In this document: piece after piece, positions 1-61,482 of the stretch
Layout of the letters: the number at the start of each line of letters is the position of its first letter
How positions within the stretch are numbered: the stretch's first letter is position 1
DNA from: a virus
Virus record (IMG/VR): IMGVR_UViG_3300032288_001094
Coordinates: 1-61,482 of that record
Length of the DNA stretch: 61,482 nt
Strand: one strand, 5' to 3'
The notes under the pieces: model-generated
What the model was told of the DNA's origin: nothing
Database searches by the model: none
The model's input: the letters and a program-made list of their open reading frames with translations, nothing else
Made by a program: the position numbers and the translations under genes

Positions 1-38
1 GCTACGGCACTATCGCTTTCTGGGACTTGACCCAATAA
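1..38 (+). CDS. 3' end of virion protein (duplicate of 60021-61397)
   Basis: The first 38 bases are the last codons and TAA stop of the 458-residue virion protein that is complete at 60021-61397. It is a fragment only because the window opens inside the gene. It should not be counted as a separate gene. Confidence 0.95.
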   Translation, partial: YGTIAFWDLTQ

Positions 39-123
39 AATGACCTCAACCTTTTTCTCGGGGGCCGTATGAGCCTTGTTGCACTAGCCAACCACATCGC
101 AAGCAAGGGTCGGGACGACGACA
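1..123. repeat. Terminal direct repeat, left copy
   Basis: Bases 1-123 are identical to bases 61360-61482 by direct reading. The repeat contains the 3' end of one virion gene and the 5' end of the next, so it is an internal piece of a circular or circularly permuted molecule rather than a special end. The simplest explanation is an assembly overlap, giving a unit genome of 61,359 bp. Confidence 0.97.
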
Positions 124-2576
124 AGATGCTCGTCCATATGACCCCCGGAGAAGTCCAGGGTCTGCAGGCGCTTGCCTTGGCGCATGGTGGCTCGCTCACC
201 ATCAACCCCGAAACAGGTCTGGTGGAAGCCGGTCTGCTGAAAAAGCTGCTCCCCGCCATCGCGGGCTTTGCCCTTAACTTCATCGCTCCCGGCGTCGGTA
301 CTGCTATTGGTGGGATGCTTGGTTTGGGCGGTGCCGCAGGCACGGCCATCGCAGTTGGCGGACTCACCGGTCTGGCCACTGGCAGTCTCAAGCAGGGCAT
401 CATGGCCGGTCTGGGCGCCTACGGCGGCGCTTCTTTGGCTGGTGGGCTGATGAGTGCTTCTGGGGCCGAAGGTGTTGCAGGCGCAATGGGGGTTCCCGGG
501 GCTGCTACAGGAACCGGCTCTCAAGCAGCTATGTTGGCTGAGCAAACCGCAGGTTTTGGCTCTGAGGGTCTTCAGCGTTTGGCTGAAAGTGCAGCGAAGG
601 CCAAAGGGGCAACACCTAGTCTAGTGCCGTCATTTATGGCGGGGGTTAAGGGGCTCGGCACCGAGGCCGGTCGCACCGCAGCGATGCAAGGCGTTGGTGG
701 AGCTTCTGGTTTGCTGAAGGCAGGTACGGCAGCAATGATTGGCGCAGATGCGTTTGTGCCCACAGCTACCCCGATGCCCTCTGGCGGCGGGTTCCAGTAT
801 CCGCCCCGCATCCGTCCGATGTCGTGGAACCAGTACACGGGCGGTCTGGAGCAGTTGCCAATGTTCTCGGCCATCAACAAGGCTGGTACTGCACCCGCTC
901 CGGCCCCCGCCCCCGCACAGCCAGAAGAACAGCAGCCCGGTGGTTACAACGGTGGCGGCATCGTGGCGCTTGCCGAAGGTGGTGCGTCCACCAACCCCTT
1001 TGAAAAAGAGATTGAGGCGGGCAAACAGGCAACCCCCTACGCCACCGGCACTCGGGCTACGGACGAGGAGCTTCGCGGGATTTACCGTGATCTGCTTGGG
1101 CGGGAAGCTGATCAAGGCGGCTTTGAGTTCTACAAGGCGTCCCAATGGTCGCCCGAACAAATCCGCGCACAGATTCAACAGTCGGATGAGTACCGCAACC
1201 GCGTGATCACGCTTCCGCCGATTACGCCCGGTACGCCTGTGCCTGGACGCCCTGGCGAAGATGTTGAGTATGGCGGCGATACGCGCACGCCTGAGTACAC
1301 CGCGCCTGAGCCCAAAATCACGTACGTTGAGCCGTTTCAGCCCAAGCCCCAGACTATGGAGGAGATGCGCTCTGAATACGAAAAAGGCGGCGGCGCCACC
1401 CGCATGCCCGATATTCAGGTCACACCCACTCCGCTTACGGGCGCAAGCAAGTCTGCGTACGATTACTTGATGGGTCGCGGCGCTTATCCCGTCAATCAAG
1501 TGCTGCCCGGCGGTGCGTCGCTGATGCGTCCTTACTTTGAAGCATCTGGTATCTCCTCTGGGCCGGGGTTCTTTGGGCGCTCAACGATTCCAAGTGAGCC
1601 CACGAGGCAAGAAGCACAGGGTGCTGGTGCTGGTGCTGGTGCTGGTGCTGGTGCTGGTGCTGGTGCTGGTGTCGGTGGTGCTCTGGCTGGTGCTGGTGCT
1701 GGTGCTGGTGTGGGCACTACGACCACTGGTGGAGGCGTAGTAGATTTGCTTGGTGGAACAACCACCGGCGGCACTACAACCACCACAGGCGGCACTACGA
1801 CCATTGGCGGAACCGCAATTAACCCCGAAGTTGGCCCTGCTCAACCCTACACCCCTGTGAGCGGAACGCCGATCACGGACTTCTTGTTTGGCACGCAAGA
1901 CCCGTCGAAGGTTGAAGTGGTGGATCGCAGCACGTACACCGATTCAGCCATGCGAGAACTGTTGGCTGACGAAGCGGCGCTCAATGATCGGCGAGCCGAA
2001 GTAGAAGATGTGCTGAATGTTGAGCAAATTCAGCGTGACATCTTGCAAGCTCAGGAAGAAGCCTATAACCAGCGCCAGATTGAATTGCAGCAGATGCTGC
2101 AAGACGCTTATGCCGGTTACGACTACGGTCAGGGTGATGTAGATTACGACCCGACGTTTGACTACGGCAGTGTTGGTAGCGGCGGTAGGTATACCGAAGA
2201 CGAGATGGCAATGATGGCGGGGCTTCGCAGAGGGGGTCTTGCCGATGTTGCCGCAGCCTCCGCTGCCCGTGGCGGGAATGTTCAGCAGTACAACCTGGGC
2301 GGCTACTCCGATGGCGGGCGCTTGCTGCGCGGCCCCGGTGATGGCGTGAGTGACAGCATCCCTGCAGTCATCGGCAACCGTCAACCCGCGCGTCTGGCCG
2401 ATGGTGAGTTCGTGATCCCCGCTCGCATCGTGTCTGAACTGGGTAATGGTTCGACCGAAGCAGGCGCGCGCAAGCTCTATGCAATGATGGACCGTGTGCA
2501 GCGTGCACGCGCTAAGACAACCGGCAAAGGCAGGGTGGCCAAAAACACCCGCGCCGATAAGCACCTGCCCGCATAA
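69..2576 (+). CDS. Virion structural protein with DUF4214-like segment
   Basis: This 835-residue protein is probably an internal or ejected virion component. Residues about 57-130 are Gly/Ala-rich and hydrophobic, like a glycine-zipper membrane segment. Residues about 330-375 (YRDLLGREAD followed by GFEFY) resemble the DUF4214 repeat. Eight GGTGCT repeats encode a Gly-Ala tract near residue 520. The last 90 residues carry GPGDGVSDSIPAVI and DGEFVIPARIVSELGNGS, a tail motif recurring in virion proteins of marine and freshwater podoviruses. The ATG follows a GGGGG stretch. Its neighbours are virion genes on both sides. The function is inferred from context, and the gene is re-entered at 61428. 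Confidence 0.85.
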   Translation: MSLVALANHIASKGRDDDKMLVHMTPGEVQGLQALALAHGGSLTINPETGLVEAGLLKKLLPAIAGFALNFIAPGVGTAIGGMLGLGGAAGTAIAVGGLTGLATGSLKQGIMAGLGAYGGASLAGGLMSASGAEGVAGAMGVPGAATGTGSQAAMLAEQTAGFGSEGLQRLAESAAKAKGATPSLVPSFMAGVKGLGTEAGRTAAMQGVGGASGLLKAGTAAMIGADAFVPTATPMPSGGGFQYPPRIRPMSWNQYTGGLEQLPMFSAINKAGTAPAPAPAPAQPEEQQPGGYNGGGIVALAEGGASTNPFEKEIEAGKQATPYATGTRATDEELRGIYRDLLGREADQGGFEFYKASQWSPEQIRAQIQQSDEYRNRVITLPPITPGTPVPGRPGEDVEYGGDTRTPEYTAPEPKITYVEPFQPKPQTMEEMRSEYEKGGGATRMPDIQVTPTPLTGASKSAYDYLMGRGAYPVNQVLPGGASLMRPYFEASGISSGPGFFGRSTIPSEPTRQEAQGAGAGAGAGAGAGAGAGVGGALAGAGAGAGVGTTTTGGGVVDLLGGTTTGGTTTTTGGTTTIGGTAINPEVGPAQPYTPVSGTPITDFLFGTQDPSKVEVVDRSTYTDSAMRELLADEAALNDRRAEVEDVLNVEQIQRDILQAQEEAYNQRQIELQQMLQDAYAGYDYGQGDVDYDPTFDYGSVGSGGRYTEDEMAMMAGLRRGGLADVAAASAARGGNVQQYNLGGYSDGGRLLRGPGDGVSDSIPAVIGNRQPARLADGEFVIPARIVSELGNGSTEAGARKLYAMMDRVQRARAKTTGKGRVAKNTRADKHLPA
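1620..1706 (+). repeat. In-frame GGTGCT hexanucleotide repeat
   Basis: There are eight uninterrupted GGTGCT units at 1620-1667, then a short interruption, then about three more units to 1706. They encode an alternating Gly-Ala tract inside the virion gene at 69-2576. Because the unit is six bases, gain or loss of copies keeps the frame and only changes linker length. Confidence 0.9.
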
Positions 2577-2585
2577 GGAAGCATC

Positions 2586-4334
2586 ATGGCTACTGCTCCG
2601 ACTGTTCAACAACAGCAAATTGAATACCTGACCGGCTTTGCGCCGCAGATCGCTCCGTACGCTGAGCGCCTGCTCGGTGGTGCCGAGAGCACGCTGTTTG
2701 AATATGCGCGTGATGCGCAGGGCAACATCCTCAAAGACGAGTCGGGGATGCCCAGGATTTCCGGGTTCAAGCCATACATGCAGTACCAGGGCGAGCGCTT
2801 TGCGCAGTTCAGCCCGCTGCAGCAGCGAGCCTTTGCCGGTGCAGAGCAAATGCGGGCGGCGCCTCAGTTGCGTGATGCTTCAGCCATGCTTGGCACTGCC
2901 GGTCTGCGGGCACTTGCCTACGACCAGTACAAGCCTGCGCAGTTCGGCAATTTTTATCAGCCGGTAGCGTCTTATCAACCCACGGCTTTCACGGCTCCGG
3001 GCGTATCTACCCGCGACTTGACGACCTACCAGATGGGCCCGTCAGAGCGCGTAACTTCCCGTGAGTTGGCGACGCCGCAGATGGCCACGGCCCGGACGGG
3101 TTACACGCCCAACTTGCAGACGTTCCAGATGGGCCCGGCAGAACGCGTTGCTACCGAGACGTTTGCTCGTCCCGGATCGGCAGAAGCCTACATGTCCCCC
3201 TACATGCAGAGTGTGGCGGACATTGAGAAGCGCGAAGCTCAACGCCAAGCGGACATCGCTGCCACTTCTCGCGGTCAACGGTACGCCCGTGCCGGTGCGT
3301 TTGGTGGTGCGCGTCAAGCCATCGAGAACGCCGAAGCTCAGCGCAACCTTGCACAGCAGATGGGCGACATCCAGTCGCGTGGACTGCAGAGCGCGTTTGA
3401 TCGTGCACAACAGCAGTTCAACGCTGAGCAAGCCGCCCGGATTCAGGCGCAGTTGGCCAACCAACAGGCAGGACTGACCACGGGTCAGCAGAACTTGGCC
3501 GCACAGTTGGGTGTGCAGCAGTTGGGAATCCAGACCGGACTTCAGACCGCGCTTGCCAATCTTAGCGCTGAGCAACAGGCCAACGTCCAGAACCAAGCGG
3601 CTCAACTCCAAACGCAGGGCATGTCTGCGCAGCAGGCGTTGCAGGCTGCACTTGCCAATCAGCAAGCGGGCTTGACCACTGGTCAGCAGAACTTGGCGGC
3701 GCAGCTTGGCACCCAACAACTTGGCGCACAGCAAGACCTTCAGGCTCGCCTTGCGGAGCAGCAAGCGCGTATGCAGGCGCAGCAGATGGCTGAGCAGTCT
3801 CGTCAGTTTGGCTACGGCAACCTGATGCAGCAGGCTGGACTCGGCGCTCAATACGGTCAGGCTGCTGCGCAACTCGGTGAACAATCACGCCAATACGGTG
3901 CGGGCCTTGGGTTGCAGGGTCTGCAGGCTGCGATGCAGGCCGGTCAAGGGCTTGGCAACATCGGCCAGACCGAGTTCGGACAGAACATGGCCATCAACCA
4001 ACTGCAAAACCAGTATGGTGGTCAGCAACAGCAGCGCATGCAGGACATCCTGAATGCCCAGTATCAGGACTTCATGAACGCGCAGAACGCGCCGTACCGC
4101 CAACTTGGGTTCATGTCGGACATCATTCGGGGTGTTCCGCTCACGCAGACTGGCACGTCTGTGTACGGTCAGGCACCGTCAATGACTTCGCAACTTGCCG
4201 GTCTGGGTACGGCGGCTATTGGTGCGGGCAAGCTGTTCGGCGGGTTTGCCGAAGGCGGCGAAGTGGAAGATGTCGAGTATCGAGAGAAGCCCGCAGGTCT
4301 GGCTGATCTGGCAATCTACAACATGGGGCGTTGA
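2586..4334 (+). CDS. Gln/Ala-rich coiled-coil virion protein
   Basis: This 582-residue protein has a globular N-terminus (residues 1-110), a middle with repeated QMGPSERV / QMGPAERV blocks and a long Gln/Ala-rich region (about 210-480) that should be helical. A unit beginning ANQQAGLTTGQQNLAAQLG occurs twice, near residues 295 and 359, so the helical rod grew by internal duplication. The C-terminus has FAEGGEVEDV, one of the A-[EDN]-G-G motifs shared with neighbouring virion proteins. AAGGA lies 8 nt before the ATG. The likely role is an internal core or ejection protein, inferred from position and composition. Confidence 0.82.
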   Translation: MATAPTVQQQQIEYLTGFAPQIAPYAERLLGGAESTLFEYARDAQGNILKDESGMPRISGFKPYMQYQGERFAQFSPLQQRAFAGAEQMRAAPQLRDASAMLGTAGLRALAYDQYKPAQFGNFYQPVASYQPTAFTAPGVSTRDLTTYQMGPSERVTSRELATPQMATARTGYTPNLQTFQMGPAERVATETFARPGSAEAYMSPYMQSVADIEKREAQRQADIAATSRGQRYARAGAFGGARQAIENAEAQRNLAQQMGDIQSRGLQSAFDRAQQQFNAEQAARIQAQLANQQAGLTTGQQNLAAQLGVQQLGIQTGLQTALANLSAEQQANVQNQAAQLQTQGMSAQQALQAALANQQAGLTTGQQNLAAQLGTQQLGAQQDLQARLAEQQARMQAQQMAEQSRQFGYGNLMQQAGLGAQYGQAAAQLGEQSRQYGAGLGLQGLQAAMQAGQGLGNIGQTEFGQNMAINQLQNQYGGQQQQRMQDILNAQYQDFMNAQNAPYRQLGFMSDIIRGVPLTQTGTSVYGQAPSMTSQLAGLGTAAIGAGKLFGGFAEGGEVEDVEYREKPAGLADLAIYNMGR

Positions 4335-4336
4335 GC

Positions 4337-6109
4337 ATGATTCCGAACGTCAACCAGTTCACTGAGCAGTTGCGCATGATGCCGGATCAGGCATTGCAGC
4401 GCATAGCGCAGATGTACAAGCAAGACCCGTACATCCTGCCGATGGTGATTGCTGAGGACATGGCGCGAAAGAAAGTGCGCCAAGCAGCCCAAGCGCAGAT
4501 GGCGCAGGGCCCGCAGCCAAAAGTGGCGGATCAGGCCATCATGTCGATGGGGCAGCAGCCCCAGGCAGCGCCCGGTATCGCCGCCTTACAGGCGCCGAAT
4601 ATGCAGAACATGGCTGATGGCGGGATCGCGGGCTACGATGATTTTGCTGAGCGCAGCGAGCCCGTTGTGCGCATGGCTGAGGGTGGTGCAGTTCAACGGT
4701 TCCAGTCAGGCGGCATGCCCGTATTGCGCATGCTAGAGAACATTCTTAGTATTGACCCTGACTTTGATGAGCAGGGATTGCCGCGTACAAAGCAAGAATC
4801 GGCGTCTATTCGCGCACGACAAGAAGAAGCCCGCGCCAAAAAACAACAGATTGAAGACTATGCCGTTGGTATGAATACGCCGCCGCGCGAATATCAACAG
4901 CGTATGGATCAGTTCTATGGTCGTCGCGGTGTGGCGCCTACCGGTAAGGCAGTGGCAGCGCCTGCGGCCACTGCTGCGCCTACTGCAGCTTCTGCATTGC
5001 GCGAACCCCCGCTGATCAACCCCGAAGTCGGGCCCGGACAACCATACTCTCTCGGTGCCGAACCTTCTTCAAGCACGCTTGCTTCTCCTCCCGCGCAACC
5101 TTCGGCTTCACAAACGGCACTCCAAGCACTGTCTGCTCCTGTATCTGGTGGACGCCAATCGTCCATCTATGACCTTACCAATCCGGCCACTGCGCGCTCT
5201 GTGGCCCAAACACTGGCGCCTACCAACAAGTACGAGACCGCGTTTAATGTCCAGCAGCAGCGCGAGCTTGAGCGACTGGAAGGTCGGGAAGCCGAGCGCG
5301 AGCGAAATAAGCCTACTGGCAAAGCTCGTGAGGGGTTGGAGGCGCTGCTCAAGCAAGAGGGTGAAGGTGCAGCAAAAGAAAGAAGTGACGCTGGTGCGTT
5401 TGCGCTCATCAGTGCTGGCTTGGCAATTGCGTCTGGGGAGTCGCCCAACGCGCTGATGAACATTGCCAAAGGCTTGAACGTCGGCGCTAAGGAATACCAA
5501 GCAGCCATCAAAGACCTCAAGAAGGCAGACCGTGAGCGCAAGCTCATGCTGGCCGACATCGAAGAGGCTCGCCGCCTTGAGGCCAAGGGTGACTACGATA
5601 AGGCAGAAGATCGCAAAGATCAGGCAAACGAACGTAGGACAAGCATCGAACGCTACTCGATGTCTGGCATCATGCAGTTGGGCGTCAGCCAAGACCAGTT
5701 GACCGGCAGCTTGTTCGGTAAGGGTGTAGAGGCGGCGGCACGCCGTGATATTGCAGGCATGGAGATTGGCGCTGCAAATCAGCGGGCTATCGCGGACATC
5801 CTTTCGCGCAGGGAACTTGCAAGCATGCCCGGTGCACAGGAGCGCATGATTGAGCGTCTTGGAGAAGGGGACTTCAACAAGGGTTATCAGCGGTTCCGTC
5901 AAGAAGGGCAGATGCCAAAACTTTATGCTGACTACGAGAAGTTGACTGCTGACACAACACTCAACCCGCTCACAGGCAAAACAAAGGGTCGTGAGTTCCT
6001 TGCCAAGTACCCGACGTTTGACGCCTACATGTCTGCATTTGAATCCTCGCAAGGGGGTGGAGGTCGTGGCCCAAGTGCGGTAAGCTCAGACCCGCTTGGA
6101 ATTCGCTAG
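4337..6109 (+). CDS. Virion protein, helical, with MADGGIAGYD motif
   Basis: The ATG at 4337 is preferred over the TTG at 4331, which overlaps the previous stop (4332-4334). The product is 590 residues. It starts with a helical segment (MMPDQALQRIAQMYKQDPY), followed by MADGGIAGYD and VRMAEGGAV motifs near residues 95-120 and a Pro/Ala-rich linker. A charged coiled coil follows from about residue 300 to 460. The INPEVGPGQPYS segment is close to INPEVGPAQPYTP in the protein at 69-2576, which suggests shared ancestry of linker modules. The call as a structural or ejected protein comes from context. Confidence 0.82.
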   Translation: MIPNVNQFTEQLRMMPDQALQRIAQMYKQDPYILPMVIAEDMARKKVRQAAQAQMAQGPQPKVADQAIMSMGQQPQAAPGIAALQAPNMQNMADGGIAGYDDFAERSEPVVRMAEGGAVQRFQSGGMPVLRMLENILSIDPDFDEQGLPRTKQESASIRARQEEARAKKQQIEDYAVGMNTPPREYQQRMDQFYGRRGVAPTGKAVAAPAATAAPTAASALREPPLINPEVGPGQPYSLGAEPSSSTLASPPAQPSASQTALQALSAPVSGGRQSSIYDLTNPATARSVAQTLAPTNKYETAFNVQQQRELERLEGREAERERNKPTGKAREGLEALLKQEGEGAAKERSDAGAFALISAGLAIASGESPNALMNIAKGLNVGAKEYQAAIKDLKKADRERKLMLADIEEARRLEAKGDYDKAEDRKDQANERRTSIERYSMSGIMQLGVSQDQLTGSLFGKGVEAAARRDIAGMEIGAANQRAIADILSRRELASMPGAQERMIERLGEGDFNKGYQRFRQEGQMPKLYADYEKLTADTTLNPLTGKTKGREFLAKYPTFDAYMSAFESSQGGGGRGPSAVSSDPLGIR

Positions 6110-6119
6110 GAGATAGCCA

Positions 6120-9100
6120 GTGGACCTCAGTGACGTTCGTGCCAGATTCCCTCAGTACGACAATCTGACCGACAAGCAACTGGCGGATGCACTGCACGCC
6201 AAGTTTTATGCGGACATTCCGAAGGCAGACTTCTACGAGCGCATTGGGCTGACCAAACCCAAGTCCGGGTTTGGTGCCGCCTTTAAGGCGTCTGTTGAAT
6301 CGCTCAAGGGTGAGGCCGCTTTGCTTGGCGGCAAGCTCGGCTTGATGAGCGAGAAGGAAGCTCAGCGGTATCAGGCAGAGCAGGAAGACATTGCGCGGGG
6401 CATTTTCCGCCCCACCAAAGAGGGCTGGCTTGAGGCCCCAGGCACCAAGTTCGGTGAGCTTCTTGGCGGGTCGCTGCCTTACATGGCAGCGCCTGTTGCC
6501 GCAGGCGCTGCGGCTATTCCGCTTGGTGCTGCCGCCCCCATCGCCGCTACTGCCGGTGCAGGTCTGGCGTCTTTGGCGCAATTCACCGGCACCAACCTTG
6601 CTCGCCAACTGGAAGCTCAGAAGGAGCGTGGTGAGGAAGTCTCACTTGAGCGGGCCAGTGGTGCTGCTGCCACAGCCGCCGCCGTCCCTCAAGCCGCGCT
6701 TGACATGGTGAGCTTGAAGGCTCTGCCTCTGGTGCGCAACCTGTTTAAGTCAGTCGGCAAAGACCTGACCGAGGCAGAAGCCAAGCGCATCGCCGAGCAG
6801 GGTTTCAAGCAGACTGTTGCCGACTACGCCAAGACCGGAGCGCGTGTTGCCGGTATTGAAGGCTTGACCGAAGCAGGTCAGCAGTATTTCGAGCGCCTGC
6901 AGGCAGGTCTGTCGATTGCAGACGCCGATGCCCGTGAAGAATACATCGACAGCTTCGTTGGTGGTGCCGTGCTTGGTGCTGGCTTGTCACCTGTTGGCCG
7001 CTTTGTTGAGCGTGGTGGTGAGCAGGGCCGTGCCCAAAAGAAACTGGGTGAGGTTGCCGACGAGCAGCGTAAGGCAGAGCGCGAAGCCCAGGCCAAGCTC
7101 GAAGCGGAAGAAGCCGAGAAGCGCAAGCAGCCCGAGTACCTGACTAAACTGCAGGCGGACTACCAAGCCGCCAAGGCAAAGGACAACGCCTACAAAGCCG
7201 AGATCAAGGCGCTTGACGCGCAGAAGGACGACCCTGCCGCGTTGGCACGGGCCAAAGAGCTTCGCGCTGAACACAAGAACTTCCAAAAGACCGAGCTTTC
7301 AGAAATCGTCAAGGACTACAACAAAGCCGGTGGCGCCAAGTTCTTCAAGCAGTTTGCGGAACAACAGCGCGTTGCGGGCATGACTCCTCTGGAATACCAG
7401 ATGGAGCAGCTTGGTGTTAAGTTTCCTGAACAACCGCCCGAGCAACCGCGTGTATTTACGGGCGAAGGCTTTGAGCCTGCGGCTAAACGCGACGCTGTTG
7501 CAGAGTACGCAACAACGCAGCTTGATCTTGCCCGTCAGCAGGACATGGGGACGTTTACTGAGGCAGATTACGCCCAGTACCTCATGCAAGACCCCGACAT
7601 GGCTAAGCAGCTTGTCGCGGCAAACGCTCAACTTCCTGGGTTTAACAAGAAGCAAAGCACCGCCATTCTGGGCGGCATGAAGCTGCAACTGCAGCAGCAA
7701 GCCAAAGAGTCGTACGCAGGTGCAACCGACTTGCTCAAGGCGCAGCGCACAGAGCCGCAACAACTGTTCTTGGATCAGTGGCAACAAGATCAAGAGGCGC
7801 TTGACGCGGAGCGCAAGGAAAGTGTTTTTGATACCAAGCTGACCGAACTGGTCAACACCGCATTGCAGGGCACGCCTACTGTAGAGGCGCCTGAAGGTGC
7901 AACGGTGGATCGGCGCGGTGCTGTATTCCTGCAGCGTTTGGATGAGGCTATCGCCCAACGAGATGCTGCCGCCAAGGCAGCAGAGCAGGCGTTTGCTGCG
8001 GGCAACCGCGAGGCTGGCGCCGCCAAGAGCAAAGAGCGCGAGAACGCTCAACTGGTGTTGAACCAGATCGAGCAGCAGGGTGGCAACGCATCGCTTATTT
8101 CTAGCCTCCGCAAGGAGCAGGACAGCGCCCTGATGGACGCGGCAGGTCTGATTGACGACTTGCGCAGCGGTATTACCCTGGGCGACAAAGAACAGAAAGG
8201 TGCGGCGTCTTCCACCGCCGAAACGCTTCGCGCCCAAATTGATAAGGCGCGTGCTCGGTACATCGACGCGGCAGTCAAGGAAGCTGCTGCCACTCAGCGG
8301 ATATTTGGCAAGGCGCTATCTCAGGACGACGCGCTTAAGGCTGCACTTCAGATGCAGCAGGTCTTTGATGAGTGGGTGACGCGCTCCGCAGCCAAGCCCC
8401 GAAAAGACGTAGAGGAAGTTCGAGTCAAATCCCCTGCGCAAATGCGGGGGACAAAGATTGTCAAAGGTGCAGAACTGGAAACTTATGACCCACGCCCTCT
8501 TGAGGAGCGTCGGTTTGGTGCCCAGAAGGCTGCTATTGAAGTACTGCAAGAGCAACTTCGTCAAATTTCTAGCCGACTGAGTGCCGTGCCTGAAGAAGGT
8601 CGTCGTGCCGAGTCGCTGCTGCGCCCGCAGTACGCTATAACTGAAGCACAGAAAACGGCGGAAGCGCGTGGTGAGACTGCCGAAACACTGGGTGGTGAAC
8701 TGCGTCGGCGCCGTGAGTATGTGGGCAACCTTATTGATCGTGCGCTTCAGACACGCGAGGGGTTGCCTGATGACGTAGTGCAGGGCCTTGAGCGTGCACG
8801 CGATGCTATTGACGCAGGTCGTGGCGGACGCGATGTGTTGACTGCTGTCAGCCCTGAAGGTAGGGCGGGCCCTGCACCGTTTGCCGCAGGTTTGTTGGAT
8901 GCGGCTGAACAGTTGGCGCAGCGTGCCTTGTCTGGCCGAATGACTACCGTTACGGGTGGTGTCCAGGGTGCGCGTGAACAGAAAGGCTATGACGCACTGG
9001 CGTTCCGCAGAGACGAGATCAACCGCCAGTATCAGGATCAACAGCGGCAGCTTACTTCCGGTGTAGATGAGAATGGTAAGGAACTGACGCCTGCCAAGAA

Positions 9101-12100
9101 GCGCAAGGCGCAGACCCTCTTGGCCACGTATGAGACGCAACTGGAGAATCTGAACAAACGGCTGGCCGGACCTCGGCCCACCGTAGAACCAGTGCGCATG
9201 GGGACGGGTGCAACCACCGGTGAGGATGCCAAGCTGCTGCGTGAGATTGACGACGCCCTGCGGCTGACCACACCCGAAGAAGGTGCGCCTAAACAAGGCG
9301 AACTTTTTGCTGAAAAGGAACTCCCGGCCACCGCATTCGCCCGTGCGACTGCTCGCAATTTTGAAAACTCACCGCCCGTCAAGAAGGCGCGCGCTGCGGT
9401 GGAGCGTGGCAAGAAGTTGCTGGCCGATGTTAAGACCGCTTGGGATGCCAAAGATGCGCAGGACAAAGCGCAGCGCGAACAAAAGGTTGGTGAAACCCAA
9501 GAAGCAATTGCTAAGCAGCGCGAGGTTTACCGCGAAACATTCCAGGCTGCGCTGAAGAAAGCGCAGGTGGCGGAGATTGTTGACCGCTTCCAGAAGGAAA
9601 TTACGGCGGCGCTGCAAAGCCTGCAAGCGGTGAGCAAGGAGCGTGCTGCGGCTGTAGCTGCAGGTGACATGGACGCGGTTCGTCTGATTGATGTAATCCG
9701 TGACGAAGAGCGTGGTGCCCTGCTTCAGTTGCAGTCCGATCTGGCCAAAGCGCTTGAGAAGCCAAGCCAAAACATCGAGCCTGCCAAGACTACCGGCATG
9801 CGCGGCTTTGTTCTGTCGTCTGAAATTCAGGCTGCTGCTGACGAGTGGGTTACGTTTGAGCGGGACCGTCTGACGAAGCTGGAAGGCAAACTTCAGCGCC
9901 TGCAAGGTGCGGACAGAAAGGAAGCCGCCAAAGAAGTGGTTGCGCAGCGTAATGCGGTGCAGGAAGCCACCATCAGCACTGGCCGCGCCATGTCTGGGTT
10001 GGGCTTGCCGGGTGTTCGCGTGCAGGCCGGTCGCGTGGTGCCCATTAAGACCGCCAGTGAGCTTGCCGCTGAAGAGCGCGAGCGCAGAGACGAAGCCCGG
10101 AAATCGGCCGAAGCCAAGGCTGCGGCTACAGCGGAACGCGAGCAGGGTCTTGAGGGTCGCATCCTTGAGATTGGCAACGAAGTTGCCGAGAAGAAAGCTG
10201 CAGTTGACCGTGCCCGCACAGACGCCACCAAAGAGCGTTTGAACGCCGAGATCACAAAACTTGAGCGCGAAGCCTCTTTGCTTGAGGCGCAACTTGGCAC
10301 ACCTGAGTTGAGCCGCACTGAGAAGCGCAAAGCTCGCAAAGCACAGAAGACTGGGTTCACCGGCAAGGGTGTTGGCTCTGAGAAAGAACTGCTCGGTACG
10401 GTCAGCGAAAAGCTACGCGATCTTGAGTCTGATGTGCGCAAGCGTCTGCTTAGCGAAGGGCTTTTAAGGTCTCCTGAACAGGTTACAGCGTTGGCTTCGC
10501 AACAACTGACGCCGTATGAGCGCAGGGTGTTGGAGGGCCGCTTTAAGAAACAAGAGACTGCGACGCAGCGCACCAAGCGTTTGCAGGGCGCATTCGAGGC
10601 AATGGCCGCTGAGAAGAAAGGCGCTGAACGTATTGAAGGTATGTACGAGGGTGTTGAGGGTGTGCTCGACTCCGTGCGTATTGGGGACAAAGACATCTTT
10701 TTCTCACGCGGCGCTACACCAAACCCGTCCACCGCCGAAGGGGTGCGCACGGAGTTGGGCAAGGTATTTCCTAACCTGGGGCGTATACAGATTTACGACA
10801 GTGTTGATGCGCTGATTGCTGCCAACCCTGAATATGAAGGACGCATTCCTTCTGACGCCCGAGGCTTTGTTGATCCTTCAGGCAACAAGGCGTTCTTGAT
10901 TGCCGAGAACATCGACAAGGGCCGTGCATTGGGCGTTCTGCTGCACGAGGTCGGTGCGCATATTGGCTTGCGTAACATGCTTGGCGAAGCACAGTACAAC
11001 GCGCTAGTCAAGGCGGTGGAGTCTTGGGAGAAGCGCAACGACGGCAGTACTGAGTCGCGTGTGGCGCAGGCTGCGCGTCGCCGGGTGGAAGCAGCAGACA
11101 CCCCCGCCAGTCAAGTCAACGACGAGCTTCTGGCCTACGCCATCGAGGAAGCAGTAAATGCGGGCGTCAAACCGTTTGAAACCAAGGGTGTCATTGGCCA
11201 GTGGTTGAGCCGGATTGCGTCGCTGTTCCAGAAGGCGCTCCAGAAGTTTGGTCTGGCGCCCAAGGAGATGACTGCGGCTGAACTGGTGGATATGGCGTTT
11301 GGTGCAGCCGGACTAGAAATGCGCGGCGCTGGAGCTAAGGCAACGGGCAGAGGTAAGGAGAAGCTGCTCTTCACCTACGCCGGTGAGAAGGCGGGTGTTG
11401 CCAAGGAGGCACTGCAAAAAGCCAAGGACATGCTGATCAAGGGAGCCCCCCTTGAAAAAGTATGGAACGAAACCGGGTGGTTCCAAGGGCCAGATAAAAA
11501 GTGGCGCTATGAACTGGACGACAGCAAAGCAGATTTCTCTGGGCTAGATAGGGTCTTTAATGCAGGCATGCAGGCCGGACAGAAAGAGGTCAACACCACG
11601 CTTGGTGAGGTGATGGATCACCCCGATCTGTACGCTGCGTACCCAGACATAAAAAACTTTCAGGTAACGTTGTACGATGATCCGCAGGACAATGTTTACG
11701 GATCTGTCAGCGACAAACGTATGCGCGTCAATATTGGCAAGCCCGATATTGAAGGTACGCTGGTACATGAAGTGCAACACTTGATTCAAGACCGTGAAGG
11801 TTTTGGTAAAGGTGGCAGTGCTACTGGGCAGTACATGCGCGGGTACACCACCAAGATGCTAGAAAGCGTGCGCGCGTCTTACGCACGGCAGCTTGATGAA
11901 GCTACCGACGATTTTGATCGGCGCTACTACGGCGATCGCGTTGCTGCAATGGATGCTGCTGTTGCAGCTTCTAGTAAGGTGCGAGGCGAAGTTGCGCAAA
12001 AAATTCGGGAGGCTAGGGCTAAGTACACTGATTTGTCTCAGCAATACGCTGCGTTTAAGGCTGCGGAAGAAGCCGAAAGAGACGCCGCTCAGAAAGAATA

Positions 12101-15100
12101 CGACGCGCTCAATAAGGACATCGACCAACTGTACGAAGAAATTAAACGCTTAAATGCAGTTAATGTTCTTGACCCGCAAATACGGATTTTGCGCAACCAG
12201 CAAGACGAGTTGCGAAAAAAAGCAAACGCAGCGTTTGATAAATCGCTTGGTTTTTCTTTTGCTAAGGGTCGAGATTTTGTAAAGGCTATTGGCAAAGCGC
12301 GTTCTGAAGTTTTTGATACTAAGCTCAACTACAAAAAAGAAGTTGAAGCTGCCGTCGATAAGGCTATTGCGGATGTTGTAGGAAAGGATGCTTTGCTTGC
12401 CAAGTTTGCAAAGCTGACCATTAGCGACTACGCGTATCAAAACCTGCTCGGTGAAGTCGAAGCGCGTGATGTGGGTGAGCGGCGCACACTGACTGAAGAA
12501 GTTCGCCGTGAAACGCGTCCGTACAGCAGCCAGCCACAACGCGCAGAAGAGATTTTGTTTTCTCGTGCGCCCCAGTACAACGACAGCCTCTCAGATGCAG
12601 GGCTCACCGCCGACAAGATGATCTCGCAGCGACCGGGTGTATACGCCCAGTTCAAGCAGAGCATGTTGGGCATGGGGTTCCGCACCCGCTTCCTTGACGC
12701 GCTTGCCCCCCTGGAAAAGGTTTCGGGGATGCTTGGCGATGCCGTCAAAGGCATGCAGATGATGTACTACCTGCGGATGTACGGCATGCGGATGAACTTC
12801 ACATCCCTTGCGCTGTCCGATGGCGTGCCGCAACTGGTTGAGAAGAAGCGCCGTGATGGTGGCACCGAGTGGGTCATCGAGTCTGTGCCCGGTGTGAACA
12901 TCAAGCAGATTGTCGAGCGCTTGAGCCGCAAGGATGTCATCCAGGCCGCAGGCAGCGCCGATGCTGCCAACCGCTTGTTCACCCTGTATCTGGCCAAACT
13001 GCGTGCCGACAACAAGGGCTACGACAAGCTGAACTTTGGCCGCGCTTCTGCTGAAGCCGAACTCAAGGAGATCGAGGCTGAACTGGCAAGCGGCAAGCTC
13101 TCTGCCGACGACAAGACGCGCGTCAAGCAGCGGCAAGAGCACCTGCTGAAGGTGCGTGACTCGCTGCCTACCGAAGCCGACATTAAGAAGGCGTTTGCTG
13201 AAATCGAAGCTGATCCGGTGTTGAGCAAGGCGTTTGCTGACGCCCGCTCGATGTACAACGAGTTCAACCAGAACCTGCTGCGCTTCATGGTGCAGACAGG
13301 CGCGATGAGCAAAGACGAAGCGGATCGCCTGCTACGGGAGAAGGACTACGTACCGTACTACCGCGTGCGCAACGGTGTTGCTGAACTGATGATCGGTGGC
13401 CTGACGCCTGTTCGCATTGGCAACCTGAAGGACAGCCCGCACCTGCAAGAACTGATGGGTGGCGAGGAGCCGATCTTCAACTTCCTCGACAGCAGCGTGC
13501 AGAACACGTCGATGTTGGTCGATATGGCCATGCGCAACATCGCCGTGAAGAACGCGATGTGGGAGATGGCGTCGGTTGGTCTGGCCAAGATCAGGAAGGC
13601 AGGCAGGGCAGGCGCCCCCAAGAACGCGGTGGAGTTCAAGAAGGATGGTGAAGACTGGTACGCAGTCGTGGACACCGAGCACATCGGCATCCCCTCTGAA
13701 CTGCTGACCAAGGGTCTGGCCGGTATCCCGACCATGTTCCCGCAGGCCATCGAGATCATGGGCATGCCCGCCCGGTTCCTGCGCCGTGCCATCACAGCGT
13801 CGCCTGTCTACGCCGGTCGTCAGTTGTTCCGCGACTCGCTGTCCTCTTACATGGCCAGCGGCTCCAATGCACCTCCGGTGCTCGGCGCTCTGCAGCAGAT
13901 TGGCAAAGCCAGTAGCGTGGACAGGCGCGGCATTACGGGTGGTCAGGTGTTCACGGGAACCTCCGAGGACAAGGCGCGTCTGCTGCGTGAGATGCAAGAA
14001 GGTCGTCCGGGCTGGTCTAAGCTGTTCTCCAAGCTGGAAGCAATGTCGATGGAGGCTGATGCCGCCACCCGCCGCTCCCAGTACCAGAGCTATTTGGATC
14101 AGGGGCTGTCCGAGATGGAAGCCACCTTCATGGCGCTTGAGTCGATGAACTTCGCGCGGCGCGGTATCGACCCAAGCGTGCAGTTGCTGACCACGCTGAT
14201 CCCGTTCATGAACGCGCAGATTCAGTCGCTTGACGTGCTGTACCGTTCGCTGCGCGGCCAGATGCCGATGAACGAGCGGTTGCAGATCAAGGAGAAGCTG
14301 ATCGCTCGTGGCACGATGCTCGCCAGTATGTCCATGATCTACGCGTTGTCGATGCAGGACGATGAGACGTACAAGAACGCGCGGCCTGATGAGAAGTACA
14401 ACAACTGGTTTGTGCCGATCCCTGGCATGGACGAGAAGCTGCGCGTGCCCATCCCGTTTGAACTGGGCTACATCTTCAAGGCGCTGCCCGAAGCGGTGAT
14501 CAACGGCCTGTTTGCCGAGCGTGGTGCAGACGAAGCGTTGGATGCGGCCAAGGGCATCCTGCGCAACATGATCCCTGGTGGTGGCAACTACGGCATCCCT
14601 GCCGCAGTCAAGCCGCTGATCGAGGTGGGCCTGGGCAAGTCCTTCTTCACGGGCCGCGATCTGGAGTCTGGCGCTGAGCAAATGCAGGAGCCTTGGGCCC
14701 GCTACCGGGAGAACACGTCCGAAGCTGCCAAGATTCTGGGACAACTGTTCAACATCTCTCCGATCAAGATCGAGACGCTTGTCAGCGGCTACACCGGTAG
14801 CCTCGGCATGGCGCTCATGCAAGCAGCCAACGTGATCCTGCCCACACCTGAAACCGATCTGCCCGAGAAGCGCATTTCTCAGTTGCCGGTGGTGGGTACG
14901 CTGTTCCAACCCAAGGATGCAGCAAGCATCATCGACGACACGTTCGACCGGCTCAAGGACTACACCGCCGCCAAGGAGACCTACGAAGGGCTCGTGGAGA
15001 AGGGTGAACTGGCCAAGGCTGACGCTTACCTGCGCAACAACATCGAGAAGATTCAGTTGGCGTCCATCTCTGGCGCTTACAAGCAGCAGATCGGTGCCAT

Positions 15101-15239
15101 CACAAAGGCGGAGCGTCAGGTTCGCGGCAGTAGTCTGACGTCTCAGGAGAAGCGTGATCTTCTGGACGATCTGCGTCAGGCGAAAATCTTGGTTGCTTCT
15201 TCGGTGCGGGACTCGCTCGGAAGAATAGAAGCCCGATAA
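6120..15239 (+). CDS. Giant polyvalent internal virion (ejection) protein
   Basis: This 3039-residue protein has a GTG start, with AGGAG overlapping the previous stop 7-8 nt upstream. It has a hydrophobic Gly/Ala helix near residues 115-165 and long charged coiled coils (about 250-1500). A zincin-like HEVGAH lies at 1609-1614 and a canonical HEVQH at 1883-1887 inside a segment (HEVQHLIQDREGF) resembling the large-polyvalent-protein-associated domain LPD23. A C-terminal region around 2200-2900 resembles LPD38. Such proteins are packaged and injected with the DNA, like T7 gp16 but built differently. Peptidase activity is inferred from motifs only. HEVGAH is HExxxH, so that first site may be degenerate or not a zinc site. 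Confidence 0.88.
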   Translation: MDLSDVRARFPQYDNLTDKQLADALHAKFYADIPKADFYERIGLTKPKSGFGAAFKASVESLKGEAALLGGKLGLMSEKEAQRYQAEQEDIARGIFRPTKEGWLEAPGTKFGELLGGSLPYMAAPVAAGAAAIPLGAAAPIAATAGAGLASLAQFTGTNLARQLEAQKERGEEVSLERASGAAATAAAVPQAALDMVSLKALPLVRNLFKSVGKDLTEAEAKRIAEQGFKQTVADYAKTGARVAGIEGLTEAGQQYFERLQAGLSIADADAREEYIDSFVGGAVLGAGLSPVGRFVERGGEQGRAQKKLGEVADEQRKAEREAQAKLEAEEAEKRKQPEYLTKLQADYQAAKAKDNAYKAEIKALDAQKDDPAALARAKELRAEHKNFQKTELSEIVKDYNKAGGAKFFKQFAEQQRVAGMTPLEYQMEQLGVKFPEQPPEQPRVFTGEGFEPAAKRDAVAEYATTQLDLARQQDMGTFTEADYAQYLMQDPDMAKQLVAANAQLPGFNKKQSTAILGGMKLQLQQQAKESYAGATDLLKAQRTEPQQLFLDQWQQDQEALDAERKESVFDTKLTELVNTALQGTPTVEAPEGATVDRRGAVFLQRLDEAIAQRDAAAKAAEQAFAAGNREAGAAKSKERENAQLVLNQIEQQGGNASLISSLRKEQDSALMDAAGLIDDLRSGITLGDKEQKGAASSTAETLRAQIDKARARYIDAAVKEAAATQRIFGKALSQDDALKAALQMQQVFDEWVTRSAAKPRKDVEEVRVKSPAQMRGTKIVKGAELETYDPRPLEERRFGAQKAAIEVLQEQLRQISSRLSAVPEEGRRAESLLRPQYAITEAQKTAEARGETAETLGGELRRRREYVGNLIDRALQTREGLPDDVVQGLERARDAIDAGRGGRDVLTAVSPEGRAGPAPFAAGLLDAAEQLAQRALSGRMTTVTGGVQGAREQKGYDALAFRRDEINRQYQDQQRQLTSGVDENGKELTPAKKRKAQTLLATYETQLENLNKRLAGPRPTVEPVRMGTGATTGEDAKLLREIDDALRLTTPEEGAPKQGELFAEKELPATAFARATARNFENSPPVKKARAAVERGKKLLADVKTAWDAKDAQDKAQREQKVGETQEAIAKQREVYRETFQAALKKAQVAEIVDRFQKEITAALQSLQAVSKERAAAVAAGDMDAVRLIDVIRDEERGALLQLQSDLAKALEKPSQNIEPAKTTGMRGFVLSSEIQAAADEWVTFERDRLTKLEGKLQRLQGADRKEAAKEVVAQRNAVQEATISTGRAMSGLGLPGVRVQAGRVVPIKTASELAAEERERRDEARKSAEAKAAATAEREQGLEGRILEIGNEVAEKKAAVDRARTDATKERLNAEITKLEREASLLEAQLGTPELSRTEKRKARKAQKTGFTGKGVGSEKELLGTVSEKLRDLESDVRKRLLSEGLLRSPEQVTALASQQLTPYERRVLEGRFKKQETATQRTKRLQGAFEAMAAEKKGAERIEGMYEGVEGVLDSVRIGDKDIFFSRGATPNPSTAEGVRTELGKVFPNLGRIQIYDSVDALIAANPEYEGRIPSDARGFVDPSGNKAFLIAENIDKGRALGVLLHEVGAHIGLRNMLGEAQYNALVKAVESWEKRNDGSTESRVAQAARRRVEAADTPASQVNDELLAYAIEEAVNAGVKPFETKGVIGQWLSRIASLFQKALQKFGLAPKEMTAAELVDMAFGAAGLEMRGAGAKATGRGKEKLLFTYAGEKAGVAKEALQKAKDMLIKGAPLEKVWNETGWFQGPDKKWRYELDDSKADFSGLDRVFNAGMQAGQKEVNTTLGEVMDHPDLYAAYPDIKNFQVTLYDDPQDNVYGSVSDKRMRVNIGKPDIEGTLVHEVQHLIQDREGFGKGGSATGQYMRGYTTKMLESVRASYARQLDEATDDFDRRYYGDRVAAMDAAVAASSKVRGEVAQKIREARAKYTDLSQQYAAFKAAEEAERDAAQKEYDALNKDIDQLYEEIKRLNAVNVLDPQIRILRNQQDELRKKANAAFDKSLGFSFAKGRDFVKAIGKARSEVFDTKLNYKKEVEAAVDKAIADVVGKDALLAKFAKLTISDYAYQNLLGEVEARDVGERRTLTEEVRRETRPYSSQPQRAEEILFSRAPQYNDSLSDAGLTADKMISQRPGVYAQFKQSMLGMGFRTRFLDALAPLEKVSGMLGDAVKGMQMMYYLRMYGMRMNFTSLALSDGVPQLVEKKRRDGGTEWVIESVPGVNIKQIVERLSRKDVIQAAGSADAANRLFTLYLAKLRADNKGYDKLNFGRASAEAELKEIEAELASGKLSADDKTRVKQRQEHLLKVRDSLPTEADIKKAFAEIEADPVLSKAFADARSMYNEFNQNLLRFMVQTGAMSKDEADRLLREKDYVPYYRVRNGVAELMIGGLTPVRIGNLKDSPHLQELMGGEEPIFNFLDSSVQNTSMLVDMAMRNIAVKNAMWEMASVGLAKIRKAGRAGAPKNAVEFKKDGEDWYAVVDTEHIGIPSELLTKGLAGIPTMFPQAIEIMGMPARFLRRAITASPVYAGRQLFRDSLSSYMASGSNAPPVLGALQQIGKASSVDRRGITGGQVFTGTSEDKARLLREMQEGRPGWSKLFSKLEAMSMEADAATRRSQYQSYLDQGLSEMEATFMALESMNFARRGIDPSVQLLTTLIPFMNAQIQSLDVLYRSLRGQMPMNERLQIKEKLIARGTMLASMSMIYALSMQDDETYKNARPDEKYNNWFVPIPGMDEKLRVPIPFELGYIFKALPEAVINGLFAERGADEALDAAKGILRNMIPGGGNYGIPAAVKPLIEVGLGKSFFTGRDLESGAEQMQEPWARYRENTSEAAKILGQLFNISPIKIETLVSGYTGSLGMALMQAANVILPTPETDLPEKRISQLPVVGTLFQPKDAASIIDDTFDRLKDYTAAKETYEGLVEKGELAKADAYLRNNIEKIQLASISGAYKQQIGAITKAERQVRGSSLTSQEKRDLLDDLRQAKILVASSVRDSLGRIEAR

Positions 15240-15248
15240 GCCCCTGGT

Positions 15249-15274
15249 GGATGCACGGCAGCGCCCGTGCATCC
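15249..15274 (+). terminator. Hairpin closing the rightward block
   Basis: A perfect 10-bp stem, GGATGCACGG with CCGTGCATCC, encloses a 6-nt loop 10 bases after the stop of the giant virion gene. The tail TTCAGTTTC is only moderately T-rich. Its place at the convergence of the two transcription blocks supports termination. Confidence 0.6.
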
Positions 15275-15331
15275 TTCAGTTTCAAGGGTACGGCCGCACG
15301 CAGCCCTGCTTCACGCATGGCTTCGAGATCA

Positions 15332-15358
15332 AGGGCAGGGATGAAGAACCCCTGCCCT
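15332..15358 (-). terminator. Hairpin closing the leftward block
   Basis: AGGGCAGGG pairs with CCCTGCCCT around a 9-nt loop, 4 bases beyond the leftward primase/helicase stop. There is no long T run, so efficiency is uncertain. It forms a back-to-back pair with the hairpin at 15249-15274. Confidence 0.55.
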
Positions 15359-15361
15359 CTC

Positions 15362-18259
15362 TCAATCTTCTCCCACGGGAAGTATTTCCGCACTGTTGTC
15401 GATCTCTTCTCTGCGGCTGATGCACAGCGCGTGCACACGCATCTGCGGGCCTTTGGTTCTGGCCATCATGTCCTTGCGCAGCACCTTGACGCTGTAACCC
15501 TCGATGGCGGAAAGCTGCCGCCTGAAGTCCTCATAGCCGTAGGACATGGATACGCAGTGTGAGCGCATCACCGATTCCTCGATGAAGTAGTCCACGAACC
15601 CAGGCTTGTCGATGCCATGCTCCACGCGCCCCATGACGGTACTGCGCGTGATGGATTGATCGACCGGCTCCCCGTTGCCCAGTGACGCCATGAACGACCC
15701 GTTGCTGCGCTTGACCACCACGAAGTGACCGTAGTGGTCACGGGTGAAGGCGTTGAGCACGTCCTCGGCGTTGCGCGAACCTGTGCGCACCACCTTGCGG
15801 GCCTTCTCCACCAACTTGAAGAAGCTGTTGATGATCTCGTCTACTGGGTAGTCGAAGATACCCGCGTAGTTGGAACCGGCCAGGATTGCCCCGGCGACAT
15901 CACACGCGCAGCCGTTGCCCCAGTACCGCTCTTCACCGGTCAGCATCCACTCATGCTTCAGGCGCTCATGCGTCTTGGCCAACACCTTGCGGGCGGTGTC
16001 TTGGTTCTGCACGAGCCACCGGACGTACTTCTCGCCCGCCACCCCGTGGTTGGTGTTGAGCAGGCGCAGGATGTCTTCCTCTTCAGGCGTCCAATTCAGC
16101 TTCTCCTCGGGCGTCCACTCCAACATGCGGAACAACTCACCCTGAGAGGTGTGCTTGCGCACGCCCGACATGAAGTCGTGCATGTGCGTGTTCGATGTCA
16201 AGTAGGCTTGCGTCGCCCAGGAGACAAGGTTCAGACGTTCTCGGTTGTGGTGGGCTTCGGACTTCTCCTTACCCTGACCCTCAGCCAGATCGAAGATCAG
16301 GCCAGGAAACCACTCCATCTCCTGCCGTGACTTGTGTGTGATCTCGTCCGAGGTGAAGGGCAGCGAGTTCAGGTTACCGATGCGCTGCTGCATCGTGACC
16401 GCTGAGGTGGATTTGCCTGTGCGGTACCGGGTTGGATGGCCCCAGACCGAGTTGATCAGGTTCATCGCCATCGTCTTGCCGGTGCCGGAACTGGTCGAAC
16501 CCGCATGGATGGTCAAGCAAGCGAACTGCGTGAAGCGCATCAGCGGTGCGCCAAACGCCATAGTAGAGACGGCCAGGAGGTCGTACAGCCCACGCTGCAC
16601 CATCAGTTCTGGGAACCTGCGCCACTCCTCCAGTGTGCCCGCTGCCCGCGTGTTGCGTGTCAGGTTCTGCAGGTCTGGCATCGGCACGGTGCGCGTGCGG
16701 CCATCGGGAAAGAAGATGCGCCCGGAGTAGACGAAGGAGTTGTCCTCCTGCCACCCGTACTGCTGCGGAATCTTGATCGCGCGCTTGTTGACGCTCGCTT
16801 CCTCCACGCAGGCCCGGATGTACTCCACCAGATTCTTGTCGTTGCCCGCGCCGAACGCAGCCATGATGTTCTGCTGCGCCAGGGACTTGAGCAGTTCGTC
16901 CTTGCTGACCACCGCCCGCTGAGCAAACAGCACATCGGCAGGAGCGTTGGGGCGATTGGCCACCATGTGGACGGTGTGCTCATTGTCCTTGTTCAGGATG
17001 TCCACCACGAACATGTCGTACGGCAGGATCATGACCTGCTTCTTGCGCTTGGTGCCGTCGGCTTCTTCAACGATCCGGTCAGCGTACACGCCGCCGTTGG
17101 CGCCGTATGCGTAGCCCTTGGGAGGCGTCGGGCGCACCACCTTGATGGTGGGCGCTTCAGGATCATCCGGGTCGCTCGGCTTGATCTCGACTTCCTTCTC
17201 GGTGTTGTCGGCCACCAGTTCCCGGCCCAGGGCCAGGGGGTTGGTTATCTTGCCGAAGTGCTTGCACTTCTGGCATACACCGGGGTTCTCGCTGTCGAAC
17301 TTGATGCAGGGGTACGGCCCCTTGATCTCGCGCAGCTTGGCCTGCATGCGCTCGTCATCGTACGGGTGGAGTTGGCTCAGCCAGATCGAAGCCTTCTCAC
17401 CATCGGCACAGTACTTGGCCTGACTCAGCCACCCACGCCACAGCGGCTCCATGCCATCGTCCGTGGCGTTGTCCACGTAGTGCTGAAGCTGCAAGCAGCC
17501 GTCGCCATCGCCGGTCTTGGCCATTATGTGTTTGAACCGCACGACGCTGTTGGCGAGCATCTGCACGCCTGTCTTGGTCGCGTTGACTGGGCGCTGCCCA
17601 GGCAGGTTCATGCCTTCGGCGTAGGGCGTAGGCGCCTTGTCCCCGAGCAGGTCGCGCAGCTTGGCGAAGAACTCCTGGGCATCGACGGGCGCATCACCTT
17701 CAGCCAGTACCTCCACCGGGCGCGGCTCGCCATACTTCTTCTTGAAGTTCTTGGTGCCAGGAACGCGCAACACCCGTGCGGCGTCTGCCGTGACGGTGTT
17801 GTCGATGGCAAGCGAGCGCTCCTTGCACAGACGCTTGAACGTCTCGGCAATCGGCTTCCACTCACCTACCGTCAGCGGCTTTTCAAACGTCCAGTAGCAA
17901 TGCAGACCACCGCCTGAAGCAATGATCCAGGGCTTGCCAAAGGCATCGAGCCCCGTGTCTGCGAGAAACCTATCCAGTGCCTCCTGCGCTGCTTCCTTGC
18001 TCTCGTACCCATCCATGTCGATGAACAAGGACTTGATGTACTCAGCGTTGTCTGCGGTGCGACTGCCCTTATCGGCAAACGTCGCAAGCGCAAAGTAGAT
18101 GTCCTGCTGACCCTCCAACCACTGATCTACGTATGGACGTATCTCAGTGATGTCTTCGATGAAGACGTGCTGTTTTCTCTTGGAGGAGAGTTCTGCCGCG
18201 CAGTAGTACCCGTGACCGGGAGACGGCAGGACAGCCGCTAAGAAATCTAGCGGTTCCAT
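15362..18259 (-). CDS. Primase-helicase fusion (AEP-type primase + DUF927-like ATPase)
   Basis: This 965-residue protein should prime and unwind DNA at the fork. The N-terminal part has archaeo-eukaryotic primase signatures: FIDMD with catalytic aspartates at 81 and 83, SGGGLHCYW at 115-123 with the motif II His, and RVLRVPGTKN at 162-171. A Cys cluster around residue 330 (GVCQKCKHFG) may bind zinc. The C-terminal ATPase has Walker A SSGTGKT with Lys595 and an acidic FTSDEI at Asp638-Glu639, resembling the DUF927 helicase-like family found behind primases. GAGGAG lies upstream of the ATG. It is the last gene of the leftward operon, so there is no separate DnaB- or gp4-like helicase. Confidence 0.86.
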   Translation of the reverse strand: MEPLDFLAAVLPSPGHGYYCAAELSSKRKQHVFIEDITEIRPYVDQWLEGQQDIYFALATFADKGSRTADNAEYIKSLFIDMDGYESKEAAQEALDRFLADTGLDAFGKPWIIASGGGLHCYWTFEKPLTVGEWKPIAETFKRLCKERSLAIDNTVTADAARVLRVPGTKNFKKKYGEPRPVEVLAEGDAPVDAQEFFAKLRDLLGDKAPTPYAEGMNLPGQRPVNATKTGVQMLANSVVRFKHIMAKTGDGDGCLQLQHYVDNATDDGMEPLWRGWLSQAKYCADGEKASIWLSQLHPYDDERMQAKLREIKGPYPCIKFDSENPGVCQKCKHFGKITNPLALGRELVADNTEKEVEIKPSDPDDPEAPTIKVVRPTPPKGYAYGANGGVYADRIVEEADGTKRKKQVMILPYDMFVVDILNKDNEHTVHMVANRPNAPADVLFAQRAVVSKDELLKSLAQQNIMAAFGAGNDKNLVEYIRACVEEASVNKRAIKIPQQYGWQEDNSFVYSGRIFFPDGRTRTVPMPDLQNLTRNTRAAGTLEEWRRFPELMVQRGLYDLLAVSTMAFGAPLMRFTQFACLTIHAGSTSSGTGKTMAMNLINSVWGHPTRYRTGKSTSAVTMQQRIGNLNSLPFTSDEITHKSRQEMEWFPGLIFDLAEGQGKEKSEAHHNRERLNLVSWATQAYLTSNTHMHDFMSGVRKHTSQGELFRMLEWTPEEKLNWTPEEEDILRLLNTNHGVAGEKYVRWLVQNQDTARKVLAKTHERLKHEWMLTGEERYWGNGCACDVAGAILAGSNYAGIFDYPVDEIINSFFKLVEKARKVVRTGSRNAEDVLNAFTRDHYGHFVVVKRSNGSFMASLGNGEPVDQSITRSTVMGRVEHGIDKPGFVDYFIEESVMRSHCVSMSYGYEDFRRQLSAIEGYSVKVLRKDMMARTKGPQMRVHALCISRREEIDNSAEILPVGED

Positions 18260-18272
18260 AGGACTCCTCGGT

Positions 18273-18464
18273 TTATTCGCTGAAGGGCAGGGGAATTTGC
18301 TTGGGGTTCAGCGAATCGGCGGATCGTTCCTTTTCTCGGTCAGTTGTCTGGCGCTTGGCCAACTCTTGGGCTACCTCTGGCGGCAGTGCGCCCATAACCA
18401 TCGTCATGTACACCTGACGCTCGAACTCGTCGTCGCTCAGGCTTGAATATTGAATTCCTGACAT
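18273..18464 (-). CDS. Small acidic hypothetical protein
   Basis: This 63-residue protein starts at the ATG at 18464, because GGAG sits 6 nt upstream; an in-frame ATG 12 nt earlier has no ribosome site. It overlaps the end of the preceding HTH gene by 28 nt and ends 13 bp before the primase start. The sequence LSDDEFERQVYMTMVMGALPP followed by a charged tail has no recognisable domain. It may be a small partner of the adjacent primase, inferred only from adjacency. Confidence 0.65.
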   Translation of the reverse strand: MSGIQYSSLSDDEFERQVYMTMVMGALPPEVAQELAKRQTTDREKERSADSLNPKQIPLPFSE

Positions 18465-18718
18465 GCTTTTCTCCATGCTTGTTCTGCGTCTGTGGCCTTC
18501 TGCAAGATGTGGAGAAGGCGCTCGACTGTGGGACGGTATGCGTTGTTGACGGTTGACTTGGCCGTCATCCAGTTGTAGATGGTCTGGCGCGATGCGCCCG
18601 TGATCTCCGCAATCTGGGTGACAGGGAAGTCTAAGTGCACCGCCCATCGGCCAAGCTGATTGCCTAGCGTTCGGGGCGCTGCCTTGACGGTGTTAAGGGT
18701 TTTTACTGAGTAGGACAT
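18437..18718 (-). CDS. Helix-turn-helix DNA-binding protein
   Basis: This 93-residue protein has a clear HTH around residues 33-50 (TQIAEITGASRQTIYNWM), of the Xre/MerR-like type. It probably regulates phage transcription. The ATG lies only 9 nt downstream of a strong GC hairpin (18728-18743) and has no Shine-Dalgarno sequence. Expression may therefore need read-through past the hairpin, or be leaderless or coupled. Its position between the ssDNA-binding protein and the primase suggests it controls the distal replication genes. Confidence 0.75.
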   Translation of the reverse strand: MSYSVKTLNTVKAAPRTLGNQLGRWAVHLDFPVTQIAEITGASRQTIYNWMTAKSTVNNAYRPTVERLLHILQKATDAEQAWRKACQEFNIQA

Positions 18719-18722
18719 GTTG

Positions 18723-18743
18723 AATAAGGGGGCCGAAGCCCCC
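18723..18743 (-). terminator. Leftward terminator with UUCG loop
   Basis: On the leftward strand GGGGGC-TTCG-GCCCCC is followed by TTATT, a 6-bp GC stem with a stable tetraloop. It lies between the stop of the ssDNA-binding protein gene and the HTH gene start, and probably reduces downstream expression of the HTH and primase genes. Confidence 0.75.
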
Positions 18744-18750
18744 CAGTGAA

Positions 18751-19662
18751 TTACTCATCATCCCAGTCTGCTGCGAGCTTAGCCAAAGATGACTTGCCTG
18801 CGGCAGGGGGTTCATCCGACTTGCCTTTGCGAACGGTCGGCTCTACGGACTCGTCCTCAGCCTCCGGCGCAGGCTCAGCCTTGGCCTTCTTCGTAGCCTT
18901 GGGCTTGCTGCCCTCCATCGCCAGGGGAGCCGGTGCAGCCACATTGTCCGTCTTGGCTACGGTCATGGTGATGGCACGCTTGGCGTCCTCGGTCTGACCC
19001 TGCTTGACGGCGACTTCGTACTCGCTCTCGTCGAGCCACCGCACAGGCTTGAAGAAGAGCTTGGGCGCTTCGGCCTTGGTGTCGAACTGCATGCGGGTGA
19101 CCATCATCTCAGGGCTTGCCTGATTGGCCACCACGTAGCGGGCGTAGGCTTGCAGCGGGCGCTTGTCGCCTTCCTCCTTGCCGAAGATGGACGTGGCGGG
19201 CAGTTGAAGCTGCATCACGTCGCCTTCGATGTCGTTGGCCAGGACAACGGCCAGACGCTGCGAGAAGCGGCAGGCGCGGGACTCACCCATGCCGGAACCC
19301 TTGACGTTCTGCGGGCAGGTGGCGCAGCGATCTGACTGCTTGTTTGCAGCGTCGGGGCTAGGCGTCTCGCCATCAGCAGACCAGCAGTCAGGGGCGCTCA
19401 CTGCCTCACCGTCGTACGCCTTGGCGTAGAAGGTGCGTCCAATCTTGGGAGCGGCGTTGACGATCACCACATCGAGGTAGCGCTCATCAATCGCAGCGAC
19501 CTCCTTGCCACCAACGAGCAGGCGGAACACGCCACCCTTGATGGAGATGCGCTTGCCGCCACCACCGGCACCACCGGCGAGGGACTTGGCGATGTCGGAC
19601 AGTTCGCCTTTCTTGGCGAAGGCGGGGACGTTGGAACCAGAAAAGAGAGCGATGTTGCTCAA
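18751..19662 (-). CDS. Probable single-stranded DNA-binding protein
   Basis: This 303-residue protein uses a TTG start with AAGGAG 7 nt upstream, overlapping the previous stop. A beta-rich core (about 35-230) contains Cys93, Cys113, Cys116 and Cys131 (DRCATCPQN), a plausible zinc site as in T4 gp32-type proteins. A Lys/Ala/Pro-rich linker follows, with a very acidic end, AADWDDE. Such tails recruit replication partners in SSBs. The position among polymerase, helicase and primase genes fits. No fold can be confirmed by eye, so the call rests on zinc Cys, acidic tail and context. Confidence 0.68.
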   Translation of the reverse strand: MSNIALFSGSNVPAFAKKGELSDIAKSLAGGAGGGGKRISIKGGVFRLLVGGKEVAAIDERYLDVVIVNAAPKIGRTFYAKAYDGEAVSAPDCWSADGETPSPDAANKQSDRCATCPQNVKGSGMGESRACRFSQRLAVVLANDIEGDVMQLQLPATSIFGKEEGDKRPLQAYARYVVANQASPEMMVTRMQFDTKAEAPKLFFKPVRWLDESEYEVAVKQGQTEDAKRAITMTVAKTDNVAAPAPLAMEGSKPKATKKAKAEPAPEAEDESVEPTVRKGKSDEPPAAGKSSLAKLAADWDDE

Positions 19663-19673
19663 GATGTTTCTCC

Positions 19674-20063
19674 TTAGCGGGGCTTGGTCACAGAAATATC
19701 GAACTCAGACGTGCTGCTGAGTCCAGGGGGATGCAGGTCAGGGTTCTCTTCCAAGAACGTCTGCATGTTGGTTTGCGCGATGCGCTTCTCCAAGAGGTCA
19801 ACGGCGTCGTGCTCGACGACGAACTTCTTGAAGCTGTCCCAGTCCTGGGTGTAGAACCGGGTCTTCTCCTTGAGCGTGATCGTGCCGAACTCGGTGCGGG
19901 CAGACTTGGTGCCGAGCGCCATCATCTGATCCTTCATGGCGTTCTTCACGTCCTGCTGCTGAGCCTTGATCGTTTCGATCTGCTTGTCGAGGTCTTGGAT
20001 GGCCACGCGCATCTTCACGTAGATGCGGGCCAACTTGTCGAGTGGAATGGTGTCGTCTGTCAC
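19674..20063 (-). CDS. Conserved phage protein, coiled coil N-terminus
   Basis: The GTG at 20063 is preferred because AGGAG lies 7 nt upstream; a longer TTG start at 20087 lacks a ribosome site. The 129-residue product has a helical coiled coil (about 1-50) and a C-terminal part with WDSFKKFV, VDLLEKRIAQT and a PPGL turn. I do not recognise a function. It is directly followed by the ssDNA-binding protein gene with the ribosome site on its stop codon, so the two are co-translated. A TATACT box (leftward, 20095-20090) sits in the 48-nt gap upstream but its -35 is weak. Confidence 0.78.
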   Translation of the reverse strand: MTDDTIPLDKLARIYVKMRVAIQDLDKQIETIKAQQQDVKNAMKDQMMALGTKSARTEFGTITLKEKTRFYTQDWDSFKKFVVEHDAVDLLEKRIAQTNMQTFLEENPDLHPPGLSSTSEFDISVTKPR

Positions 20064-20111
20064 TTGTTTCTCCTGTTGTTGTGTCAAAGAGTATACATTG
20101 TCCAGTCAGGT

Positions 20112-21680
20112 CTACAACCCCCTTTCTTTGATTTCGCTGTTGAACAGGCTCACGAGCATGGCGTTGTCGTCCACCTTCTCCGTGAGCGCCTTGAACATCT
20201 TCTTCTCCACGGGTGAACCCTCGATGTGGATCACCGTCACCTTGTCCGAGTCCTGGCCTTTGCGGTCTGCGCGAGCCACGCACTGGGTGTACTGCTCGAC
20301 GCTCATCAGCGGGCCATAGAAGATCACCGTGTCGGCAGCGGTCAGCGTGATGCCATGCGCCGTAGCCTGCGGCTGCATGACGAGCACCCTCGGGTTGGGT
20401 TGCGTCTGGAAGCGCTTGATGATGTCGCCGCGCTTGGTGGCCGTCACGCCGCCGTGAATCTGCTCATTGGCAACACCGTTCTTGTTCAAGAAGTCGCTGA
20501 TGGTGTCGATGGCTGAGCGGAACAGCGCGAAGATGATCACCTTCCTCTCCGTTTGATCAAGCGCTTCCATCAGCACGTTCAGGCGCGGGGTGGCGTCGAA
20601 CTCGACGGTCTCCTTGGTGTCGGTGTAGGCCACACCTGCGCTGATCTGCAGCAGCTTGTTCAAGGCAGCAGCGGCGTTGACTGCGGTGATCGTCTCTCCT
20701 GCAGCCATGACAAGCATCTGGGTCTTGAGCAGGTTGTAGTACTTGGCCTGCTGCGGCGTGAGCGGTACCTCGCGGGTGGTCGTCAGCACCGGGGGTAGGT
20801 CGAGACACTGGGCTTTGGTGTAGCGGATCGCCGGTTGCAGCGCCTCGTGCACCTTCTCGGCAGCGTCGGCCTTGGGCGCCCACTTGAACATGGTGATCTT
20901 GTTCATCACCGCGTCGCGCCATGCCGTGTAGAACTTGGGCACGTTGTTCGGGTTGACGAGCTTGGCCAGACCGTACGCATCCACCGGGGACTGCGATGCA
21001 GGTGTGCCGGTCATCATCCACAGGTACGTGTCGGGTGTGAGGATGGAAGCAAGCGCCTTCCACCGCTTGGTCTGCGGGTTCTTGTAGGCATTGGCTTCGT
21101 CCACGATGATCAGGTCGAACCGGCCATCGTTCTTCACCTCGTTGGCGATCAGCGCCAGCCCCTCGTAGTTGACGATCACGAACTCGTAGTTCTCTTGGAT
21201 CAACTCGATGCGCCGTGCAGCCTGCGGGTGGTGCGCCACCACCGCGCTGCGGTGGATCACGCTGTTGCCCAGGTCTTGCATCCATGCACTGTGCATGATC
21301 GACAGCGGGCATAGGATCAGGCAGCGTCGAACCTCACCGCGCTTCATCAGGTAGTCAGCCGCCCACAGAGCAGAGAGCGTCTTGCCGGTGCCGGGTTCGG
21401 ACAGGACAAAGGCGCGGCGGTTGAGTGTGAGGAAGGAGGCTGTCTCCTTCTGGTGGGCCATCGGCTTGAAGCGCCCAGGCCAGTCGTAGCGTCCGAAGAT
21501 CGGCGAGGGTACGTTCTTCACCCCCAGGTTCTTGAGCACGCGCACTTCATCCAGACCCCAGTAGACGGCCACGTCGTAGCCTCCACCAGGGCGAGGAATC
21601 GCCTTGCTCTTCGGGATCAGGGAATACCTGTCCGGGCTGCGCGTCTTGAAGATGAGCAGCTTGTTGTCGATGACTTCCAT
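20112..21680 (-). CDS. SNF2-family DNA helicase
   Basis: This 522-residue superfamily 2 translocase has motif I SEPGTGKT with Lys100, motif II DEAN at 195-198 in place of the usual DEAH, and motif III MTGTPAS near 225-230. The C-terminal lobe has HGITLTAADTVIFYGP and the motif VI QCVARADRKGQ. SNF2 helicases in phages act in replication, recombination or DNA repair. The ATG has AGGAG upstream. It sits between nuclease genes and the ssDNA-binding protein, as expected of a replication module. Confidence 0.92.
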   Translation of the reverse strand: MEVIDNKLLIFKTRSPDRYSLIPKSKAIPRPGGGYDVAVYWGLDEVRVLKNLGVKNVPSPIFGRYDWPGRFKPMAHQKETASFLTLNRRAFVLSEPGTGKTLSALWAADYLMKRGEVRRCLILCPLSIMHSAWMQDLGNSVIHRSAVVAHHPQAARRIELIQENYEFVIVNYEGLALIANEVKNDGRFDLIIVDEANAYKNPQTKRWKALASILTPDTYLWMMTGTPASQSPVDAYGLAKLVNPNNVPKFYTAWRDAVMNKITMFKWAPKADAAEKVHEALQPAIRYTKAQCLDLPPVLTTTREVPLTPQQAKYYNLLKTQMLVMAAGETITAVNAAAALNKLLQISAGVAYTDTKETVEFDATPRLNVLMEALDQTERKVIIFALFRSAIDTISDFLNKNGVANEQIHGGVTATKRGDIIKRFQTQPNPRVLVMQPQATAHGITLTAADTVIFYGPLMSVEQYTQCVARADRKGQDSDKVTVIHIEGSPVEKKMFKALTEKVDDNAMLVSLFNSEIKERGL

Positions 21681-21687
21681 GTTTCTC

Positions 21688-21918
21688 CTACTTGTTGTCG
21701 GCGCGGTTGGCGCTCTTGCTTCTCATACGCAGGTTGCTCTTGGCGGAGGTACCACCGCTGCGCATAGGCTTGATGTGGTCTACATCCTTGCCGTCACCTT
21801 TTTGGGCAGCGCCCGACTTCTCCATCAAGCGTCGAGCCTTGACGCGCTCAGCACGCTTCTTGATCTGCTCGGGTGTGCCTTGGTAGTTGTCGTATTCAGA
21901 GCGGTAGTTCCTTGCCAT
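21688..21918 (-). CDS. Small HNH-type nuclease
   Basis: This 76-residue protein starts at the ATG at 21918 (AGGAG, 5-nt spacing), much shorter than the open frame. The C-terminal half shows a compact HNH core: DVDHIKPM (Asp47-His48), GGTSAKSNLR (Asn62) and SKSANR. No Cys pairs are present. It could nick or cleave DNA during recombination or packaging, or be a minimal homing-type nuclease that is now resident. It lies 8 nt after the exonuclease gene and before the SNF2 helicase. Confidence 0.78.
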   Translation of the reverse strand: MARNYRSEYDNYQGTPEQIKKRAERVKARRLMEKSGAAQKGDGKDVDHIKPMRSGGTSAKSNLRMRSKSANRADNK

Positions 21919-21926
21919 GATTGCTC

Positions 21927-22592
21927 CTAATGCTTGGGGTTGAACGTGCAAGTGGTGACGGGGCACCAACCGCACAGTGGTGACTGAGACGGGTTCCACA
22001 CATCGGTGGCGTGCGCTGTCTCCAACTTGGCCACGCGCTCCTTGTAGCGCCACCATGCTTCATCGGCCTCACCGCGCAGCATGGCGTGGGTGGTCATCGT
22101 TTCCTTGACCAAGAAGAACAGCGCCGACTTGACCTGCCTGATATGGGGGAAGTGGGTGAAGACCATCAGCGACATCAGAACAAGCTGATCCTTGTCCGGG
22201 TACTTGTTGTTACCTGTTTTCCAGTCAACCACCTTGGCCGACAGGTTGTCATCGTCGATGATCAGCAGATCGGCAATGCCGCGCACCCACCGGTTGGGAT
22301 CGTTGAAGCCGCAAGGCTGCAGGTCACGCGTCACACCCATCTCGTGCTCGAACAGCTTGCGTCCGGGCTTGTTGAGTACTGCATCCACTACCGGCTTGAA
22401 CTGCGCGTACTTCTCAGGGATGGGCGTGCCCTCCTTGCCATAGTCCTCGATGGCCTTGTGCACATCCTTGCCGTAGATGGTGTGCGTCGTCTCTTGGAAC
22501 GGGTAGTTCCGCAAGACCTTGACCTCGTGGTAGCGGCGAGCGCAGCCCTCAAAATCCTTGAGGCCGCTGTGTGACCATGTAACGCTTGTCAT
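21927..22592 (-). CDS. PD-(D/E)XK exonuclease, RecB/Cas4-like
   Basis: This 221-residue protein belongs to the PDDEXK_1 group. It has WSHSGLKDFEGCARRYHE at the start, His45, GIADLLIID (Asp108), VVDWKTG (Asp123, Lys125) and a Gln136 motif (DQLVLMSL). Cys17 with Cys207, Cys210 and Cys215 (CGWCPVTTC) could hold an Fe-S cluster as in Cas4/AddB relatives. The likely role is 5'-3' or flap exonuclease in recombination or host DNA degradation. The start overlaps the preceding stop (ATGA), and no ribosome site is seen, so translation is coupled. Confidence 0.87.
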   Translation of the reverse strand: MTSVTWSHSGLKDFEGCARRYHEVKVLRNYPFQETTHTIYGKDVHKAIEDYGKEGTPIPEKYAQFKPVVDAVLNKPGRKLFEHEMGVTRDLQPCGFNDPNRWVRGIADLLIIDDDNLSAKVVDWKTGNNKYPDKDQLVLMSLMVFTHFPHIRQVKSALFFLVKETMTTHAMLRGEADEAWWRYKERVAKLETAHATDVWNPSQSPLCGWCPVTTCTFNPKH

Positions 22593-22909
22593 TTGAACTT
22601 CGCTGATTGAATGGCTTTGGCTAGATGCATGGCGAACTCATGCACGAACCTCTCGTTGCGATACAGCGGGCTGTTCATCTCGTAGAGAAGGGCGTGCACC
22701 AACTCGTGCCAGAAGGTCTCACTCATCTGGATGTCGGTGTACTTGCGACCATCGGCGTGGTTTGCTTGGCCAATCTGTATGCGACCGGCGTCGTACCAAA
22801 CACACCCGCGCTCACGCGCACGCTGCATCGACTGGATGATGTCCACCGAGTACATCTTGTCCCCTACCTTGATGCGGCGGGGGATGGGTGGGGCTTGTTT
22901 GCTTGTCAT
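22589..22909 (-). CDS. Small zinc-metallopeptidase-like protein
   Basis: This 106-residue protein has a textbook HExxH motif, FWHELVHALL (His68, Glu69, His72), followed by NERFVHEFAMH, where Glu/His at 86-91 could supply the third ligand. This resembles minimal ImmA/IrrE or SprT-like zincins. GGAG precedes the ATG. It lies inside the replication operon, between DNA polymerase and exonuclease. The substrate is unknown; it could cleave a host regulator or a DNA-bound protein. It may also be a non-peptidase remnant of the fold. Confidence 0.75.
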   Translation of the reverse strand: MTSKQAPPIPRRIKVGDKMYSVDIIQSMQRARERGCVWYDAGRIQIGQANHADGRKYTDIQMSETFWHELVHALLYEMNSPLYRNERFVHEFAMHLAKAIQSAKFK

Positions 22910-22931
22910 CGTTTCTCCTTCGTTGTGTTGG

Positions 22932-24908
22932 TCATCCCTTGGCTAATCCGTAGCGCCTGTTGTAGCCCACATCGGTCTTGAGTGGCAGACCGGGCAGGTA
23001 CGGTACAGGCGCGACCATCTGCGCGAATATCCAAGTCTTCGCGTCTTCTGCTTCTTCCTCTGGCACCACGGCAATCAGTTCATCATGCACCGTGCCTGCC
23101 ACAGGGTACTTCTTCGCAACCCTGAGCATGCCGTCGGTCATGACGCACCGCGCCGTGCCCTGGACAATGTTGTTGGTGACCTTGCCGCCGTACAGACTGA
23201 CGCGCTTGTTGCCGTCAGCGTACGTCCATACGACCTTGCCACCATCGCCCTTGTCCGGGCGGAGATCAGGATACCGCATCGCCATACCACTTGGCAAGAT
23301 GATCTGCTCCTTGCGGAACGTGATGCACTTGTGCTTGTACTCCTTGCCCCGGTACAGGCTATGGTCGATGAGTTCCTGGCACAGGTTCCAGAACGCCACC
23401 ACCTGCTCAGACGCGGCGCGGTACTTGTCGATGATGGCCTTGGCTGCGAGGCAGTGGATGAGTAGCTCCTTGCTTGTGCAGGTGTGGGGAATCTGCTCCA
23501 TGCGCTTGATGTTGTCCTCCCATGATAGGAAGCGGTCTACATCGGCAACCGTCACGCCCAGGGTCTTGGCATCCTCTTTGGTGTAGCGCACGGGGGGTGC
23601 GCCCAGGAACCCGGTGAGAAGCTGCGCAGCGAACGACGCCCAACCCAACTGGTAGCCTGCACCCAGTAGCGCGGACTTGGCGGACTGTCTCTCTACTGGG
23701 TGGCTGTCTTTGGTCATGCCGGGGATGTTGAACATCTGTGCGCCGAAGGCGGCATACGGGTCACCACCGGCACGGAACACGTCTAGTAGAGCCTCGTTAT
23801 CCGAAAGAACCGCAAGGACGCGGGGCTCGATTTGCGAAAGGTCACCAGCAACCAGTACGTGCCCTTGCGGGGCCATGATGGAGTTTCGGAGGAAGCTGCC
23901 ACGTTTCAAGTTCTGCATGTTGATGGCGCTGCCTTTGCTCGCCGTCCACCGGCCAGTGCCTGCGCCGAAGTAACTCAGCGGTACCGGTAACCGGCCACGA
24001 AATGCGATGTCCAGAAAACGCTGCGCTCGCGTACGCTCGCTTGTTGACTTGACCTTGAGTCGGGCCTCGCAGAGGAGTGCAACGTCGTCCCTGTCCCCGT
24101 TGATAAGCGACTGGAATAGCGCATCGTTCTTAGCAAGCGCATAAGTTTCTTTACCTGTCGTCTTGCTAATCTTCGTTGGCGGCTCCACGCCAAGCCCTCG
24201 GAGCGCTTGAGCAAACTGTTCGTTTGAAGCAAGCGAAGCCTCATCCACGCCGAGCCTCTGTAGTAGTCCTTCACGGGCGTTCCTTTCGTCTTCGATGGCC
24301 TCAGCCAACATCACCCGGTCGAGTTCCAACAAGGGGCGGGTGTACATCTTGAGTGTCATGTCGATGAGGCGCAACTCCTTGGCGGGGTAGCCTGGAAGCA
24401 AGCGATCAAAGATGCCCTCGCACAACACCACGTCATGCTTGCAGTACTCGGCCAGTTCTGTCTCCACCTCGAAGGAGATCGACTCCAACATCCCGTCCGT
24501 GCTGTGCACCGCTTGGCCCTTGGGCGGTAGCTCAAAGTCCTCAGCGAGTTTGGCCAGACTGTTGCCCACTTCAATGCCGCGCAGTGCACGCGCCATACTC
24601 AGGGTGTCGAAGATGAAGCAGGGCTGCGCTCCGTAGCGCCAGGACAGGATGGTCACGTCGAACTGCGCGTTGTGCGCCAGTACCGCCGTTGTAGACCAGT
24701 CAATGCCATCCACCCAGGCTTGGATGTCCTTGCCTCGTACCCACACAGGGCGGGCGTCTTCGCCCACTTCCTTCCAACACAGGCCCCACGCCTTGAAGCG
24801 CGGGTCGCGTACGTACTCTTCCGTGGTCATCTTGGAGAGGGTGTATTCCCGTCTGTCCCACGCTGTTTCAAAATCTACTACAAGCACCCTCTTGAAAGGT
24901 AAGCTCAA
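22932..24908 (-). CDS. DNA polymerase, family A with 3'-5' exonuclease
   Basis: This 658-residue T7-like polymerase is complete. Exonuclease motifs are VVDFETAW (Asp12, Glu14), LAHNAQFD (Asn80, Asp84) and YCKHD (Tyr155, Asp159). Polymerase motifs are A, DLSQIEPR (Asp356, Glu361); B, RQSAKSALLGAGYQLG (Arg407, Lys411, Tyr419); and C, VHDEL (His608-Glu610). The tyrosine in motif B is the T7-like residue that allows dideoxynucleotide use. The start is TTG at 24908, overlapping the previous stop as TTGA, with GAGGAG 8 nt upstream. It is the replicative enzyme of this phage. Confidence 0.95.
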   Translation of the reverse strand: MSLPFKRVLVVDFETAWDRREYTLSKMTTEEYVRDPRFKAWGLCWKEVGEDARPVWVRGKDIQAWVDGIDWSTTAVLAHNAQFDVTILSWRYGAQPCFIFDTLSMARALRGIEVGNSLAKLAEDFELPPKGQAVHSTDGMLESISFEVETELAEYCKHDVVLCEGIFDRLLPGYPAKELRLIDMTLKMYTRPLLELDRVMLAEAIEDERNAREGLLQRLGVDEASLASNEQFAQALRGLGVEPPTKISKTTGKETYALAKNDALFQSLINGDRDDVALLCEARLKVKSTSERTRAQRFLDIAFRGRLPVPLSYFGAGTGRWTASKGSAINMQNLKRGSFLRNSIMAPQGHVLVAGDLSQIEPRVLAVLSDNEALLDVFRAGGDPYAAFGAQMFNIPGMTKDSHPVERQSAKSALLGAGYQLGWASFAAQLLTGFLGAPPVRYTKEDAKTLGVTVADVDRFLSWEDNIKRMEQIPHTCTSKELLIHCLAAKAIIDKYRAASEQVVAFWNLCQELIDHSLYRGKEYKHKCITFRKEQIILPSGMAMRYPDLRPDKGDGGKVVWTYADGNKRVSLYGGKVTNNIVQGTARCVMTDGMLRVAKKYPVAGTVHDELIAVVPEEEAEDAKTWIFAQMVAPVPYLPGLPLKTDVGYNRRYGLAKG

Positions 24909-25183
24909 TGTTTGATCTCCTCATCGTTGCACTTGATGGTGTCCGCGAATACTTCTGCTGATGCGTGGACGATAGATGCGGCCTCAAGAAAGTTGGCGTT
25001 CAGTCCCAACGTGGTGAGATACCCGTCAGCGCTGGCCACCACCAACACGCCTTGCGTGTCCTCTTCGACGAACGTGCGCAGCATCAGCTTGATCGCCTTG
25101 ATCAACGCCTTCTGCTGATCCTGCGGCATCGCAGCGATCTGCGAGTCCATCTTGGCGTAGTACGCCTTGTCGTCGTCATTCAT
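24905..25183 (-). CDS. Hypothetical protein upstream of DNA polymerase
   Basis: The start at 25183 is chosen for AGGAG with a 5-nt spacer. The product is 92 residues. It begins MNDDDKAYYAKMDSQIAAMPQ, is mostly helical in its first 50 residues, then has a small beta-rich part (GVLVVASADGYL). No known domain is recognised. It overlaps the VRR-NUC gene by 8 nt and the polymerase by 4 nt, so it is translated with both. Confidence 0.75.
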   Translation of the reverse strand: MNDDDKAYYAKMDSQIAAMPQDQQKALIKAIKLMLRTFVEEDTQGVLVVASADGYLTTLGLNANFLEAASIVHASAEVFADTIKCNDEEIKH

Positions 25184-25478
25184 TACTTCTCCTAGCATGT
25201 AGCCACTCCTGTAGTTGGTTGATGTTGTCTTCGTTGATCACGAAGGTCGTGCCCCCTGCGGCTCTTATCTTGGCCATCTCTGCTTCTTGTAGGGCTGTGG
25301 TTTTCCCTTTGCCTGCCTTGGCTTCCACCGAGAAGAAGTGTCCGCTGATGCAGCACAGGAAGTCGGGCACACCTGCGTGGCCGTAGCCGCTGCCGATGGG
25401 CATGGCGTAGTAAGCGCCGTGCTTCTCCAGGATCGCCTTGATCTTGTCCTTGACCTTCCGTTCGGGTGTTGCGGCCAT
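25176..25478 (-). CDS. VRR-NUC domain nuclease
   Basis: This 100-residue protein consists of a VRR-NUC nuclease core. GVPDFLCC (Asp39), FFSVEAKAGKGK (Glu52, Lys54) and the following Gln64 form the PD-(D/E)XK site, and the N-terminal helix has the usual basic KVKDKIKAILEKHG. Small phage VRR-NUC proteins are expected to cut branched DNA such as Holliday junctions. AGGAG precedes the ATG. Confidence 0.88.
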   Translation of the reverse strand: MAATPERKVKDKIKAILEKHGAYYAMPIGSGYGHAGVPDFLCCISGHFFSVEAKAGKGKTTALQEAEMAKIRAAGGTTFVINEDNINQLQEWLHARRSNE

Positions 25479-25516
25479 GTGTACTCCTGTGTTGGGGTGA
25501 GGGGGTGATGCAGATT

Positions 25517-25585
25517 CCTAGCCCCCTCGGTCTAGGTTAAGGAGGTGCCTGCGCAGCCTACATTCTTGGGCGGCACTGCGCAGGC
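25517..25585 (-). other. Two-hairpin RNA element with anti-Shine-Dalgarno spacer
   Basis: In the 165-bp gap 25479-25643 the leftward transcript would fold GCCTGCGCAG (25585-25576) with CTGCGCAGGC (25556-25547), a perfect 10-bp stem with a 19-nt loop. It then runs CACCTCCTTA (25547-25538), identical to the 3' end of 16S rRNA. A second hairpin follows, CCTAG/CTAGG (25536-25532 with 25521-25517), whose loop GAGG could pair with the CCTC. No T-run follows either stem, so it is not a standard terminator. Read rightward, the same bases are a perfect ribosome site with no supported gene. A 23-codon ORF, MRLTIAACAVPPK..., also crosses it without a ribosome site. Confidence 0.4.
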
Positions 25586-25643
25586 GGCAATGGTGAGTCG
25601 CATCTGCAAGGCTTGTCACTGTTACCTAATCATGCAGCCGCCG

Positions 25644-25940
25644 TTAGGATTTCTTTGCTTCTTCTACTTCGATCAGCTTGTCGATGTAGTGCCGCGCCTT
25701 CTTGAGGTCTTGGATGCCGCCCTTCAAGCGCCATCGTGAGAGGTACTTGACGGCGTTGCCGTCCAAGTAGCCAAGATTCCAGTCAAGGATAACGTCCCAG
25801 GTTTCGTACTGGTGCGCTTTGTAGTGGGCGCCACCTTCTTGACGAGCGTTTGCTCCTCCTTGTGTGGATTGGTGTGCAGGTTGAAGCGAAGGTCTTGCGC
25901 TGTCCCCTTCGTCGTAAACCGAAACGTGCACGTCTGACAC
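25644..25940 (-). CDS. DUF3310 protein, possible nucleotide kinase
   Basis: This 98-residue protein ends in a clear DUF3310 domain (residues about 39-95): HYKAHQYETWDVILDW, LDGNAVKYLSRWRLKGG and DLKKARHYIDKL. The domain occurs in T7 gp1.7, reported as a nucleotide kinase, so a role in nucleotide metabolism is possible. The start is GTG at 25940, with AAGGAG six bases upstream. Both start and first 70 codons lie inside the Zn-ribbon gene in another frame. The first 38 residues show no domain. Confidence 0.82.
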   Translation of the reverse strand: MSDVHVSVYDEGDSARPSLQPAHQSTQGGANARQEGGAHYKAHQYETWDVILDWNLGYLDGNAVKYLSRWRLKGGIQDLKKARHYIDKLIEVEEAKKS

Positions 25941-26023
25941 TCGTATCTCCTTCGTTTTAGTCCACCAGTTGTGGTTCGGGTTTCAAGGGTTCGGCTACTG
26001 GCGCCGCACTCGGGGCACTGCAT
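25724..26023 (-). CDS. Zinc-ribbon protein overlapping DUF3310 gene
   Basis: This 99-residue frame begins with CPECGASSR (Cys3, Cys6) and RRRYECQTCTFRFTT (Cys29, Cys32), the pattern of NrdR or Ogr/Delta-type zinc ribbons that bind nucleic acid or RNA polymerase. GGAG lies 8 nt before the ATG. The last about 60 residues have no domain and overlap the DUF3310 gene by 217 bp, so the C-terminal tail is probably a by-product of sharing DNA. It could be a transcription regulator. The zinc ribbon is convincing; the true 3' limit is less so. Confidence 0.7.
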   Translation of the reverse strand: MQCPECGASSRTLETRTTTGGLKRRRYECQTCTFRFTTKGTAQDLRFNLHTNPHKEEQTLVKKVAPTTKRTSTKPGTLSLTGILATWTATPSSTSHDGA

Positions 26024-26376
26024 CTCAACAACTCCATGATCTTTATCTGCCGCTGCTTGGTGCGGTATGCGGCCTGCTTCTCTGCATCAGATTTACGCTG
26101 CCGCTTGGCGTCTCGCCCCGCACCGAGTTTGTAAATCTTAGCCACATCACACCCGCGCCGGTCTTTCTCCCACCCGCTGATGTGGGCAGCGCCTGCGCGA
26201 TGGAGTTCGCGTGTGTATTGGAGTACGGTCACGTAGTGAAGGCCCGTCTCGGTGGCCAGTTCTTGGCAGGTGTAGGTGCCTTCGAGGAGGAGCTTTATAA
26301 GGTGTGCCTGCGTGATGGCGTTGATCTTGATCTGGCGCTTACCCTTTTGGCTTGGCGGCGTTGGCTTGTATGGCAT
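25957..26376 (-). CDS. Winged-helix type DNA-binding protein
   Basis: This 139-residue basic protein has, at residues 23-62, an HTH with a wing: LIKLLLEGTYTCQELATETG and VTVLQYTRELHRAG, followed by a charged coil (GRDAKRQRKSDAEKQAAYR) and a Pro-rich tail. It resembles MarR/ArsR-like winged helices and probably regulates transcription. AGGA lies 9 nt before the ATG. It overlaps the next gene upstream by 38 nt and the zinc-ribbon gene downstream by 67 nt. Confidence 0.74.
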   Translation of the reverse strand: MPYKPTPPSQKGKRQIKINAITQAHLIKLLLEGTYTCQELATETGLHYVTVLQYTRELHRAGAAHISGWEKDRRGCDVAKIYKLGAGRDAKRQRKSDAEKQAAYRTKQRQIKIMELLRCSAPSAAPVAEPLKPEPQLVD

Positions 26377-26596
26377 TCAGTTGTTCCTGTAGTTGCTTGA
26401 TCTTCTCGTACGCGCACACGTAGTGCTCCGGCCCCCACGACCAGCAGTCATGCGTGTGGCTTTCGATTTGATTGATGTAGTTGTTTATATCCTTGGCGAG
26501 TCTGTCCCCATCTGGCGTGGTGCGCCCGTCAGGGGTCACGGTGTCTACCCGGCGCAGCAGTTCATGGCAGCGCATCAGTAGGGTGATGTGGTTCAT
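26339..26596 (-). CDS. Small helical hypothetical protein
   Basis: This 85-residue protein starts at the ATG at 26596 (AAGGA 6 nt upstream), which overlaps the preceding stop as ATGA. N- and C-terminal helices (HITLLMRCHELLRR; YEKIKQLQEQLNAIQAN) flank a segment with His, Cys and Trp (SHTHDCWSWGPEHYVC). No domain is recognised. Confidence 0.68.
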   Translation of the reverse strand: MNHITLLMRCHELLRRVDTVTPDGRTTPDGDRLAKDINNYINQIESHTHDCWSWGPEHYVCAYEKIKQLQEQLNAIQANAAKPKG

Positions 26597-26826
26597 TTCT
26601 TTTCCTTCTCCCATTCGCCGCGCGAGTCCCATCCGGCCTCGTGCCCTTTAGTCCATGCAATAGACCAAGCAATGCACCACAGGTCGTAGGAACCATCGAG
26701 CGGGAACTTGCATCCCTCGACCTTCTTCATCATCGCCTTCATGTCTTTGCGCTTGATGATCCGCTCCCACGCCTTGTCTCGGTCGGGGTTGTGGATGGGT
26801 ACGTCATCGAACAAACCTTTTCTCAT
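26593..26826 (-). CDS. Small hypothetical protein
   Basis: This 77-residue protein starts at the ATG at 26826 (AGGGGA upstream), which overlaps the previous stop as ATGA. It starts MRKGLFDDVPIHNPDRDKAW, has a Lys-rich helix and then a Trp-rich stretch (YDLWCIAWSIAWTKGHEAGW). Function not recognised. It is part of a chain of five genes joined by 4-bp overlaps. Confidence 0.68.
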   Translation of the reverse strand: MRKGLFDDVPIHNPDRDKAWERIIKRKDMKAMMKKVEGCKFPLDGSYDLWCIAWSIAWTKGHEAGWDSRGEWEKEKK

Positions 26827-27122
26827 TTCGTTCCCCTTTCTCTGATTTCTTTGGCGACCCACTCCAAGCCGCCGTCGAGGTCAACGACCAACTGAGCGCA
26901 GGCTTCGCGCTCTCGCTGCGCCGCCACCGCCATCACGTGATCAAGCAAATGCTTGAGATGGCCGGTAAGTGTGATGCGGCCTTGTCCTATCTGATAAATC
27001 TCGTGCTCCACAACAAGGGCGGCGAAGCGTTCAATCCTTGCGGTGAACTCCTCAAAAGAAGCAAGGCCAGTCTGATCAAACCCCGCCTCCCGCGCCATGC
27101 GAATCAGTTCTTCCTTGGTCAT
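26823..27122 (-). CDS. Small helical hypothetical protein
   Basis: This 99-residue protein begins MTKEELIRMAREAGF, a sequence common in small phage early proteins, and is helical throughout (FTARIERFAALVVEHE; QREREACAQLVVDL). AGGAGGAG precedes the ATG. Stop-start overlaps of 4 bp join it to both neighbours. The role is unknown. Confidence 0.74.
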   Translation of the reverse strand: MTKEELIRMAREAGFDQTGLASFEEFTARIERFAALVVEHEIYQIGQGRITLTGHLKHLLDHVMAVAAQREREACAQLVVDLDGGLEWVAKEIRERGTK

Positions 27123-27343
27123 GTCTCCTCCTGTTCAATCGGCACATCGCGCCATTCGCCGTGGACTTCCCCGATAGGTATCGGGTCACCGAAGCCCATG
27201 CTGATGGTTCCCATACTGGGCCTCTCCCACCACTGCTGAAGGATGCGTCTTTTTACCGAGCGGAAAACTGATTCGTCCGGGAAGGACTCTACTGGCTCAC
27301 TCACCATGCGCTCCACGAAGCGCAGTCTGTTTGTCGGGGTCAT
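27119..27343 (-). CDS. Small hypothetical protein
   Basis: This 74-residue protein starts at the ATG at 27343, with AGGAG upstream. A basic N-terminal helix (RLRFVERMV; FRSVKRRILQQWWER) is followed by a Gly/Pro-rich segment (GTISMGFGDPIPIGEVHGEW). No domain is recognised. ATGA overlaps link it to neighbours. Confidence 0.66.
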   Translation of the reverse strand: MTPTNRLRFVERMVSEPVESFPDESVFRSVKRRILQQWWERPSMGTISMGFGDPIPIGEVHGEWRDVPIEQEET

Positions 27344-27573
27344 GTCTTCTCTCCTAGTCGTTCGCGCAGGGCGGTGATGGCGTCATTGACGGCTTGCTCG
27401 TCAATCACTCCGGGGTGATCGGCTTCAGTTTCCAACGCCTCCAACGCCTGCCGCAGCAGGGCGGTGTCGTCTTGGGTGTAGAGGGGTGTATGTGGAGGGC
27501 ACCAGTTGGGAGGCGGCTCATCTTTGTAAACGTCGCCGTCGCTATCCATCCACGCCACCGGCTCATTGCTCAT
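27340..27573 (-). CDS. Small conserved phage protein (VAW...PLYT type)
   Basis: This 77-residue protein starts at the ATG at 27573, overlapping the stop of the 39-residue membrane protein as ATGA; GGGGGA precedes it. The N-terminal half (EPVAWMDSDGDVYKDE ... TPLYTQDD) is a pattern seen in many small phage proteins, followed by a helix (LLRQALEALETEAD) and a second helix. Function unknown. Confidence 0.7.
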   Translation of the reverse strand: MSNEPVAWMDSDGDVYKDEPPPNWCPPHTPLYTQDDTALLRQALEALETEADHPGVIDEQAVNDAITALRERLGEKT

Positions 27574-27689
27574 ACCATCCCCCACAAGTAAGTGACCAAC
27601 ACCGCCACCGTTACGAACGGGGCGAGGAACACCACGATCAGGGCAGCAAGCAGCCATGCCGTGGCAAGCCATTCAGTCAGCCATTTCAT
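27570..27689 (-). CDS. 39-residue single-pass membrane protein
   Basis: The ATG at 27689 with GGAG 7 nt upstream gives MKWLTEWLATAWLL followed by AALIVVFLAPFVTVAVLV and TYLWGMV, one long hydrophobic helix. ATGA overlaps occur at both ends: its ATG overlaps the previous stop and its TGA overlaps the next ATG. That makes it a genuine operon member despite its size. It should sit in the inner membrane. Roles such as superinfection exclusion or lysis control are only possibilities. Confidence 0.72.
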   Translation of the reverse strand: MKWLTEWLATAWLLAALIVVFLAPFVTVAVLVTYLWGMV

Positions 27690-28048
27690 GCTGCTGCTCC
27701 TTCTCTCTTGGCTTTTTGCCGTGCGCGGTAGCGTCGATCACGTTCACGCCGAAGCGCACGCTCGTGCTCCAACTTGTCCTCTGACTTCACCCCGAGACTC
27801 GGGGCGATCACAGGGATGTACACCTCCCGATACCACTTGACCACTTCGGGCAACCGATACATCACCCGGTTGGGATGCGTTCGGAACCCGCAGTCCCTAC
27901 CGCGCAAGGAAACTTTCGGCGCACCGTCTACATGCAATGCTTTCGCCAGAGCCTGTGTGGTGATGCCTAGCTTTTCTGCGATCTCCGCAACGGTGTGCAA
28001 TGGCTTGCGCCCCTTACTGCGCTGCATATCAGCGATGTCCCACCTCAT
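27686..28048 (-). CDS. HTH-containing hypothetical protein
   Basis: The ATG at 28048 gives 120 residues. Residues about 20-40 (HTVAEIAEKLGITTQALAKAL) form a convincing helix-turn-helix, followed by RVMYRLPEVVKWYREV and a strongly basic tail (RALRRERDRRYRARQKAKR). It is probably a DNA-binding regulator. The ATG overlaps the stop of the upstream 39-residue membrane gene (ATGA), and the ribosome site is weak, so coupling is likely. Confidence 0.72.
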   Translation of the reverse strand: MRWDIADMQRSKGRKPLHTVAEIAEKLGITTQALAKALHVDGAPKVSLRGRDCGFRTHPNRVMYRLPEVVKWYREVYIPVIAPSLGVKSEDKLEHERALRRERDRRYRARQKAKREGAAA

Positions 28049-28164
28049 GACACCCACCCCGCCCATGCAGCAAACACCACCAGTGCAATGCAGAGGAAGG
28101 CCACCGCGCCGATCAGCGCGAAGTGGCCCAGTGCGTCGATGTCGTCTTCTTCGTACCGATTCAT
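28045..28164 (-). CDS. Second 39-residue single-pass membrane protein
   Basis: The ATG at 28164 with GGAG 7 nt upstream encodes MNRYEEDDIDALGHF then ALIGAVAFLCIALVVFAAWAGWVS, one transmembrane helix at the extreme C-terminus behind an acidic head. It is not similar in sequence to the membrane protein at 27570-27689, but both are 39 residues and flank the same HTH gene. The stop overlaps the HTH ATG. Confidence 0.72.
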   Translation of the reverse strand: MNRYEEDDIDALGHFALIGAVAFLCIALVVFAAWAGWVS

Positions 28165-28175
28165 GGGCCTTCTCC

Positions 28176-28979
28176 TTACTGGGGGATGGGGTAGGACAGC
28201 TTCTCGGGCAGCACCAACTTGCTGACGGCTTGCCCACGGCAGAACAACTGAATGGCGCGCTCTACCTTCTTGGCTGTCTCCAGGCGTGCAGCGCCGATCC
28301 ACGCACCACCCGCAGCCTGCAGCAGGTACTCGCGCAGGCGGATGGCAGCGTTCTCGTGCGGGCCACTGATCTCGCCAGTAGCCATGATCTCACCGAAGCG
28401 CTTGAGCTTGTCTCGGGATTCGCCCGCTTGCTCGGCGCAGAAGTAGCACGCTGTGATTGCCGCAGTCGTCAGGAACCTGCGACGCTGCGCGGACAGTGAG
28501 TGCGCAAACCGCAGGGGCTCCGAGTACTTCTCGATGTAGTCCTGTAACTGCGACACCGACTTCTGGTGCACGTCACTACCCATGTTGCCGAGCAGCACAC
28601 GCGCTATGGCCACGATGTTGCGGTCGATCCAGTCCTCACCACCCGCGATCTTGATGGCGTCATGCGCCTGCCGTGGAATGTGTTGGTCGATCATCTGCGC
28701 AGCTAGGCGCGGGACGTTGCGCGTGACGAGGAACGTCACCGGCTTGTTGTACACCGTCACTGCGAACAGGCGATGCTGCCCATCGGCAAGCGTGCCGTCC
28801 TCGTAGAAGGCGATGCCCTGGTGCGACACCTGCCACCGGCCCTCCGACATATCCTTGGCGTAGCGATGCGCGATGTCCTCTCGCATGTGGCGGTTGTTGG
28901 TGTTCTGGGCTAGCCACTGGTGGGCCAGGGCGGGTGAGACTGAGACGAACTCGGTCGTGATCTTTGCTTTTCTTGCCAT
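28176..28979 (-). CDS. ParB/DGQHR-type domain protein
   Basis: This 267-residue protein has GRWQVSHQGIAFYEDG and LADGQHRLFAV (DGQHR at 66-70), the signature of ParB-like N-terminal domains that bind or hydrolyse nucleotides. The rest is helical. Phage members of this group are common but poorly understood; no HTH or partner ParA is seen, so plasmid-type partitioning is unlikely. AGGAG precedes the ATG and overlaps the preceding stop. Confidence 0.8.
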   Translation of the reverse strand: MARKAKITTEFVSVSPALAHQWLAQNTNNRHMREDIAHRYAKDMSEGRWQVSHQGIAFYEDGTLADGQHRLFAVTVYNKPVTFLVTRNVPRLAAQMIDQHIPRQAHDAIKIAGGEDWIDRNIVAIARVLLGNMGSDVHQKSVSQLQDYIEKYSEPLRFAHSLSAQRRRFLTTAAITACYFCAEQAGESRDKLKRFGEIMATGEISGPHENAAIRLREYLLQAAGGAWIGAARLETAKKVERAIQLFCRGQAVSKLVLPEKLSYPIPQ

Positions 28980-28989
28980 GTTGTTTCTC

Positions 28990-29142
28990 CTAAAAGAGTG
29001 CTGGTGGTAGTCCCGCCACCGGATCGGGTTTTGGTTGTCGCTTGGGTTTGTATGGACGGCCCTTCCACGTTGGGAAGGGCCAGACTTTGGGCGGCGGGTC
29101 TAGTGCTTCTTCTGCACGACGATTGGTTTTGCGAGTAGCCAT
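28990..29142 (-). CDS. Small basic Pro-rich protein
   Basis: This 50-residue protein starts at the ATG at 29142. Its composition is extreme: RKTNRRAEE at the start, then DPPPKVWPFPTWKGRPYKPK and a Pro-rich end. It overlaps the preceding gene out of frame by 43 nt. Its stop TAG supplies part of the ribosome site of the ParB-like gene. The own ribosome site (GGTGA) is weak, so moderate confidence. Confidence 0.5.
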   Translation of the reverse strand: MATRKTNRRAEEALDPPPKVWPFPTWKGRPYKPKRQPKPDPVAGLPPALF

Positions 29143-29261
29143 CGGTCACCCAGTTGACGCACAGACTTGACCCACTGCCGTTGGTTGTGGCGCTGTGTAT
29201 GGATGGGTACGTAGTCCACCGCAAACAACTGACGCACCATCTTCAGTGCTTTGGTTTTCAT
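29100..29261 (-). CDS. Small basic hypothetical protein
   Basis: The ATG at 29261, overlapping the previous stop as ATGA, has a strong GAGGAGGTGA site upstream. It encodes 53 residues beginning MKTKALKMVRQLFAVDYVPI, basic throughout, ending KPIVVQKKH. No domain is recognised. Confidence 0.62.
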   Translation of the reverse strand: MKTKALKMVRQLFAVDYVPIHTQRHNQRQWVKSVRQLGDRWLLAKPIVVQKKH

Positions 29262-29431
29262 TGGTTCACCTCCTCGATAGATTCGACAGCCCAGTCAGCG
29301 TCGCCGTGCGCCCAGTCTGGATCGTTCTCAATCTCATCAAGCGCCAACTCTTCGGCCTCATCTTGAGATTCAGCATCGACCATCACCGTGACGTAGGACG
29401 TGCGGCACAGTTCAACAGCAAAGCGCTTCAT
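29258..29431 (-). CDS. Small acidic hypothetical protein
   Basis: The ATG at 29431 with GGAGGG upstream gives 57 residues. It has a beta-strand start (FAVELCRTSYVTVMVDA) followed by a very acidic helix and tail (QDEAEELALDEIENDPDW). This alpha/beta layout occurs in small phage proteins of unknown role, and could mimic DNA or bind a basic partner. ATGA overlap downstream. Confidence 0.68.
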   Translation of the reverse strand: MKRFAVELCRTSYVTVMVDAESQDEAEELALDEIENDPDWAHGDADWAVESIEEVNQ

Positions 29432-29433
29432 AC

Positions 29434-29874
29434 TCAAACCCTCCCAAAGAAGAACGCCACGAAGCGTTGCTTCCACGTCAGGTTGTAGTGCGGCTGCGGT
29501 ACAGGCATCTCAATAAATTTGATCTCGCCCAATGTCGGCGGCGCCTTCAGCGCTTCCATCTCTTCTGCCGACACAATCGGCGCTGCAGGTACAGCCGCTG
29601 CCTTCTTCGAGTACTTGCCACTCTTCACATACTTGCGCTTGGGTACGATTTTGGCCAGATCGCGCTCGCGCTTGGCCTTTGCCTTGGCTTTCTTCTGTCG
29701 GCTACGCTCGTAGGCCATGACCCCGTACACGTACTGCGGCTTGCACCCCACATCGAGCGCCACTTGCGTGGGCGGTACACCACTGGCCAACAGTTCTCGA
29801 ATCATCGCGGACTTGTTGATCTTGGTGGGGGTGATTGTGGTGACGTTGTTGGTGGTTTGTTGAGTTTGGTTCAT
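29434..29874 (-). CDS. Helix-turn-helix protein with C-terminal aromatic tail
   Basis: The ATG at 29874 has AGGAG 7 nt upstream. The 146-residue product has an HTH at about residues 25-50 (IRELLASGVPPTQVALDVGC followed by KPQYVYGVMAYER). A very basic middle (KKAKAKAKRERDLAKIVPKRK) and a C-terminal WKQRFVAFFFGRV follow. It is probably a DNA-binding regulator. A hairpin (29897-29918) lies just upstream, so it may begin its own expression unit. Confidence 0.74.
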   Translation of the reverse strand: MNQTQQTTNNVTTITPTKINKSAMIRELLASGVPPTQVALDVGCKPQYVYGVMAYERSRQKKAKAKAKRERDLAKIVPKRKYVKSGKYSKKAAAVPAAPIVSAEEMEALKAPPTLGEIKFIEMPVPQPHYNLTWKQRFVAFFFGRV

Positions 29875-29896
29875 GCTATTTCTCCTGTTGATTTGA

Positions 29897-29918
29897 GACT
29901 CGGGTCTTTGCCCGAGTC
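29897..29918 (-). terminator. 8-bp GC hairpin between operon segments
   Basis: GACTCGGG pairs with CCCGAGTC around a 6-nt loop, between the M20-like peptidase stop (29956) and the HTH gene start. The leftward tail TCAAATC is not a clean T-run, so it may act as a processing or partial termination site. Confidence 0.45.
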
Positions 29919-29955
29919 CAAGTTTAGACAATGTATCGTTGGGTTGCAAGCCCCC

Positions 29956-31080
29956 TCAGTGCATCTGAACTCCTGCAAACAAATCTTCCAAAATGTCACG
30001 GGCAGGTTGCCCGTCGTACAGCATCTCCTCAGCCCAGGCCAACACCTCATCGGTCAGCCGGTTCTTGTTCATCTGGCGCTTGGCCACCACTGGGTCTTCG
30101 GGATAGATGTGCTCGGCAATCAGGTTGATGAGCGTGGTGGGGCGTCCAAACGCGGCATCGTCGAGCGCTTCCTGCAACTCGACCTCAAGGGTGTACTCGG
30201 GAATGAACGCGCCCTTGACCTGATGCACACCATCCAGACCATCGTCGCCCACAGCGCCCCAGTCGTAGCCCTTGTTCCAACCCCAGTCGTCCACATCCTT
30301 GACGCTCGGGTCACGGTCAGTGGGCAGCGCATCCCAGTCGATGGCAGCGCAGGCATCGGCAAGGAACTGCAGATACACCACGTCGATCTTCTCCTTGTCA
30401 CCATGCGCACCCTCGTAGCCCACGCTGATGTTGGTGCACTCGGGGATCAGGCCGGTGAACTCTGCGGTATCGGTGTAAACACCAGTGTTGTCAGGCGAGA
30501 GGAACAGCGCGTCGTATGACGCAGCGTTGAGCGCATCGGCCAGGGCCATAGCGAAGGTGTCGGAGCAGCAGCGCCCACCGAACTGGTGCGTAATCACGCT
30601 GTCGATACCCTTGCGGTCGAAGGCAATGGCGCGGTCGAACTGCAGCAGCGTGGCGTCGTCGTAGTCGGCCAGGAACTTGGCACCGATACCGCCGCACTCC
30701 TCACCCTGACTGAAGATGTAGTAGCCAGGGACACCGCTGTGCATGAGGTGCATCAGCACGGCCACACCTGCACCATCGTCAGCGCCCAGGCATTGATCCT
30801 TCATGCCTGCACTCCAGTGCGTATCGGACTTATCCACCACGTTGTCGCCGCCTGTGCGGTGCACCGTGTCCACGTGAGCGATGAAGAGGGTTCTGTTATC
30901 TGTACTTTCTCTGGCATCCACGTGCATGTTGCCTGCTGCATCAATGCTGCAACCCAGGTGCTCGGGCAGGTTGTTCATCAGCCACATCAGCAGCGTGGCA
31001 ACCTCGGGCGATCCATGTGGGCGGCGCAGGGACAGCGCAGCGTCGAGGGTCTTGAACAGGATGGTGTTGGTCTGTGTCAT
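29956..31080 (-). CDS. M20/M28-like zinc peptidase
   Basis: This 374-residue protein starts at ATG 31080 (AAGGAG upstream). It has the ordered metal ligands of the di-zinc exopeptidase clan: LFIAHVDTVH (His69, Asp71), LGADDGAG (Asp101), FSQGEECGG (Glu127-Glu128), AIAFDRKG (Asp155) and VGYEGAHG (His226). The catalytic set therefore looks intact. Enzymes of this clan cleave peptides or deacylate amino compounds. A cytosolic exopeptidase in a phage early region is uncommon, and its substrate cannot be read from sequence. Confidence 0.86.
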   Translation of the reverse strand: MTQTNTILFKTLDAALSLRRPHGSPEVATLLMWLMNNLPEHLGCSIDAAGNMHVDARESTDNRTLFIAHVDTVHRTGGDNVVDKSDTHWSAGMKDQCLGADDGAGVAVLMHLMHSGVPGYYIFSQGEECGGIGAKFLADYDDATLLQFDRAIAFDRKGIDSVITHQFGGRCCSDTFAMALADALNAASYDALFLSPDNTGVYTDTAEFTGLIPECTNISVGYEGAHGDKEKIDVVYLQFLADACAAIDWDALPTDRDPSVKDVDDWGWNKGYDWGAVGDDGLDGVHQVKGAFIPEYTLEVELQEALDDAAFGRPTTLINLIAEHIYPEDPVVAKRQMNKNRLTDEVLAWAEEMLYDGQPARDILEDLFAGVQMH

Positions 31081-31100
31081 GGTGTTTCTCCTTGTGTTGA

Positions 31101-32420
31101 TCATTCAGTTTCTTCTTCGCCGCGCAACTCGGCGATCTCGTCGGCGTCATCGTCCTCGTGGTACCACTGGCCGTCGATCTCTACGCACTCATCACGCAGG
31201 TCGTACTCGTCGTTGTGCTTGCACACAATGCGTCGGTCACCATCGGGATACCACTCGCCGTCACGGTCTACGAATACGCAGTCGCTCTGCTCTTGGTAAT
31301 CACCATCGACATCACACACGATGTCGTTGTCGTGCAGGTAGTCACAGTGGTAGTAGTTGCCGTTGACCTCGACTGACTCGTCGTAGGTGAACCAGTACTC
31401 GTTGCCACTGCGTCCGTAGCCATACACGAACTCGTTGTCACGGCAAGAAGGACAGATGCGGTAGTCCTCGTGATACCCGGCGTAGGTGGCGTCGTCCTCG
31501 TCGAACGAGTCGCCGCAGTGCTCGCACGTCGCAGACTCCGCCTCGTCTGGCTCACCGCCCGTGTTGTTGCAGGTGTACTCAGCCTCGCAATCCTCGACGA
31601 TGTGTAGGAACTTGCTGCCGTCAGGCTCCAGGCCCATACGCACACCCTGCTCATCACCATCGAGGTAGGGCGCGAGGAACGACTCGCTCCACCCGTTGCG
31701 GCGCTTGATGTACGCGAAGCGTGAGCCGTTCCACCCGCTGTCCTTCTCGTAGCCCTGCGCCCTGAGCCATGCCTCCAGTTGCTCGTCGGCGTTGCTGTAG
31801 CCACCATTGCGGTCACGTTTGTAGGAACGCACGAAGCGCTTGCCGTTGGCATCCTCGCAGCACAGGCAGCGGCCACAGATCACGCCGTCAGCCTCACGGC
31901 GCAGCGCCAAGTGCCACCCATACTCGGGCTTGTACACGCTGTACGGATGCTCGTCGATGTCGCTGTTCTCCCACGACATGCACGACTTGGGCCCCTGCTG
32001 CACACCCTGCACGATCTCCTCGACTGTGCGAGCGAAGTACATGGAAGACTTCAGTGGTGAGTGCAGGGCCACGAGATCACGGACGTAGTGATCAGGCAGC
32101 ATCGGGAAGTGGCGCATGAGGTAGCGCCCCATCGTTGTCGTCACCACCCGGTCGGCCTCACCTGCACGCTCGTCACGGGTGTAGGCAATCTTGAACGGGT
32201 CGGACTCGGACGTGTGCGGCCACTCAAGCAGGAGCAGGTGCCAGTCAGCAGGGCGGCACAGGCGCATCGCTGCGTCCACGATGGGGTGCAGGGGGAAAGC
32301 GTGTCGTTGGCGGTTGAACCAACGGCGGTATTTGGCCACGACCCACGACGCATCACGGAACACAATGCCCATCAGCACCTCGTCGTAGTCGGGGTCAAGT
32401 TTCTCAAGGTTGTAAGACAT
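31101..32420 (-). CDS. Large Zn-ribbon, acidic/aromatic repeat protein
   Basis: This 439-residue protein starts at ATG 32420 (GGAGG upstream). The N-terminal 220 residues form an unrecognised domain rich in Trp, Arg and His. Near residues 298-325 is CEHCGD ... CPSC, a zinc ribbon. The last 120 residues are Tyr/Trp/Asp-rich, with loosely repeated units such as VNGNYYHCDY, RDGEWYPDGD and IDGQWYHEDD. The acidic tail could mimic nucleic acid. It lies between the DUF932 gene and the peptidase. Function unknown. Confidence 0.8.
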   Translation of the reverse strand: MSYNLEKLDPDYDEVLMGIVFRDASWVVAKYRRWFNRQRHAFPLHPIVDAAMRLCRPADWHLLLLEWPHTSESDPFKIAYTRDERAGEADRVVTTTMGRYLMRHFPMLPDHYVRDLVALHSPLKSSMYFARTVEEIVQGVQQGPKSCMSWENSDIDEHPYSVYKPEYGWHLALRREADGVICGRCLCCEDANGKRFVRSYKRDRNGGYSNADEQLEAWLRAQGYEKDSGWNGSRFAYIKRRNGWSESFLAPYLDGDEQGVRMGLEPDGSKFLHIVEDCEAEYTCNNTGGEPDEAESATCEHCGDSFDEDDATYAGYHEDYRICPSCRDNEFVYGYGRSGNEYWFTYDESVEVNGNYYHCDYLHDNDIVCDVDGDYQEQSDCVFVDRDGEWYPDGDRRIVCKHNDEYDLRDECVEIDGQWYHEDDDADEIAELRGEEETE

Positions 32421-32458
32421 GATTGAAACCTCCAGTTGAAAGGAACTACAGAAAGGAC

Positions 32459-32499
32459 GGGGAGCCGAAGCTCCCCACGAGATGGGGAGAAATCTCCCC
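32459..32499 (-). terminator. Tandem hairpins, including palindrome copy 1
   Basis: The stop of the DUF932 gene is followed by GGGGAGAAATCTCCCC (32484-32499) and then GGGGAGC-CGAA-GCTCCCC (32459-32476). On the leftward strand the distal one has a TTCG loop. Together they probably terminate or punctuate the transcript before the next gene, though no T-run is present. The first is one of six copies of the same palindrome in this region. Confidence 0.6.
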
Positions 32500-32505
32500 A
32501 AACTT

Positions 32506-33477
32506 TTAGGCGGCAGCGAGTGCCAACTCCACCGCCCGGTTCTTCAGCGTGTCGCCTGGGCCCCACAGGGCGGATGCCTTGCGGTTCTCCTCGTTGTGTG
32601 CACGGATGTGGTGATCCGTGTACTCGGTCACTGCGTTGAGCCAACCCCACGCAGTCTCTTGCGCTGTCTCAAGCACGGCACCCTTGGCCGCGCCGTTGAA
32701 CAACTCCATCACCCGCACGAACCCACGCGACTCGCGCACTGCATCGGCGTCCTTGGCACCGGTCTTGAACAGGTGGACGGTCATGTCCTCGGCCAGGGTG
32801 CGGGACACCTTGATGCCTGCCAGTAGGCGGGCGGTTTCCATAAAGGAGCGGAACTCCTCGTTGGCGTTCTCCATCACACCGCGCACCTCGTCTGCCTTGA
32901 ACTCAGACCGGTGCGTCACCCGCACTGCGGCCTTGGCATCGCGTGCCATGCTCAGGGTGTTGTTGCACACCACGCGCACTGTCGTCCACCGGGCCTCGGT
33001 TGCGAGCGATCCATCCGCACTGGTGGAGAGCAGGGCATAGGGCACAACCTTGTCCGAGTACCCATCGACGCATACGCCTTCGGCGAGCTTGGCGGTAGCA
33101 AAGTACCGCTTGCCACCAAACAAAACCCCGGCGCTTTCAATCGTCATGCCACCGGCCTGCGCCCAGTCACGGAAGAACTCCAGCACCTCACGGGGCTGAA
33201 CCACCTTGTAGCTGTCGGAGACAACGCCCAGTGCATCCTTCGTGTCCGAACGGAACAGCACCACCTTGTCCTTCACCACCTTCATCTGGTCTGCGTTCTG
33301 CCCACGCTCGGTGGCGTAGCGCACGTAGCCACGCTGCACCTCGTAGTCCATGCCTGCGGCGGCTTGCCAGTCTTCAATAGACTGGTTCGGAACCATCAGT
33401 TGCCCCAGGCCGTGCCACTCGCGCTGAGTGGATGCGTATTGAGCGACGCCGTTCTTGATCATGATTTGATGTGCCAT
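32506..33477 (-). CDS. DUF932 (phage/plasmid-like) protein
   Basis: This 323-residue protein starts at ATG 33477 (AAGGAG upstream). It shows the features of the DUF932/TIGR03299 family: WHGLGQ near the start, VVSDSYKVVQPREVLEFF, RVVCNNTLSMA, and a C-terminal WGWLNAVTEYTDHH. This family is widespread in phages and plasmids and of unconfirmed function. It is among the first larger genes in the leftward block, so probably expressed early. Confidence 0.9.
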   Translation of the reverse strand: MAHQIMIKNGVAQYASTQREWHGLGQLMVPNQSIEDWQAAAGMDYEVQRGYVRYATERGQNADQMKVVKDKVVLFRSDTKDALGVVSDSYKVVQPREVLEFFRDWAQAGGMTIESAGVLFGGKRYFATAKLAEGVCVDGYSDKVVPYALLSTSADGSLATEARWTTVRVVCNNTLSMARDAKAAVRVTHRSEFKADEVRGVMENANEEFRSFMETARLLAGIKVSRTLAEDMTVHLFKTGAKDADAVRESRGFVRVMELFNGAAKGAVLETAQETAWGWLNAVTEYTDHHIRAHNEENRKASALWGPGDTLKNRAVELALAAA

Positions 33478-33498
33478 TTGGTTTCTCCTTTGAGAGTC

Positions 33499-33520
33499 GG
33501 GGCGGAAGTCCCGCCGCCCC
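33499..33520 (-). terminator. GC hairpin in the leader of the DUF932 gene
   Basis: GGGGCGG (33499-33505) pairs with CCGCCCC (33514-33520), 22 bases upstream of the DUF932 ATG in the 132-bp gap 33478-33609. It has no T-run and lies in the leader, so it could be a structured 5' UTR or attenuator. A TGTACACT box on the leftward strand (33542-33549) is a weak -10 candidate. Confidence 0.4.
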
Positions 33521-33582
33521 ATCGGGTTGTCCAATGGTGGACAGTGTACACCCTTCCCAAACCTATGGGAAGTATCGGGCTG

Positions 33583-33607
33583 AAAAAAACTGGGGAGAAA
33601 TCTCCCC
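33583..33607 (-). terminator. Palindrome copy 2 with T7 tail: terminator
   Basis: On the leftward strand GGGGAGATTTCTCCCC is followed by AG and seven T residues. This is the only one of the six palindrome copies with a full intrinsic-terminator tail. It lies 3 bp after the stop of the gene at 33610-33819. Confidence 0.8.
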
Positions 33608-33609
33608 GG

Positions 33610-33819
33610 TCACTGGATGGTGTGGCGCACGTACCCATACCGGTGCAGCACGCGCTTGGCTGCGTCGTATGCGTCCTGTCGGGTGGGCCTGATGACCACC
33701 AGCGGAGCACCGGGCGCGATGCGTGAACCTCTGTAGTGCAGATGTGCGTGCCAGTGCCCATCCGCCTCGTGGCTCAGGTCAATCGTGGCCAGCGCCAGTG
33801 TGATGCCGCTTCTATTCAT
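33610..33819 (-). CDS. Small hypothetical protein
   Basis: This 69-residue protein starts at ATG 33819, overlapping the previous stop as ATGA. The pattern is beta-rich then helical: ITLALATIDLSHEADGHWHA, APLVVIRPTRQDAYDAAKRV. His-rich. No domain is recognised. It is followed by the T-tailed terminator. Confidence 0.68.
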   Translation of the reverse strand: MNRSGITLALATIDLSHEADGHWHAHLHYRGSRIAPGAPLVVIRPTRQDAYDAAKRVLHRYGYVRHTIQ

Positions 33820-34034
33820 ACCATTGCCTCCATCGCCTTGACCCACACCTCGGCGGCAGCGTGCGCCCCCTCACGGGTGTCGTAGCGGTTGCTGCTCACG
33901 TGGTCGTCGCCTGCGTAGCAGTACACGTAGTAGCCCCAGGTTGTCTCGGTCACGTTGAAGCACACCGACGCGTTGAAGAACCTGTCTTCGGACGAGAAGA
34001 GGAAGTCGGTGTTGTTGATGCTTTTGATGTTCAT
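33816..34034 (-). CDS. Small hypothetical protein
   Basis: This 72-residue protein starts at the ATG at 34034, with AAGGA upstream. Alternating aromatic strands (FFNASVCFNVTETTWGYYVY) end in a helix (HAAAEVWVKAMEAM). The layout resembles the following gene product, so the two may be a divergent pair. Joined by ATGA overlaps at both ends. Confidence 0.68.
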   Translation of the reverse strand: MNIKSINNTDFLFSSEDRFFNASVCFNVTETTWGYYVYCYAGDDHVSSNRYDTREGAHAAAEVWVKAMEAMV

Positions 34035-34249
34035 GCTTGGTTCCTTTGGCTCAGGTACATGTTGAAGAACTTGGTGAACAGGTCGGGGAACGCCGCGCGC
34101 AGTCGCTCCTTGTTGTGGCTATCCGCCACGAAGTAGGCGTGGGCGATGTAGCTTGCGAAGTGCCCGCCGACGGACATCATGCCTGCGGCGTGCGTGAAGT
34201 CGTCGTCACTGGTGGGTCTGGGTTGAATGTGGGTGATGTTGTCTTTCAC
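34031..34249 (-). CDS. Small hypothetical protein
   Basis: This 72-residue protein starts at GTG 34249 (AAGGAG upstream), which overlaps the previous stop as GTGA. The sequence HAAGMMSVGGHFASYIAHAY and a C-terminal helix with FPDLFTKFFNMYL suggest a small compact helical protein. No function recognised. Confidence 0.68.
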   Translation of the reverse strand: MKDNITHIQPRPTSDDDFTHAAGMMSVGGHFASYIAHAYFVADSHNKERLRAAFPDLFTKFFNMYLSQRNQA

Positions 34250-34425
34250 TTGGCTTCTCCTTTCACTTGGTAGATCAGGTTGTTCAGTCGGTGGAGTGCC
34301 GCCTCGTTGAAGTTGGTGCACTGCTCCCACTTGGCTCTGTCCTGCATGAACTCTGCGGTGTGGCGCACTAGCGCCTCGATGATGTGCAGTTGGTACAGCA
34401 GTTCTTCTTGCTCGGTCTTGGTCAT
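34246..34425 (-). CDS. Small helical hypothetical protein
   Basis: The ATG at 34425 is chosen because AAGGAG lies 7 nt upstream, against 1 nt for the GTG at 34431. The 59-residue product is entirely helical: KTEQEELLYQLHIIEALVRH and ALHRLNNLIYQVKG. It is immediately preceded by palindrome copy 3, which ends at the base before the ribosome site. Function unknown. Confidence 0.68.
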   Translation of the reverse strand: MTKTEQEELLYQLHIIEALVRHTAEFMQDRAKWEQCTNFNEAALHRLNNLIYQVKGEAK

Positions 34426-34438
34426 GATCACTCTCCTT

Positions 34439-34454
34439 GGGGAGATTTCTCCCC
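34439..34454 (-). promoter_or_regulatory. Palindrome copy 3, abutting a ribosome site
   Basis: GGGGAGATTTCTCCCC on the + strand is one of six copies. On the leftward transcript the hairpin ends directly before AAGGAG of the 34246-34425 gene and starts just after the stop at 34456. It could act as terminator, operator or translational control element. Confidence 0.55.
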
Positions 34455-34455
34455 G

Positions 34456-35115
34456 TCATTGCTGCCAGAAAAGAAACCACGGGTCGCGGGCAGCACTTCG
34501 CTTGCCGTGGATGGGTGTGCAATATGTGTACAGGTATTTCAGCCGGGTTAACTCCTCTCGGGTTATATAGGTCAGTGGATTGGCTTCCTCCATCGTGGGT
34601 TTTATTGGCGTGCCCTTGAGTTTTGATTTGGACGTGGCGGTATCTCGTATTTGTTTGAGCAGGGTGGCGTAATAACCGAAGAAGGTTTCGTGGGGTTTGT
34701 ATTCGGCCTGGTTTTTATTGGCCACCATCGACCTGTACCGCAGGTAGGTGTTGCTTGCCCACTGGAACTCGTCACGCACGGCGTTGAGCAGGGCGGCGTT
34801 CCAGTTCTCGCGTCTGGTGCGAGCGTGGGCTGCATAGGTTCGGTCAGGCATGACGCTGTTCTTGAAGTGATCGCGTTCGCGCCGGTCGATGGCGTCGAGG
34901 TAGACAGGCGACACCCTGCTGTGGGAGGTGTGCCGGGCTTGTTCACGTTCGCGCTTGGTCATCGCCTTGTAGGGTTTGGGCGGACAGCACGCGTTGCAGG
35001 AGGATTCGAGGCGCAGCTTGCGCCCTGACCAACGCCGGAAGAAGCGCATGGGGAGGTCACGAGAGCACAGCGTGCAGCGCTGCGTGGTGGGTGTGGAGAG
35101 GGTGTTGAGTGTCAT
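34456..35115 (-). CDS. Hypothetical protein with N-terminal zinc finger
   Basis: This 219-residue basic protein begins with CTLCSRDLPMRFF (Cys14, Cys17) and CNACC (Cys40, Cys43/44), a probable four-Cys zinc finger. The helical remainder is rich in Arg and Tyr. The ATG at 35115 has no Shine-Dalgarno sequence, unusual here, and is the first gene left of the large inverted repeat at 35141-35440. It could be an origin-binding or regulatory protein, from position only. Confidence 0.72.
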   Translation of the reverse strand: MTLNTLSTPTTQRCTLCSRDLPMRFFRRWSGRKLRLESSCNACCPPKPYKAMTKREREQARHTSHSRVSPVYLDAIDRRERDHFKNSVMPDRTYAAHARTRRENWNAALLNAVRDEFQWASNTYLRYRSMVANKNQAEYKPHETFFGYYATLLKQIRDTATSKSKLKGTPIKPTMEEANPLTYITREELTRLKYLYTYCTPIHGKRSAARDPWFLFWQQ

Positions 35116-35140
35116 GGTAGTGTCAGTTTGGTGTAAGGGT

Positions 35141-35440
35141 TTGGGTAGCTGACCGGCTCCTCACTAGGTCTGGGCGCAACATTGGGTAAGAGCAAGTCGT
35201 TGATTCTACTCAGGGTGCAGCTACTACTACCCAACTACCCATTTTTTTGGGCATACACAACCGGCAAAGTTTTTTTAAGAAAAAAGCTGGCGTTCTTGGA
35301 CGTACAACAACAAATCTTTTTGGTGTACCTCTATATATATGGGTAGTTGGGTAGTAGTAGTAGTAGTTCGTTACAAAACAACGGCTTACGCTTACCCAAT
35401 GTTGCGCCCGTAGGTAGTGAGGAGGTGGGTAGCTACCCAA
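35141..35440. repeat. 101-bp imperfect inverted repeat; candidate replication origin
   Basis: The 384-bp gene-free gap 35116-35499 holds two 101-bp arms (35141-35241 and 35340-35440) that are inverted copies; I count 77 of 101 matches. They flank a 98-bp AT-rich core with T7 and A6 runs and an internal stem (CCGGC with GCTGG). Each arm carries the heptamer TTGGGTA three times in full, and the right arm ends in the perfect palindrome GGGTAGCTACCC. Iterons, symmetry and an AT-rich core suggest an origin, but a regulatory RNA or recombination site is possible. Confidence 0.7.
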
Positions 35441-35473
35441 AACCTAGGGTAAACCCTGACAAAAGTTGGACAC

Positions 35474-35489
35474 GGGGAGAAGTCTCCCC
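35474..35489 (-). promoter_or_regulatory. Palindrome copy 4
   Basis: GGGGAGAAGTCTCCCC is the variant copy with one loop change, 10 bp after the stop of the 65-residue gene and next to the inverted-repeat region. No T-run follows on the leftward strand. Confidence 0.55.
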
Positions 35490-35499
35490 GGTCGGGCCT

Positions 35500-35697
35500 T
35501 CAGCGGCGCCCTTTGATGGGCAGTGAGGCGAGCTTTATTTCTTGCCAAGTCTCGTAGCGCTCGGCGTTGTCGAGGGCGCGTTGCTTGCGGCGGTTGTCTT
35601 CGCCTCTGCGGACGCACTCGGCGCGGAGTTCGGCAAGGCGGGCTTTGATGTGCTCGGGGATGTTGGAGCCGAGACGCAGGTTGAGTTGCTTGGACAT
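35500..35697 (-). CDS. Small basic helical protein
   Basis: This 65-residue protein starts at the ATG at 35697 with AGGAG upstream. It starts MSKQLNLRLGSNIPEHIKAR, like a short ribbon-helix-helix-type strand, then a long Arg-rich helix (ECVRRGEDNRRKQRALDNAER). It may bind DNA; being next to the candidate origin makes this worth noting. No confirmed domain. Confidence 0.7.
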   Translation of the reverse strand: MSKQLNLRLGSNIPEHIKARLAELRAECVRRGEDNRRKQRALDNAERYETWQEIKLASLPIKGRR

Positions 35698-35712
35698 GGT
35701 GATCTCCTGGGG

Positions 35713-35946
35713 TTAGATTTTTTGGAAGGTGTAGGTCAGGCAGTCGCAGGCAAGGACGCCTGCATCTGTGGCGTCGTGGCGGTTCTTAAACTCCGGTTCG
35801 TCGCTGACGCCGATGCAGTACCCCGGCTTGTAGTCGAGAAGCCACTCGTTGAGTTGATCCTGTTCGTCGTCGGTCAAGCCAGTGGCATCGTCGTTGACGA
35901 GTGCAGACGCCCAGAAGTCGGGCAGGATGTAGGTCACAGTTAGCAT
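35713..35946 (-). CDS. Small conserved phage protein
   Basis: This 77-residue protein starts at ATG 35946 (GGAGG upstream). It begins MLTVTYILPDFWASALVNDD, continues with an acidic helix (TDDEQDQLNEWLLDYKPG) and ends with CDCLTYTFQKI. The N-terminal pattern recurs in small phage and plasmid proteins of unknown function. Confidence 0.72.
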   Translation of the reverse strand: MLTVTYILPDFWASALVNDDATGLTDDEQDQLNEWLLDYKPGYCIGVSDEPEFKNRHDATDAGVLACDCLTYTFQKI

Positions 35947-36028
35947 GGAAACCTCCAGAGTCAAAACTTGCGGTTATAAGGACGGAATAGGCGCAACCCC
36001 CTCGCGCTGAGGGAGTGCGCCAGGAATC

Positions 36029-36044
36029 GGGGAGAAATCTCCCC
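36029..36044 (-). promoter_or_regulatory. Palindrome copy 5
   Basis: GGGGAGAAATCTCCCC lies 5 bp after the stop of the gene at 36050-36475, in a terminator-like position. The leftward tail GATTCC has no T-run. The 85-bp gap also holds CTCGCGCTGAGGGAG, a minor stem. Confidence 0.55.
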
Positions 36045-36049
36045 AGGGA

Positions 36050-36475
36050 TCAGGCAAGGGCCTTGACGACGGCCTTCAGACGCGCCACATCGCCATCAAA
36101 CGCCGCCAGGAACCGAGCAAACGCCGCCTTCTCTGCGGCAGTCGTGCGGGTGGGCGCAACCGGGTCGGTGTGCTTGCTGGTCTTGCGGCTGATGTGGTAG
36201 CGGAACTTGGCCTTGGCCGCGTTGACGACGCGCTCGTGGGCGGCACTGCGCTTGGCGCGCGGCGTTGCCACGATCTTGCGAGCCTGCGCTTCGCTGATGG
36301 GCTTGCCATCGGCCTCAAGGTAGCCGAGCAGGAAGTTGGTGCAGAAGCCTTCCTCCCACGCGGCTTGCGTTGCGGGCTCGGCCTTGACGTAGGCTTTGTG
36401 CCAGACCAGGGAATGATCCAGGGTCTGACGAGCATGGGCGCCGAGTTGCCAAGCGAATTGATTGAGTGTTGCCAT
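36050..36475 (-). CDS. First gene of leftward block, hypothetical
   Basis: This 141-residue protein starts at ATG 36475 (GGAGG upstream). An N-terminal helical part (LNQFAWQLGAHARQTLDH; EEGFCTNFLLGYLEADG) precedes a basic middle (RAKRSAAHERVVNAAKAKFRYH) and a C-terminal helix. No domain is recognised. As the first leftward gene beside the divergent control region, it is probably expressed very early and could be a host-takeover or regulatory protein. Confidence 0.75.
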   Translation of the reverse strand: MATLNQFAWQLGAHARQTLDHSLVWHKAYVKAEPATQAAWEEGFCTNFLLGYLEADGKPISEAQARKIVATPRAKRSAAHERVVNAAKAKFRYHISRKTSKHTDPVAPTRTTAAEKAAFARFLAAFDGDVARLKAVVKALA

Positions 36476-36497
36476 GATGGATACCTCCGAGTGATGT

Positions 36498-36513
36498 GGG
36501 GAGATTTCTCCCC
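36498..36513 (-). promoter_or_regulatory. Palindrome copy 6, upstream of first leftward gene
   Basis: GGGGAGATTTCTCCCC lies 22 bp before the first leftward ATG, ending next to the GGAGG ribosome site, in the same reversed orientation as copy 3. There is no upstream gene to terminate on this strand, so a purely terminating role does not explain it. Confidence 0.55.
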
Positions 36514-36589
36514 GAGTTGTCGGCGGGACGATTCCCAACCGATGAATCTATTTTACCAAATGGGGTTTTCTGGGATTTTGAAAAACTGG

Positions 36590-36760
36590 GTATCTCGACC
36601 CCCACCATACCCCCACCCCCCGATATTGACAGCGAGGGGGCGGAGTTGTGTGAACACTAATCCCCAACCACACTCCACATTTTTTCAAAACTCAATATCT
36701 CAGCCACCAAAATAAACCCCCACCCCCATATAAAGCCAAAATAAATACCCCCCGGCATAT
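36590..36760 (-). other. G-tract cluster in divergent control region
   Basis: The 378-bp gap 36514-36891 has no supported gene. Between 36599 and 36753 the leftward strand carries six G5-G6 runs (at 36599-36603, 36610-36614, 36616-36621, 36717-36721, 36723-36727 and 36748-36753), separated by AT-rich DNA. Such runs can form G-quadruplexes. The surrounding AT-rich stretches and TATAT boxes make this a likely promoter region for leftward transcription. Confidence 0.45.
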
Positions 36761-36779
36761 TACAAAAATCCCAATAACT

Positions 36780-36799
36780 CTTGTCAAATATTTGACAAG
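36780..36799. promoter_or_regulatory. Perfect 20-bp palindrome with TTGACA on both strands
   Basis: CTTGTCAAATATTTGACAAG is a perfect palindrome. It contains the sigma-70 -35 consensus TTGACA on each strand. Leftward, TAATAT lies 19 bp further on (36762-36757), a possible -10. It looks like an operator overlapping an early leftward promoter; a phage or host dimeric repressor could bind it. Confidence 0.6.
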
Positions 36800-36807
36800 C
36801 ACAGGCG

Positions 36808-36837
36808 AAAAAAAGCCCCGCGCTTTGCAGCCGGGGC
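36808..36837 (-). terminator. Intrinsic terminator facing left
   Basis: On the leftward strand GCCCCG-(11-nt loop)-CGGGGC is followed by seven T residues. It lies between the terminase gene and the divergent control region. It would stop antisense transcription leaving the late block, or attenuate a leftward start near the TATAGT box at 36910-36915. Confidence 0.7.
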
Positions 36838-36891
36838 CAGATCAGTTTTAGCAACTGAAGGAGAAACAAACGCAACCAACCAAGGCAACGC

Positions 36892-37542
36892 TTGCACGCT
36901 ACCCGGTACCCACTATACACTCCGCCCAATTACGGACGCAAGCCCCGCATCGAAATGCTTGACCACCTGCTTGATTTTCAGCCCCCGATGGCCACTCTTG
37001 ACGAGGTGGTACCGTTGGACAAGGCGACTTCGGATGAAATCCTGGCCGCTCAAGTATCCACCACAGACTGGCTCAAGGAGATGGGCGCCACCAACGCCGA
37101 AGAATCCCAACAGGCAGTAGCCGCATCCCAAGCGCGGCAGGCTTTTCAGGCCATGACTACCCAGTCACCGGAGGAACAGCGCAAGGCGCTCATCCAGTTG
37201 AAGACTCCACCCGCTGTGCGGCACCTCACGGGCATGTTGGTGGCCTATGACTGGGCGTTTGTGGAGCAGGCCAAGGAGCTTCGCGGCTACGCCGTGAGCC
37301 AAATCCTTGAAGAAACCAAGCACCCCGACGCAAAAATCCGGCTGAAAGCGCTCGATATGCTCGGGCGGGTCACTGAAGTGGCGCTGTTCACGGAGCGGGT
37401 GGAGGTCAAGAAGACCGATCTGTCGGATGCCGAGATCGAAGCCAAGATCAAGGAGAAGATCAACCGCTTCATGGGGGTTACGGACGTCATAGATATCGCG
37501 TCCGAGGACGAAACCACCGCACAAACCCCCGATGAGACTTGA
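36892..37542 (+). CDS. terS: Terminase small subunit
   Basis: This 216-residue protein recognises DNA for packaging and recruits the large subunit. The helical core (LRGYAVSQILEETKHPDAKI, LKALDMLGRVTEVALFTER, DAEIEAKIKEKINRFMG) matches small terminase subunits of podoviruses from water. The large subunit starts inside its last codons. The start is uncertain: TTG 36892 has AAGG 6 nt upstream, while the only ATG (36955) has no ribosome site. A perfect AAGGAG at 36858 has no start codon within range. Confidence 0.82.
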   Translation: MHATRYPLYTPPNYGRKPRIEMLDHLLDFQPPMATLDEVVPLDKATSDEILAAQVSTTDWLKEMGATNAEESQQAVAASQARQAFQAMTTQSPEEQRKALIQLKTPPAVRHLTGMLVAYDWAFVEQAKELRGYAVSQILEETKHPDAKIRLKALDMLGRVTEVALFTERVEVKKTDLSDAEIEAKIKEKINRFMGVTDVIDIASEDETTAQTPDET

Positions 37543-39070
37543 TCAACTCACGTCTCTGACACCGCGCGAGCTTTCGGCCATCCAGGCCGCGCTCCCAACC
37601 CTGTCTCTGCAGGAAAAAATCGAGCTTTTCGACGCTCTGGAGGAAAAAGAGCGCCGGATGTCCAGAAATCTGGCCAAAACCAACCTCATCGGCTTCGCCA
37701 AGCACGTCTATCCGGGGTTTAAGGTGGGGCCCCACCACAAAAAGCTCGCTCGCATCTTCGAGGACGTGCTCGCGGGCAAGAAAAAGCGCGTGATCGTCAA
37801 CATCGCGCCCCGCATGGGCAAGTCAGAGTTCAGTTCCTACTTGTTTCCGGCGTACTTCTTGGGTAAATTTCCCGAGAAGAAGATCATCATGGGCACGCAC
37901 ACAGCGGGCCTGTCTGAAGACTTTGGTCGAAGGATTCGCAACTTGGTTGCGAGTGAGGAGTATGCCGAACTCTTCCCAGAAACCATCATCGCCGAGGATC
38001 AGAAGGCCGCTGGGAAGTGGTCTACATCCAAGGGTGGGCAGTACTACGCTGCGGGTGTTGGTGGCGCTCTGGCTGGTCGCGGTGCTGATCTATTCGTTAT
38101 TGATGATCCTCACTCTGAGCAAGATGTAAAGATCAACAGCCGCCTCGCGTTCGACACGGCGTGGAACTGGTTCCAAACAGGCCCGCTGCAGCGCTTGATG
38201 CCGGGTGGTGCCATCATCGTCATCATGACCCGGTGGTCGCTACTGGACCTTACCGGACGGCTCATCGACTACCAGACCAAGAACCCCGACGCCGACCAGT
38301 GGGAGATCGTGGAACTGCCCGCGATCCTGAACGAGGGCACGGAGAACGAGAAGTCTCTGTGGCCAGACCAGTGGCCACTAGACCAACTCAAATCTAAGAA
38401 GGCCAACCTCGACCCCAGGTTCTGGAACGCGCAGTACATGCAGCAGCCCACGGCAGACTCCTCTGCCATCGTGGGGCGGCAGCACTGGCGGTTATGGCCA
38501 AAAGACGATCCGCCCCAGTGCGAGTACGTGATCCAGTCCTGGGACACGGCGTTCGAGACAAAGACCACCTCCGACTACAGCGCCTGCACCACCTGGGGTG
38601 TTTGGTACAACGAGGAAGAGGGCGACGCCCCGCAGTTGATCCTGCTCGATGCGTTCAAAGACCGGATGGCGTTTCCCGAGTTGAAACAGATCGCGCTCAA
38701 GCATTACAAGGAGTGGGAGCCCGACGCGTTCATCGTGGAAAAGAAGGCCGCAGGCGCGCCGCTGATCTATGAACTGAGGAACATGGGCATCCCTGTGGCT
38801 GAGTACACACCGTCACGCGGCAACGACAAGGTGGTGCGGATGAACGCGGTGGCAGACCTGTTCTTCTCTGGGAAAGTCTGGGCGCCCGACACGCGGTGGG
38901 CCCGGGAGGTGATCGAGGAGATGGCGGCGTTCCCAGTAGGCGAGAACGACGACTACGTGGATACTACGACCCAAGCCCTGCTGCGCTTCCGCCAGGGCGG
39001 GTTCATTAGCCTGGACTCTGATGAGGCCGAGCAGGGCTACTTCACGCCACGCAAAGCGGCGTACTACTGA
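37532..39070 (+). CDS. terL: Terminase large subunit
   Basis: This 512-residue packaging motor has an ATPase with Walker A APRMGKS (92-98), Walker B LFVIDDPHSE (Asp191-192) and coupling motif MTRWS. The RNase H-like nuclease has QSWDTAFE (Asp338), Asp348 and DDYVDTTTQAL (Asp473-477). All key residues are present. It overlaps the small subunit by 11 nt. It cuts concatemers and pumps DNA into the prohead through the portal encoded next. Confidence 0.96.
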   Translation: MRLDQLTSLTPRELSAIQAALPTLSLQEKIELFDALEEKERRMSRNLAKTNLIGFAKHVYPGFKVGPHHKKLARIFEDVLAGKKKRVIVNIAPRMGKSEFSSYLFPAYFLGKFPEKKIIMGTHTAGLSEDFGRRIRNLVASEEYAELFPETIIAEDQKAAGKWSTSKGGQYYAAGVGGALAGRGADLFVIDDPHSEQDVKINSRLAFDTAWNWFQTGPLQRLMPGGAIIVIMTRWSLLDLTGRLIDYQTKNPDADQWEIVELPAILNEGTENEKSLWPDQWPLDQLKSKKANLDPRFWNAQYMQQPTADSSAIVGRQHWRLWPKDDPPQCEYVIQSWDTAFETKTTSDYSACTTWGVWYNEEEGDAPQLILLDAFKDRMAFPELKQIALKHYKEWEPDAFIVEKKAAGAPLIYELRNMGIPVAEYTPSRGNDKVVRMNAVADLFFSGKVWAPDTRWAREVIEEMAAFPVGENDDYVDTTTQALLRFRQGGFISLDSDEAEQGYFTPRKAAYY

Positions 39071-39086
39071 TTAGGAAAGGCCAGAC

Positions 39087-41594
39087 ATGGCAACGAACAT
39101 CGACAAGGCGCTGTACTCTGCCCCCACCGGCATCGAAGAGTTGGCGCAGGCAGAACCCGAGCTTGAGATTGAGATCATTGACCCCGAAGAGGTCAACATC
39201 GGCATCGACGGTATGGAGATTAGCCTCACCCCGGAGCCCAAGACCGCTGAGGACTTCGACGCCAACCTCGCTGAGTATCTGGACTCGGGCTTCATTGAGG
39301 GTCTGGGCGGCGACCTGATGGCCGACATCGACCAAGACAAAGCCTCCCGCAAAGAGTGGGAGAAGGCGTACGTGGACGGCCTGAAGTTGTTGGGCCTGCA
39401 GATGGAGGAGAGGACGGAGCCGTGGAACGGCGCCTGTGGTGTGTTCCACCCGATGATCACGGAAGCCGTTGTGCGCTTCCAGTCTGAGATGATCACCGAG
39501 ACATTCCCCGCAGCGGGCCCGGTCAAGACCAAGATCATCGGCAAAGAGACGCCTGAGAAGAAAGAGTCGGCTGTCCGCGTCGAGGACGACATGAACTTTG
39601 AACTCACGGAAGTGATGAAGGAGTTCCGCCCCGAGCACGAGCGCATGCTGTGGAGCCTGCCCGCCACCGGCTCAGCGTTCAAGAAGGTGTACTACGACCC
39701 TAATTTAGGAAGACAAGTTTCCATGTTCGTGCCTGCGGAGGACATCATCCTGCCGTACGGCACCACTGACATGGATACGTGCCGCCGCTTGGCGCACGTC
39801 ATGCGCAAGAGCAAGAACGACCTCGTTAAGTTGCAAGCCGCAGGCTTCTACCGCGAAGTAGAACTGGGTGAGCCGGATAAGAACAAGTCCGACATCCAGC
39901 AGGCCAAGGACAAGGAGACGGGCTTCAGTGATCTCAATGATGATCGCTTCACGCTCATGGAGGTGCACGTCGATCTGCACATCCCAGACGATCCGTTTGG
40001 CGAAGGTGACAGCGAGATCGCTGTGCCCTATGTCGTGACCCTGATCCGGGGCACGAACACCATCCTGAGCATTTACAGGAACTGGAACGAGGATGACCCC
40101 CTCAAGCTCAAGCGCCAACACTTCGTGCATTACCAGTACGTCCCTGGCTTCGGGGCGTATGGCTTTGGCCTGTTCCATCTTATCGGTGGCTTTGCAAAGA
40201 GTGCTACTTCGCTCATGCGTCAGCTTGTTGACGCTGGCACTCTGTCTAACCTCCCTGGTGGACTGAAGAGCCGTGGATTGAGAATTAAGGGGGATGACAC
40301 CCCCATCGCTCCGGGCGAGTTCCGCGATGTCGATGTGGCCAGTGGCAACATCCGCGACAGCATCCTGCCGCTGCCCTACAAGGAGCCGTCCGGCGTTCTG
40401 TATCAACTCCTCGGCAACATCGTTGACGAAGGCCGTCGCTTCGCCGCCACCGCTGACATGAAGGTCAGCGACATGTCGGCCCAGGCGCCCGTGGGCACGA
40501 CCCTGGCGTTGCTTGAGCGTCAGTTGAAAATATTGACGGCAGTCCAGGCCCGCACGCACTACTCGCTCAAGCAGGAGTTCAAGCTCCTCAAGAGCATCAT
40601 CCGCGACTACACCGACCCGGACTACACCTACGACCCTGAGTACGGCACCAAGCGAGCCAAGCAGAGCGACTACGATCAGGTCGATGTCATCCCGGTGAGC
40701 GACCCCAATGCGGCCACGATGTCGCAGCGGGTGGTGCAGTACCAAGCCGTCATCCAGATGGCGCAGATGGCCCCGGATATTTACGACCTGCCGCAGTTGC
40801 ACCGGTCGATGCTCGACGTGTTGGGTATCAAGAACGCGGACAAGCTCGTCCCGCTGCCGGACGAAGAGAAGCCAACTGATCCGGTCACTGAGAACCAGAA
40901 CATCCTCAAGCTCAAGCCGGTCAAGGCGTTCTTGCACCAAGATCACGACGCTCACATCGCTGTGCACAACATGATGATGCAAGACCCGGCGATTGCTGCG
41001 CAGTTGGGCCAGAACCCGCAGGCGCAGCAGTTGTTTGCCGCGCTCCAGGCGCATATTGCTGAACACATCGGCTACAAGATGCGCAAGGCAGTTGAGGCTC
41101 AGTTGGGCATGCCGCTGCCTCCCGAGGACGAGGAACTGCCGCCGCAGATGGAGATCGCACTGTCCACCATGATGGCGCAGGCTGCACAGCAGGTGGTGCA
41201 GCAGAACCAGCAGCAGGCCGCGATGATGCAGGCTCAGCAGCAGGCACAAGACCCCGTGATCCAGATGCAGCAGGCCGAGTTGCAGCTTCGTCAGCAGGAG
41301 TTGCAGATCAAGGCCCAGGAGATGCAGGTCAAAGCGCAGACGGCTCAGCAAGAAATCGCGCTCAAGGCGCAGAAGATGGCCATCGACGCTACGGCTGTTG
41401 CGGACAAGCAGGAGCTTGAGCAAGAGCGCGTCAAGGGAGACCTTCAGCTTCGCGGCATGCAGGTGGCAGCGGAGATTGAGAAAGACAAGGCCAAGATGCA
41501 GGCCGACAGTGAGCGTGATGGCGTCCGGCTGGGCGTCGAGATCGCCAAAGCCCGTGCTGATACAGCACGCCAATCCACTAGGAACACCAAGTGA
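39087..41594 (+). CDS. Portal protein
   Basis: This 835-residue protein forms the dodecameric DNA gate at one capsid vertex. The core (EWEKAYVDGLKLLG, PWNGACGVFHPMITEA, GSAFKKVYYDP, PGFGAYGFGLFHLIGG, TLALLERQ) is the podovirus-type portal found beside the terminase. The last 150 residues are a Gln-rich coiled coil (QQNQQQAAMMQAQQQAQ; LQIKAQEMQVKAQT), a barrel-like helical extension as in P22 portal. AGGAAAGG precedes the ATG. Confidence 0.94.
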   Translation: MATNIDKALYSAPTGIEELAQAEPELEIEIIDPEEVNIGIDGMEISLTPEPKTAEDFDANLAEYLDSGFIEGLGGDLMADIDQDKASRKEWEKAYVDGLKLLGLQMEERTEPWNGACGVFHPMITEAVVRFQSEMITETFPAAGPVKTKIIGKETPEKKESAVRVEDDMNFELTEVMKEFRPEHERMLWSLPATGSAFKKVYYDPNLGRQVSMFVPAEDIILPYGTTDMDTCRRLAHVMRKSKNDLVKLQAAGFYREVELGEPDKNKSDIQQAKDKETGFSDLNDDRFTLMEVHVDLHIPDDPFGEGDSEIAVPYVVTLIRGTNTILSIYRNWNEDDPLKLKRQHFVHYQYVPGFGAYGFGLFHLIGGFAKSATSLMRQLVDAGTLSNLPGGLKSRGLRIKGDDTPIAPGEFRDVDVASGNIRDSILPLPYKEPSGVLYQLLGNIVDEGRRFAATADMKVSDMSAQAPVGTTLALLERQLKILTAVQARTHYSLKQEFKLLKSIIRDYTDPDYTYDPEYGTKRAKQSDYDQVDVIPVSDPNAATMSQRVVQYQAVIQMAQMAPDIYDLPQLHRSMLDVLGIKNADKLVPLPDEEKPTDPVTENQNILKLKPVKAFLHQDHDAHIAVHNMMMQDPAIAAQLGQNPQAQQLFAALQAHIAEHIGYKMRKAVEAQLGMPLPPEDEELPPQMEIALSTMMAQAAQQVVQQNQQQAAMMQAQQQAQDPVIQMQQAELQLRQQELQIKAQEMQVKAQTAQQEIALKAQKMAIDATAVADKQELEQERVKGDLQLRGMQVAAEIEKDKAKMQADSERDGVRLGVEIAKARADTARQSTRNTK

Positions 41595-41785
41595 TCCAAG
41601 AATTCGCACGCGTATTGCGCGACCAAATACGCAACGACATGAACAACTACGCCGATGACTTGGCGGGTGGTTCGTGCCGCTCCTTTGAGGAATATCAGAA
41701 GCTCTGCGGCGTCATCCAAGGTCTGGCGATGGCGGAGCGTTACATCCTTGACCTTGCAAAGAAAGCCGAAGATGCAGATGACTGA
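41591..41785 (+). CDS. Small helical protein after portal
   Basis: This 64-residue protein starts at GTG 41591 overlapping the portal stop as GTGA. It is helical and acidic (RVLRDQIRNDMNNYADDLAGG; GLAMAERYILDLAKKAED). Small proteins at this position often assist portal or head assembly. Function not proven. Confidence 0.75.
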   Translation: MIQEFARVLRDQIRNDMNNYADDLAGGSCRSFEEYQKLCGVIQGLAMAERYILDLAKKAEDADD

Positions 41786-42212
41786 AGCAGGACTACTGCT
41801 ACCCCCAGGGATTACCCTGCCCCAAACGATCCAACCGCAGGAAGCCCCTGCCGAGGACGCAAGCGACGAGCAAAAAGCTACCCAGCTTCCCGAGCCCACG
41901 GGCTGGAAGTTGCTGTGCATCGTACCCGATGTTTCTCAGACTTTTGAGAATTCATCGTTGCTGAAGGCCGACTCCTTCATGAAGCAGGAAGAACACGCCA
42001 CCACGGTGCTGTTCGTGCTGAAGGTTGGGCCCGACGCATACAAAGACACCGCCAAGTTTCCCAACGGGGCATGGTGTAAGGCTGGAGATTTTGTCCTCGT
42101 GCGCACCTACTCGGGCACACGGTTCAAGATTTACGGCAAGGAGTTTCGTCTGATCAATGACGATCAGGTCGATGCTGTTGTGCAAGACCCTCGCGGCCTC
42201 ACCCGCGCTTGA
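41772..42212 (+). CDS. GroES-like co-chaperonin protein
   Basis: This 146-residue protein starts at ATG 41772 (an in-frame ATG also at 41778), overlapping the previous gene by 14 nt. After a Pro-rich leader, residues 50-140 follow the Cpn10 pattern: GWKLLCIVPDV, a mobile-loop-like stretch, ATTVLFVLKVGPDAYKD, KAGDFVLVRTYSG and FRLINDDQVDAVV. A phage co-chaperonin next to capsid genes would adapt host GroEL for the capsid protein, as T4 gp31 does. The fold assignment is by pattern only. Confidence 0.72.
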   Translation: MQMTEAGLLLPPGITLPQTIQPQEAPAEDASDEQKATQLPEPTGWKLLCIVPDVSQTFENSSLLKADSFMKQEEHATTVLFVLKVGPDAYKDTAKFPNGAWCKAGDFVLVRTYSGTRFKIYGKEFRLINDDQVDAVVQDPRGLTRA

Positions 42213-42223
42213 AGGAGTGATTT

Positions 42224-43186
42224 ATGGCAATCGATAAAGAAGAGTTCAAGTTCCCTGACGAGAAAGACACCGACATTAAGGTCGAGATCGAAGGCGAAGG
42301 CGAAGGCGATGTAGAGATCGAAGTCGTTGACGATACGCCTGAGCGAGATCGCGGTCGCAAACCCCTGGACAAAGAGGTTTCAGACCCTACCGACGAGGAG
42401 ATTGAGTCCTACTCGGACAAGGTGCAGTCTCGCATCAAGGAACTGACGCACGCACGTCACGACGAGCGCCGTCAGAAAGAGGCTGTGGCCAGGGAAAAGG
42501 CTGAACTGGAGCGTCTTGCACAGCAGCTTATCGCCGAGAACAACCGGCTCAAGCACAGCTACAACGAAGGCCAGGAGGTTCTGGTTAACTCTGCCCGCAA
42601 GGAAGCGGAGTCCGAACTAGAAATGGCGCGTCGCAAACTGAAGGAAGCCCAAGAATCCTTCGACACCGACGCCATCATTGCGGCTCAGGAGTCGTTGGCC
42701 GAGGCCAAGTATCGTGTTGAAGAAGCCAAAAGATTCCGTCCGCAGGCTTTACAGACCCGAGAAATTCCGGTACAAACTCAGCAACAACCACAAACTCAGG
42801 TTCAACCCGACGAGAAATCCCTGCGCTGGCAGGCTAAAAACCAGTGGTTCGGGCAACCTGGGTTTGAGGAATACACCAGCTACGCACTAGGGCTGCACCA
42901 GAAGCTAGTCAACGGGGGTGTTGACCCTCGCTCCGATGAGTATTTCGACCAGATTGACGGTCGCATGAAGTCGAAGTTCCCCGAAATTTTCGGTGGTAAC
43001 GAAGACAAGCCGAAGACGGGTGAGGTTCAAAAGAAACCCACTACGGTCGTGGCTCCCGCCGCCCGCACGACGAGCGCCGGAAAAATCCGTCTGACCCAAA
43101 CACAAGTTGCTTTGGCTAAGAAGCTGGGCCTGACCCCACAGCAATACGCTGCACAAGTGGCAAAACTGGAGAACCGAAATGGCTGA
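42224..43186 (+). CDS. Capsid scaffolding protein
   Basis: This 320-residue protein has a very acidic N-terminus (DIKVEIEGEGEGDVEIEVVD), a long charged coiled coil (about 55-170, IKELTHARHDERRQKEA...), a Gln-rich linker and a small basic C-terminal helix (KIRLTQTQVALAKKLGL). This is the layout of podovirus scaffolds, whose C-terminal helix binds capsid protein. It lies between portal and capsid genes. AAGGAG precedes the ATG. Confidence 0.88.
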   Translation: MAIDKEEFKFPDEKDTDIKVEIEGEGEGDVEIEVVDDTPERDRGRKPLDKEVSDPTDEEIESYSDKVQSRIKELTHARHDERRQKEAVAREKAELERLAQQLIAENNRLKHSYNEGQEVLVNSARKEAESELEMARRKLKEAQESFDTDAIIAAQESLAEAKYRVEEAKRFRPQALQTREIPVQTQQQPQTQVQPDEKSLRWQAKNQWFGQPGFEEYTSYALGLHQKLVNGGVDPRSDEYFDQIDGRMKSKFPEIFGGNEDKPKTGEVQKKPTTVVAPAARTTSAGKIRLTQTQVALAKKLGLTPQQYAAQVAKLENRNG

Positions 43187-43634
43187 AACTCAAAACCGTA
43201 TGCCTCGTGACTTGCAGTCACGCGAAAAATCTGCTCGGGTTGTGTATACACCTCCGAGTTCGCTGCCCGACCCGACTCCTGAGCCGGGGTATTCGTATCG
43301 TTGGATCGCTACGCATATTCTGGGACAGGCAGACCCCACCAACGTGTCTCGCAAGTTGCGCGATGGTTGGGAACCGGTTAAGGCGGCAGACCATCCTGAA
43401 CTGATGCTGGTGGGTAACACCAATGGCAACGTCGAGATCGGTGGACTGATGCTGTGCAAACAACCGACCGAAAGGGTCCAAGCACGGGATGAGTACTACC
43501 AGAGACAGGCGCAAGCTCAGATGGATTCAGTGGACAACCACTTCATGCGAAACAATGATCCACGGATGCCGTTGTTCTCGGATCGCAAGTCCAGTTCGAC
43601 GCGCGGAGGTGGGTTCGGTTCTGGTTCCAAATAA
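43179..43634 (+). CDS. Conserved head-associated protein
   Basis: This 151-residue protein begins MAETQNRMPRDLQSREK and contains YSYRWIATHILGQADPTNVS, RDGWEPVKAADHPEL and a Gly/Ser-rich end. This pattern is conserved in related aquatic phages just upstream of the capsid gene. It probably helps capsid assembly or is a minor head component. It overlaps the scaffold gene by 8 nt. Confidence 0.78.
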   Translation: MAETQNRMPRDLQSREKSARVVYTPPSSLPDPTPEPGYSYRWIATHILGQADPTNVSRKLRDGWEPVKAADHPELMLVGNTNGNVEIGGLMLCKQPTERVQARDEYYQRQAQAQMDSVDNHFMRNNDPRMPLFSDRKSSSTRGGGFGSGSK

Positions 43635-43645
43635 GGAGTCTTTAC

Positions 43646-44254
43646 ATGGCTGCTACCGCCGCACCTTACGGTCTTAAGCCCGTAAACCGTGTTGACGGCC
43701 TCCCCTATGCCGGAGAGACGCGTCAACTTCTAATTGACCCCGCCGGTTACGGCACCAACCTGTTCTATGGCCAAGTTGTGAAGATTCACACTGACGGCTA
43801 CATCAATCTCGTGACTGAGACTGGTGGAACGGGTGACGCATTCCCCGCAGGCACCATTGGTGTCTTCGTGGGTTGCTCGTACACCAATACGCAGGGTCAG
43901 ACTGTGTTCGCTCAGTACTACCCCGCCAACGCCCTGAACGGTGTGGCATACGTCGTGGATGATGACCGCGCCGTGTTCCAAGCCCAGGCTGATGGCTCGG
44001 TTGGTCAGACCAAGCTGGGTCAGAACATGTTCTTCGCCGCTGCTCAGAGCGGTACGGCAGGCACGGGTGGCTCTACCACCTCGGGCAACTCGCTGTCGGC
44101 CCTGAGCGCCACGTCGCAAGCTGGCACCGCTGGCTTCCGTCTGGTCGGTTTCGTCAACGCTCCCGGTTCGACCGTGGGTGATGCCAAGACCGATGTGTTG
44201 GTGAAGTTCAACATCGGCCAGCATTCGTACACGAATGCAACTGGCGTTGCCTGA
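43646..44254 (+). CDS. Probable capsid decoration protein
   Basis: This 202-residue protein is beta-rich with many Gly/Thr: YGLKPVNRVDGLPYAG, GQVVKIHTDGYINLV, GTIGVFVGCSYTNTQGQ. It lies directly before the major capsid gene with the same strong ribosome site (AAGGAG), suggesting similar high expression. The likely role is a head decoration or cement protein, inferred from context. Confidence 0.78.
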   Translation: MAATAAPYGLKPVNRVDGLPYAGETRQLLIDPAGYGTNLFYGQVVKIHTDGYINLVTETGGTGDAFPAGTIGVFVGCSYTNTQGQTVFAQYYPANALNGVAYVVDDDRAVFQAQADGSVGQTKLGQNMFFAAAQSGTAGTGGSTTSGNSLSALSATSQAGTAGFRLVGFVNAPGSTVGDAKTDVLVKFNIGQHSYTNATGVA

Positions 44255-44270
44255 TAAGGAGTGATCTGAA

Positions 44271-45200
44271 ATGGCAATCTCTCGTGCCCAACTACTCAAG
44301 GAACTCCTGCCCGGTCTGAACGCCCTGTTCGGCATGGAGTACGCTCGCTACGGCGAAGAGCATAAGGAAATCTACGAGACTGAAAAGTCCGAGCGTTCCT
44401 TTGAAGAAGAAACCAAGCTGGCTGGCTTCAGTGCCGCTCCGGTGAAGAACGAAGGTCAGGCAATCCAGTACGACAACGCACAGGAAGCCTTTACCGCTCG
44501 TTACAACCACGAGACTATCGCCCTTGGCTTCTCGATCACCGAGGAAGCAGTGGAAGACAACCTGTATGACAGTCTGTCTGCCCGCTACACCAAGGCTCTG
44601 GCCCGTGCAATGGCGTACACCAAGCAGGTGAAGGCCGCTTCGGTGATCAACAACGGCTTCAACGGCACCTATGCCGGTGGTGACGGTGTTTCGCTGTTCG
44701 GCAACAACTCGTCTGGCACCCGTGTGGGCCACACCCTGGTTTCCGGTGGTGTGAACTACAACAGCCCGACCGTTGGTGTGGACCTGAACGAAACCGCCCT
44801 TGAAAACGCTGTGATCCAGATCGCAGCGTGGACGGACGAACGTGGTCTGCTGATCGCCGCCAAGCCCACCAAGATGGTGATCCCGCCCTCGCTGATGTTC
44901 GTTGCCAAGCGTCTGCTTGACACCGAACTGCGCGTGGCTACTGCTGATAACGACATCAACGCTATCAAGCAGATGGGTGCCATCCCCGGTGGCTACACCG
45001 TCAACCACTTCTTGACCGACACGAACGGCTGGTACCTGCTGACCGACGTTCCCAACGGCATGAAGCATTTCGAGCGTGTGGCCATGTCCACCTCGATGGA
45101 CGGTGACTTCGACACCGGCAACGTGCGCTACAAGGCCCGCGAGCGTTATTCGTTCGGCTGGTCTGATCCGCTGGGTATCTGGGGTTCTCCCGGAGCCTAA
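44271..45200 (+). CDS. Major capsid protein
   Basis: This 309-residue protein has the sequence style of HK97-fold capsids of this phage group: LLKELLPGLNALFGMEYARY at the N-terminus, FSITEEAVEDNLYDSLSARY (E-loop/spine area) and C-terminal RERYSFGWSDPLGIWGSPGA. A strong AAGGAG site and a strong terminator right after the gene are typical of the most expressed virion gene. No N-terminal scaffold (delta) domain is seen, matching a separate scaffold gene. Confidence 0.94.
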   Translation: MAISRAQLLKELLPGLNALFGMEYARYGEEHKEIYETEKSERSFEEETKLAGFSAAPVKNEGQAIQYDNAQEAFTARYNHETIALGFSITEEAVEDNLYDSLSARYTKALARAMAYTKQVKAASVINNGFNGTYAGGDGVSLFGNNSSGTRVGHTLVSGGVNYNSPTVGVDLNETALENAVIQIAAWTDERGLLIAAKPTKMVIPPSLMFVAKRLLDTELRVATADNDINAIKQMGAIPGGYTVNHFLTDTNGWYLLTDVPNGMKHFERVAMSTSMDGDFDTGNVRYKARERYSFGWSDPLGIWGSPGA

Positions 45201-45212
45201 GTGGTTCTACGG

Positions 45213-45244
45213 AAAAGGGGGCTTCGGCCCCCTTTTCTTTTTTC
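45213..45244 (+). terminator. Strong intrinsic terminator after capsid gene
   Basis: AAAAGGGGGC-TTCG-GCCCCCTTTT followed by CTTTTTTC: a 6-bp GC stem extended by A-T pairs, a stable tetraloop and a long T-run, 12 bp after the capsid stop. The remaining gap to 45349 holds a TATAAA box at 45257-45262 that might restart transcription. Confidence 0.92.
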
Positions 45245-45349
45245 TGCGGCGGGTGTATAAACTCGACAGTCCCAAGATTCCAACCTGCTTGCTGACCGGC
45301 TTGGCGGACTGACCTCACAGACAGCAAGCGCAATTTGAGGAATTGAAGC

Positions 45350-45655
45350 ATGGCTTCCACTACCTTCTCCGGCCCGGTTACTTCGACCAATGGCTTTATC
45401 GGTTCCATCACGGGCAACATCACGGGTAACGTGACGGGTAACGTGACTGGTAATGTCACGGGCGCTCTGACCTCGACCACCACGACTTCGGCCGCACTTG
45501 GTGCAATCGGCAATGCGGTTAATACGTCCGGCAAGGCTCTGGGCAAAACCCTGTACAACACCACGACCAAGACTTTCTACGTGGCGCAAGGCTCCACTGC
45601 GGGCAGCACGTGGATTGATGCAGGCGACGGCACTACGACCATCACTCCTGCCTAA
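45350..45655 (+). CDS. Small virion protein with GNVTG repeats
   Basis: This 101-residue protein has ITGNITGNVTGNVTGNVTG at residues 20-38, a pentad beta repeat. A Thr-rich stretch and a compact end (KTLYNTTTKTFYVAQGS) follow. Similar short repeats form intertwined beta structures in phage fibres. It may be a head fibre or spike. GAGGA precedes the ATG. Confidence 0.76.
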   Translation: MASTTFSGPVTSTNGFIGSITGNITGNVTGNVTGNVTGALTSTTTTSAALGAIGNAVNTSGKALGKTLYNTTTKTFYVAQGSTAGSTWIDAGDGTTTITPA

Positions 45656-45667
45656 TAGGAGCGCATC

Positions 45668-46168
45668 ATGGCGATGCAATATGACGTTAAATCAGCGCAC
45701 CTAGCTGCGTCTGGTGTAGCGGTCAGCTACCGTACGCGTCTCAAGGGTGCGATTGTTTCGGCCAATGCCAGTGCTGCCACGCGCAACACGGTGTACGCCA
45801 ACAATCTGGCTCAGACCGGCACGTACGGGCGTTCAACCACCACGGTAACGGTGACCATCACTGATCACGGGCTTGCCACTGGCGACCGCGTATGGCTGTC
45901 TTTTTCGGCAGGCACTGGCGGCACGGCGACGACCAACGTGTACGCTGTGACGGTATCCAACGCCAACACGTTCACGGTTACGGATACTGCGTCGGGCACC
46001 ATCACTGGAAGTCCTGCAGTTACCATGTACGCCGATCTCTTGTTGGAGGCTGACTCGTACAACCCGACAGCGTTCAACGTGATCATTCCCGGTGAGGGCA
46101 TCCTGGCCGAGAACGGTATCTACGTTGGCTTGGTCAGTAACGTCACCACGACGATCTTTTATGGCTAA
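45668..46168 (+). CDS. Virion protein with Ig-like/beta domain
   Basis: This 166-residue protein has TTVTVTITDHGLATGDRVWL ... VYAVTVSNANTFTVTDTAS, a beta-sandwich-like module that also occurs in the tail-hub protein at 58159 (TVTVTDTAHGCVTGDFVTF). The C-terminal half (LLEADSYNPTAFNVIIPGEG) is distinct. It is probably a minor head protein. AGGAG precedes the ATG. Confidence 0.8.
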   Translation: MAMQYDVKSAHLAASGVAVSYRTRLKGAIVSANASAATRNTVYANNLAQTGTYGRSTTTVTVTITDHGLATGDRVWLSFSAGTGGTATTNVYAVTVSNANTFTVTDTASGTITGSPAVTMYADLLLEADSYNPTAFNVIIPGEGILAENGIYVGLVSNVTTTIFYG

Positions 46169-46415
46169 ATCACCGGCATGGCAGCGCAAGGAAGGGAAGA
46201 ACCCCAAGGGCGGCTTGAACGCCAAGGGGCGAGCCTCCTACAACGCCGCGAATCCAGGGAAGCCCGGACTGAAGGCTCCACAGCCGGAGGGCGGGCCACG
46301 CCGCGACTCTTTCTGCGCCCGCATGAAGGGTATGAAAAAGAAGTTGACGAGCGAAAAGACCGCAAAAGATCCGAATTCGAGGATTAACAAAAGCCTGCGG
46401 GCTTGGAACTGTTAA
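46161..46415 (+). CDS. Small basic conserved protein (DUF6321-like)
   Basis: This 84-residue protein starts at ATG 46161, overlapping the previous stop by 8 nt. The sequence AWQRKEGKNPKGGLNAKGR, GPRRDSFCARMKGMKKK and DPNSRINKSLRAWNC follows the conserved DUF6321 pattern of aquatic phages. Strongly basic, so it may contact packaged DNA. Role unproven. Confidence 0.85.
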   Translation: MAKSPAWQRKEGKNPKGGLNAKGRASYNAANPGKPGLKAPQPEGGPRRDSFCARMKGMKKKLTSEKTAKDPNSRINKSLRAWNC

Positions 46416-46424
46416 GGAAAACCC

Positions 46425-46787
46425 ATGGCACTCGAAAATTTCCGTAAGATTGCGGCGAACTACAAAGACGATCCCGACGTTCAAGCCATGCTTCAGCGAG
46501 CCGAGCAACGGGCGGCAGCGGCACCCAAGCCCATGCCCCGTCCGATGCCCACAAAGCCTCGTCCTGGGACTACTTCGGACAGGCCGGTCGGTGGTCGTGT
46601 TGTTATGTCCGGCAACACCCCCGCGCCCACCCCTGGTGGTGTAGGTCGCGGCACCCCGATGACCATGCGCAAGGGTGGCAAAGCCGAAGGCATGAAGAAG
46701 TATGCCAATGGCGGCTCAGTTGGCTCTGCTTCCAAGCGTGCTGATGGCATTGCCTCACGCGGAAAGACCAAGTGCAAGATGTACTGA
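46425..46787 (+). CDS. Small virion protein with ANGG and GIASRGKTK motifs
   Basis: This 120-residue protein has an N-terminal helix (NFRKIAANYKDDPDVQAML), a Pro-rich linker, then MKKYANGGSVG and SKRADGIASRGKTKCKMY. The last two motifs recur in neighbouring small proteins and in the large internal virion proteins. It probably lies inside the head. AAGG precedes the ATG. Confidence 0.8.
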   Translation: MALENFRKIAANYKDDPDVQAMLQRAEQRAAAAPKPMPRPMPTKPRPGTTSDRPVGGRVVMSGNTPAPTPGGVGRGTPMTMRKGGKAEGMKKYANGGSVGSASKRADGIASRGKTKCKMY

Positions 46788-46788
46788 C

Positions 46789-47037
46789 ATGGAACTGATG
46801 ATATGGAACATCATCTTGTCCTTCTTGTCAGCGATCATCCTCTGGGTGATCAAGTCGCATTCGGACGAGGTGAAGCGCATTCAGATTCTCCTCAACCGCA
46901 CGCGGGAGGAGATCGCCAAGGAGTACGTCACGAAGTCGGACGTGCACGACGATATGAACCGGGTGATTGCTCGGTTGGATCGGCTTGAGGGCAAGCTGGA
47001 CGCCTACATGAAGGAGCAGAGAAGTGCCCTCAGTTAG
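46789..47037 (+). CDS. Membrane-anchored coiled-coil protein
   Basis: This 82-residue protein starts at ATG 46789, 2 bp after the previous stop. One transmembrane helix (MIWNIILSFLSAIILWVI) is followed by a charged coiled coil (IQILLNRTREEIAKEYV; MNRVIARLDRLEGKLDAYM). It resembles the protein at 56932-57207 in layout. It could be a holin or i-spanin-like factor, but its place among head genes is odd for that. Confidence 0.76.
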   Translation: MELMIWNIILSFLSAIILWVIKSHSDEVKRIQILLNRTREEIAKEYVTKSDVHDDMNRVIARLDRLEGKLDAYMKEQRSALS

Positions 47038-47437
47038 CGGTAAGCAGCATCGGTTCATGGCGGCGGTGGCTTCAAACCCCAAGTTCGCCAAGAAAGCAGG
47101 CGTCCCCCAGGCTGTGGGGGAAGAGTTCTTGAAAGCGGACAAGGGCCGCAAGTTCAAAGAAGGTGGCGAAATGAAAGAGTCCAAGGCGATGGTGAAGAAG
47201 GAGATCGGCTTCATGAAGAAGGCCGGTGCTCCCCGTTCAATGATCAAACATGAGGAATCCGAAATGAAGGGCATGAAGAAGATGGCGACCGGTGGCATCA
47301 CCAACGCCAAGATGGGTACCGTCAAGACCGCTGCCCCGAGCCGCGATGGTGTGGCCACCAAGGGCAAGACCAAGGGCACGATGGTCAAGATGGCCGCATC
47401 GAAGCCCCTGGGTATGAAGCGCGGCGGCAAGTGCTGA
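47024..47437 (+). CDS. Small basic conserved virion protein
   Basis: This 137-residue protein starts at GTG 47024 (AAGGAG upstream), overlapping the previous gene by 14 nt. It starts PSVSGKQHRFMAAVASNPKF and KKAGVPQAVGEEFLKADKG, a common phage protein pattern. Lys-rich repeats follow, with MATGGI and the SRDGVATKGKTKGTMV tail motif. Likely DNA-contacting virion or head-completion protein. Confidence 0.82.
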   Translation: MPSVSGKQHRFMAAVASNPKFAKKAGVPQAVGEEFLKADKGRKFKEGGEMKESKAMVKKEIGFMKKAGAPRSMIKHEESEMKGMKKMATGGITNAKMGTVKTAAPSRDGVATKGKTKGTMVKMAASKPLGMKRGGKC

Positions 47438-47438
47438 C

Positions 47439-47729
47439 ATGATGCCGAGCCGGGGGATGGGGGCAATCGCCCCCTCCAAGATGCCCAAGAAGAAGGTCAT
47501 CCGACGCAAGGATGACCCGAACGACGTTGACATGTACGCCGAAGGCGGGACCACCAAGTCCAAGGTCAACGAAGCGGGCAACTACACCAAGCCCGGTATG
47601 CGCAAGTCGCTCTTCGAGAAGATCAAGGGGCAGGCTACGCAGGGCACGGCGGCAGGTCAGTGGAGCGCCCGCAAGGCGCAGCTTCTGGCCAAGCAGTACA
47701 AGGCTAAGGGCGGCGGGTACCGTGACTAA
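47439..47729 (+). CDS. Small basic protein, WSARKAQ type
   Basis: This 96-residue protein starts at ATG 47439. It contains MYAEGGTTKSKV, then GNYTKPGMRKSLFEKIKG and GQWSARKAQLLAKQYKAKGG, a motif set conserved in aquatic phages. Function unknown; same basic, AEGG-bearing character as its neighbours. Confidence 0.8.
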   Translation: MMPSRGMGAIAPSKMPKKKVIRRKDDPNDVDMYAEGGTTKSKVNEAGNYTKPGMRKSLFEKIKGQATQGTAAGQWSARKAQLLAKQYKAKGGGYRD

Positions 47730-47958
47730 GAAGTCGCAGCAGTCGCTGAAGGACTGGACTGACCAGAAGTGGAGAACCAAAAGTGGTAAACCGTCTAGTA
47801 AAACTGGTGAGCGATACCTTCCAGAAGCTGCGATCAAAGCTCTTTCCCCCCAAGAGTACGCCGCCTCAACCCGAGCAAAGCGAGCAGGCAAAGCCTCCGG
47901 CAAGCAGTTCGTAGCGCAACCCAAGGCCATCGCCAAGAAGACCGCGAGGTTCAGATGA
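47722..47958 (+). CDS. Small basic protein (DUF5872-like)
   Basis: This 78-residue protein starts at GTG 47722, overlapping the previous stop by 8 nt. SLKDWTDQKWRTKSGKPSSK, RYLPEAAIKALSPQEYAA and GKQFVAQPKAIAKKTARFR form a pattern I associate with DUF5872 proteins, known from phages and large viruses. Not experimentally explained. Confidence 0.78.
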   Translation: MTKKSQQSLKDWTDQKWRTKSGKPSSKTGERYLPEAAIKALSPQEYAASTRAKRAGKASGKQFVAQPKAIAKKTARFR

Positions 47959-48923
47959 GTAACGCAACTTTAGGAACGATGGGCGGTACTGGCGCTATCG
48001 ACCCTTTGACCGGACGCATTGACCTCGGTACCGGTAGCAACAGCTACGCTCCTGGGTATGGGCCCCGTGTAAACCCTATGCCGTTTCGTGGCATGCCTGC
48101 GCGGAATCCGCAAGACCGTATGCCTGTGTCGAAGCCGGGTGTGTTTGGGCCTCAACTTGCCGAACTAATTGGGCGACTTCCCCCAACTAATCCAGAACAA
48201 GCCAATGTCATGCTTACGGGTTCCGAGCAGCTAAACAACAGTGGGCGAGCTGTGGCTAATCCACCGACGCCGGGTGGGGTGGATATGGCCGGGTTAAAGC
48301 CGTCCGATATTATGGGGGCGCTGGGACAGCCAGGACGGGGAACTTCGCCGCAACAGTGGAGAAACTTTGTTGGCTCCCTTGACCAGCCTGCTCCTCCGGC
48401 GCAACAACCCCAGTTCAACCCCTTCATGGGTGGCTTGGGCGGTCTGTTCAATCAGATGGGCGGCTACGGCATGGGCTACAACCCCTACATGGGCGGCGGC
48501 TTCGGCGGCTTTGGTGGTGGCTTTGGCGGCGGCTTCAACCCCTACATGGGCGGCGGCTTCAACCCCTACATGGGCGGCGGCTTCAACCCCTACATGGGCG
48601 GCGGCTTCGGCGGCGGTCAGCAGGGCTTCGGCGGCGGCTTCAACCCCTATATGGGCGGCAATAGCTTCGGCGGCTTTGGTGGTGGCCAGGGCTTTGGTAG
48701 CTTCGGCGGCGGCTTCAACCCCTATATGGGCAGTGGTCAAGGCTTTGGCGGTGGTCAAGGCTTTGGCGCTAGTTTCGGCGGCGGTCAAGGATTTGGTGGG
48801 TATAACTCGCAAGGCGGCGCGAGCCCGTTTGGTGGTGGGTTCGGTGGCGGGTTCGGTAGCCGTGGATTTATGAATCAGATGGGTGGCGGCTTCGGCGGCG
48901 GTTTTGACCCCTCGATGATTTAA
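47955..48923 (+). CDS. Glycine-rich FNPYMGGG-repeat protein
   Basis: This 322-residue protein starts at ATG 47955, overlapping the previous stop as ATGA. The first 150 residues are Pro/Gly-rich but non-repetitive. Residues about 155-320 are nearly all Gly, Phe, Asn, Tyr and Met, with six [FY]NPYMG units and many GGFGGG blocks. The composition resembles self-associating low-complexity proteins. It lies between head proteins and the connector; perhaps a flexible virion protein. Function is open. Confidence 0.82.
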   Translation: MSNATLGTMGGTGAIDPLTGRIDLGTGSNSYAPGYGPRVNPMPFRGMPARNPQDRMPVSKPGVFGPQLAELIGRLPPTNPEQANVMLTGSEQLNNSGRAVANPPTPGGVDMAGLKPSDIMGALGQPGRGTSPQQWRNFVGSLDQPAPPAQQPQFNPFMGGLGGLFNQMGGYGMGYNPYMGGGFGGFGGGFGGGFNPYMGGGFNPYMGGGFNPYMGGGFGGGQQGFGGGFNPYMGGNSFGGFGGGQGFGSFGGGFNPYMGSGQGFGGGQGFGASFGGGQGFGGYNSQGGASPFGGGFGGGFGSRGFMNQMGGGFGGGFDPSMI

Positions 48924-48934
48924 GGCGTACCAAC

Positions 48935-49882
48935 GTGACAACTTCAGGCGTAGCAGCGTTCGATCTTGACCTCAACGAACTTGTTGAGGAAGCCTTTGAG
49001 CGTGCCGGTAGCGAGATGCGCACCGGTTATGACTTGCGCACGGCCCGTCGCAGCCTGAACTTGCTGTTTGCCGACTGGGGCAACCGTGGCGTCAACATGT
49101 GGACGTTCGAGCAGAACGTCATCACCCTGGCCACTGGTCAGCCGACCTACGCGCTGCCGGATGACACGGTGGATTTGCTCGATCACGTCATCCGCACCAA
49201 CGCCAACGTCCCCAACAACCAAGCCGACCTGACCATCACCCGGATCAGCGTCAGCACCTACGCCACTATCCCCAACAAGCTGATCCAAGGCCGACCCATT
49301 CAGGTTTGGATTCAGAAGCTGTCAGGCCAGGACTCCGTGCTTGCCGGGACGCTGCAGGCCACCATACTGGATAGCACCACGTCGATCCCCATTACATCGC
49401 TTGCCGGTGTACCCAACGCGGGCTTCATCAAGATCGACAACGAACTGATCGCCTACAACGAGGTGCAGCCCGCTAGTGGCGGCAACCCGGCGTTGCTGCT
49501 GAACTGCGCCCGTGGCCAAGCCGGTACGACCGCTGCAGGCCACTCGTCTGGTGCAGCCATCATCCTGTCGCAGAAGAACAGCATCACGGTGTGGCCAACG
49601 CCTAATCCGGGCACTACCTACCAGTTTGTGTACTGGCGCCTGCGCCGCCTGCAGGACGCCGGTGGTGGCGTCAAGACGATGGACGTGCCGTTTCGCTTCC
49701 TGCCCTGCCTCGTGGCCGGTCTGGCGTACTACATTGCACTGAAGGTTCCCGATGGGCTGCAGCGCCTGGACATCCTCAAGGCCCAGTACGACGAGGCTTG
49801 GCAGACTGCTGCCGGTGAGGATCAGGAGAAGGCGGCTGTTCGGTTCGTGCCCCGGCAGATGTACATCGGGAGCGGTACCTAA
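48935..49882 (+). CDS. Head-tail connector / tail accessory protein (P22 gp4-like)
   Basis: This 315-residue protein starts at GTG 48935 with AAGG upstream. An N-terminal helical part (ELVEEAFERAGSEMRTGYDL, RRSLNLLFADWGNRG) and WTFEQNVITLATGQPTYALP match the adaptor proteins that ring the portal in P22-like podoviruses. A small inserted beta domain (about 120-210) and a conserved C-terminal helix (RLDILKAQYDEAW) follow. Confidence 0.85.
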   Translation: MTTSGVAAFDLDLNELVEEAFERAGSEMRTGYDLRTARRSLNLLFADWGNRGVNMWTFEQNVITLATGQPTYALPDDTVDLLDHVIRTNANVPNNQADLTITRISVSTYATIPNKLIQGRPIQVWIQKLSGQDSVLAGTLQATILDSTTSIPITSLAGVPNAGFIKIDNELIAYNEVQPASGGNPALLLNCARGQAGTTAAGHSSGAAIILSQKNSITVWPTPNPGTTYQFVYWRLRRLQDAGGGVKTMDVPFRFLPCLVAGLAYYIALKVPDGLQRLDILKAQYDEAWQTAAGEDQEKAAVRFVPRQMYIGSGT

Positions 49883-50311
49883 ATGGGGAACCGATTCGCG
49901 TCAGGCAAGAATGCGATTGCGCAGTGTGACCGCTGCGACTTTCGCTTCAAGCTCACGCAGTTGCGCAAGGAGATCATCAAGACCAAGAACTACAACCTCT
50001 TGGTCTGCCCGACGTGTTGGGATCCTGATCAACCGCAGTTGCAACTGGGCATGTACCCGGTCGATGACCCGCAAGGTCTGCGTGATCCGCGTCCTGATCT
50101 GAGCTACGTACAGTCGGGCAATACGGGTTTGCAGATCACGGACACGACGGCAACTACCCAGGATGGGGTGGGTTTCCCGAGTGAGGGTAGTCGGGACTTC
50201 CAGTGGGGGTGGAACCCTGTTGGAGGTGCGCGGGGGCCGGATGATGGGCTGACGCCCAACAACCTTGTATTAACCGTCCAAATTGGTACAGTCACAGTCG
50301 TGACGGCATAG
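49883..50311 (+). CDS. Virion-block protein with four-Cys zinc motif
   Basis: This 142-residue protein starts at ATG 49883, right after the previous stop. Residues 15-45 hold CDRCDFRFKLTQLRKE and VCPTCWDPDQPQLQLG (Cys15, 18, 42, 45), a zinc ribbon conserved in this phage group. The C-terminal half is beta-prone. Possibly a small connector part; unproven. Confidence 0.8.
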   Translation: MGNRFASGKNAIAQCDRCDFRFKLTQLRKEIIKTKNYNLLVCPTCWDPDQPQLQLGMYPVDDPQGLRDPRPDLSYVQSGNTGLQITDTTATTQDGVGFPSEGSRDFQWGWNPVGGARGPDDGLTPNNLVLTVQIGTVTVVTA

Positions 50312-50320
50312 GAGCAAAAA

Positions 50321-50503
50321 ATGGCAGGCGTTAAAGAAATGCTGAAGAAGCACATGGCGAAGGGCGCAGGCGCGCACCCTGATGCCGACGTGAAGAAAAT
50401 GCGTGCGGGTGGCAAGACCAACAGCGATATGCTGAAGATGGGCCGTAATCTGGCCAAGGTTGCCAACCAGAAGAACCCTGGCCGCAAGCAGAAAGGCGTC
50501 TGA
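50321..50503 (+). CDS. Small basic protein
   Basis: This 60-residue protein starts at the ATG at 50321 (AGGAG upstream). Lys-rich: VKEMLKKHMAKGAGAHPDAD, KKMRAGGKTNSDMLKMG and a QKNPGRKQKGV tail. The composition suggests binding to packaged DNA. No domain is recognised. Confidence 0.75.
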   Translation: MAGVKEMLKKHMAKGAGAHPDADVKKMRAGGKTNSDMLKMGRNLAKVANQKNPGRKQKGV

Positions 50504-50504
50504 C

Positions 50505-50702
50505 ATGGCAACCTACAAGACCCCCAAGCCGGTGGCTACACCGGTTGTTGGCGCTGACGACATCAAGAAGGCGCTGCGCATGGACGTGTCCGTGGCCAAC
50601 ATGCACTCCAACGAGTACAAGGGCACGAAGACTGACGGCATCAAGATTCGTGGCACTGGCTGCGCTACCAAAGGTGTGATGGCTCGCGGCCCGATGGCGT
50701 GA
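50505..50702 (+). CDS. Small protein with TKGVMARGPMA tail
   Basis: This 65-residue protein starts at ATG 50505, 1 bp after the previous stop. KTPKPVATPVVGADDIKKAL precedes YKGTKTDGIKIRGTG and CATKGVMARGPMA. The DGI...RGxG...TKG motif is shared with the small proteins at 46425 and 47024. Probably a virion component. Confidence 0.75.
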   Translation: MATYKTPKPVATPVVGADDIKKALRMDVSVANMHSNEYKGTKTDGIKIRGTGCATKGVMARGPMA

Positions 50703-50709
50703 GGCGTAG

Positions 50710-51396
50710 ATGAACTACACGCAACTCAGCAACGCCATCCAGGCGTACACCGAAAACCCGAGCAGCGATTTCGTTGCTCAAATACCCGTTTTCGTTCAAC
50801 AGGCTGAGCAGCGCATCTACAACTCGGTGCAGTTTCCGTCGCTTCGTAAGAACGTCACAGGCTACACCACGGCAAACAACAAGTATCTTCAGTGCCCGAC
50901 AGACTTTCTGGCGGTGTACTCGATGGCGGCAGTTGATGCCGCCGGTTCGTACGAGTACTTGTTGAACAAGGACGTGAACTTCATTCGGCAGGCGTACCCA
51001 AACCCCAACGACGACAAGGCAATCCCTCGTTACTACGCTTTGTTTGGTCCGCGCTCAGATAACGAAGACGAGTTGTCGTTCATCCTTGGCCCTACGCCAG
51101 ATGCGTCCTACATCATTGAGTTGCACTACTTCTACTACCCCGAGTCAATTACAGTGGCCGCTGATGGCCGCACGTGGTTGGGTGACAACTTCGATACGGT
51201 TCTGTTGTACGGCTCGCTCGTGGAAGCCTACACTTACATGAAGGGTGAGCAGGACATACTCACGCTGTACAACCAGAAGTACATGGAAGCCCTGCAACTT
51301 GCTAAGCGCCTGGGTGATGGTCTGGAGCGCAGCGATACGTACCGCAGCGGTCAGTCGCGTCTGGCCCCACTGCCGCAGAATAACGGGGTCAAGTAA
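50710..51396 (+). CDS. Connector / tail adaptor protein
   Basis: This 228-residue protein starts MNYTQLSNAIQAYTENPSS and contains FVQQAEQRIYNSVQFPSLRK, YLQCPTDFLAVYSM and GDNFDTVLLYGSLVEAYTYM. This layout is shared by the second adaptor protein of podovirus connectors in this group. GAGG precedes the ATG. Confidence 0.82.
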   Translation: MNYTQLSNAIQAYTENPSSDFVAQIPVFVQQAEQRIYNSVQFPSLRKNVTGYTTANNKYLQCPTDFLAVYSMAAVDAAGSYEYLLNKDVNFIRQAYPNPNDDKAIPRYYALFGPRSDNEDELSFILGPTPDASYIIELHYFYYPESITVAADGRTWLGDNFDTVLLYGSLVEAYTYMKGEQDILTLYNQKYMEALQLAKRLGDGLERSDTYRSGQSRLAPLPQNNGVK

Positions 51397-51830
51397 TGCC
51401 CATCGACCAGGGTGCGACAAATCAGTTCAGGGTGGGGTTGGCATCTAGCCAGTTCAACTTCAACACTGATACGTTCAAGATAGCGCTCTACACGGGCGGG
51501 GCAACACTCGGGCCAACTACGGCTGCGTACACTACAGCGAATGAAGTTCCTGCCGGGGCCGGGTACACCACGGGTGGTGAAGTGCTAACAGTTTCTGTTG
51601 CACCTACTACTGGCTCCGACCCCAACAACACGATCATGTACCTGTCGTTTGCCACTGCGACATGGAGCCCGGCGTCGTTTACGTGCCGTGGGGCGTTGAT
51701 CTATAAGGTTGGTGGGGGCAACCCCACTGTTTGCGTCCTCGACTTCGGCGGCGACAAAACCGCCGTAACTTCTTTTGAGGTGCGGTTCCCAACTGCGGAC
51801 AGCACCAACGCGATCATCCGCATTGCATAG
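51396..51830 (+). CDS. Beta-rich virion protein
   Basis: This 144-residue protein starts at ATG 51396, sharing one base with the previous stop (TAATG). The sequence DTFKIALYTGGATLGPTTAA, VPAGAGYTTGGEVL and ALIYKVGGGNPTVCVLDFGG is a beta-sandwich pattern frequent in phage tail and fibre genes. Probably a tail or spike component. Confidence 0.78.
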   Translation: MPIDQGATNQFRVGLASSQFNFNTDTFKIALYTGGATLGPTTAAYTTANEVPAGAGYTTGGEVLTVSVAPTTGSDPNNTIMYLSFATATWSPASFTCRGALIYKVGGGNPTVCVLDFGGDKTAVTSFEVRFPTADSTNAIIRIA

Positions 51831-51838
51831 GAGTCAAC

Positions 51839-52411
51839 ATGACCACTGAAATTGCCAAAGCCGCAGACTTCGTTGCAAGCGGCCTGATTGCTGGAGCACA
51901 AGGTCAGGAGCAGGCCACGGCTGTGGGCCGCTACAAACTGGAGTGCCGTGACAAGGACGGAAACCTGAAGTGGGTTGTTGAAGAAGACAACCTCGTGGTC
52001 AACGTCGGTCTTCAGTACATGGCCGGTGTGGCGTTGACTTCTACTACGCAGATCACGACATGGTATCTGGGCCTGATCACTGGCCCCGGCGTGACCACGA
52101 GTGCCACGGACACGATGTCGTCCAAGGGTTGGACTGAGTTCACGGGCTATAGCAACTCGACCCGTGTGACCCCGACGTTCACGGCGGCGACCAATGCCAA
52201 CCCCTCGGTGGTGACCAACTCGGGCACCCCGGCCAACTTCAACATCAATGCCTCTGGCACGGTGGGCGGTGCGTTTTTGACCAGTGGCTCTGCCAAAAGC
52301 GGTACAACGGGTACTCTGTTCTCGGAGAAAGCCTTCTCTGCTCCCGGGGACCGCACGGTGGTTAGCGGCGACATTATCGCGGTCACGTACACCTTCAGCC
52401 TCGCCGGTTGA
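51839..52411 (+). CDS. Virion protein, probable tail/spike component
   Basis: This 190-residue protein has YKLECRDKDGNLKWVVEEDN, NVGLQYMAGVAL, TWYLGLITGPG and FLTSGSAKSGTTGTLFSEKA. The pattern is found in podovirus and siphovirus genes beside fibre genes. AGGAG precedes the ATG. Exact place in the virion unknown. Confidence 0.78.
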   Translation: MTTEIAKAADFVASGLIAGAQGQEQATAVGRYKLECRDKDGNLKWVVEEDNLVVNVGLQYMAGVALTSTTQITTWYLGLITGPGVTTSATDTMSSKGWTEFTGYSNSTRVTPTFTAATNANPSVVTNSGTPANFNINASGTVGGAFLTSGSAKSGTTGTLFSEKAFSAPGDRTVVSGDIIAVTYTFSLAG

Positions 52412-52420
52412 GGATGAGTT

Positions 52421-53203
52421 GTGGCAGAGGGCGGATGGGGTTCCGGCACCTGGGGTCAGGCCGGTTGGGGTGATTCCGTTTATGACCGGGCCGTCGATGA
52501 GTCGGCTACCGGTACGGACACCCTCGCCGCCGCTGCCACCTTTGCTTCTTCTCTTTCTGAGACAGCCACCGGCACAGACACGGTAGCTGCTGCCGCCACA
52601 CTTGGCGCGACCATCACGGAAGCTGCTGAGGGGCAAGATACTGTTTCCGCTGCGGCCACCTTCGACTCCACCATCACGGAGTCCGCCACTGGTACGGACG
52701 ACATCAGCGCAGCGCAGACATTCGCTTCTTCTGTTTCTGAATCCGCCACCGGGTCAGACGACATCAGCGCAACGCAGACGTTCAATGGGCAAATAGCAGA
52801 AACCGCCACGGGCACGGATACCGTTGACTCAGCGTTCCTGTTCAACGCCTTCATCACAGAGTCTGCCACAGGCACGGACGATGTTTCTGTTGCGGCCAAC
52901 TTTGGAACTTCAATATCCGAGTCCGCTACAGGTATTGATACCGCCTCGACCGCAGCGACGTTTGCAGGTACTATTTCCGAAACCGCTACTGGAACAGATG
53001 TAAATGCAGCGGCAGCACAGTTTGTTGCCGCGATCCAAGAACTTGCCATCGCCACCGACGCTCTTACCGGAAGAAAACTCTGGGAACTCATTGATGACAC
53101 CCAGACAGCGAATTGGCAAAATATCAGCAACACCCAGTCGTCCGGTTGGACACAGGTGCCTGACACGCAAGTAGCGGGCTGGACGACAATTCCGACGACA
53201 TAG
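52421..53203 (+). CDS. Virion protein with nine 20-residue ATGTD repeats
   Basis: This 260-residue protein starts at GTG 52421 (GAGG upstream). After WGSGTWGQAGWGD come nine consecutive 20-residue repeats of the form E-[ST]-A-T-G-T-D-x5-AxTFxxxIS (residues about 27-206), with a tenth degenerate unit. It ends with three W-x-x-[IV] / GW blocks (ISNTQSSGWTQVPDTQ). The regular repeat suggests a rod or fibre shaft. Confidence 0.82.
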   Translation: MAEGGWGSGTWGQAGWGDSVYDRAVDESATGTDTLAAAATFASSLSETATGTDTVAAAATLGATITEAAEGQDTVSAAATFDSTITESATGTDDISAAQTFASSVSESATGSDDISATQTFNGQIAETATGTDTVDSAFLFNAFITESATGTDDVSVAANFGTSISESATGIDTASTAATFAGTISETATGTDVNAAAAQFVAAIQELAIATDALTGRKLWELIDDTQTANWQNISNTQSSGWTQVPDTQVAGWTTIPTT

Positions 53204-53213
53204 GAGCACCTGA

Positions 53214-55808
53214 ATGCCTACCTCATACACCTCCCTCTTGGGTCTGGCTCTGCCTGTCACGGGCGAACTGTCCGGCACCTGGGGCGACACGGTTAACGAC
53301 TACATCACCAAGTATCTGGACGCGGCTGTCGCAGGCGCTCAGACCATCAGCGGCTCTCAAACGGCAGTCACTCTGTCCGTGACCACGGCATCTAGCCTGA
53401 CCCAAGTCGGCTCCGGGGCAACGGGCTCTGCTCAGTACCAGATCATCAACTGCACGGGCAACCCGGCAGGTCTGCTGACGATCACCGCTCCTGCGGCGAG
53501 CAAGGTGTACTTGGTCCTGAACGCGACTTCGACTTCTCAGTCGGTCAAGGTGGTGGGTGCAGGCCCGACCACGGGCGTGACGATGGTGTCAGGCGAGAAG
53601 GCACTGATTGCCTGGAACGGTTCGGACTTCGTGAAGGTGGCAACTACTGCGCCCGGTGCGGCGGCAGGATCGAACACCCAAGTCCAGTACAACAGCAGCG
53701 GAAACTTGGCGGGTTCTGCCAACCTGACGTTTGACGGCACGACCCTCACGGCAGCGAACTTTGCTGATTCCTCCCTGACCTCTGGCCGGGTGGTGTACGC
53801 CACCACGAGCGGGAACCTGACCGACAGCGCAAACCTGCTGTACTCCGGCACTGACCTGACCGTCTACGGCATCACAGTCGGCCGTGGCGCGGGTGCTGTG
53901 TCCACCAACACTGCGGTGGGTGCGAGTGCGTTGGCGGCAAATACGACAGGGGCGTTTAACTCGGCCTATGGGCAACAGGCTCTTTCCGCGAATACCTCGG
54001 CCCAGTTCAACAGTGCGTTTGGCTTTAGAAGCCTTCGTGATAACACGACTGGAGCATCAAATAGTGCGTTTGGGTATGCGGCACTGATACAAAACACCAC
54101 GGGCAACTACAACGTGGCGATGGGTGACTCGGCACTGTTCTCCAACACCACTGCATCAAGTAACACCGCTGTTGGTTATCGGGCGGCATATAGCAACACT
54201 ACCGGCATCTACAACGCGGCCTTTGGGGACTCAGCCCTCTATTTCAACACCAGTGCTTCCAACAACACTGCTGTTGGTTATCAGGCGGTGTATGCCAATA
54301 CGACCGGCGTTCAAAACACGGGGCTTGGAGCATACGCACTTCGTTCAAACACCGCATCCAGCAACTCAACTGCTGTTGGTTATGTAGCCCTTTACAACTC
54401 AACCGGAGCGGACAACACCGCTGTAGGTAGTTACGCCGGATATTCAACAACTACCGGGCTCTCCAACGCCATGTTTGGTAGTTCCACGATGCAGTTCAAC
54501 ACGACTGGATCGTATAACTCCGCTTTTGGCGCTCAAAGCCTCGCTTCAAATACAACCGGGGCGGAAAATTCTGCTTTTGGGTATGGAGCCTTTGCGCTAA
54601 ACACCACGGGTAACTACAACACTGCGTTAGGCAAGGATGCACTTCGCTCCAACACCACCGCTTCCAACAACACGGCTGTTGGGTATCAGGCGGGGTATAC
54701 AAACACGACGGGCAGCGTCACGGCACTTGGATACTACGCCGCACGTTCCAATACAACCGGCACCATTACTGCTGTTGGTGTCTCGGCCCTGCTCAGCAAC
54801 ACGACGGGTACCGGAAATACCGGGGTTGGCACGCTGGCCGGGTACAACAACTCCACCGGAGACAACAACACCGCTGTTGGTTACTACGCCGCGTACAGCA
54901 CCGGAAACGCATCAGGCGTAACCGCAATTGGCTCTCTCGCCATGTACATCGGTGGCGGCACTCCTACGGGATCAACCGCTGTCGGTGCTCAGGCGCTGTA
55001 TCAGACTTCCTCTGCATACAACACCGCTGTCGGTTATCAGGCGGGATATGCACAAACGACTGCTCAATGGAACACGCTGATTGGCGCGAATGCAGGAGAT
55101 TCGATTACCACTGGCAGTTACAACGTCTGTGTTGGAAGGGGGGCGGGTGACGCACTTACGACAGGTGATGCAAACACCTTTGTCGGCTCAGGTGGAATTA
55201 CTGGCGGGGCGGGTTCTGCCATCACAACCGGTGCCAAAAACACCATCATTGGTTGCTACACCGGCAACCAAGGTGGCCTCGACATCCGCACCTCAAACAA
55301 CTATGCGGTTATTTCTGATGGTGATGGAAACCGTCTGATCAGCACCGCAGCAGGCCAGACCTTGGCGCTTGGCAACAGTGCAGTTCCCAATTCCGGCACC
55401 GGCATCACCTTCCCCGCCACGCAGTCTGCATCGTCTGACGCGAACACGTTGGATGATTATGAGGAGGGGACTTGGACTCCTGCGGACGCAAGCGGCGCAG
55501 GATTGACGTTCACCAGTGTCACAGCGCAGTACACCAAGATTGGCAACATGGTGTACATCAACGCAACGCTGACGTACCCGTCAACCGCCGATGCGTCGCA
55601 GGCGAAGATTTCCGGCTTGCCGTTTGCAACAACCAATGTGGGGCAACTGATCTATTGCAACCCGGGAGTTACTACCACAGGATCTGGTCAAGGTTGGATT
55701 CCAAACAGTTCAACTACTGCAACTCTTGTAGGGCAAGCAAACGCAGCGAGGACAAACGCAAACCTAAGCACTTTGACGCTTTATTTCACCGGGGCATACC
55801 CCGTATAA
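53214..55808 (+). CDS. Tail fibre / receptor-binding protein
   Basis: This 864-residue protein has a short N-terminal part (LPVTGELSGTWGDTVNDYI) that probably attaches to the tail, then about 450 residues of repeats with the core NTAVGY and [NT]TTG. These resemble the left-handed coil of YadA-type head domains. A C-terminal jelly-roll-like domain (YEEGTWTP ... YTKIGNMVYINATLTYP) closes it, as in many fibres. AGGAG precedes the ATG. It should bind the host surface. Confidence 0.88.
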   Translation: MPTSYTSLLGLALPVTGELSGTWGDTVNDYITKYLDAAVAGAQTISGSQTAVTLSVTTASSLTQVGSGATGSAQYQIINCTGNPAGLLTITAPAASKVYLVLNATSTSQSVKVVGAGPTTGVTMVSGEKALIAWNGSDFVKVATTAPGAAAGSNTQVQYNSSGNLAGSANLTFDGTTLTAANFADSSLTSGRVVYATTSGNLTDSANLLYSGTDLTVYGITVGRGAGAVSTNTAVGASALAANTTGAFNSAYGQQALSANTSAQFNSAFGFRSLRDNTTGASNSAFGYAALIQNTTGNYNVAMGDSALFSNTTASSNTAVGYRAAYSNTTGIYNAAFGDSALYFNTSASNNTAVGYQAVYANTTGVQNTGLGAYALRSNTASSNSTAVGYVALYNSTGADNTAVGSYAGYSTTTGLSNAMFGSSTMQFNTTGSYNSAFGAQSLASNTTGAENSAFGYGAFALNTTGNYNTALGKDALRSNTTASNNTAVGYQAGYTNTTGSVTALGYYAARSNTTGTITAVGVSALLSNTTGTGNTGVGTLAGYNNSTGDNNTAVGYYAAYSTGNASGVTAIGSLAMYIGGGTPTGSTAVGAQALYQTSSAYNTAVGYQAGYAQTTAQWNTLIGANAGDSITTGSYNVCVGRGAGDALTTGDANTFVGSGGITGGAGSAITTGAKNTIIGCYTGNQGGLDIRTSNNYAVISDGDGNRLISTAAGQTLALGNSAVPNSGTGITFPATQSASSDANTLDDYEEGTWTPADASGAGLTFTSVTAQYTKIGNMVYINATLTYPSTADASQAKISGLPFATTNVGQLIYCNPGVTTTGSGQGWIPNSSTTATLVGQANAARTNANLSTLTLYFTGAYPV

Positions 55809-55854
55809 CTACGCCGGATAACTAGCGCGGTCGGATTCAACGAAAGGAAACATC

Positions 55855-56112
55855 ATGTCTCTCACCAAAGAAACCACTGTCGATCAGATCACCGTCACGG
55901 AGAACGGCGTCGTGCTGTTCCGGGAAGCCACGCGCATCCTTGAGGACGGTGCTGAGATCAGCAAGAAGTACCACCGCAGCAGCCTCACGCCTGGGCAAGA
56001 CCTGACCGGGGTTCCGGCAAACGTGGCTGCGATCTGTAACGTGGTGTGGACCCCCGCAGTCATCGCTGCCTTCCAAGCAGCCCAACAAGCCAACCAACCC
56101 GCAGGAGCCTGA
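55855..56112 (+). CDS. Small conserved protein after tail fibre
   Basis: This 85-residue protein begins MSLTKETTVDQITVTENGVV and has LFREATRILEDGAEISKKYHR, a conserved pattern in phages, usually next to fibre genes. It may be a minor tail protein or fibre-assembly helper. AAAGGA precedes the ATG. Confidence 0.8.
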   Translation: MSLTKETTVDQITVTENGVVLFREATRILEDGAEISKKYHRSSLTPGQDLTGVPANVAAICNVVWTPAVIAAFQAAQQANQPAGA

Positions 56113-56114
56113 AA

Positions 56115-56363
56115 ATGACGGAAGTCGCAACCCCTGTTACCTCTGTTGAAACCCCGACCGCTGAAGAAGTCGCACGCCACTACAGCGCCGCGATGGACAG
56201 CGTGAACCTGCTGAACGCCGGTAAGCCCGAAGGCATGGAAGATGCCGACTGGGCCGATTGCGTTAAGCGCAACGTCGAGCACCTGAAGATCATGGTCGCC
56301 AAAGAGTGGATGCAGGATCAAGACCTTGCCCCGCTGAACGCTGCCATCGCTGCCAACGAATAA
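56115..56363 (+). CDS. Small acidic hypothetical protein
   Basis: This 82-residue protein starts at ATG 56115, 2 bp after the previous stop, with AGGAG upstream. It is helical and acidic: TAEEVARHYSAAMDSVNLL, ADWADCVKRNVEHLKIMVA. No domain is recognised; position suggests late expression with the lysis genes. Confidence 0.72.
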   Translation: MTEVATPVTSVETPTAEEVARHYSAAMDSVNLLNAGKPEGMEDADWADCVKRNVEHLKIMVAKEWMQDQDLAPLNAAIAANE

Positions 56364-56372
56364 GGAGTACCC

Positions 56373-56564
56373 ATGCAACCCACCAACGACACCCCCATCA
56401 ACCTGACCCTGGGTCTGGTCAACGCCATCCTGCAATACCTGGGCACCCGGCCTTACGCCGAAGTGTTCCCCCTGGTGGCTGAGATTCAAGCCCAGGCTAC
56501 GCCGCAGGTGCCCATGCCTGAAGCCGCTCAAGGCCAAACTCAACCTGACCCCACGGTGCAGTGA
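56373..56564 (+). CDS. Small hypothetical protein
   Basis: This 63-residue protein starts at ATG 56373 (AAGGAG upstream). An amphipathic N-terminal part (INLTLGLVNAILQYLGTRPY, AEVFPLVAEIQAQ) precedes a Pro/Gln-rich end. Similar small proteins sit before lysis genes in related phages. Function unknown. Confidence 0.72.
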   Translation: MQPTNDTPINLTLGLVNAILQYLGTRPYAEVFPLVAEIQAQATPQVPMPEAAQGQTQPDPTVQ

Positions 56565-56929
56565 TGGACGAAACCAAGCCTGCTGAAACGGCCAAAGAAG
56601 TTGCCGGTAAAAGCATCGGCAGGTTTGGTCTGTTCTACATCACCCTGATCGTCCTGATCGGGGTGGGCTCCTCCTACTTCCTGTCTGACTCGGCCATCAC
56701 GGCGGTGATGACGATGATCGGTGGCGCACTGGTTGCCCTCATCAACATGATGAACGGTATCGCCGGTACTGCTGAGAAGCAGGAGAAGCCCGAGTTCAAG
56801 GTCATCCAGACCCTGATCGACAAGTTGGATCGCCTGGACAAGCCCGAGCAGCCCATGAAGGTGACTGTGCAGGGCGACAAGGTGACGGTCAGCAAGGGTG
56901 ACGATGTGGTCACCGCCACGAGGGAGTAG
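56564..56929 (+). CDS. Two-helix membrane protein, holin candidate
   Basis: This 121-residue protein starts at ATG 56564, sharing a base with the previous stop. Two transmembrane helices (LFYITLIVLIGVGSSYFL and AITAVMTMIGGALVALIN) are followed by a soluble tail with a coiled part (IQTLIDKLDRLDK). It lies at the head of the lysis cassette, so it is probably a holin or antiholin. Confidence 0.75.
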   Translation: MDETKPAETAKEVAGKSIGRFGLFYITLIVLIGVGSSYFLSDSAITAVMTMIGGALVALINMMNGIAGTAEKQEKPEFKVIQTLIDKLDRLDKPEQPMKVTVQGDKVTVSKGDDVVTATRE

Positions 56930-56931
56930 TC

Positions 56932-57207
56932 ATGGCATGGTCAGACGTACTCAAGGCAGTCATTCCCATCGTGGTGGCTGCGCTTGCTTGGCTACTTGGA
57001 CAGGTTGCATCCTTCTCGGAGCGTCTGACCAAGATCGAAGGCTCAATGCCTGCGCTCATCACCAAGGAAGGTGTGCCGACTGACAGCCCCATCAGCGCAG
57101 AGCGCAGGCAGATTCAGAAAGAGCAACTGATGGCCCATATCAATGAGTTGCAGGTCAAGGTCAGGCTGCTTGAGGAGCGTGAGCGTATTGCCAGGGGGAA
57201 CAAGTAA
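56932..57207 (+). CDS. Membrane-anchored coiled-coil lysis protein
   Basis: This 91-residue protein starts at ATG 56932 with GGAG on the previous stop. One transmembrane helix (LKAVIPIVVAALAWLLGQV) precedes a charged coiled coil (MAHINELQVKVRLLEERER). The layout fits an inner-membrane spanin or an accessory holin factor. No separate outer-membrane spanin lipoprotein was found. Confidence 0.75.
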   Translation: MAWSDVLKAVIPIVVAALAWLLGQVASFSERLTKIEGSMPALITKEGVPTDSPISAERRQIQKEQLMAHINELQVKVRLLEERERIARGNK

Positions 57208-57689
57208 TGTTTGAAATCCTGAGTGGTGGCCTACTGGGTAGCATCTTTGGTGGCCTGTTCCGGCTTGCCCCGGAAGTCCTGAAGTTCATGGACAAGGGCA
57301 ATGAGCGCAAGCATGAACTGGCGATGTTCACGCTCCAGACCGATCTGGAGAAGATGCGGGGCCAGTTCAAGATGGAAGAGAAGTACGTTGACTACAGCGT
57401 CAACCAACTCGATGCCATCAAAGAAGCCTTCAAAGAGCAAGCCACGACTGCCAAAGAAGCCGGATGGTTTGTGGCGGCAGTCTCTGCCCTTGTCCGCCCC
57501 GGCATCACCTGGGCGCTGTTCTTCATGTACGCCACGGTCAAGGCGGCTGCAATCTACATGGCGTTCCAGTCTGGTGGGCACTGGTCTGAGGTGATGACTC
57601 GGGTGTGGGATGCTGATGACTTTGCCATGCTCAACATGTGCCTGACGTTCTGGTTTGTTGGAAGAAGCATTGAGAAGTACCAGAAGTGA
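57207..57689 (+). CDS. Holin, 3TM type
   Basis: This 160-residue protein starts at ATG 57207 overlapping the previous stop (TAATG). It has MFEILSGGLLGSIFGGLFRL at the start, a charged coil, then GWFVAAVSALVRPGITWALF and FFMYATVKAAAIYMAF and a last hydrophobic segment. This matches the GTA_holin_3TM pattern (RPGITW). It sits directly before the endolysin, with a 4-bp overlap. Confidence 0.84.
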   Translation: MFEILSGGLLGSIFGGLFRLAPEVLKFMDKGNERKHELAMFTLQTDLEKMRGQFKMEEKYVDYSVNQLDAIKEAFKEQATTAKEAGWFVAAVSALVRPGITWALFFMYATVKAAAIYMAFQSGGHWSEVMTRVWDADDFAMLNMCLTFWFVGRSIEKYQK

Positions 57690-58156
57690 CCACGGAAGCC
57701 ATCAAACTGGCGGGCGACATTCTGGTCAAGCCCTTTGAGGGTTATGCCAAGCGCCTTCCAAACGGTGACTGCACCGCCTACCCTGATCCGGGTACGAACG
57801 GTGATCCTTGGACTATCGGGTGGGGCTGTACTGGCCCCGGCATCCAACCCGGCACGATCTGGACGGTGGAAACTGCCCAGGCAGAACTCGATAAGCACCT
57901 GCTGCACTTCTGTGCGGGGGTGCTGAAACTATCTCCCAAACTCCTGAAAGAACCCCCTCGACGGCTTGCCGCAATCATCAGTTTCGCGTATAACTGCGGG
58001 CTAGGAAACTACCGCATTTCCACGCTGAAAAAGCGGGTAGACGCTCAGGATTGGGCGGGTGCGTGCGAAGAGATCGTCAAGTGGAACAAGGCCGCAGGCC
58101 GCGTGCTGAAGGGGTTAACCCGTAGACGCGAAGCCGAAGCCGCACTCTTGAGATAA
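57686..58156 (+). CDS. Endolysin, GH24 lysozyme
   Basis: This 156-residue protein starts at GTG 57686, overlapping the holin stop as GTGA. The T4-lysozyme-type Glu-Asp-Thr triad is visible: KPFEGY (Glu18), AYPDPG (Asp34) and WTIGWGC (Thr43). The C-terminal lobe has ISFAYNCGLGNYRISTLKK and RRREAEAALL. No signal peptide or SAR helix is present, so it needs the holin to reach the peptidoglycan. Confidence 0.94.
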   Translation: MTTEAIKLAGDILVKPFEGYAKRLPNGDCTAYPDPGTNGDPWTIGWGCTGPGIQPGTIWTVETAQAELDKHLLHFCAGVLKLSPKLLKEPPRRLAAIISFAYNCGLGNYRISTLKKRVDAQDWAGACEEIVKWNKAAGRVLKGLTRRREAEAALLR

Positions 58157-58158
58157 CC

Positions 58159-60024
58159 ATGCCCTTACAGAAAATCCTGTTCAAGCCCGGAGTCAACCGC
58201 GAGAACACGCGGTACACGACCGAGGGTGGATGGTACGAGTGCGACAAAGTTCGCTTCCGTCAAGGCAACCCCGAAGTCATCGGCGGGTGGCAGCGCATTT
58301 CTGCAAACACGTTCTTGGGCGTCTGCCGTTCACTGTGGAACTGGGTAACGCTCGGTAACTTGAACTTGATCGGTGTTGGCACCAACCTAAAGTTCTACAT
58401 CGAAAGCGGCGGCATATACAACGACATAACCCCTATCCGTTCGACGGTCACCATTAACAACAACCCGTTTGCGCTGACTGCATCGACTACGGTGACAGTG
58501 ACGGACACGGCACACGGCTGCGTCACAGGGGACTTTGTTACCTTCAGCGGCGCTACGGATATTGGCGGTGTGGGCACCAACGTGACCGCAGCAGTGCTCA
58601 ATCGGGAATTTCAGGTCACAGTCCTGACGCCCGACACCTACACCATCACTATCTCTGTCACGCCGAACGCCACGGCTATTGCAGGCTCTCCGGGTGGCGG
58701 TGCGGCAGTTGTTGCCGCGTATCAGATCAACGTCGGCCCTGCGTTTGCTATCCCCCTGACCGGTTGGGGCGCAGGCGCTTGGAGTGCAGGTGCGTGGGGT
58801 GTTGGTGGGACATCCAACACGGCTATTCGGCTGTGGAGCCAGGGTAACTGGGGCGAAGACTTGGTTTTCGCTCCGCGTGGGGGCAGCATCTACTACTGGG
58901 ATGCCACTACTGGCGTGACTACCCGTGGCTTTGACCTAGCCACCGCCGTTGGCGCGTCCGATGTGCCCACAGTGCAAAACGAAATCTTCATCTCCGACAT
59001 CAACCGCTTCCTGTTTGCGTTGGGCTGCAACGACTACGGTTCGTCAACGCTTGACCCCATGCTGATCCGTTGGTCAGATCAAGAAGACGCATACAACTGG
59101 ACACCTGCGGCCACCAATCAAGCGGGTAGCTTGCGTCTATCTCACGGCTCAGAGATTGTTACGGCGGTGCAAGCGCGTCAGGAAATCGTGGTGTTTACAG
59201 ACTCTGCGCTGTATTCGCTTCAGTATCTGGATGCACCGATCTTCTGGGGTGCTCAACTTCTTGGCGACAACATCTCCATCGTCGGCCCCAACGCTGCTGT
59301 AATTGCCTCGGGCGTGATCTACTGGATGGGGGTGGATAAGTTCTACGCTTACGATGGCCGCGTGCAGACGCTCAACTGCGACCTGCGGCGCTACGTGTTT
59401 CAGGACTTTAACCAAGCACAGTCGGTCCAGGTCTTTGCCGGTACGAACGAAGGCTTCAACGAAGTTTGGTGGTTCTACTGCTCTGCCAACTCCACCGCCG
59501 TAGACAAGTACGTTATCTACAACTACCTTGAGAACATCTGGTACTACGGCACGATGGGCCGCACTGCTTGGCTTGATTCAGGTCTTCGCGACTACCCGAT
59601 GGCGGCCACCTACAGTCAGAACCTCGTCAATCACGAGCAAGGACTGGACAACAACGAGACGGGCACTGCCACCGCCATCAACGCATACATATCGTCGTCT
59701 GAGTTCGACATTGGCGACGGGCACAACTTCGGGTTTGTCTGGCGCATACTGCCTGACCTGACGTTTGAGAATTCGACGGCCAACACGCCCACCGTCAACA
59801 TGACGCTCTATGGGCTGTACAACTCAGGCTCAGGCAGCATCGACAACGCAGGGCAAGCGGTCGTCAAGGGCTCGACGTACGCCATCACCGAAGAGTTTAC
59901 CGGGCAGATTTATACCCGTGTGCGTGGGCGGCAGATGATCTTCAAGATCGACTCCAACCAACTGGGTACGACGTGGCAGCTTGGTGCGCCTCGCATCGAC
60001 ATTAGGCCGGATGGACGCAGATGA
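58159..60024 (+). CDS. Tail hub protein (P22 gp10-like)
   Basis: This 621-residue protein begins PLQKILFKPGVNRENTRYTT, the typical start of podovirus tail-hub/stabilisation proteins, and continues with WYECDKVRFRQGNPEVIGGW. It has blade-like repeats such as LVFAPRGGSIYYWDATTG and EIVVFTDSALYSLQYLDAP, which suggest a beta-propeller. A beta module (TVTVTDTAHGCVTGDFVTF) near residues 110-170 is shared with the protein at 45668. It should close the short tail. Confidence 0.88.
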   Translation: MPLQKILFKPGVNRENTRYTTEGGWYECDKVRFRQGNPEVIGGWQRISANTFLGVCRSLWNWVTLGNLNLIGVGTNLKFYIESGGIYNDITPIRSTVTINNNPFALTASTTVTVTDTAHGCVTGDFVTFSGATDIGGVGTNVTAAVLNREFQVTVLTPDTYTITISVTPNATAIAGSPGGGAAVVAAYQINVGPAFAIPLTGWGAGAWSAGAWGVGGTSNTAIRLWSQGNWGEDLVFAPRGGSIYYWDATTGVTTRGFDLATAVGASDVPTVQNEIFISDINRFLFALGCNDYGSSTLDPMLIRWSDQEDAYNWTPAATNQAGSLRLSHGSEIVTAVQARQEIVVFTDSALYSLQYLDAPIFWGAQLLGDNISIVGPNAAVIASGVIYWMGVDKFYAYDGRVQTLNCDLRRYVFQDFNQAQSVQVFAGTNEGFNEVWWFYCSANSTAVDKYVIYNYLENIWYYGTMGRTAWLDSGLRDYPMAATYSQNLVNHEQGLDNNETGTATAINAYISSSEFDIGDGHNFGFVWRILPDLTFENSTANTPTVNMTLYGLYNSGSGSIDNAGQAVVKGSTYAITEEFTGQIYTRVRGRQMIFKIDSNQLGTTWQLGAPRIDIRPDGRR

Positions 60025-61397
60025 GTTTCCTTATCGAGAATGTCACCGTCCCGGCACCGCCCAATCTGCCTCTGGCTCCACGGGACTACGAGTCGCGTTA
60101 TCACGAGCAGTTCAACAACGTCCTGCGCCTGTACTTCAACCGACTCGACGCACTGCTGAGGGGCCTCGTGACTACCACCACACCCATCCCAATCTCCATC
60201 GGCGGCACCAACACGGATGCCTTTGGGCGGCTGCGGGTCAGTCAGCCCTACACGCTCTTTGATTCTCAGCAACGCTACGCTGCGGACAACCAGTTTGATA
60301 CGAGCACGGTCAACGGCGCATCCACCACGTTCCTGACCAACGAATCCACGGTGCAGATGTCGGTGGCCGCAACCACCAACTCCGAAGCAGTGCGGCAGAC
60401 GTTCCGCTCCATGTCCTACCAACCGGGCAAGGGGCTGTTGGTGCTTGCCACCTTTGCCATGAACACGCTCACGGCCAACATCCGGCAGCGTGTGGGGTAC
60501 TTCAACACCCAGAACGGCGTGTTCTTCCAGGCTAACGGCACAACGCTGTCGATGGTCATGCGCTCTGATTCTCTGCCCACGCCGGGAACGCCGAGCGACA
60601 TCCGCACCGTCAACCAAGCCGACTGGAACGGCGACAAGTTGGACGGCACCGGGGCATCAGGCTACACGCTTGATCCGAGCAAGACGCAGATTTTCTGGTG
60701 CGACTTTGAGTGGTTGGGTGTGGGCTCGGTGCGTACCGGGTTTGTGATCAACGGGCAGTACATCGTCTGCCACACGTTCAACAACGCCAACGAGATTGGC
60801 TCGGTCTACATGACCACGGCCATCCTGCCGGTGCGCTACGAGATCACGAACCTGTCCAACGCCACCACCGCGAGCATGAAGCAGATTTGCTCGACGGTCA
60901 TTTCTGAGGGCGGCTACGAGCAGTATTCTCCAAGCCACTTGGCGCGGCGCACGACCAAACTCGCCACTATTGGTTTGACGTTTTTGCCGGTTGTGTCGAT
61001 CCGTCTGGCCCCCACGGCGCTTGGCGCAGTGGTGCTTCCTGGCCGGATGCAGTTGCTTCCCATCACGGGTCAAAACTACGAAGTCGGGCTGTTCTTCAAC
61101 GCAACGCTGACTGGCGCTTCTTGGTCGGCTGTCCCAACGGACTCCAACGTGCAGATGGATACCTCTGCCACGGCCATGACAGGCGGCACCTTGGTGCAGA
61201 CAGACTATGTGTCCTCAAGCGGCTCTGGCGGTACTCAGCCTCTGGTTGACCCCGCCGGTTACAACTGGGCTTTGCAGTTGGGCGTGTCTCTGGCCGGGGC
61301 CAGTGATGTCTTGACGCTTGCCATCCGCACGGTGGATTCTGCAACCCCGTCAGGCGACTGCTACGGCACTATCGCTTTCTGGGACTTGACCCAATAA
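60021..61397 (+). CDS. Virion protein following tail hub
   Basis: This 458-residue protein starts at ATG 60021 overlapping the hub stop (ATGA). The N-terminus has PPNLPLAPRDYESRYHEQF and NNVLRLYFNRLDALLRGL, a helix conserved in virion proteins of cyanophages and relatives. The rest is beta-rich, with GRLRVSQPYTLFDSQQRY and TAILPVRYEITNLSN. Probably a tail or internal structural protein. Its last 38 bases recur at the start of the window. Confidence 0.86.
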   Translation: MSFLIENVTVPAPPNLPLAPRDYESRYHEQFNNVLRLYFNRLDALLRGLVTTTTPIPISIGGTNTDAFGRLRVSQPYTLFDSQQRYAADNQFDTSTVNGASTTFLTNESTVQMSVAATTNSEAVRQTFRSMSYQPGKGLLVLATFAMNTLTANIRQRVGYFNTQNGVFFQANGTTLSMVMRSDSLPTPGTPSDIRTVNQADWNGDKLDGTGASGYTLDPSKTQIFWCDFEWLGVGSVRTGFVINGQYIVCHTFNNANEIGSVYMTTAILPVRYEITNLSNATTASMKQICSTVISEGGYEQYSPSHLARRTTKLATIGLTFLPVVSIRLAPTALGAVVLPGRMQLLPITGQNYEVGLFFNATLTGASWSAVPTDSNVQMDTSATAMTGGTLVQTDYVSSSGSGGTQPLVDPAGYNWALQLGVSLAGASDVLTLAIRTVDSATPSGDCYGTIAFWDLTQ

Positions 61398-61482
61398 AAT
61401 GACCTCAACCTTTTTCTCGGGGGCCGTATGAGCCTTGTTGCACTAGCCAACCACATCGCAAGCAAGGGTCGGGACGACGACA
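61360..61482. repeat. Terminal direct repeat, right copy
   Basis: The exact copy of bases 1-123. Joining the two copies makes a 61,359-bp circle in which all boundary genes are intact. Confidence 0.97.
61428..61482 (+). CDS. 5' end of virion protein (duplicate of 69-2576)
   Basis: The ATG and first codons (MSLVALANHIASKGRDDD) of the 835-residue virion protein, cut by the window end. The complete gene is at 69-2576. Confidence 0.95.
   Translation, partial: MSLVALANHIASKGRDDD

Follow-up and report, generated by a model that had tools for sequence, protein, structure and literature searches.

Beside the packaging genes of the window, by which we mean the whole 61,482-nucleotide stretch of DNA analysed here, lies an inverted repeat that spans 310 bases. 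The features of the locus are given below, with positions numbered from the first letter of the window.

34456–35115, minus strand: F2, a protein of 219 amino acids with an N-terminal CxxC..CxxC zinc ribbon and a long helical hairpin; candidate binder of the repeat
35136–35242, no strand: left arm of the inverted repeat (arm alignment score 93, compared with at most 32 in shuffles)
35141–35154, no strand: outer word of the left arm (TTGGGTAGCTGACC), mirrored in the right arm
35182–35188, plus strand: middle word of the left arm, TTGGGTA
35193–35205, minus strand: IHF-consensus site of the left arm, AATCAACGACTTG; the genome has just one other exact match
35221–35241, minus strand: inner word pair of the left arm, CTACTACTACCCAACTACCCA
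35243–35338, no strand: core, AT-rich (65% A+T) and asymmetric, with a ATATATAT run at its right-arm end
35339–35445, no strand: right arm of the inverted repeat, from the arm alignment
35340–35366, plus strand: inner word pair of the right arm, TGGGTAGTTGGGTAG, followed by TAG repeats
35376–35388, plus strand: mirrored IHF-like site of the right arm, AAACAACGGCTTA, with one mismatch
35393–35399, minus strand: middle word of the right arm (TACCCAA)
35426–35440, no strand: outer word of the right arm (palindromic TGGGTAGCTACCCAA)
36892–37542, plus strand: F1, probable terminase small subunit (TerS), assigned by its position directly before terL in 46 of 55 loci; overlaps terL
37532–39070, plus strand: terminase large subunit, terL (PF17289, phrog_38)

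The inverted repeat is confirmed as real: the best local alignment of its arms, which leaves a 96-bp core between them, scores 93, compared with 28 at the second-best place in the 61-kb window and with a mean of 18.2 and a maximum of 32 in 300 dinucleotide shuffles of the gap. The first-pass annotation of this DNA had placed the arms at 35141–35241 and 35340–35440 with 77 of 101 positions matching; we recovered the same count, and the alignment extends the arms further. The three copies of TTGGGTA that it reported in each arm are present (TTGGGTA/TACCCAA at 35141, 35182 and 35228, and at 35347, 35393 and 35434), and the shorter TACCCA/TGGGTA occurs nine times in the repeat where 0.24 copies are expected; the TTGGGTAG/CTACCCAA words are absent from the rest of the window genome. 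Its perfect palindrome, GGGTAGCTACCC, is found at 35427 in the right arm only, the left arm reading GGGTAGCTGACC, whereas in close relatives both arms carry the perfect form. The middle is AT-rich, as claimed, with 65% A+T in the core versus approximately 47% in the locus set. No open reading frame in the gap is supported; a 76-codon TTG frame (35210–35440) has no PHROG family match.

The ends of the window (1–123 and 61360–61482) are an exact 123-bp direct repeat, which indicates that the window covers an entire circular genome, 61,359 bp in length. Several other regions of this genome were also noted. One open reading frame of 3039 codons occupies 6120–15239 (plus strand), and the comparably giant gene of relatives is only patchily similar to it. 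The leftward gene block at 27340–32501 finds few matches, if any, among close relatives and forms a variable accessory region. Coding tandem repeats are present at 48474–48686 (Gly-rich, 24/57-bp units) and at 54093–54288 (102-bp unit), where the gene concerned has virion/tail-spike matches.

With the adjacent zinc-ribbon protein as query, a first search returned four contigs with the same element, and the terminase and a DUF932 protein as queries gave more than 200 further loci, which were scanned for inverted repeats over 8 kb on either side of terL. In dozens of loci a strong repeat is present, almost always 1.8–2.95 kb upstream of terL and mostly 270–310 bp in size, whereas on the downstream side of terL no inverted repeat in the same scan scored above 34; that side is the fair control, because the selection of repeats itself imposed limits on position and a minimum score. 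We retained 49 non-redundant repeats, of which 42 were used for statistics. Within a phage the two arms match with a median score of 50, compared with 15–18 for arms taken from different phages, and the letters of the arms have been replaced many times with the mirror relation restored each time. Thus the symmetry that the first-pass annotation expected to be conserved in relatives is kept, but its heptamer is replaced by other words in the same layout. The element is conserved in dozens of distantly related phages, with its place and size kept and its letters almost wholly changed, and it seems to be hitherto undescribed; a literature search found no prior description, and the DNA of the region has no match among named phages. 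An invertible segment was considered and rejected, the orientation of the core being identical in aligned relatives. Two distant named relatives, DSL-LC04 (L226:469–688) and 023Pt_psg01 (L225:2536–2758), carry gene-free inverted repeats close to the gene for the terminase small subunit; at approximately 220 bp these are shorter than those of the main group.

From the outside inward, each arm has its outer and second words, then the mid-arm motif and the inner word, after which comes the core. The repeated words, of which there are four to nine per repeat in many loci, vary by phage: TACCCA in the window, CTACCA/GTGGTA in L041, CGTCCA in L105, ACCCAC in L294 and GGTCCA in L074; CGTCCA reaches seven copies and ACCCAC eight. 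As in iteron origins, a replicon-specific word is clustered at one site in multiple copies, and an AT-rich region lies beside the words: across 41 loci the A+T content of the core reaches 0.76–0.81 at +20 to +60 bp from the centre, beside the right arm, against a background of 0.47.

Two kinds of mid-arm motif occur, each mirrored at ±78–113 bp from the centre. The first, AATCAANGACTTA, fits the IHF consensus WATCAANNNNTTR; this refined form was found 14 times inside repeats and once outside, and the plain consensus 19 times inside and 24 times outside, a 35-fold enrichment. The alternative motif, AACCCGCATGNATNCTGG, occurs 24 times inside repeats and never outside. Mirrored IHF consensus sites are present in 13 of the 42 repeats; the remainder have the alternative motif or none that we recognised. 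In the complete relatives G001 and G002 the mirrored pair constitutes the sole IHF matches in a genome of approximately 60 kb; in the window genome there are two matches in total, one of them within the repeat, and the one-mismatch site of the right arm is an exact consensus in the close relative L045 (AATCAACAGCTTA). The WATCAANNNNTTR sites occupy fixed positions, as in an IHF-dependent nucleoprotein complex, and IHF binding itself is predicted from the consensus. It had been suggested that the heptamers were selected whilst the arm middles diverged; the repeated words are indeed under selection in both arms, but what occupies the middles is a conserved motif, either IHF-like or the alternative one. 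DnaA boxes show no clear enrichment in the repeats (two sites). A further motif, TAGTAGTAG, which we take to be reminiscent of DnaA-trios, is present in 5 of 42 repeats and absent elsewhere in those loci.

Arms of 100 bp are able to pair, and the repeat might act as an RNA or single-stranded DNA hairpin with a long stem and a 96-nt loop. On the plus strand, G.T oppositions between the arms outnumber A.C oppositions (251 versus 129; p 4e-10 at first), as a paired stem would predict. However, this excess is a matter of strand composition, because non-pairing mismatches carry the same bias (125 G.G versus 33 C.C), and the composition predicts a G.T/A.C ratio of approximately 1.75 where 1.95 is observed. 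Moreover, where the arms differ, the changes group together between identical blocks and show an almost random mix of types (380 transitions, 565 transversions), and an Rfam search gave no match. We regard the hairpin as very improbable, and the transcribed RNA of other function, which the first-pass annotation had named as a refutation of its own proposal, is not supported once composition is allowed for in the mismatch test. The clustered, near-random differences, together with the compositional origin of the G.T excess, point instead to protein sites on double-stranded DNA.

In 42 of 52 loci the gene immediately to the left of the repeat is that of F2, which points outward from the repeat and usually starts 20–60 bp from it. 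Members of the F2 family have a common helical part, with the N-terminal CxxC..CxxC ribbon present or absent, and AlphaFold predicts the long helical hairpins with confidence (pLDDT 85.6 for the AF2 model of F2). Apart from two uncharacterised phage proteins, searches with F2 yielded nothing beyond weak zinc-ribbon matches to the HNH/endonuclease VII families; a PDB search with the hairpin fold returned no match, and protein-family, PDB and fold searches found no Pfam, PHROG or PDB relative among known initiators (Rep, O, pi). The first-pass annotation had described F2 as a zinc-finger gene without a ribosome site; it has no obvious Shine-Dalgarno sequence in the window, although a clear one is present in many relatives. 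Of the two flanking genes that it had offered as possible binders, synteny and joint exchange favour the zinc-ribbon protein, whilst the 65-residue Arg-rich open reading frame is found in the closest relatives only. Elsewhere in the window, a small protein (25724–26023, minus strand) has NrdR-like and Ogr/Delta-like zinc-ribbon matches and is possibly a phage transcription activator.

Comparison of closely related phages reveals that F2 and the repeat are exchanged together as a cassette. In the L260/L261 pair (TerL 98% identical, F2 34%), the L279/L246 pair (TerL 97%, F2 22%) and the L270/L272 pair (TerL 98%, TerS 99%, F2 24%) the repeats are unrelated, whereas in L261/L268 (TerL 97%, F2 96%) they are alike. 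Over 40 loci, when TerL is controlled for, repeat similarity correlates with F2 similarity at a partial rank coefficient of 0.46 (permutation p 0.001); for repeat and TerL similarity, with F2 controlled for, the coefficient is 0.14. Likewise, the polymerase, primase/helicase, SNF2 helicase and nuclease of the window are 75–95% identical to those of G001, whereas F2 is 40% identical and the repeat is different. What this joint exchange demonstrates is a cassette rather than binding, because neighbours can move together without binding and because a further gene family, F3, changes too. F3 is a leftward family of 126–290 amino acids, found in 34 loci in the interval that separates the repeat from terS (for example L294:8519–8944, minus strand); it also diverges when the F2–repeat cassette is swapped, and might read the repeat as well. 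The presence of the zinc ribbon is suggestively associated with TACC words (p 0.001, unadjusted), but the association is not significant on the tree, which holds only three independent pairs.

The same comparisons bear on whether the repeat is a packaging start (cos/pac), its words being bound by the terminase small subunit or by F2 with IHF. Such a role would suit its constant site, upstream of terS by approximately 1.5 kb and of terL by 2.2 kb, and the resemblance of the F2 zinc ribbon to those of phage HNH and endonuclease VII proteins; lambda cosB similarly combines sites for its small subunit, gpNu1, with an IHF site near the terminase genes. Unlike cosB, however, the phage repeat is symmetric, which would imply packaging in both directions, and it does not track TerS: in L270/L272 TerS stays constant whilst the repeats are unrelated, so that TerS is not the reader and a TerS-read packaging site is rejected. 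The distance of contig ends from the repeat also varies, and we consider a packaging start improbable.

The main rival to an origin is a transcriptional or immunity switch, in which F2 would be an autoregulator, the words its operators, and looping by IHF would shut or switch the leftward operon; cassette exchange would then reflect selection for different superinfection specificities. In agreement with this, F2 begins 20–60 bp from the repeat in most loci, 11 of 49 loci have F2-directed −10-like boxes beside the left arm (compared with 4% of random stretches), and the cassettes are swapped in the manner of immunity regions. However, no sigma-70 promoter was found in the window repeat, most loci lack outward boxes, and the asymmetric AT-rich core and constant 300-bp mirror layout exceed the needs of a simple operator, whose TTGGGTAG/CTACCCAA words would moreover have no further copies in the window genome. 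None of the 11 genomes encodes a tyrosine integrase (PF00589), which makes lysogenic immunity unlikely and also led us to reject an attP site. Overall, a control region appears rather unlikely as the principal function.

A centromere-like or other nucleoprotein site (for partition, as a replication-factory anchor or as a host-factor decoy) would also have a symmetric layout and a dedicated protein alongside, in resemblance to P1 parS, where a central IHF site is accompanied by partition-protein boxes in both arms. Against it, the 11 genomes contain neither an integrase nor a ParB-family protein; the absence of PF02195 rejects a ParB/parS centromere as such, and together these absences leave no sign of a prophage state requiring partition. 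We consider this role quite improbable.

We put at about one half the probability that the repeat is a replication origin bound by F2 and host IHF, a reading that draws on sequence comparison. The first-pass annotation had proposed a candidate origin; after testing, a protein-bound origin fits better, its function in replication being what we infer. Of the readings weighed here an origin explains most, namely the replicon-specific words, the IHF sites, the AT-rich core, the dedicated neighbour, the single copy and the phage's own replication enzymes (a family A polymerase, a DUF927 primase/helicase and an SNF2 helicase). In the mechanism that we propose, copies of F2 would attach to the words that recur in the two arms (TACCCA in the window, others elsewhere), and IHF, or in some phages a binder of the alternative motif, would bend each arm approximately 90 bp from the centre. 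Bending would fold the two arms together and place strain on the AT-rich core, which would open where a TATATA stretch adjoins the right arm, admitting the phage primase/helicase (15362–18259) and DNA polymerase (22932–24908), so that replication would start at the repeat. F2, starting 20–60 bp away, is probably autoregulated by the repeat.

The cumulative-skew check suggested for the origin gave a mixed outcome: in 8 of 11 genomes the minimum of the detrended GC skew falls no more than 2.2 kb from the repeat, but the window and its two nearest complete relatives, G001 and G002, are exceptions, and the measure is confounded because gene direction switches approximately 1.2 kb from the repeat. 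Against an origin, F2 appears, on its sequence and predicted fold, to be unlike known initiators; DSL-LC04 has a similar repeat beside a different protein, an HNH protein that is not an F2 homologue; and the two DnaA-box sites amount to no clear enrichment.

In the iteron origins of pSC101 and R6K an initiator and IHF open an AT-rich region (PMC5043065), and in herpes simplex virus (HSV) oriS inverted initiator boxes lie around an AT-rich spacer (PMC12543377). The phage repeat resembles HSV oriS/oriL and its UL9 system in having inverted boxes in two arms that flank an AT-rich spacer, but its arms are much larger, with several words each and a mid-arm IHF-like site, and F2, unlike the origin-binding protein UL9, is not a helicase and has no common descent with it. 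With the pSC101 and R6K gamma iterons, and with lambda ori and its O protein, the repeat has in common specific repeated words, IHF, an AT-rich opening region and a dedicated adjacent gene; however, its words lie in mirror arms around the core rather than in a single one-sided array, and it is without a Rep-type initiator or clear DnaA-box enrichment. The ori and crr of phage P4, which encodes its own primase/helicase, also contain short repeated words in both orientations, and are read by the primase-helicase alpha protein. In our phages, by contrast, the primase/helicase is 75% identical between the window and G001 whilst the repeat changes, and it is F2 that changes with the repeat. Because F2 is no known initiator and we infer the origin role, the element is not filed as an iteron or HSV-type member. 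It could, we suggest tentatively, represent an undescribed class of phage origin, in which a mirror-symmetric, IHF-bent platform of approximately 300 bp is swapped together with its zinc-ribbon/coiled-coil reader F2, a new family.

For most environmental lytic phages the origins and initiators are not known, and here a single recognisable element flags a candidate origin and a candidate reader across a large phage group from many metagenomes. The diversified specificity raises the question of its cause, in co-infection or superinfection interference; presumably, the swapping of cassettes is an escape from cross-interference between co-infecting phages. The natural F2–repeat swaps between phages with 97–98% identical TerL provide ready-made pairs for tests of specificity.
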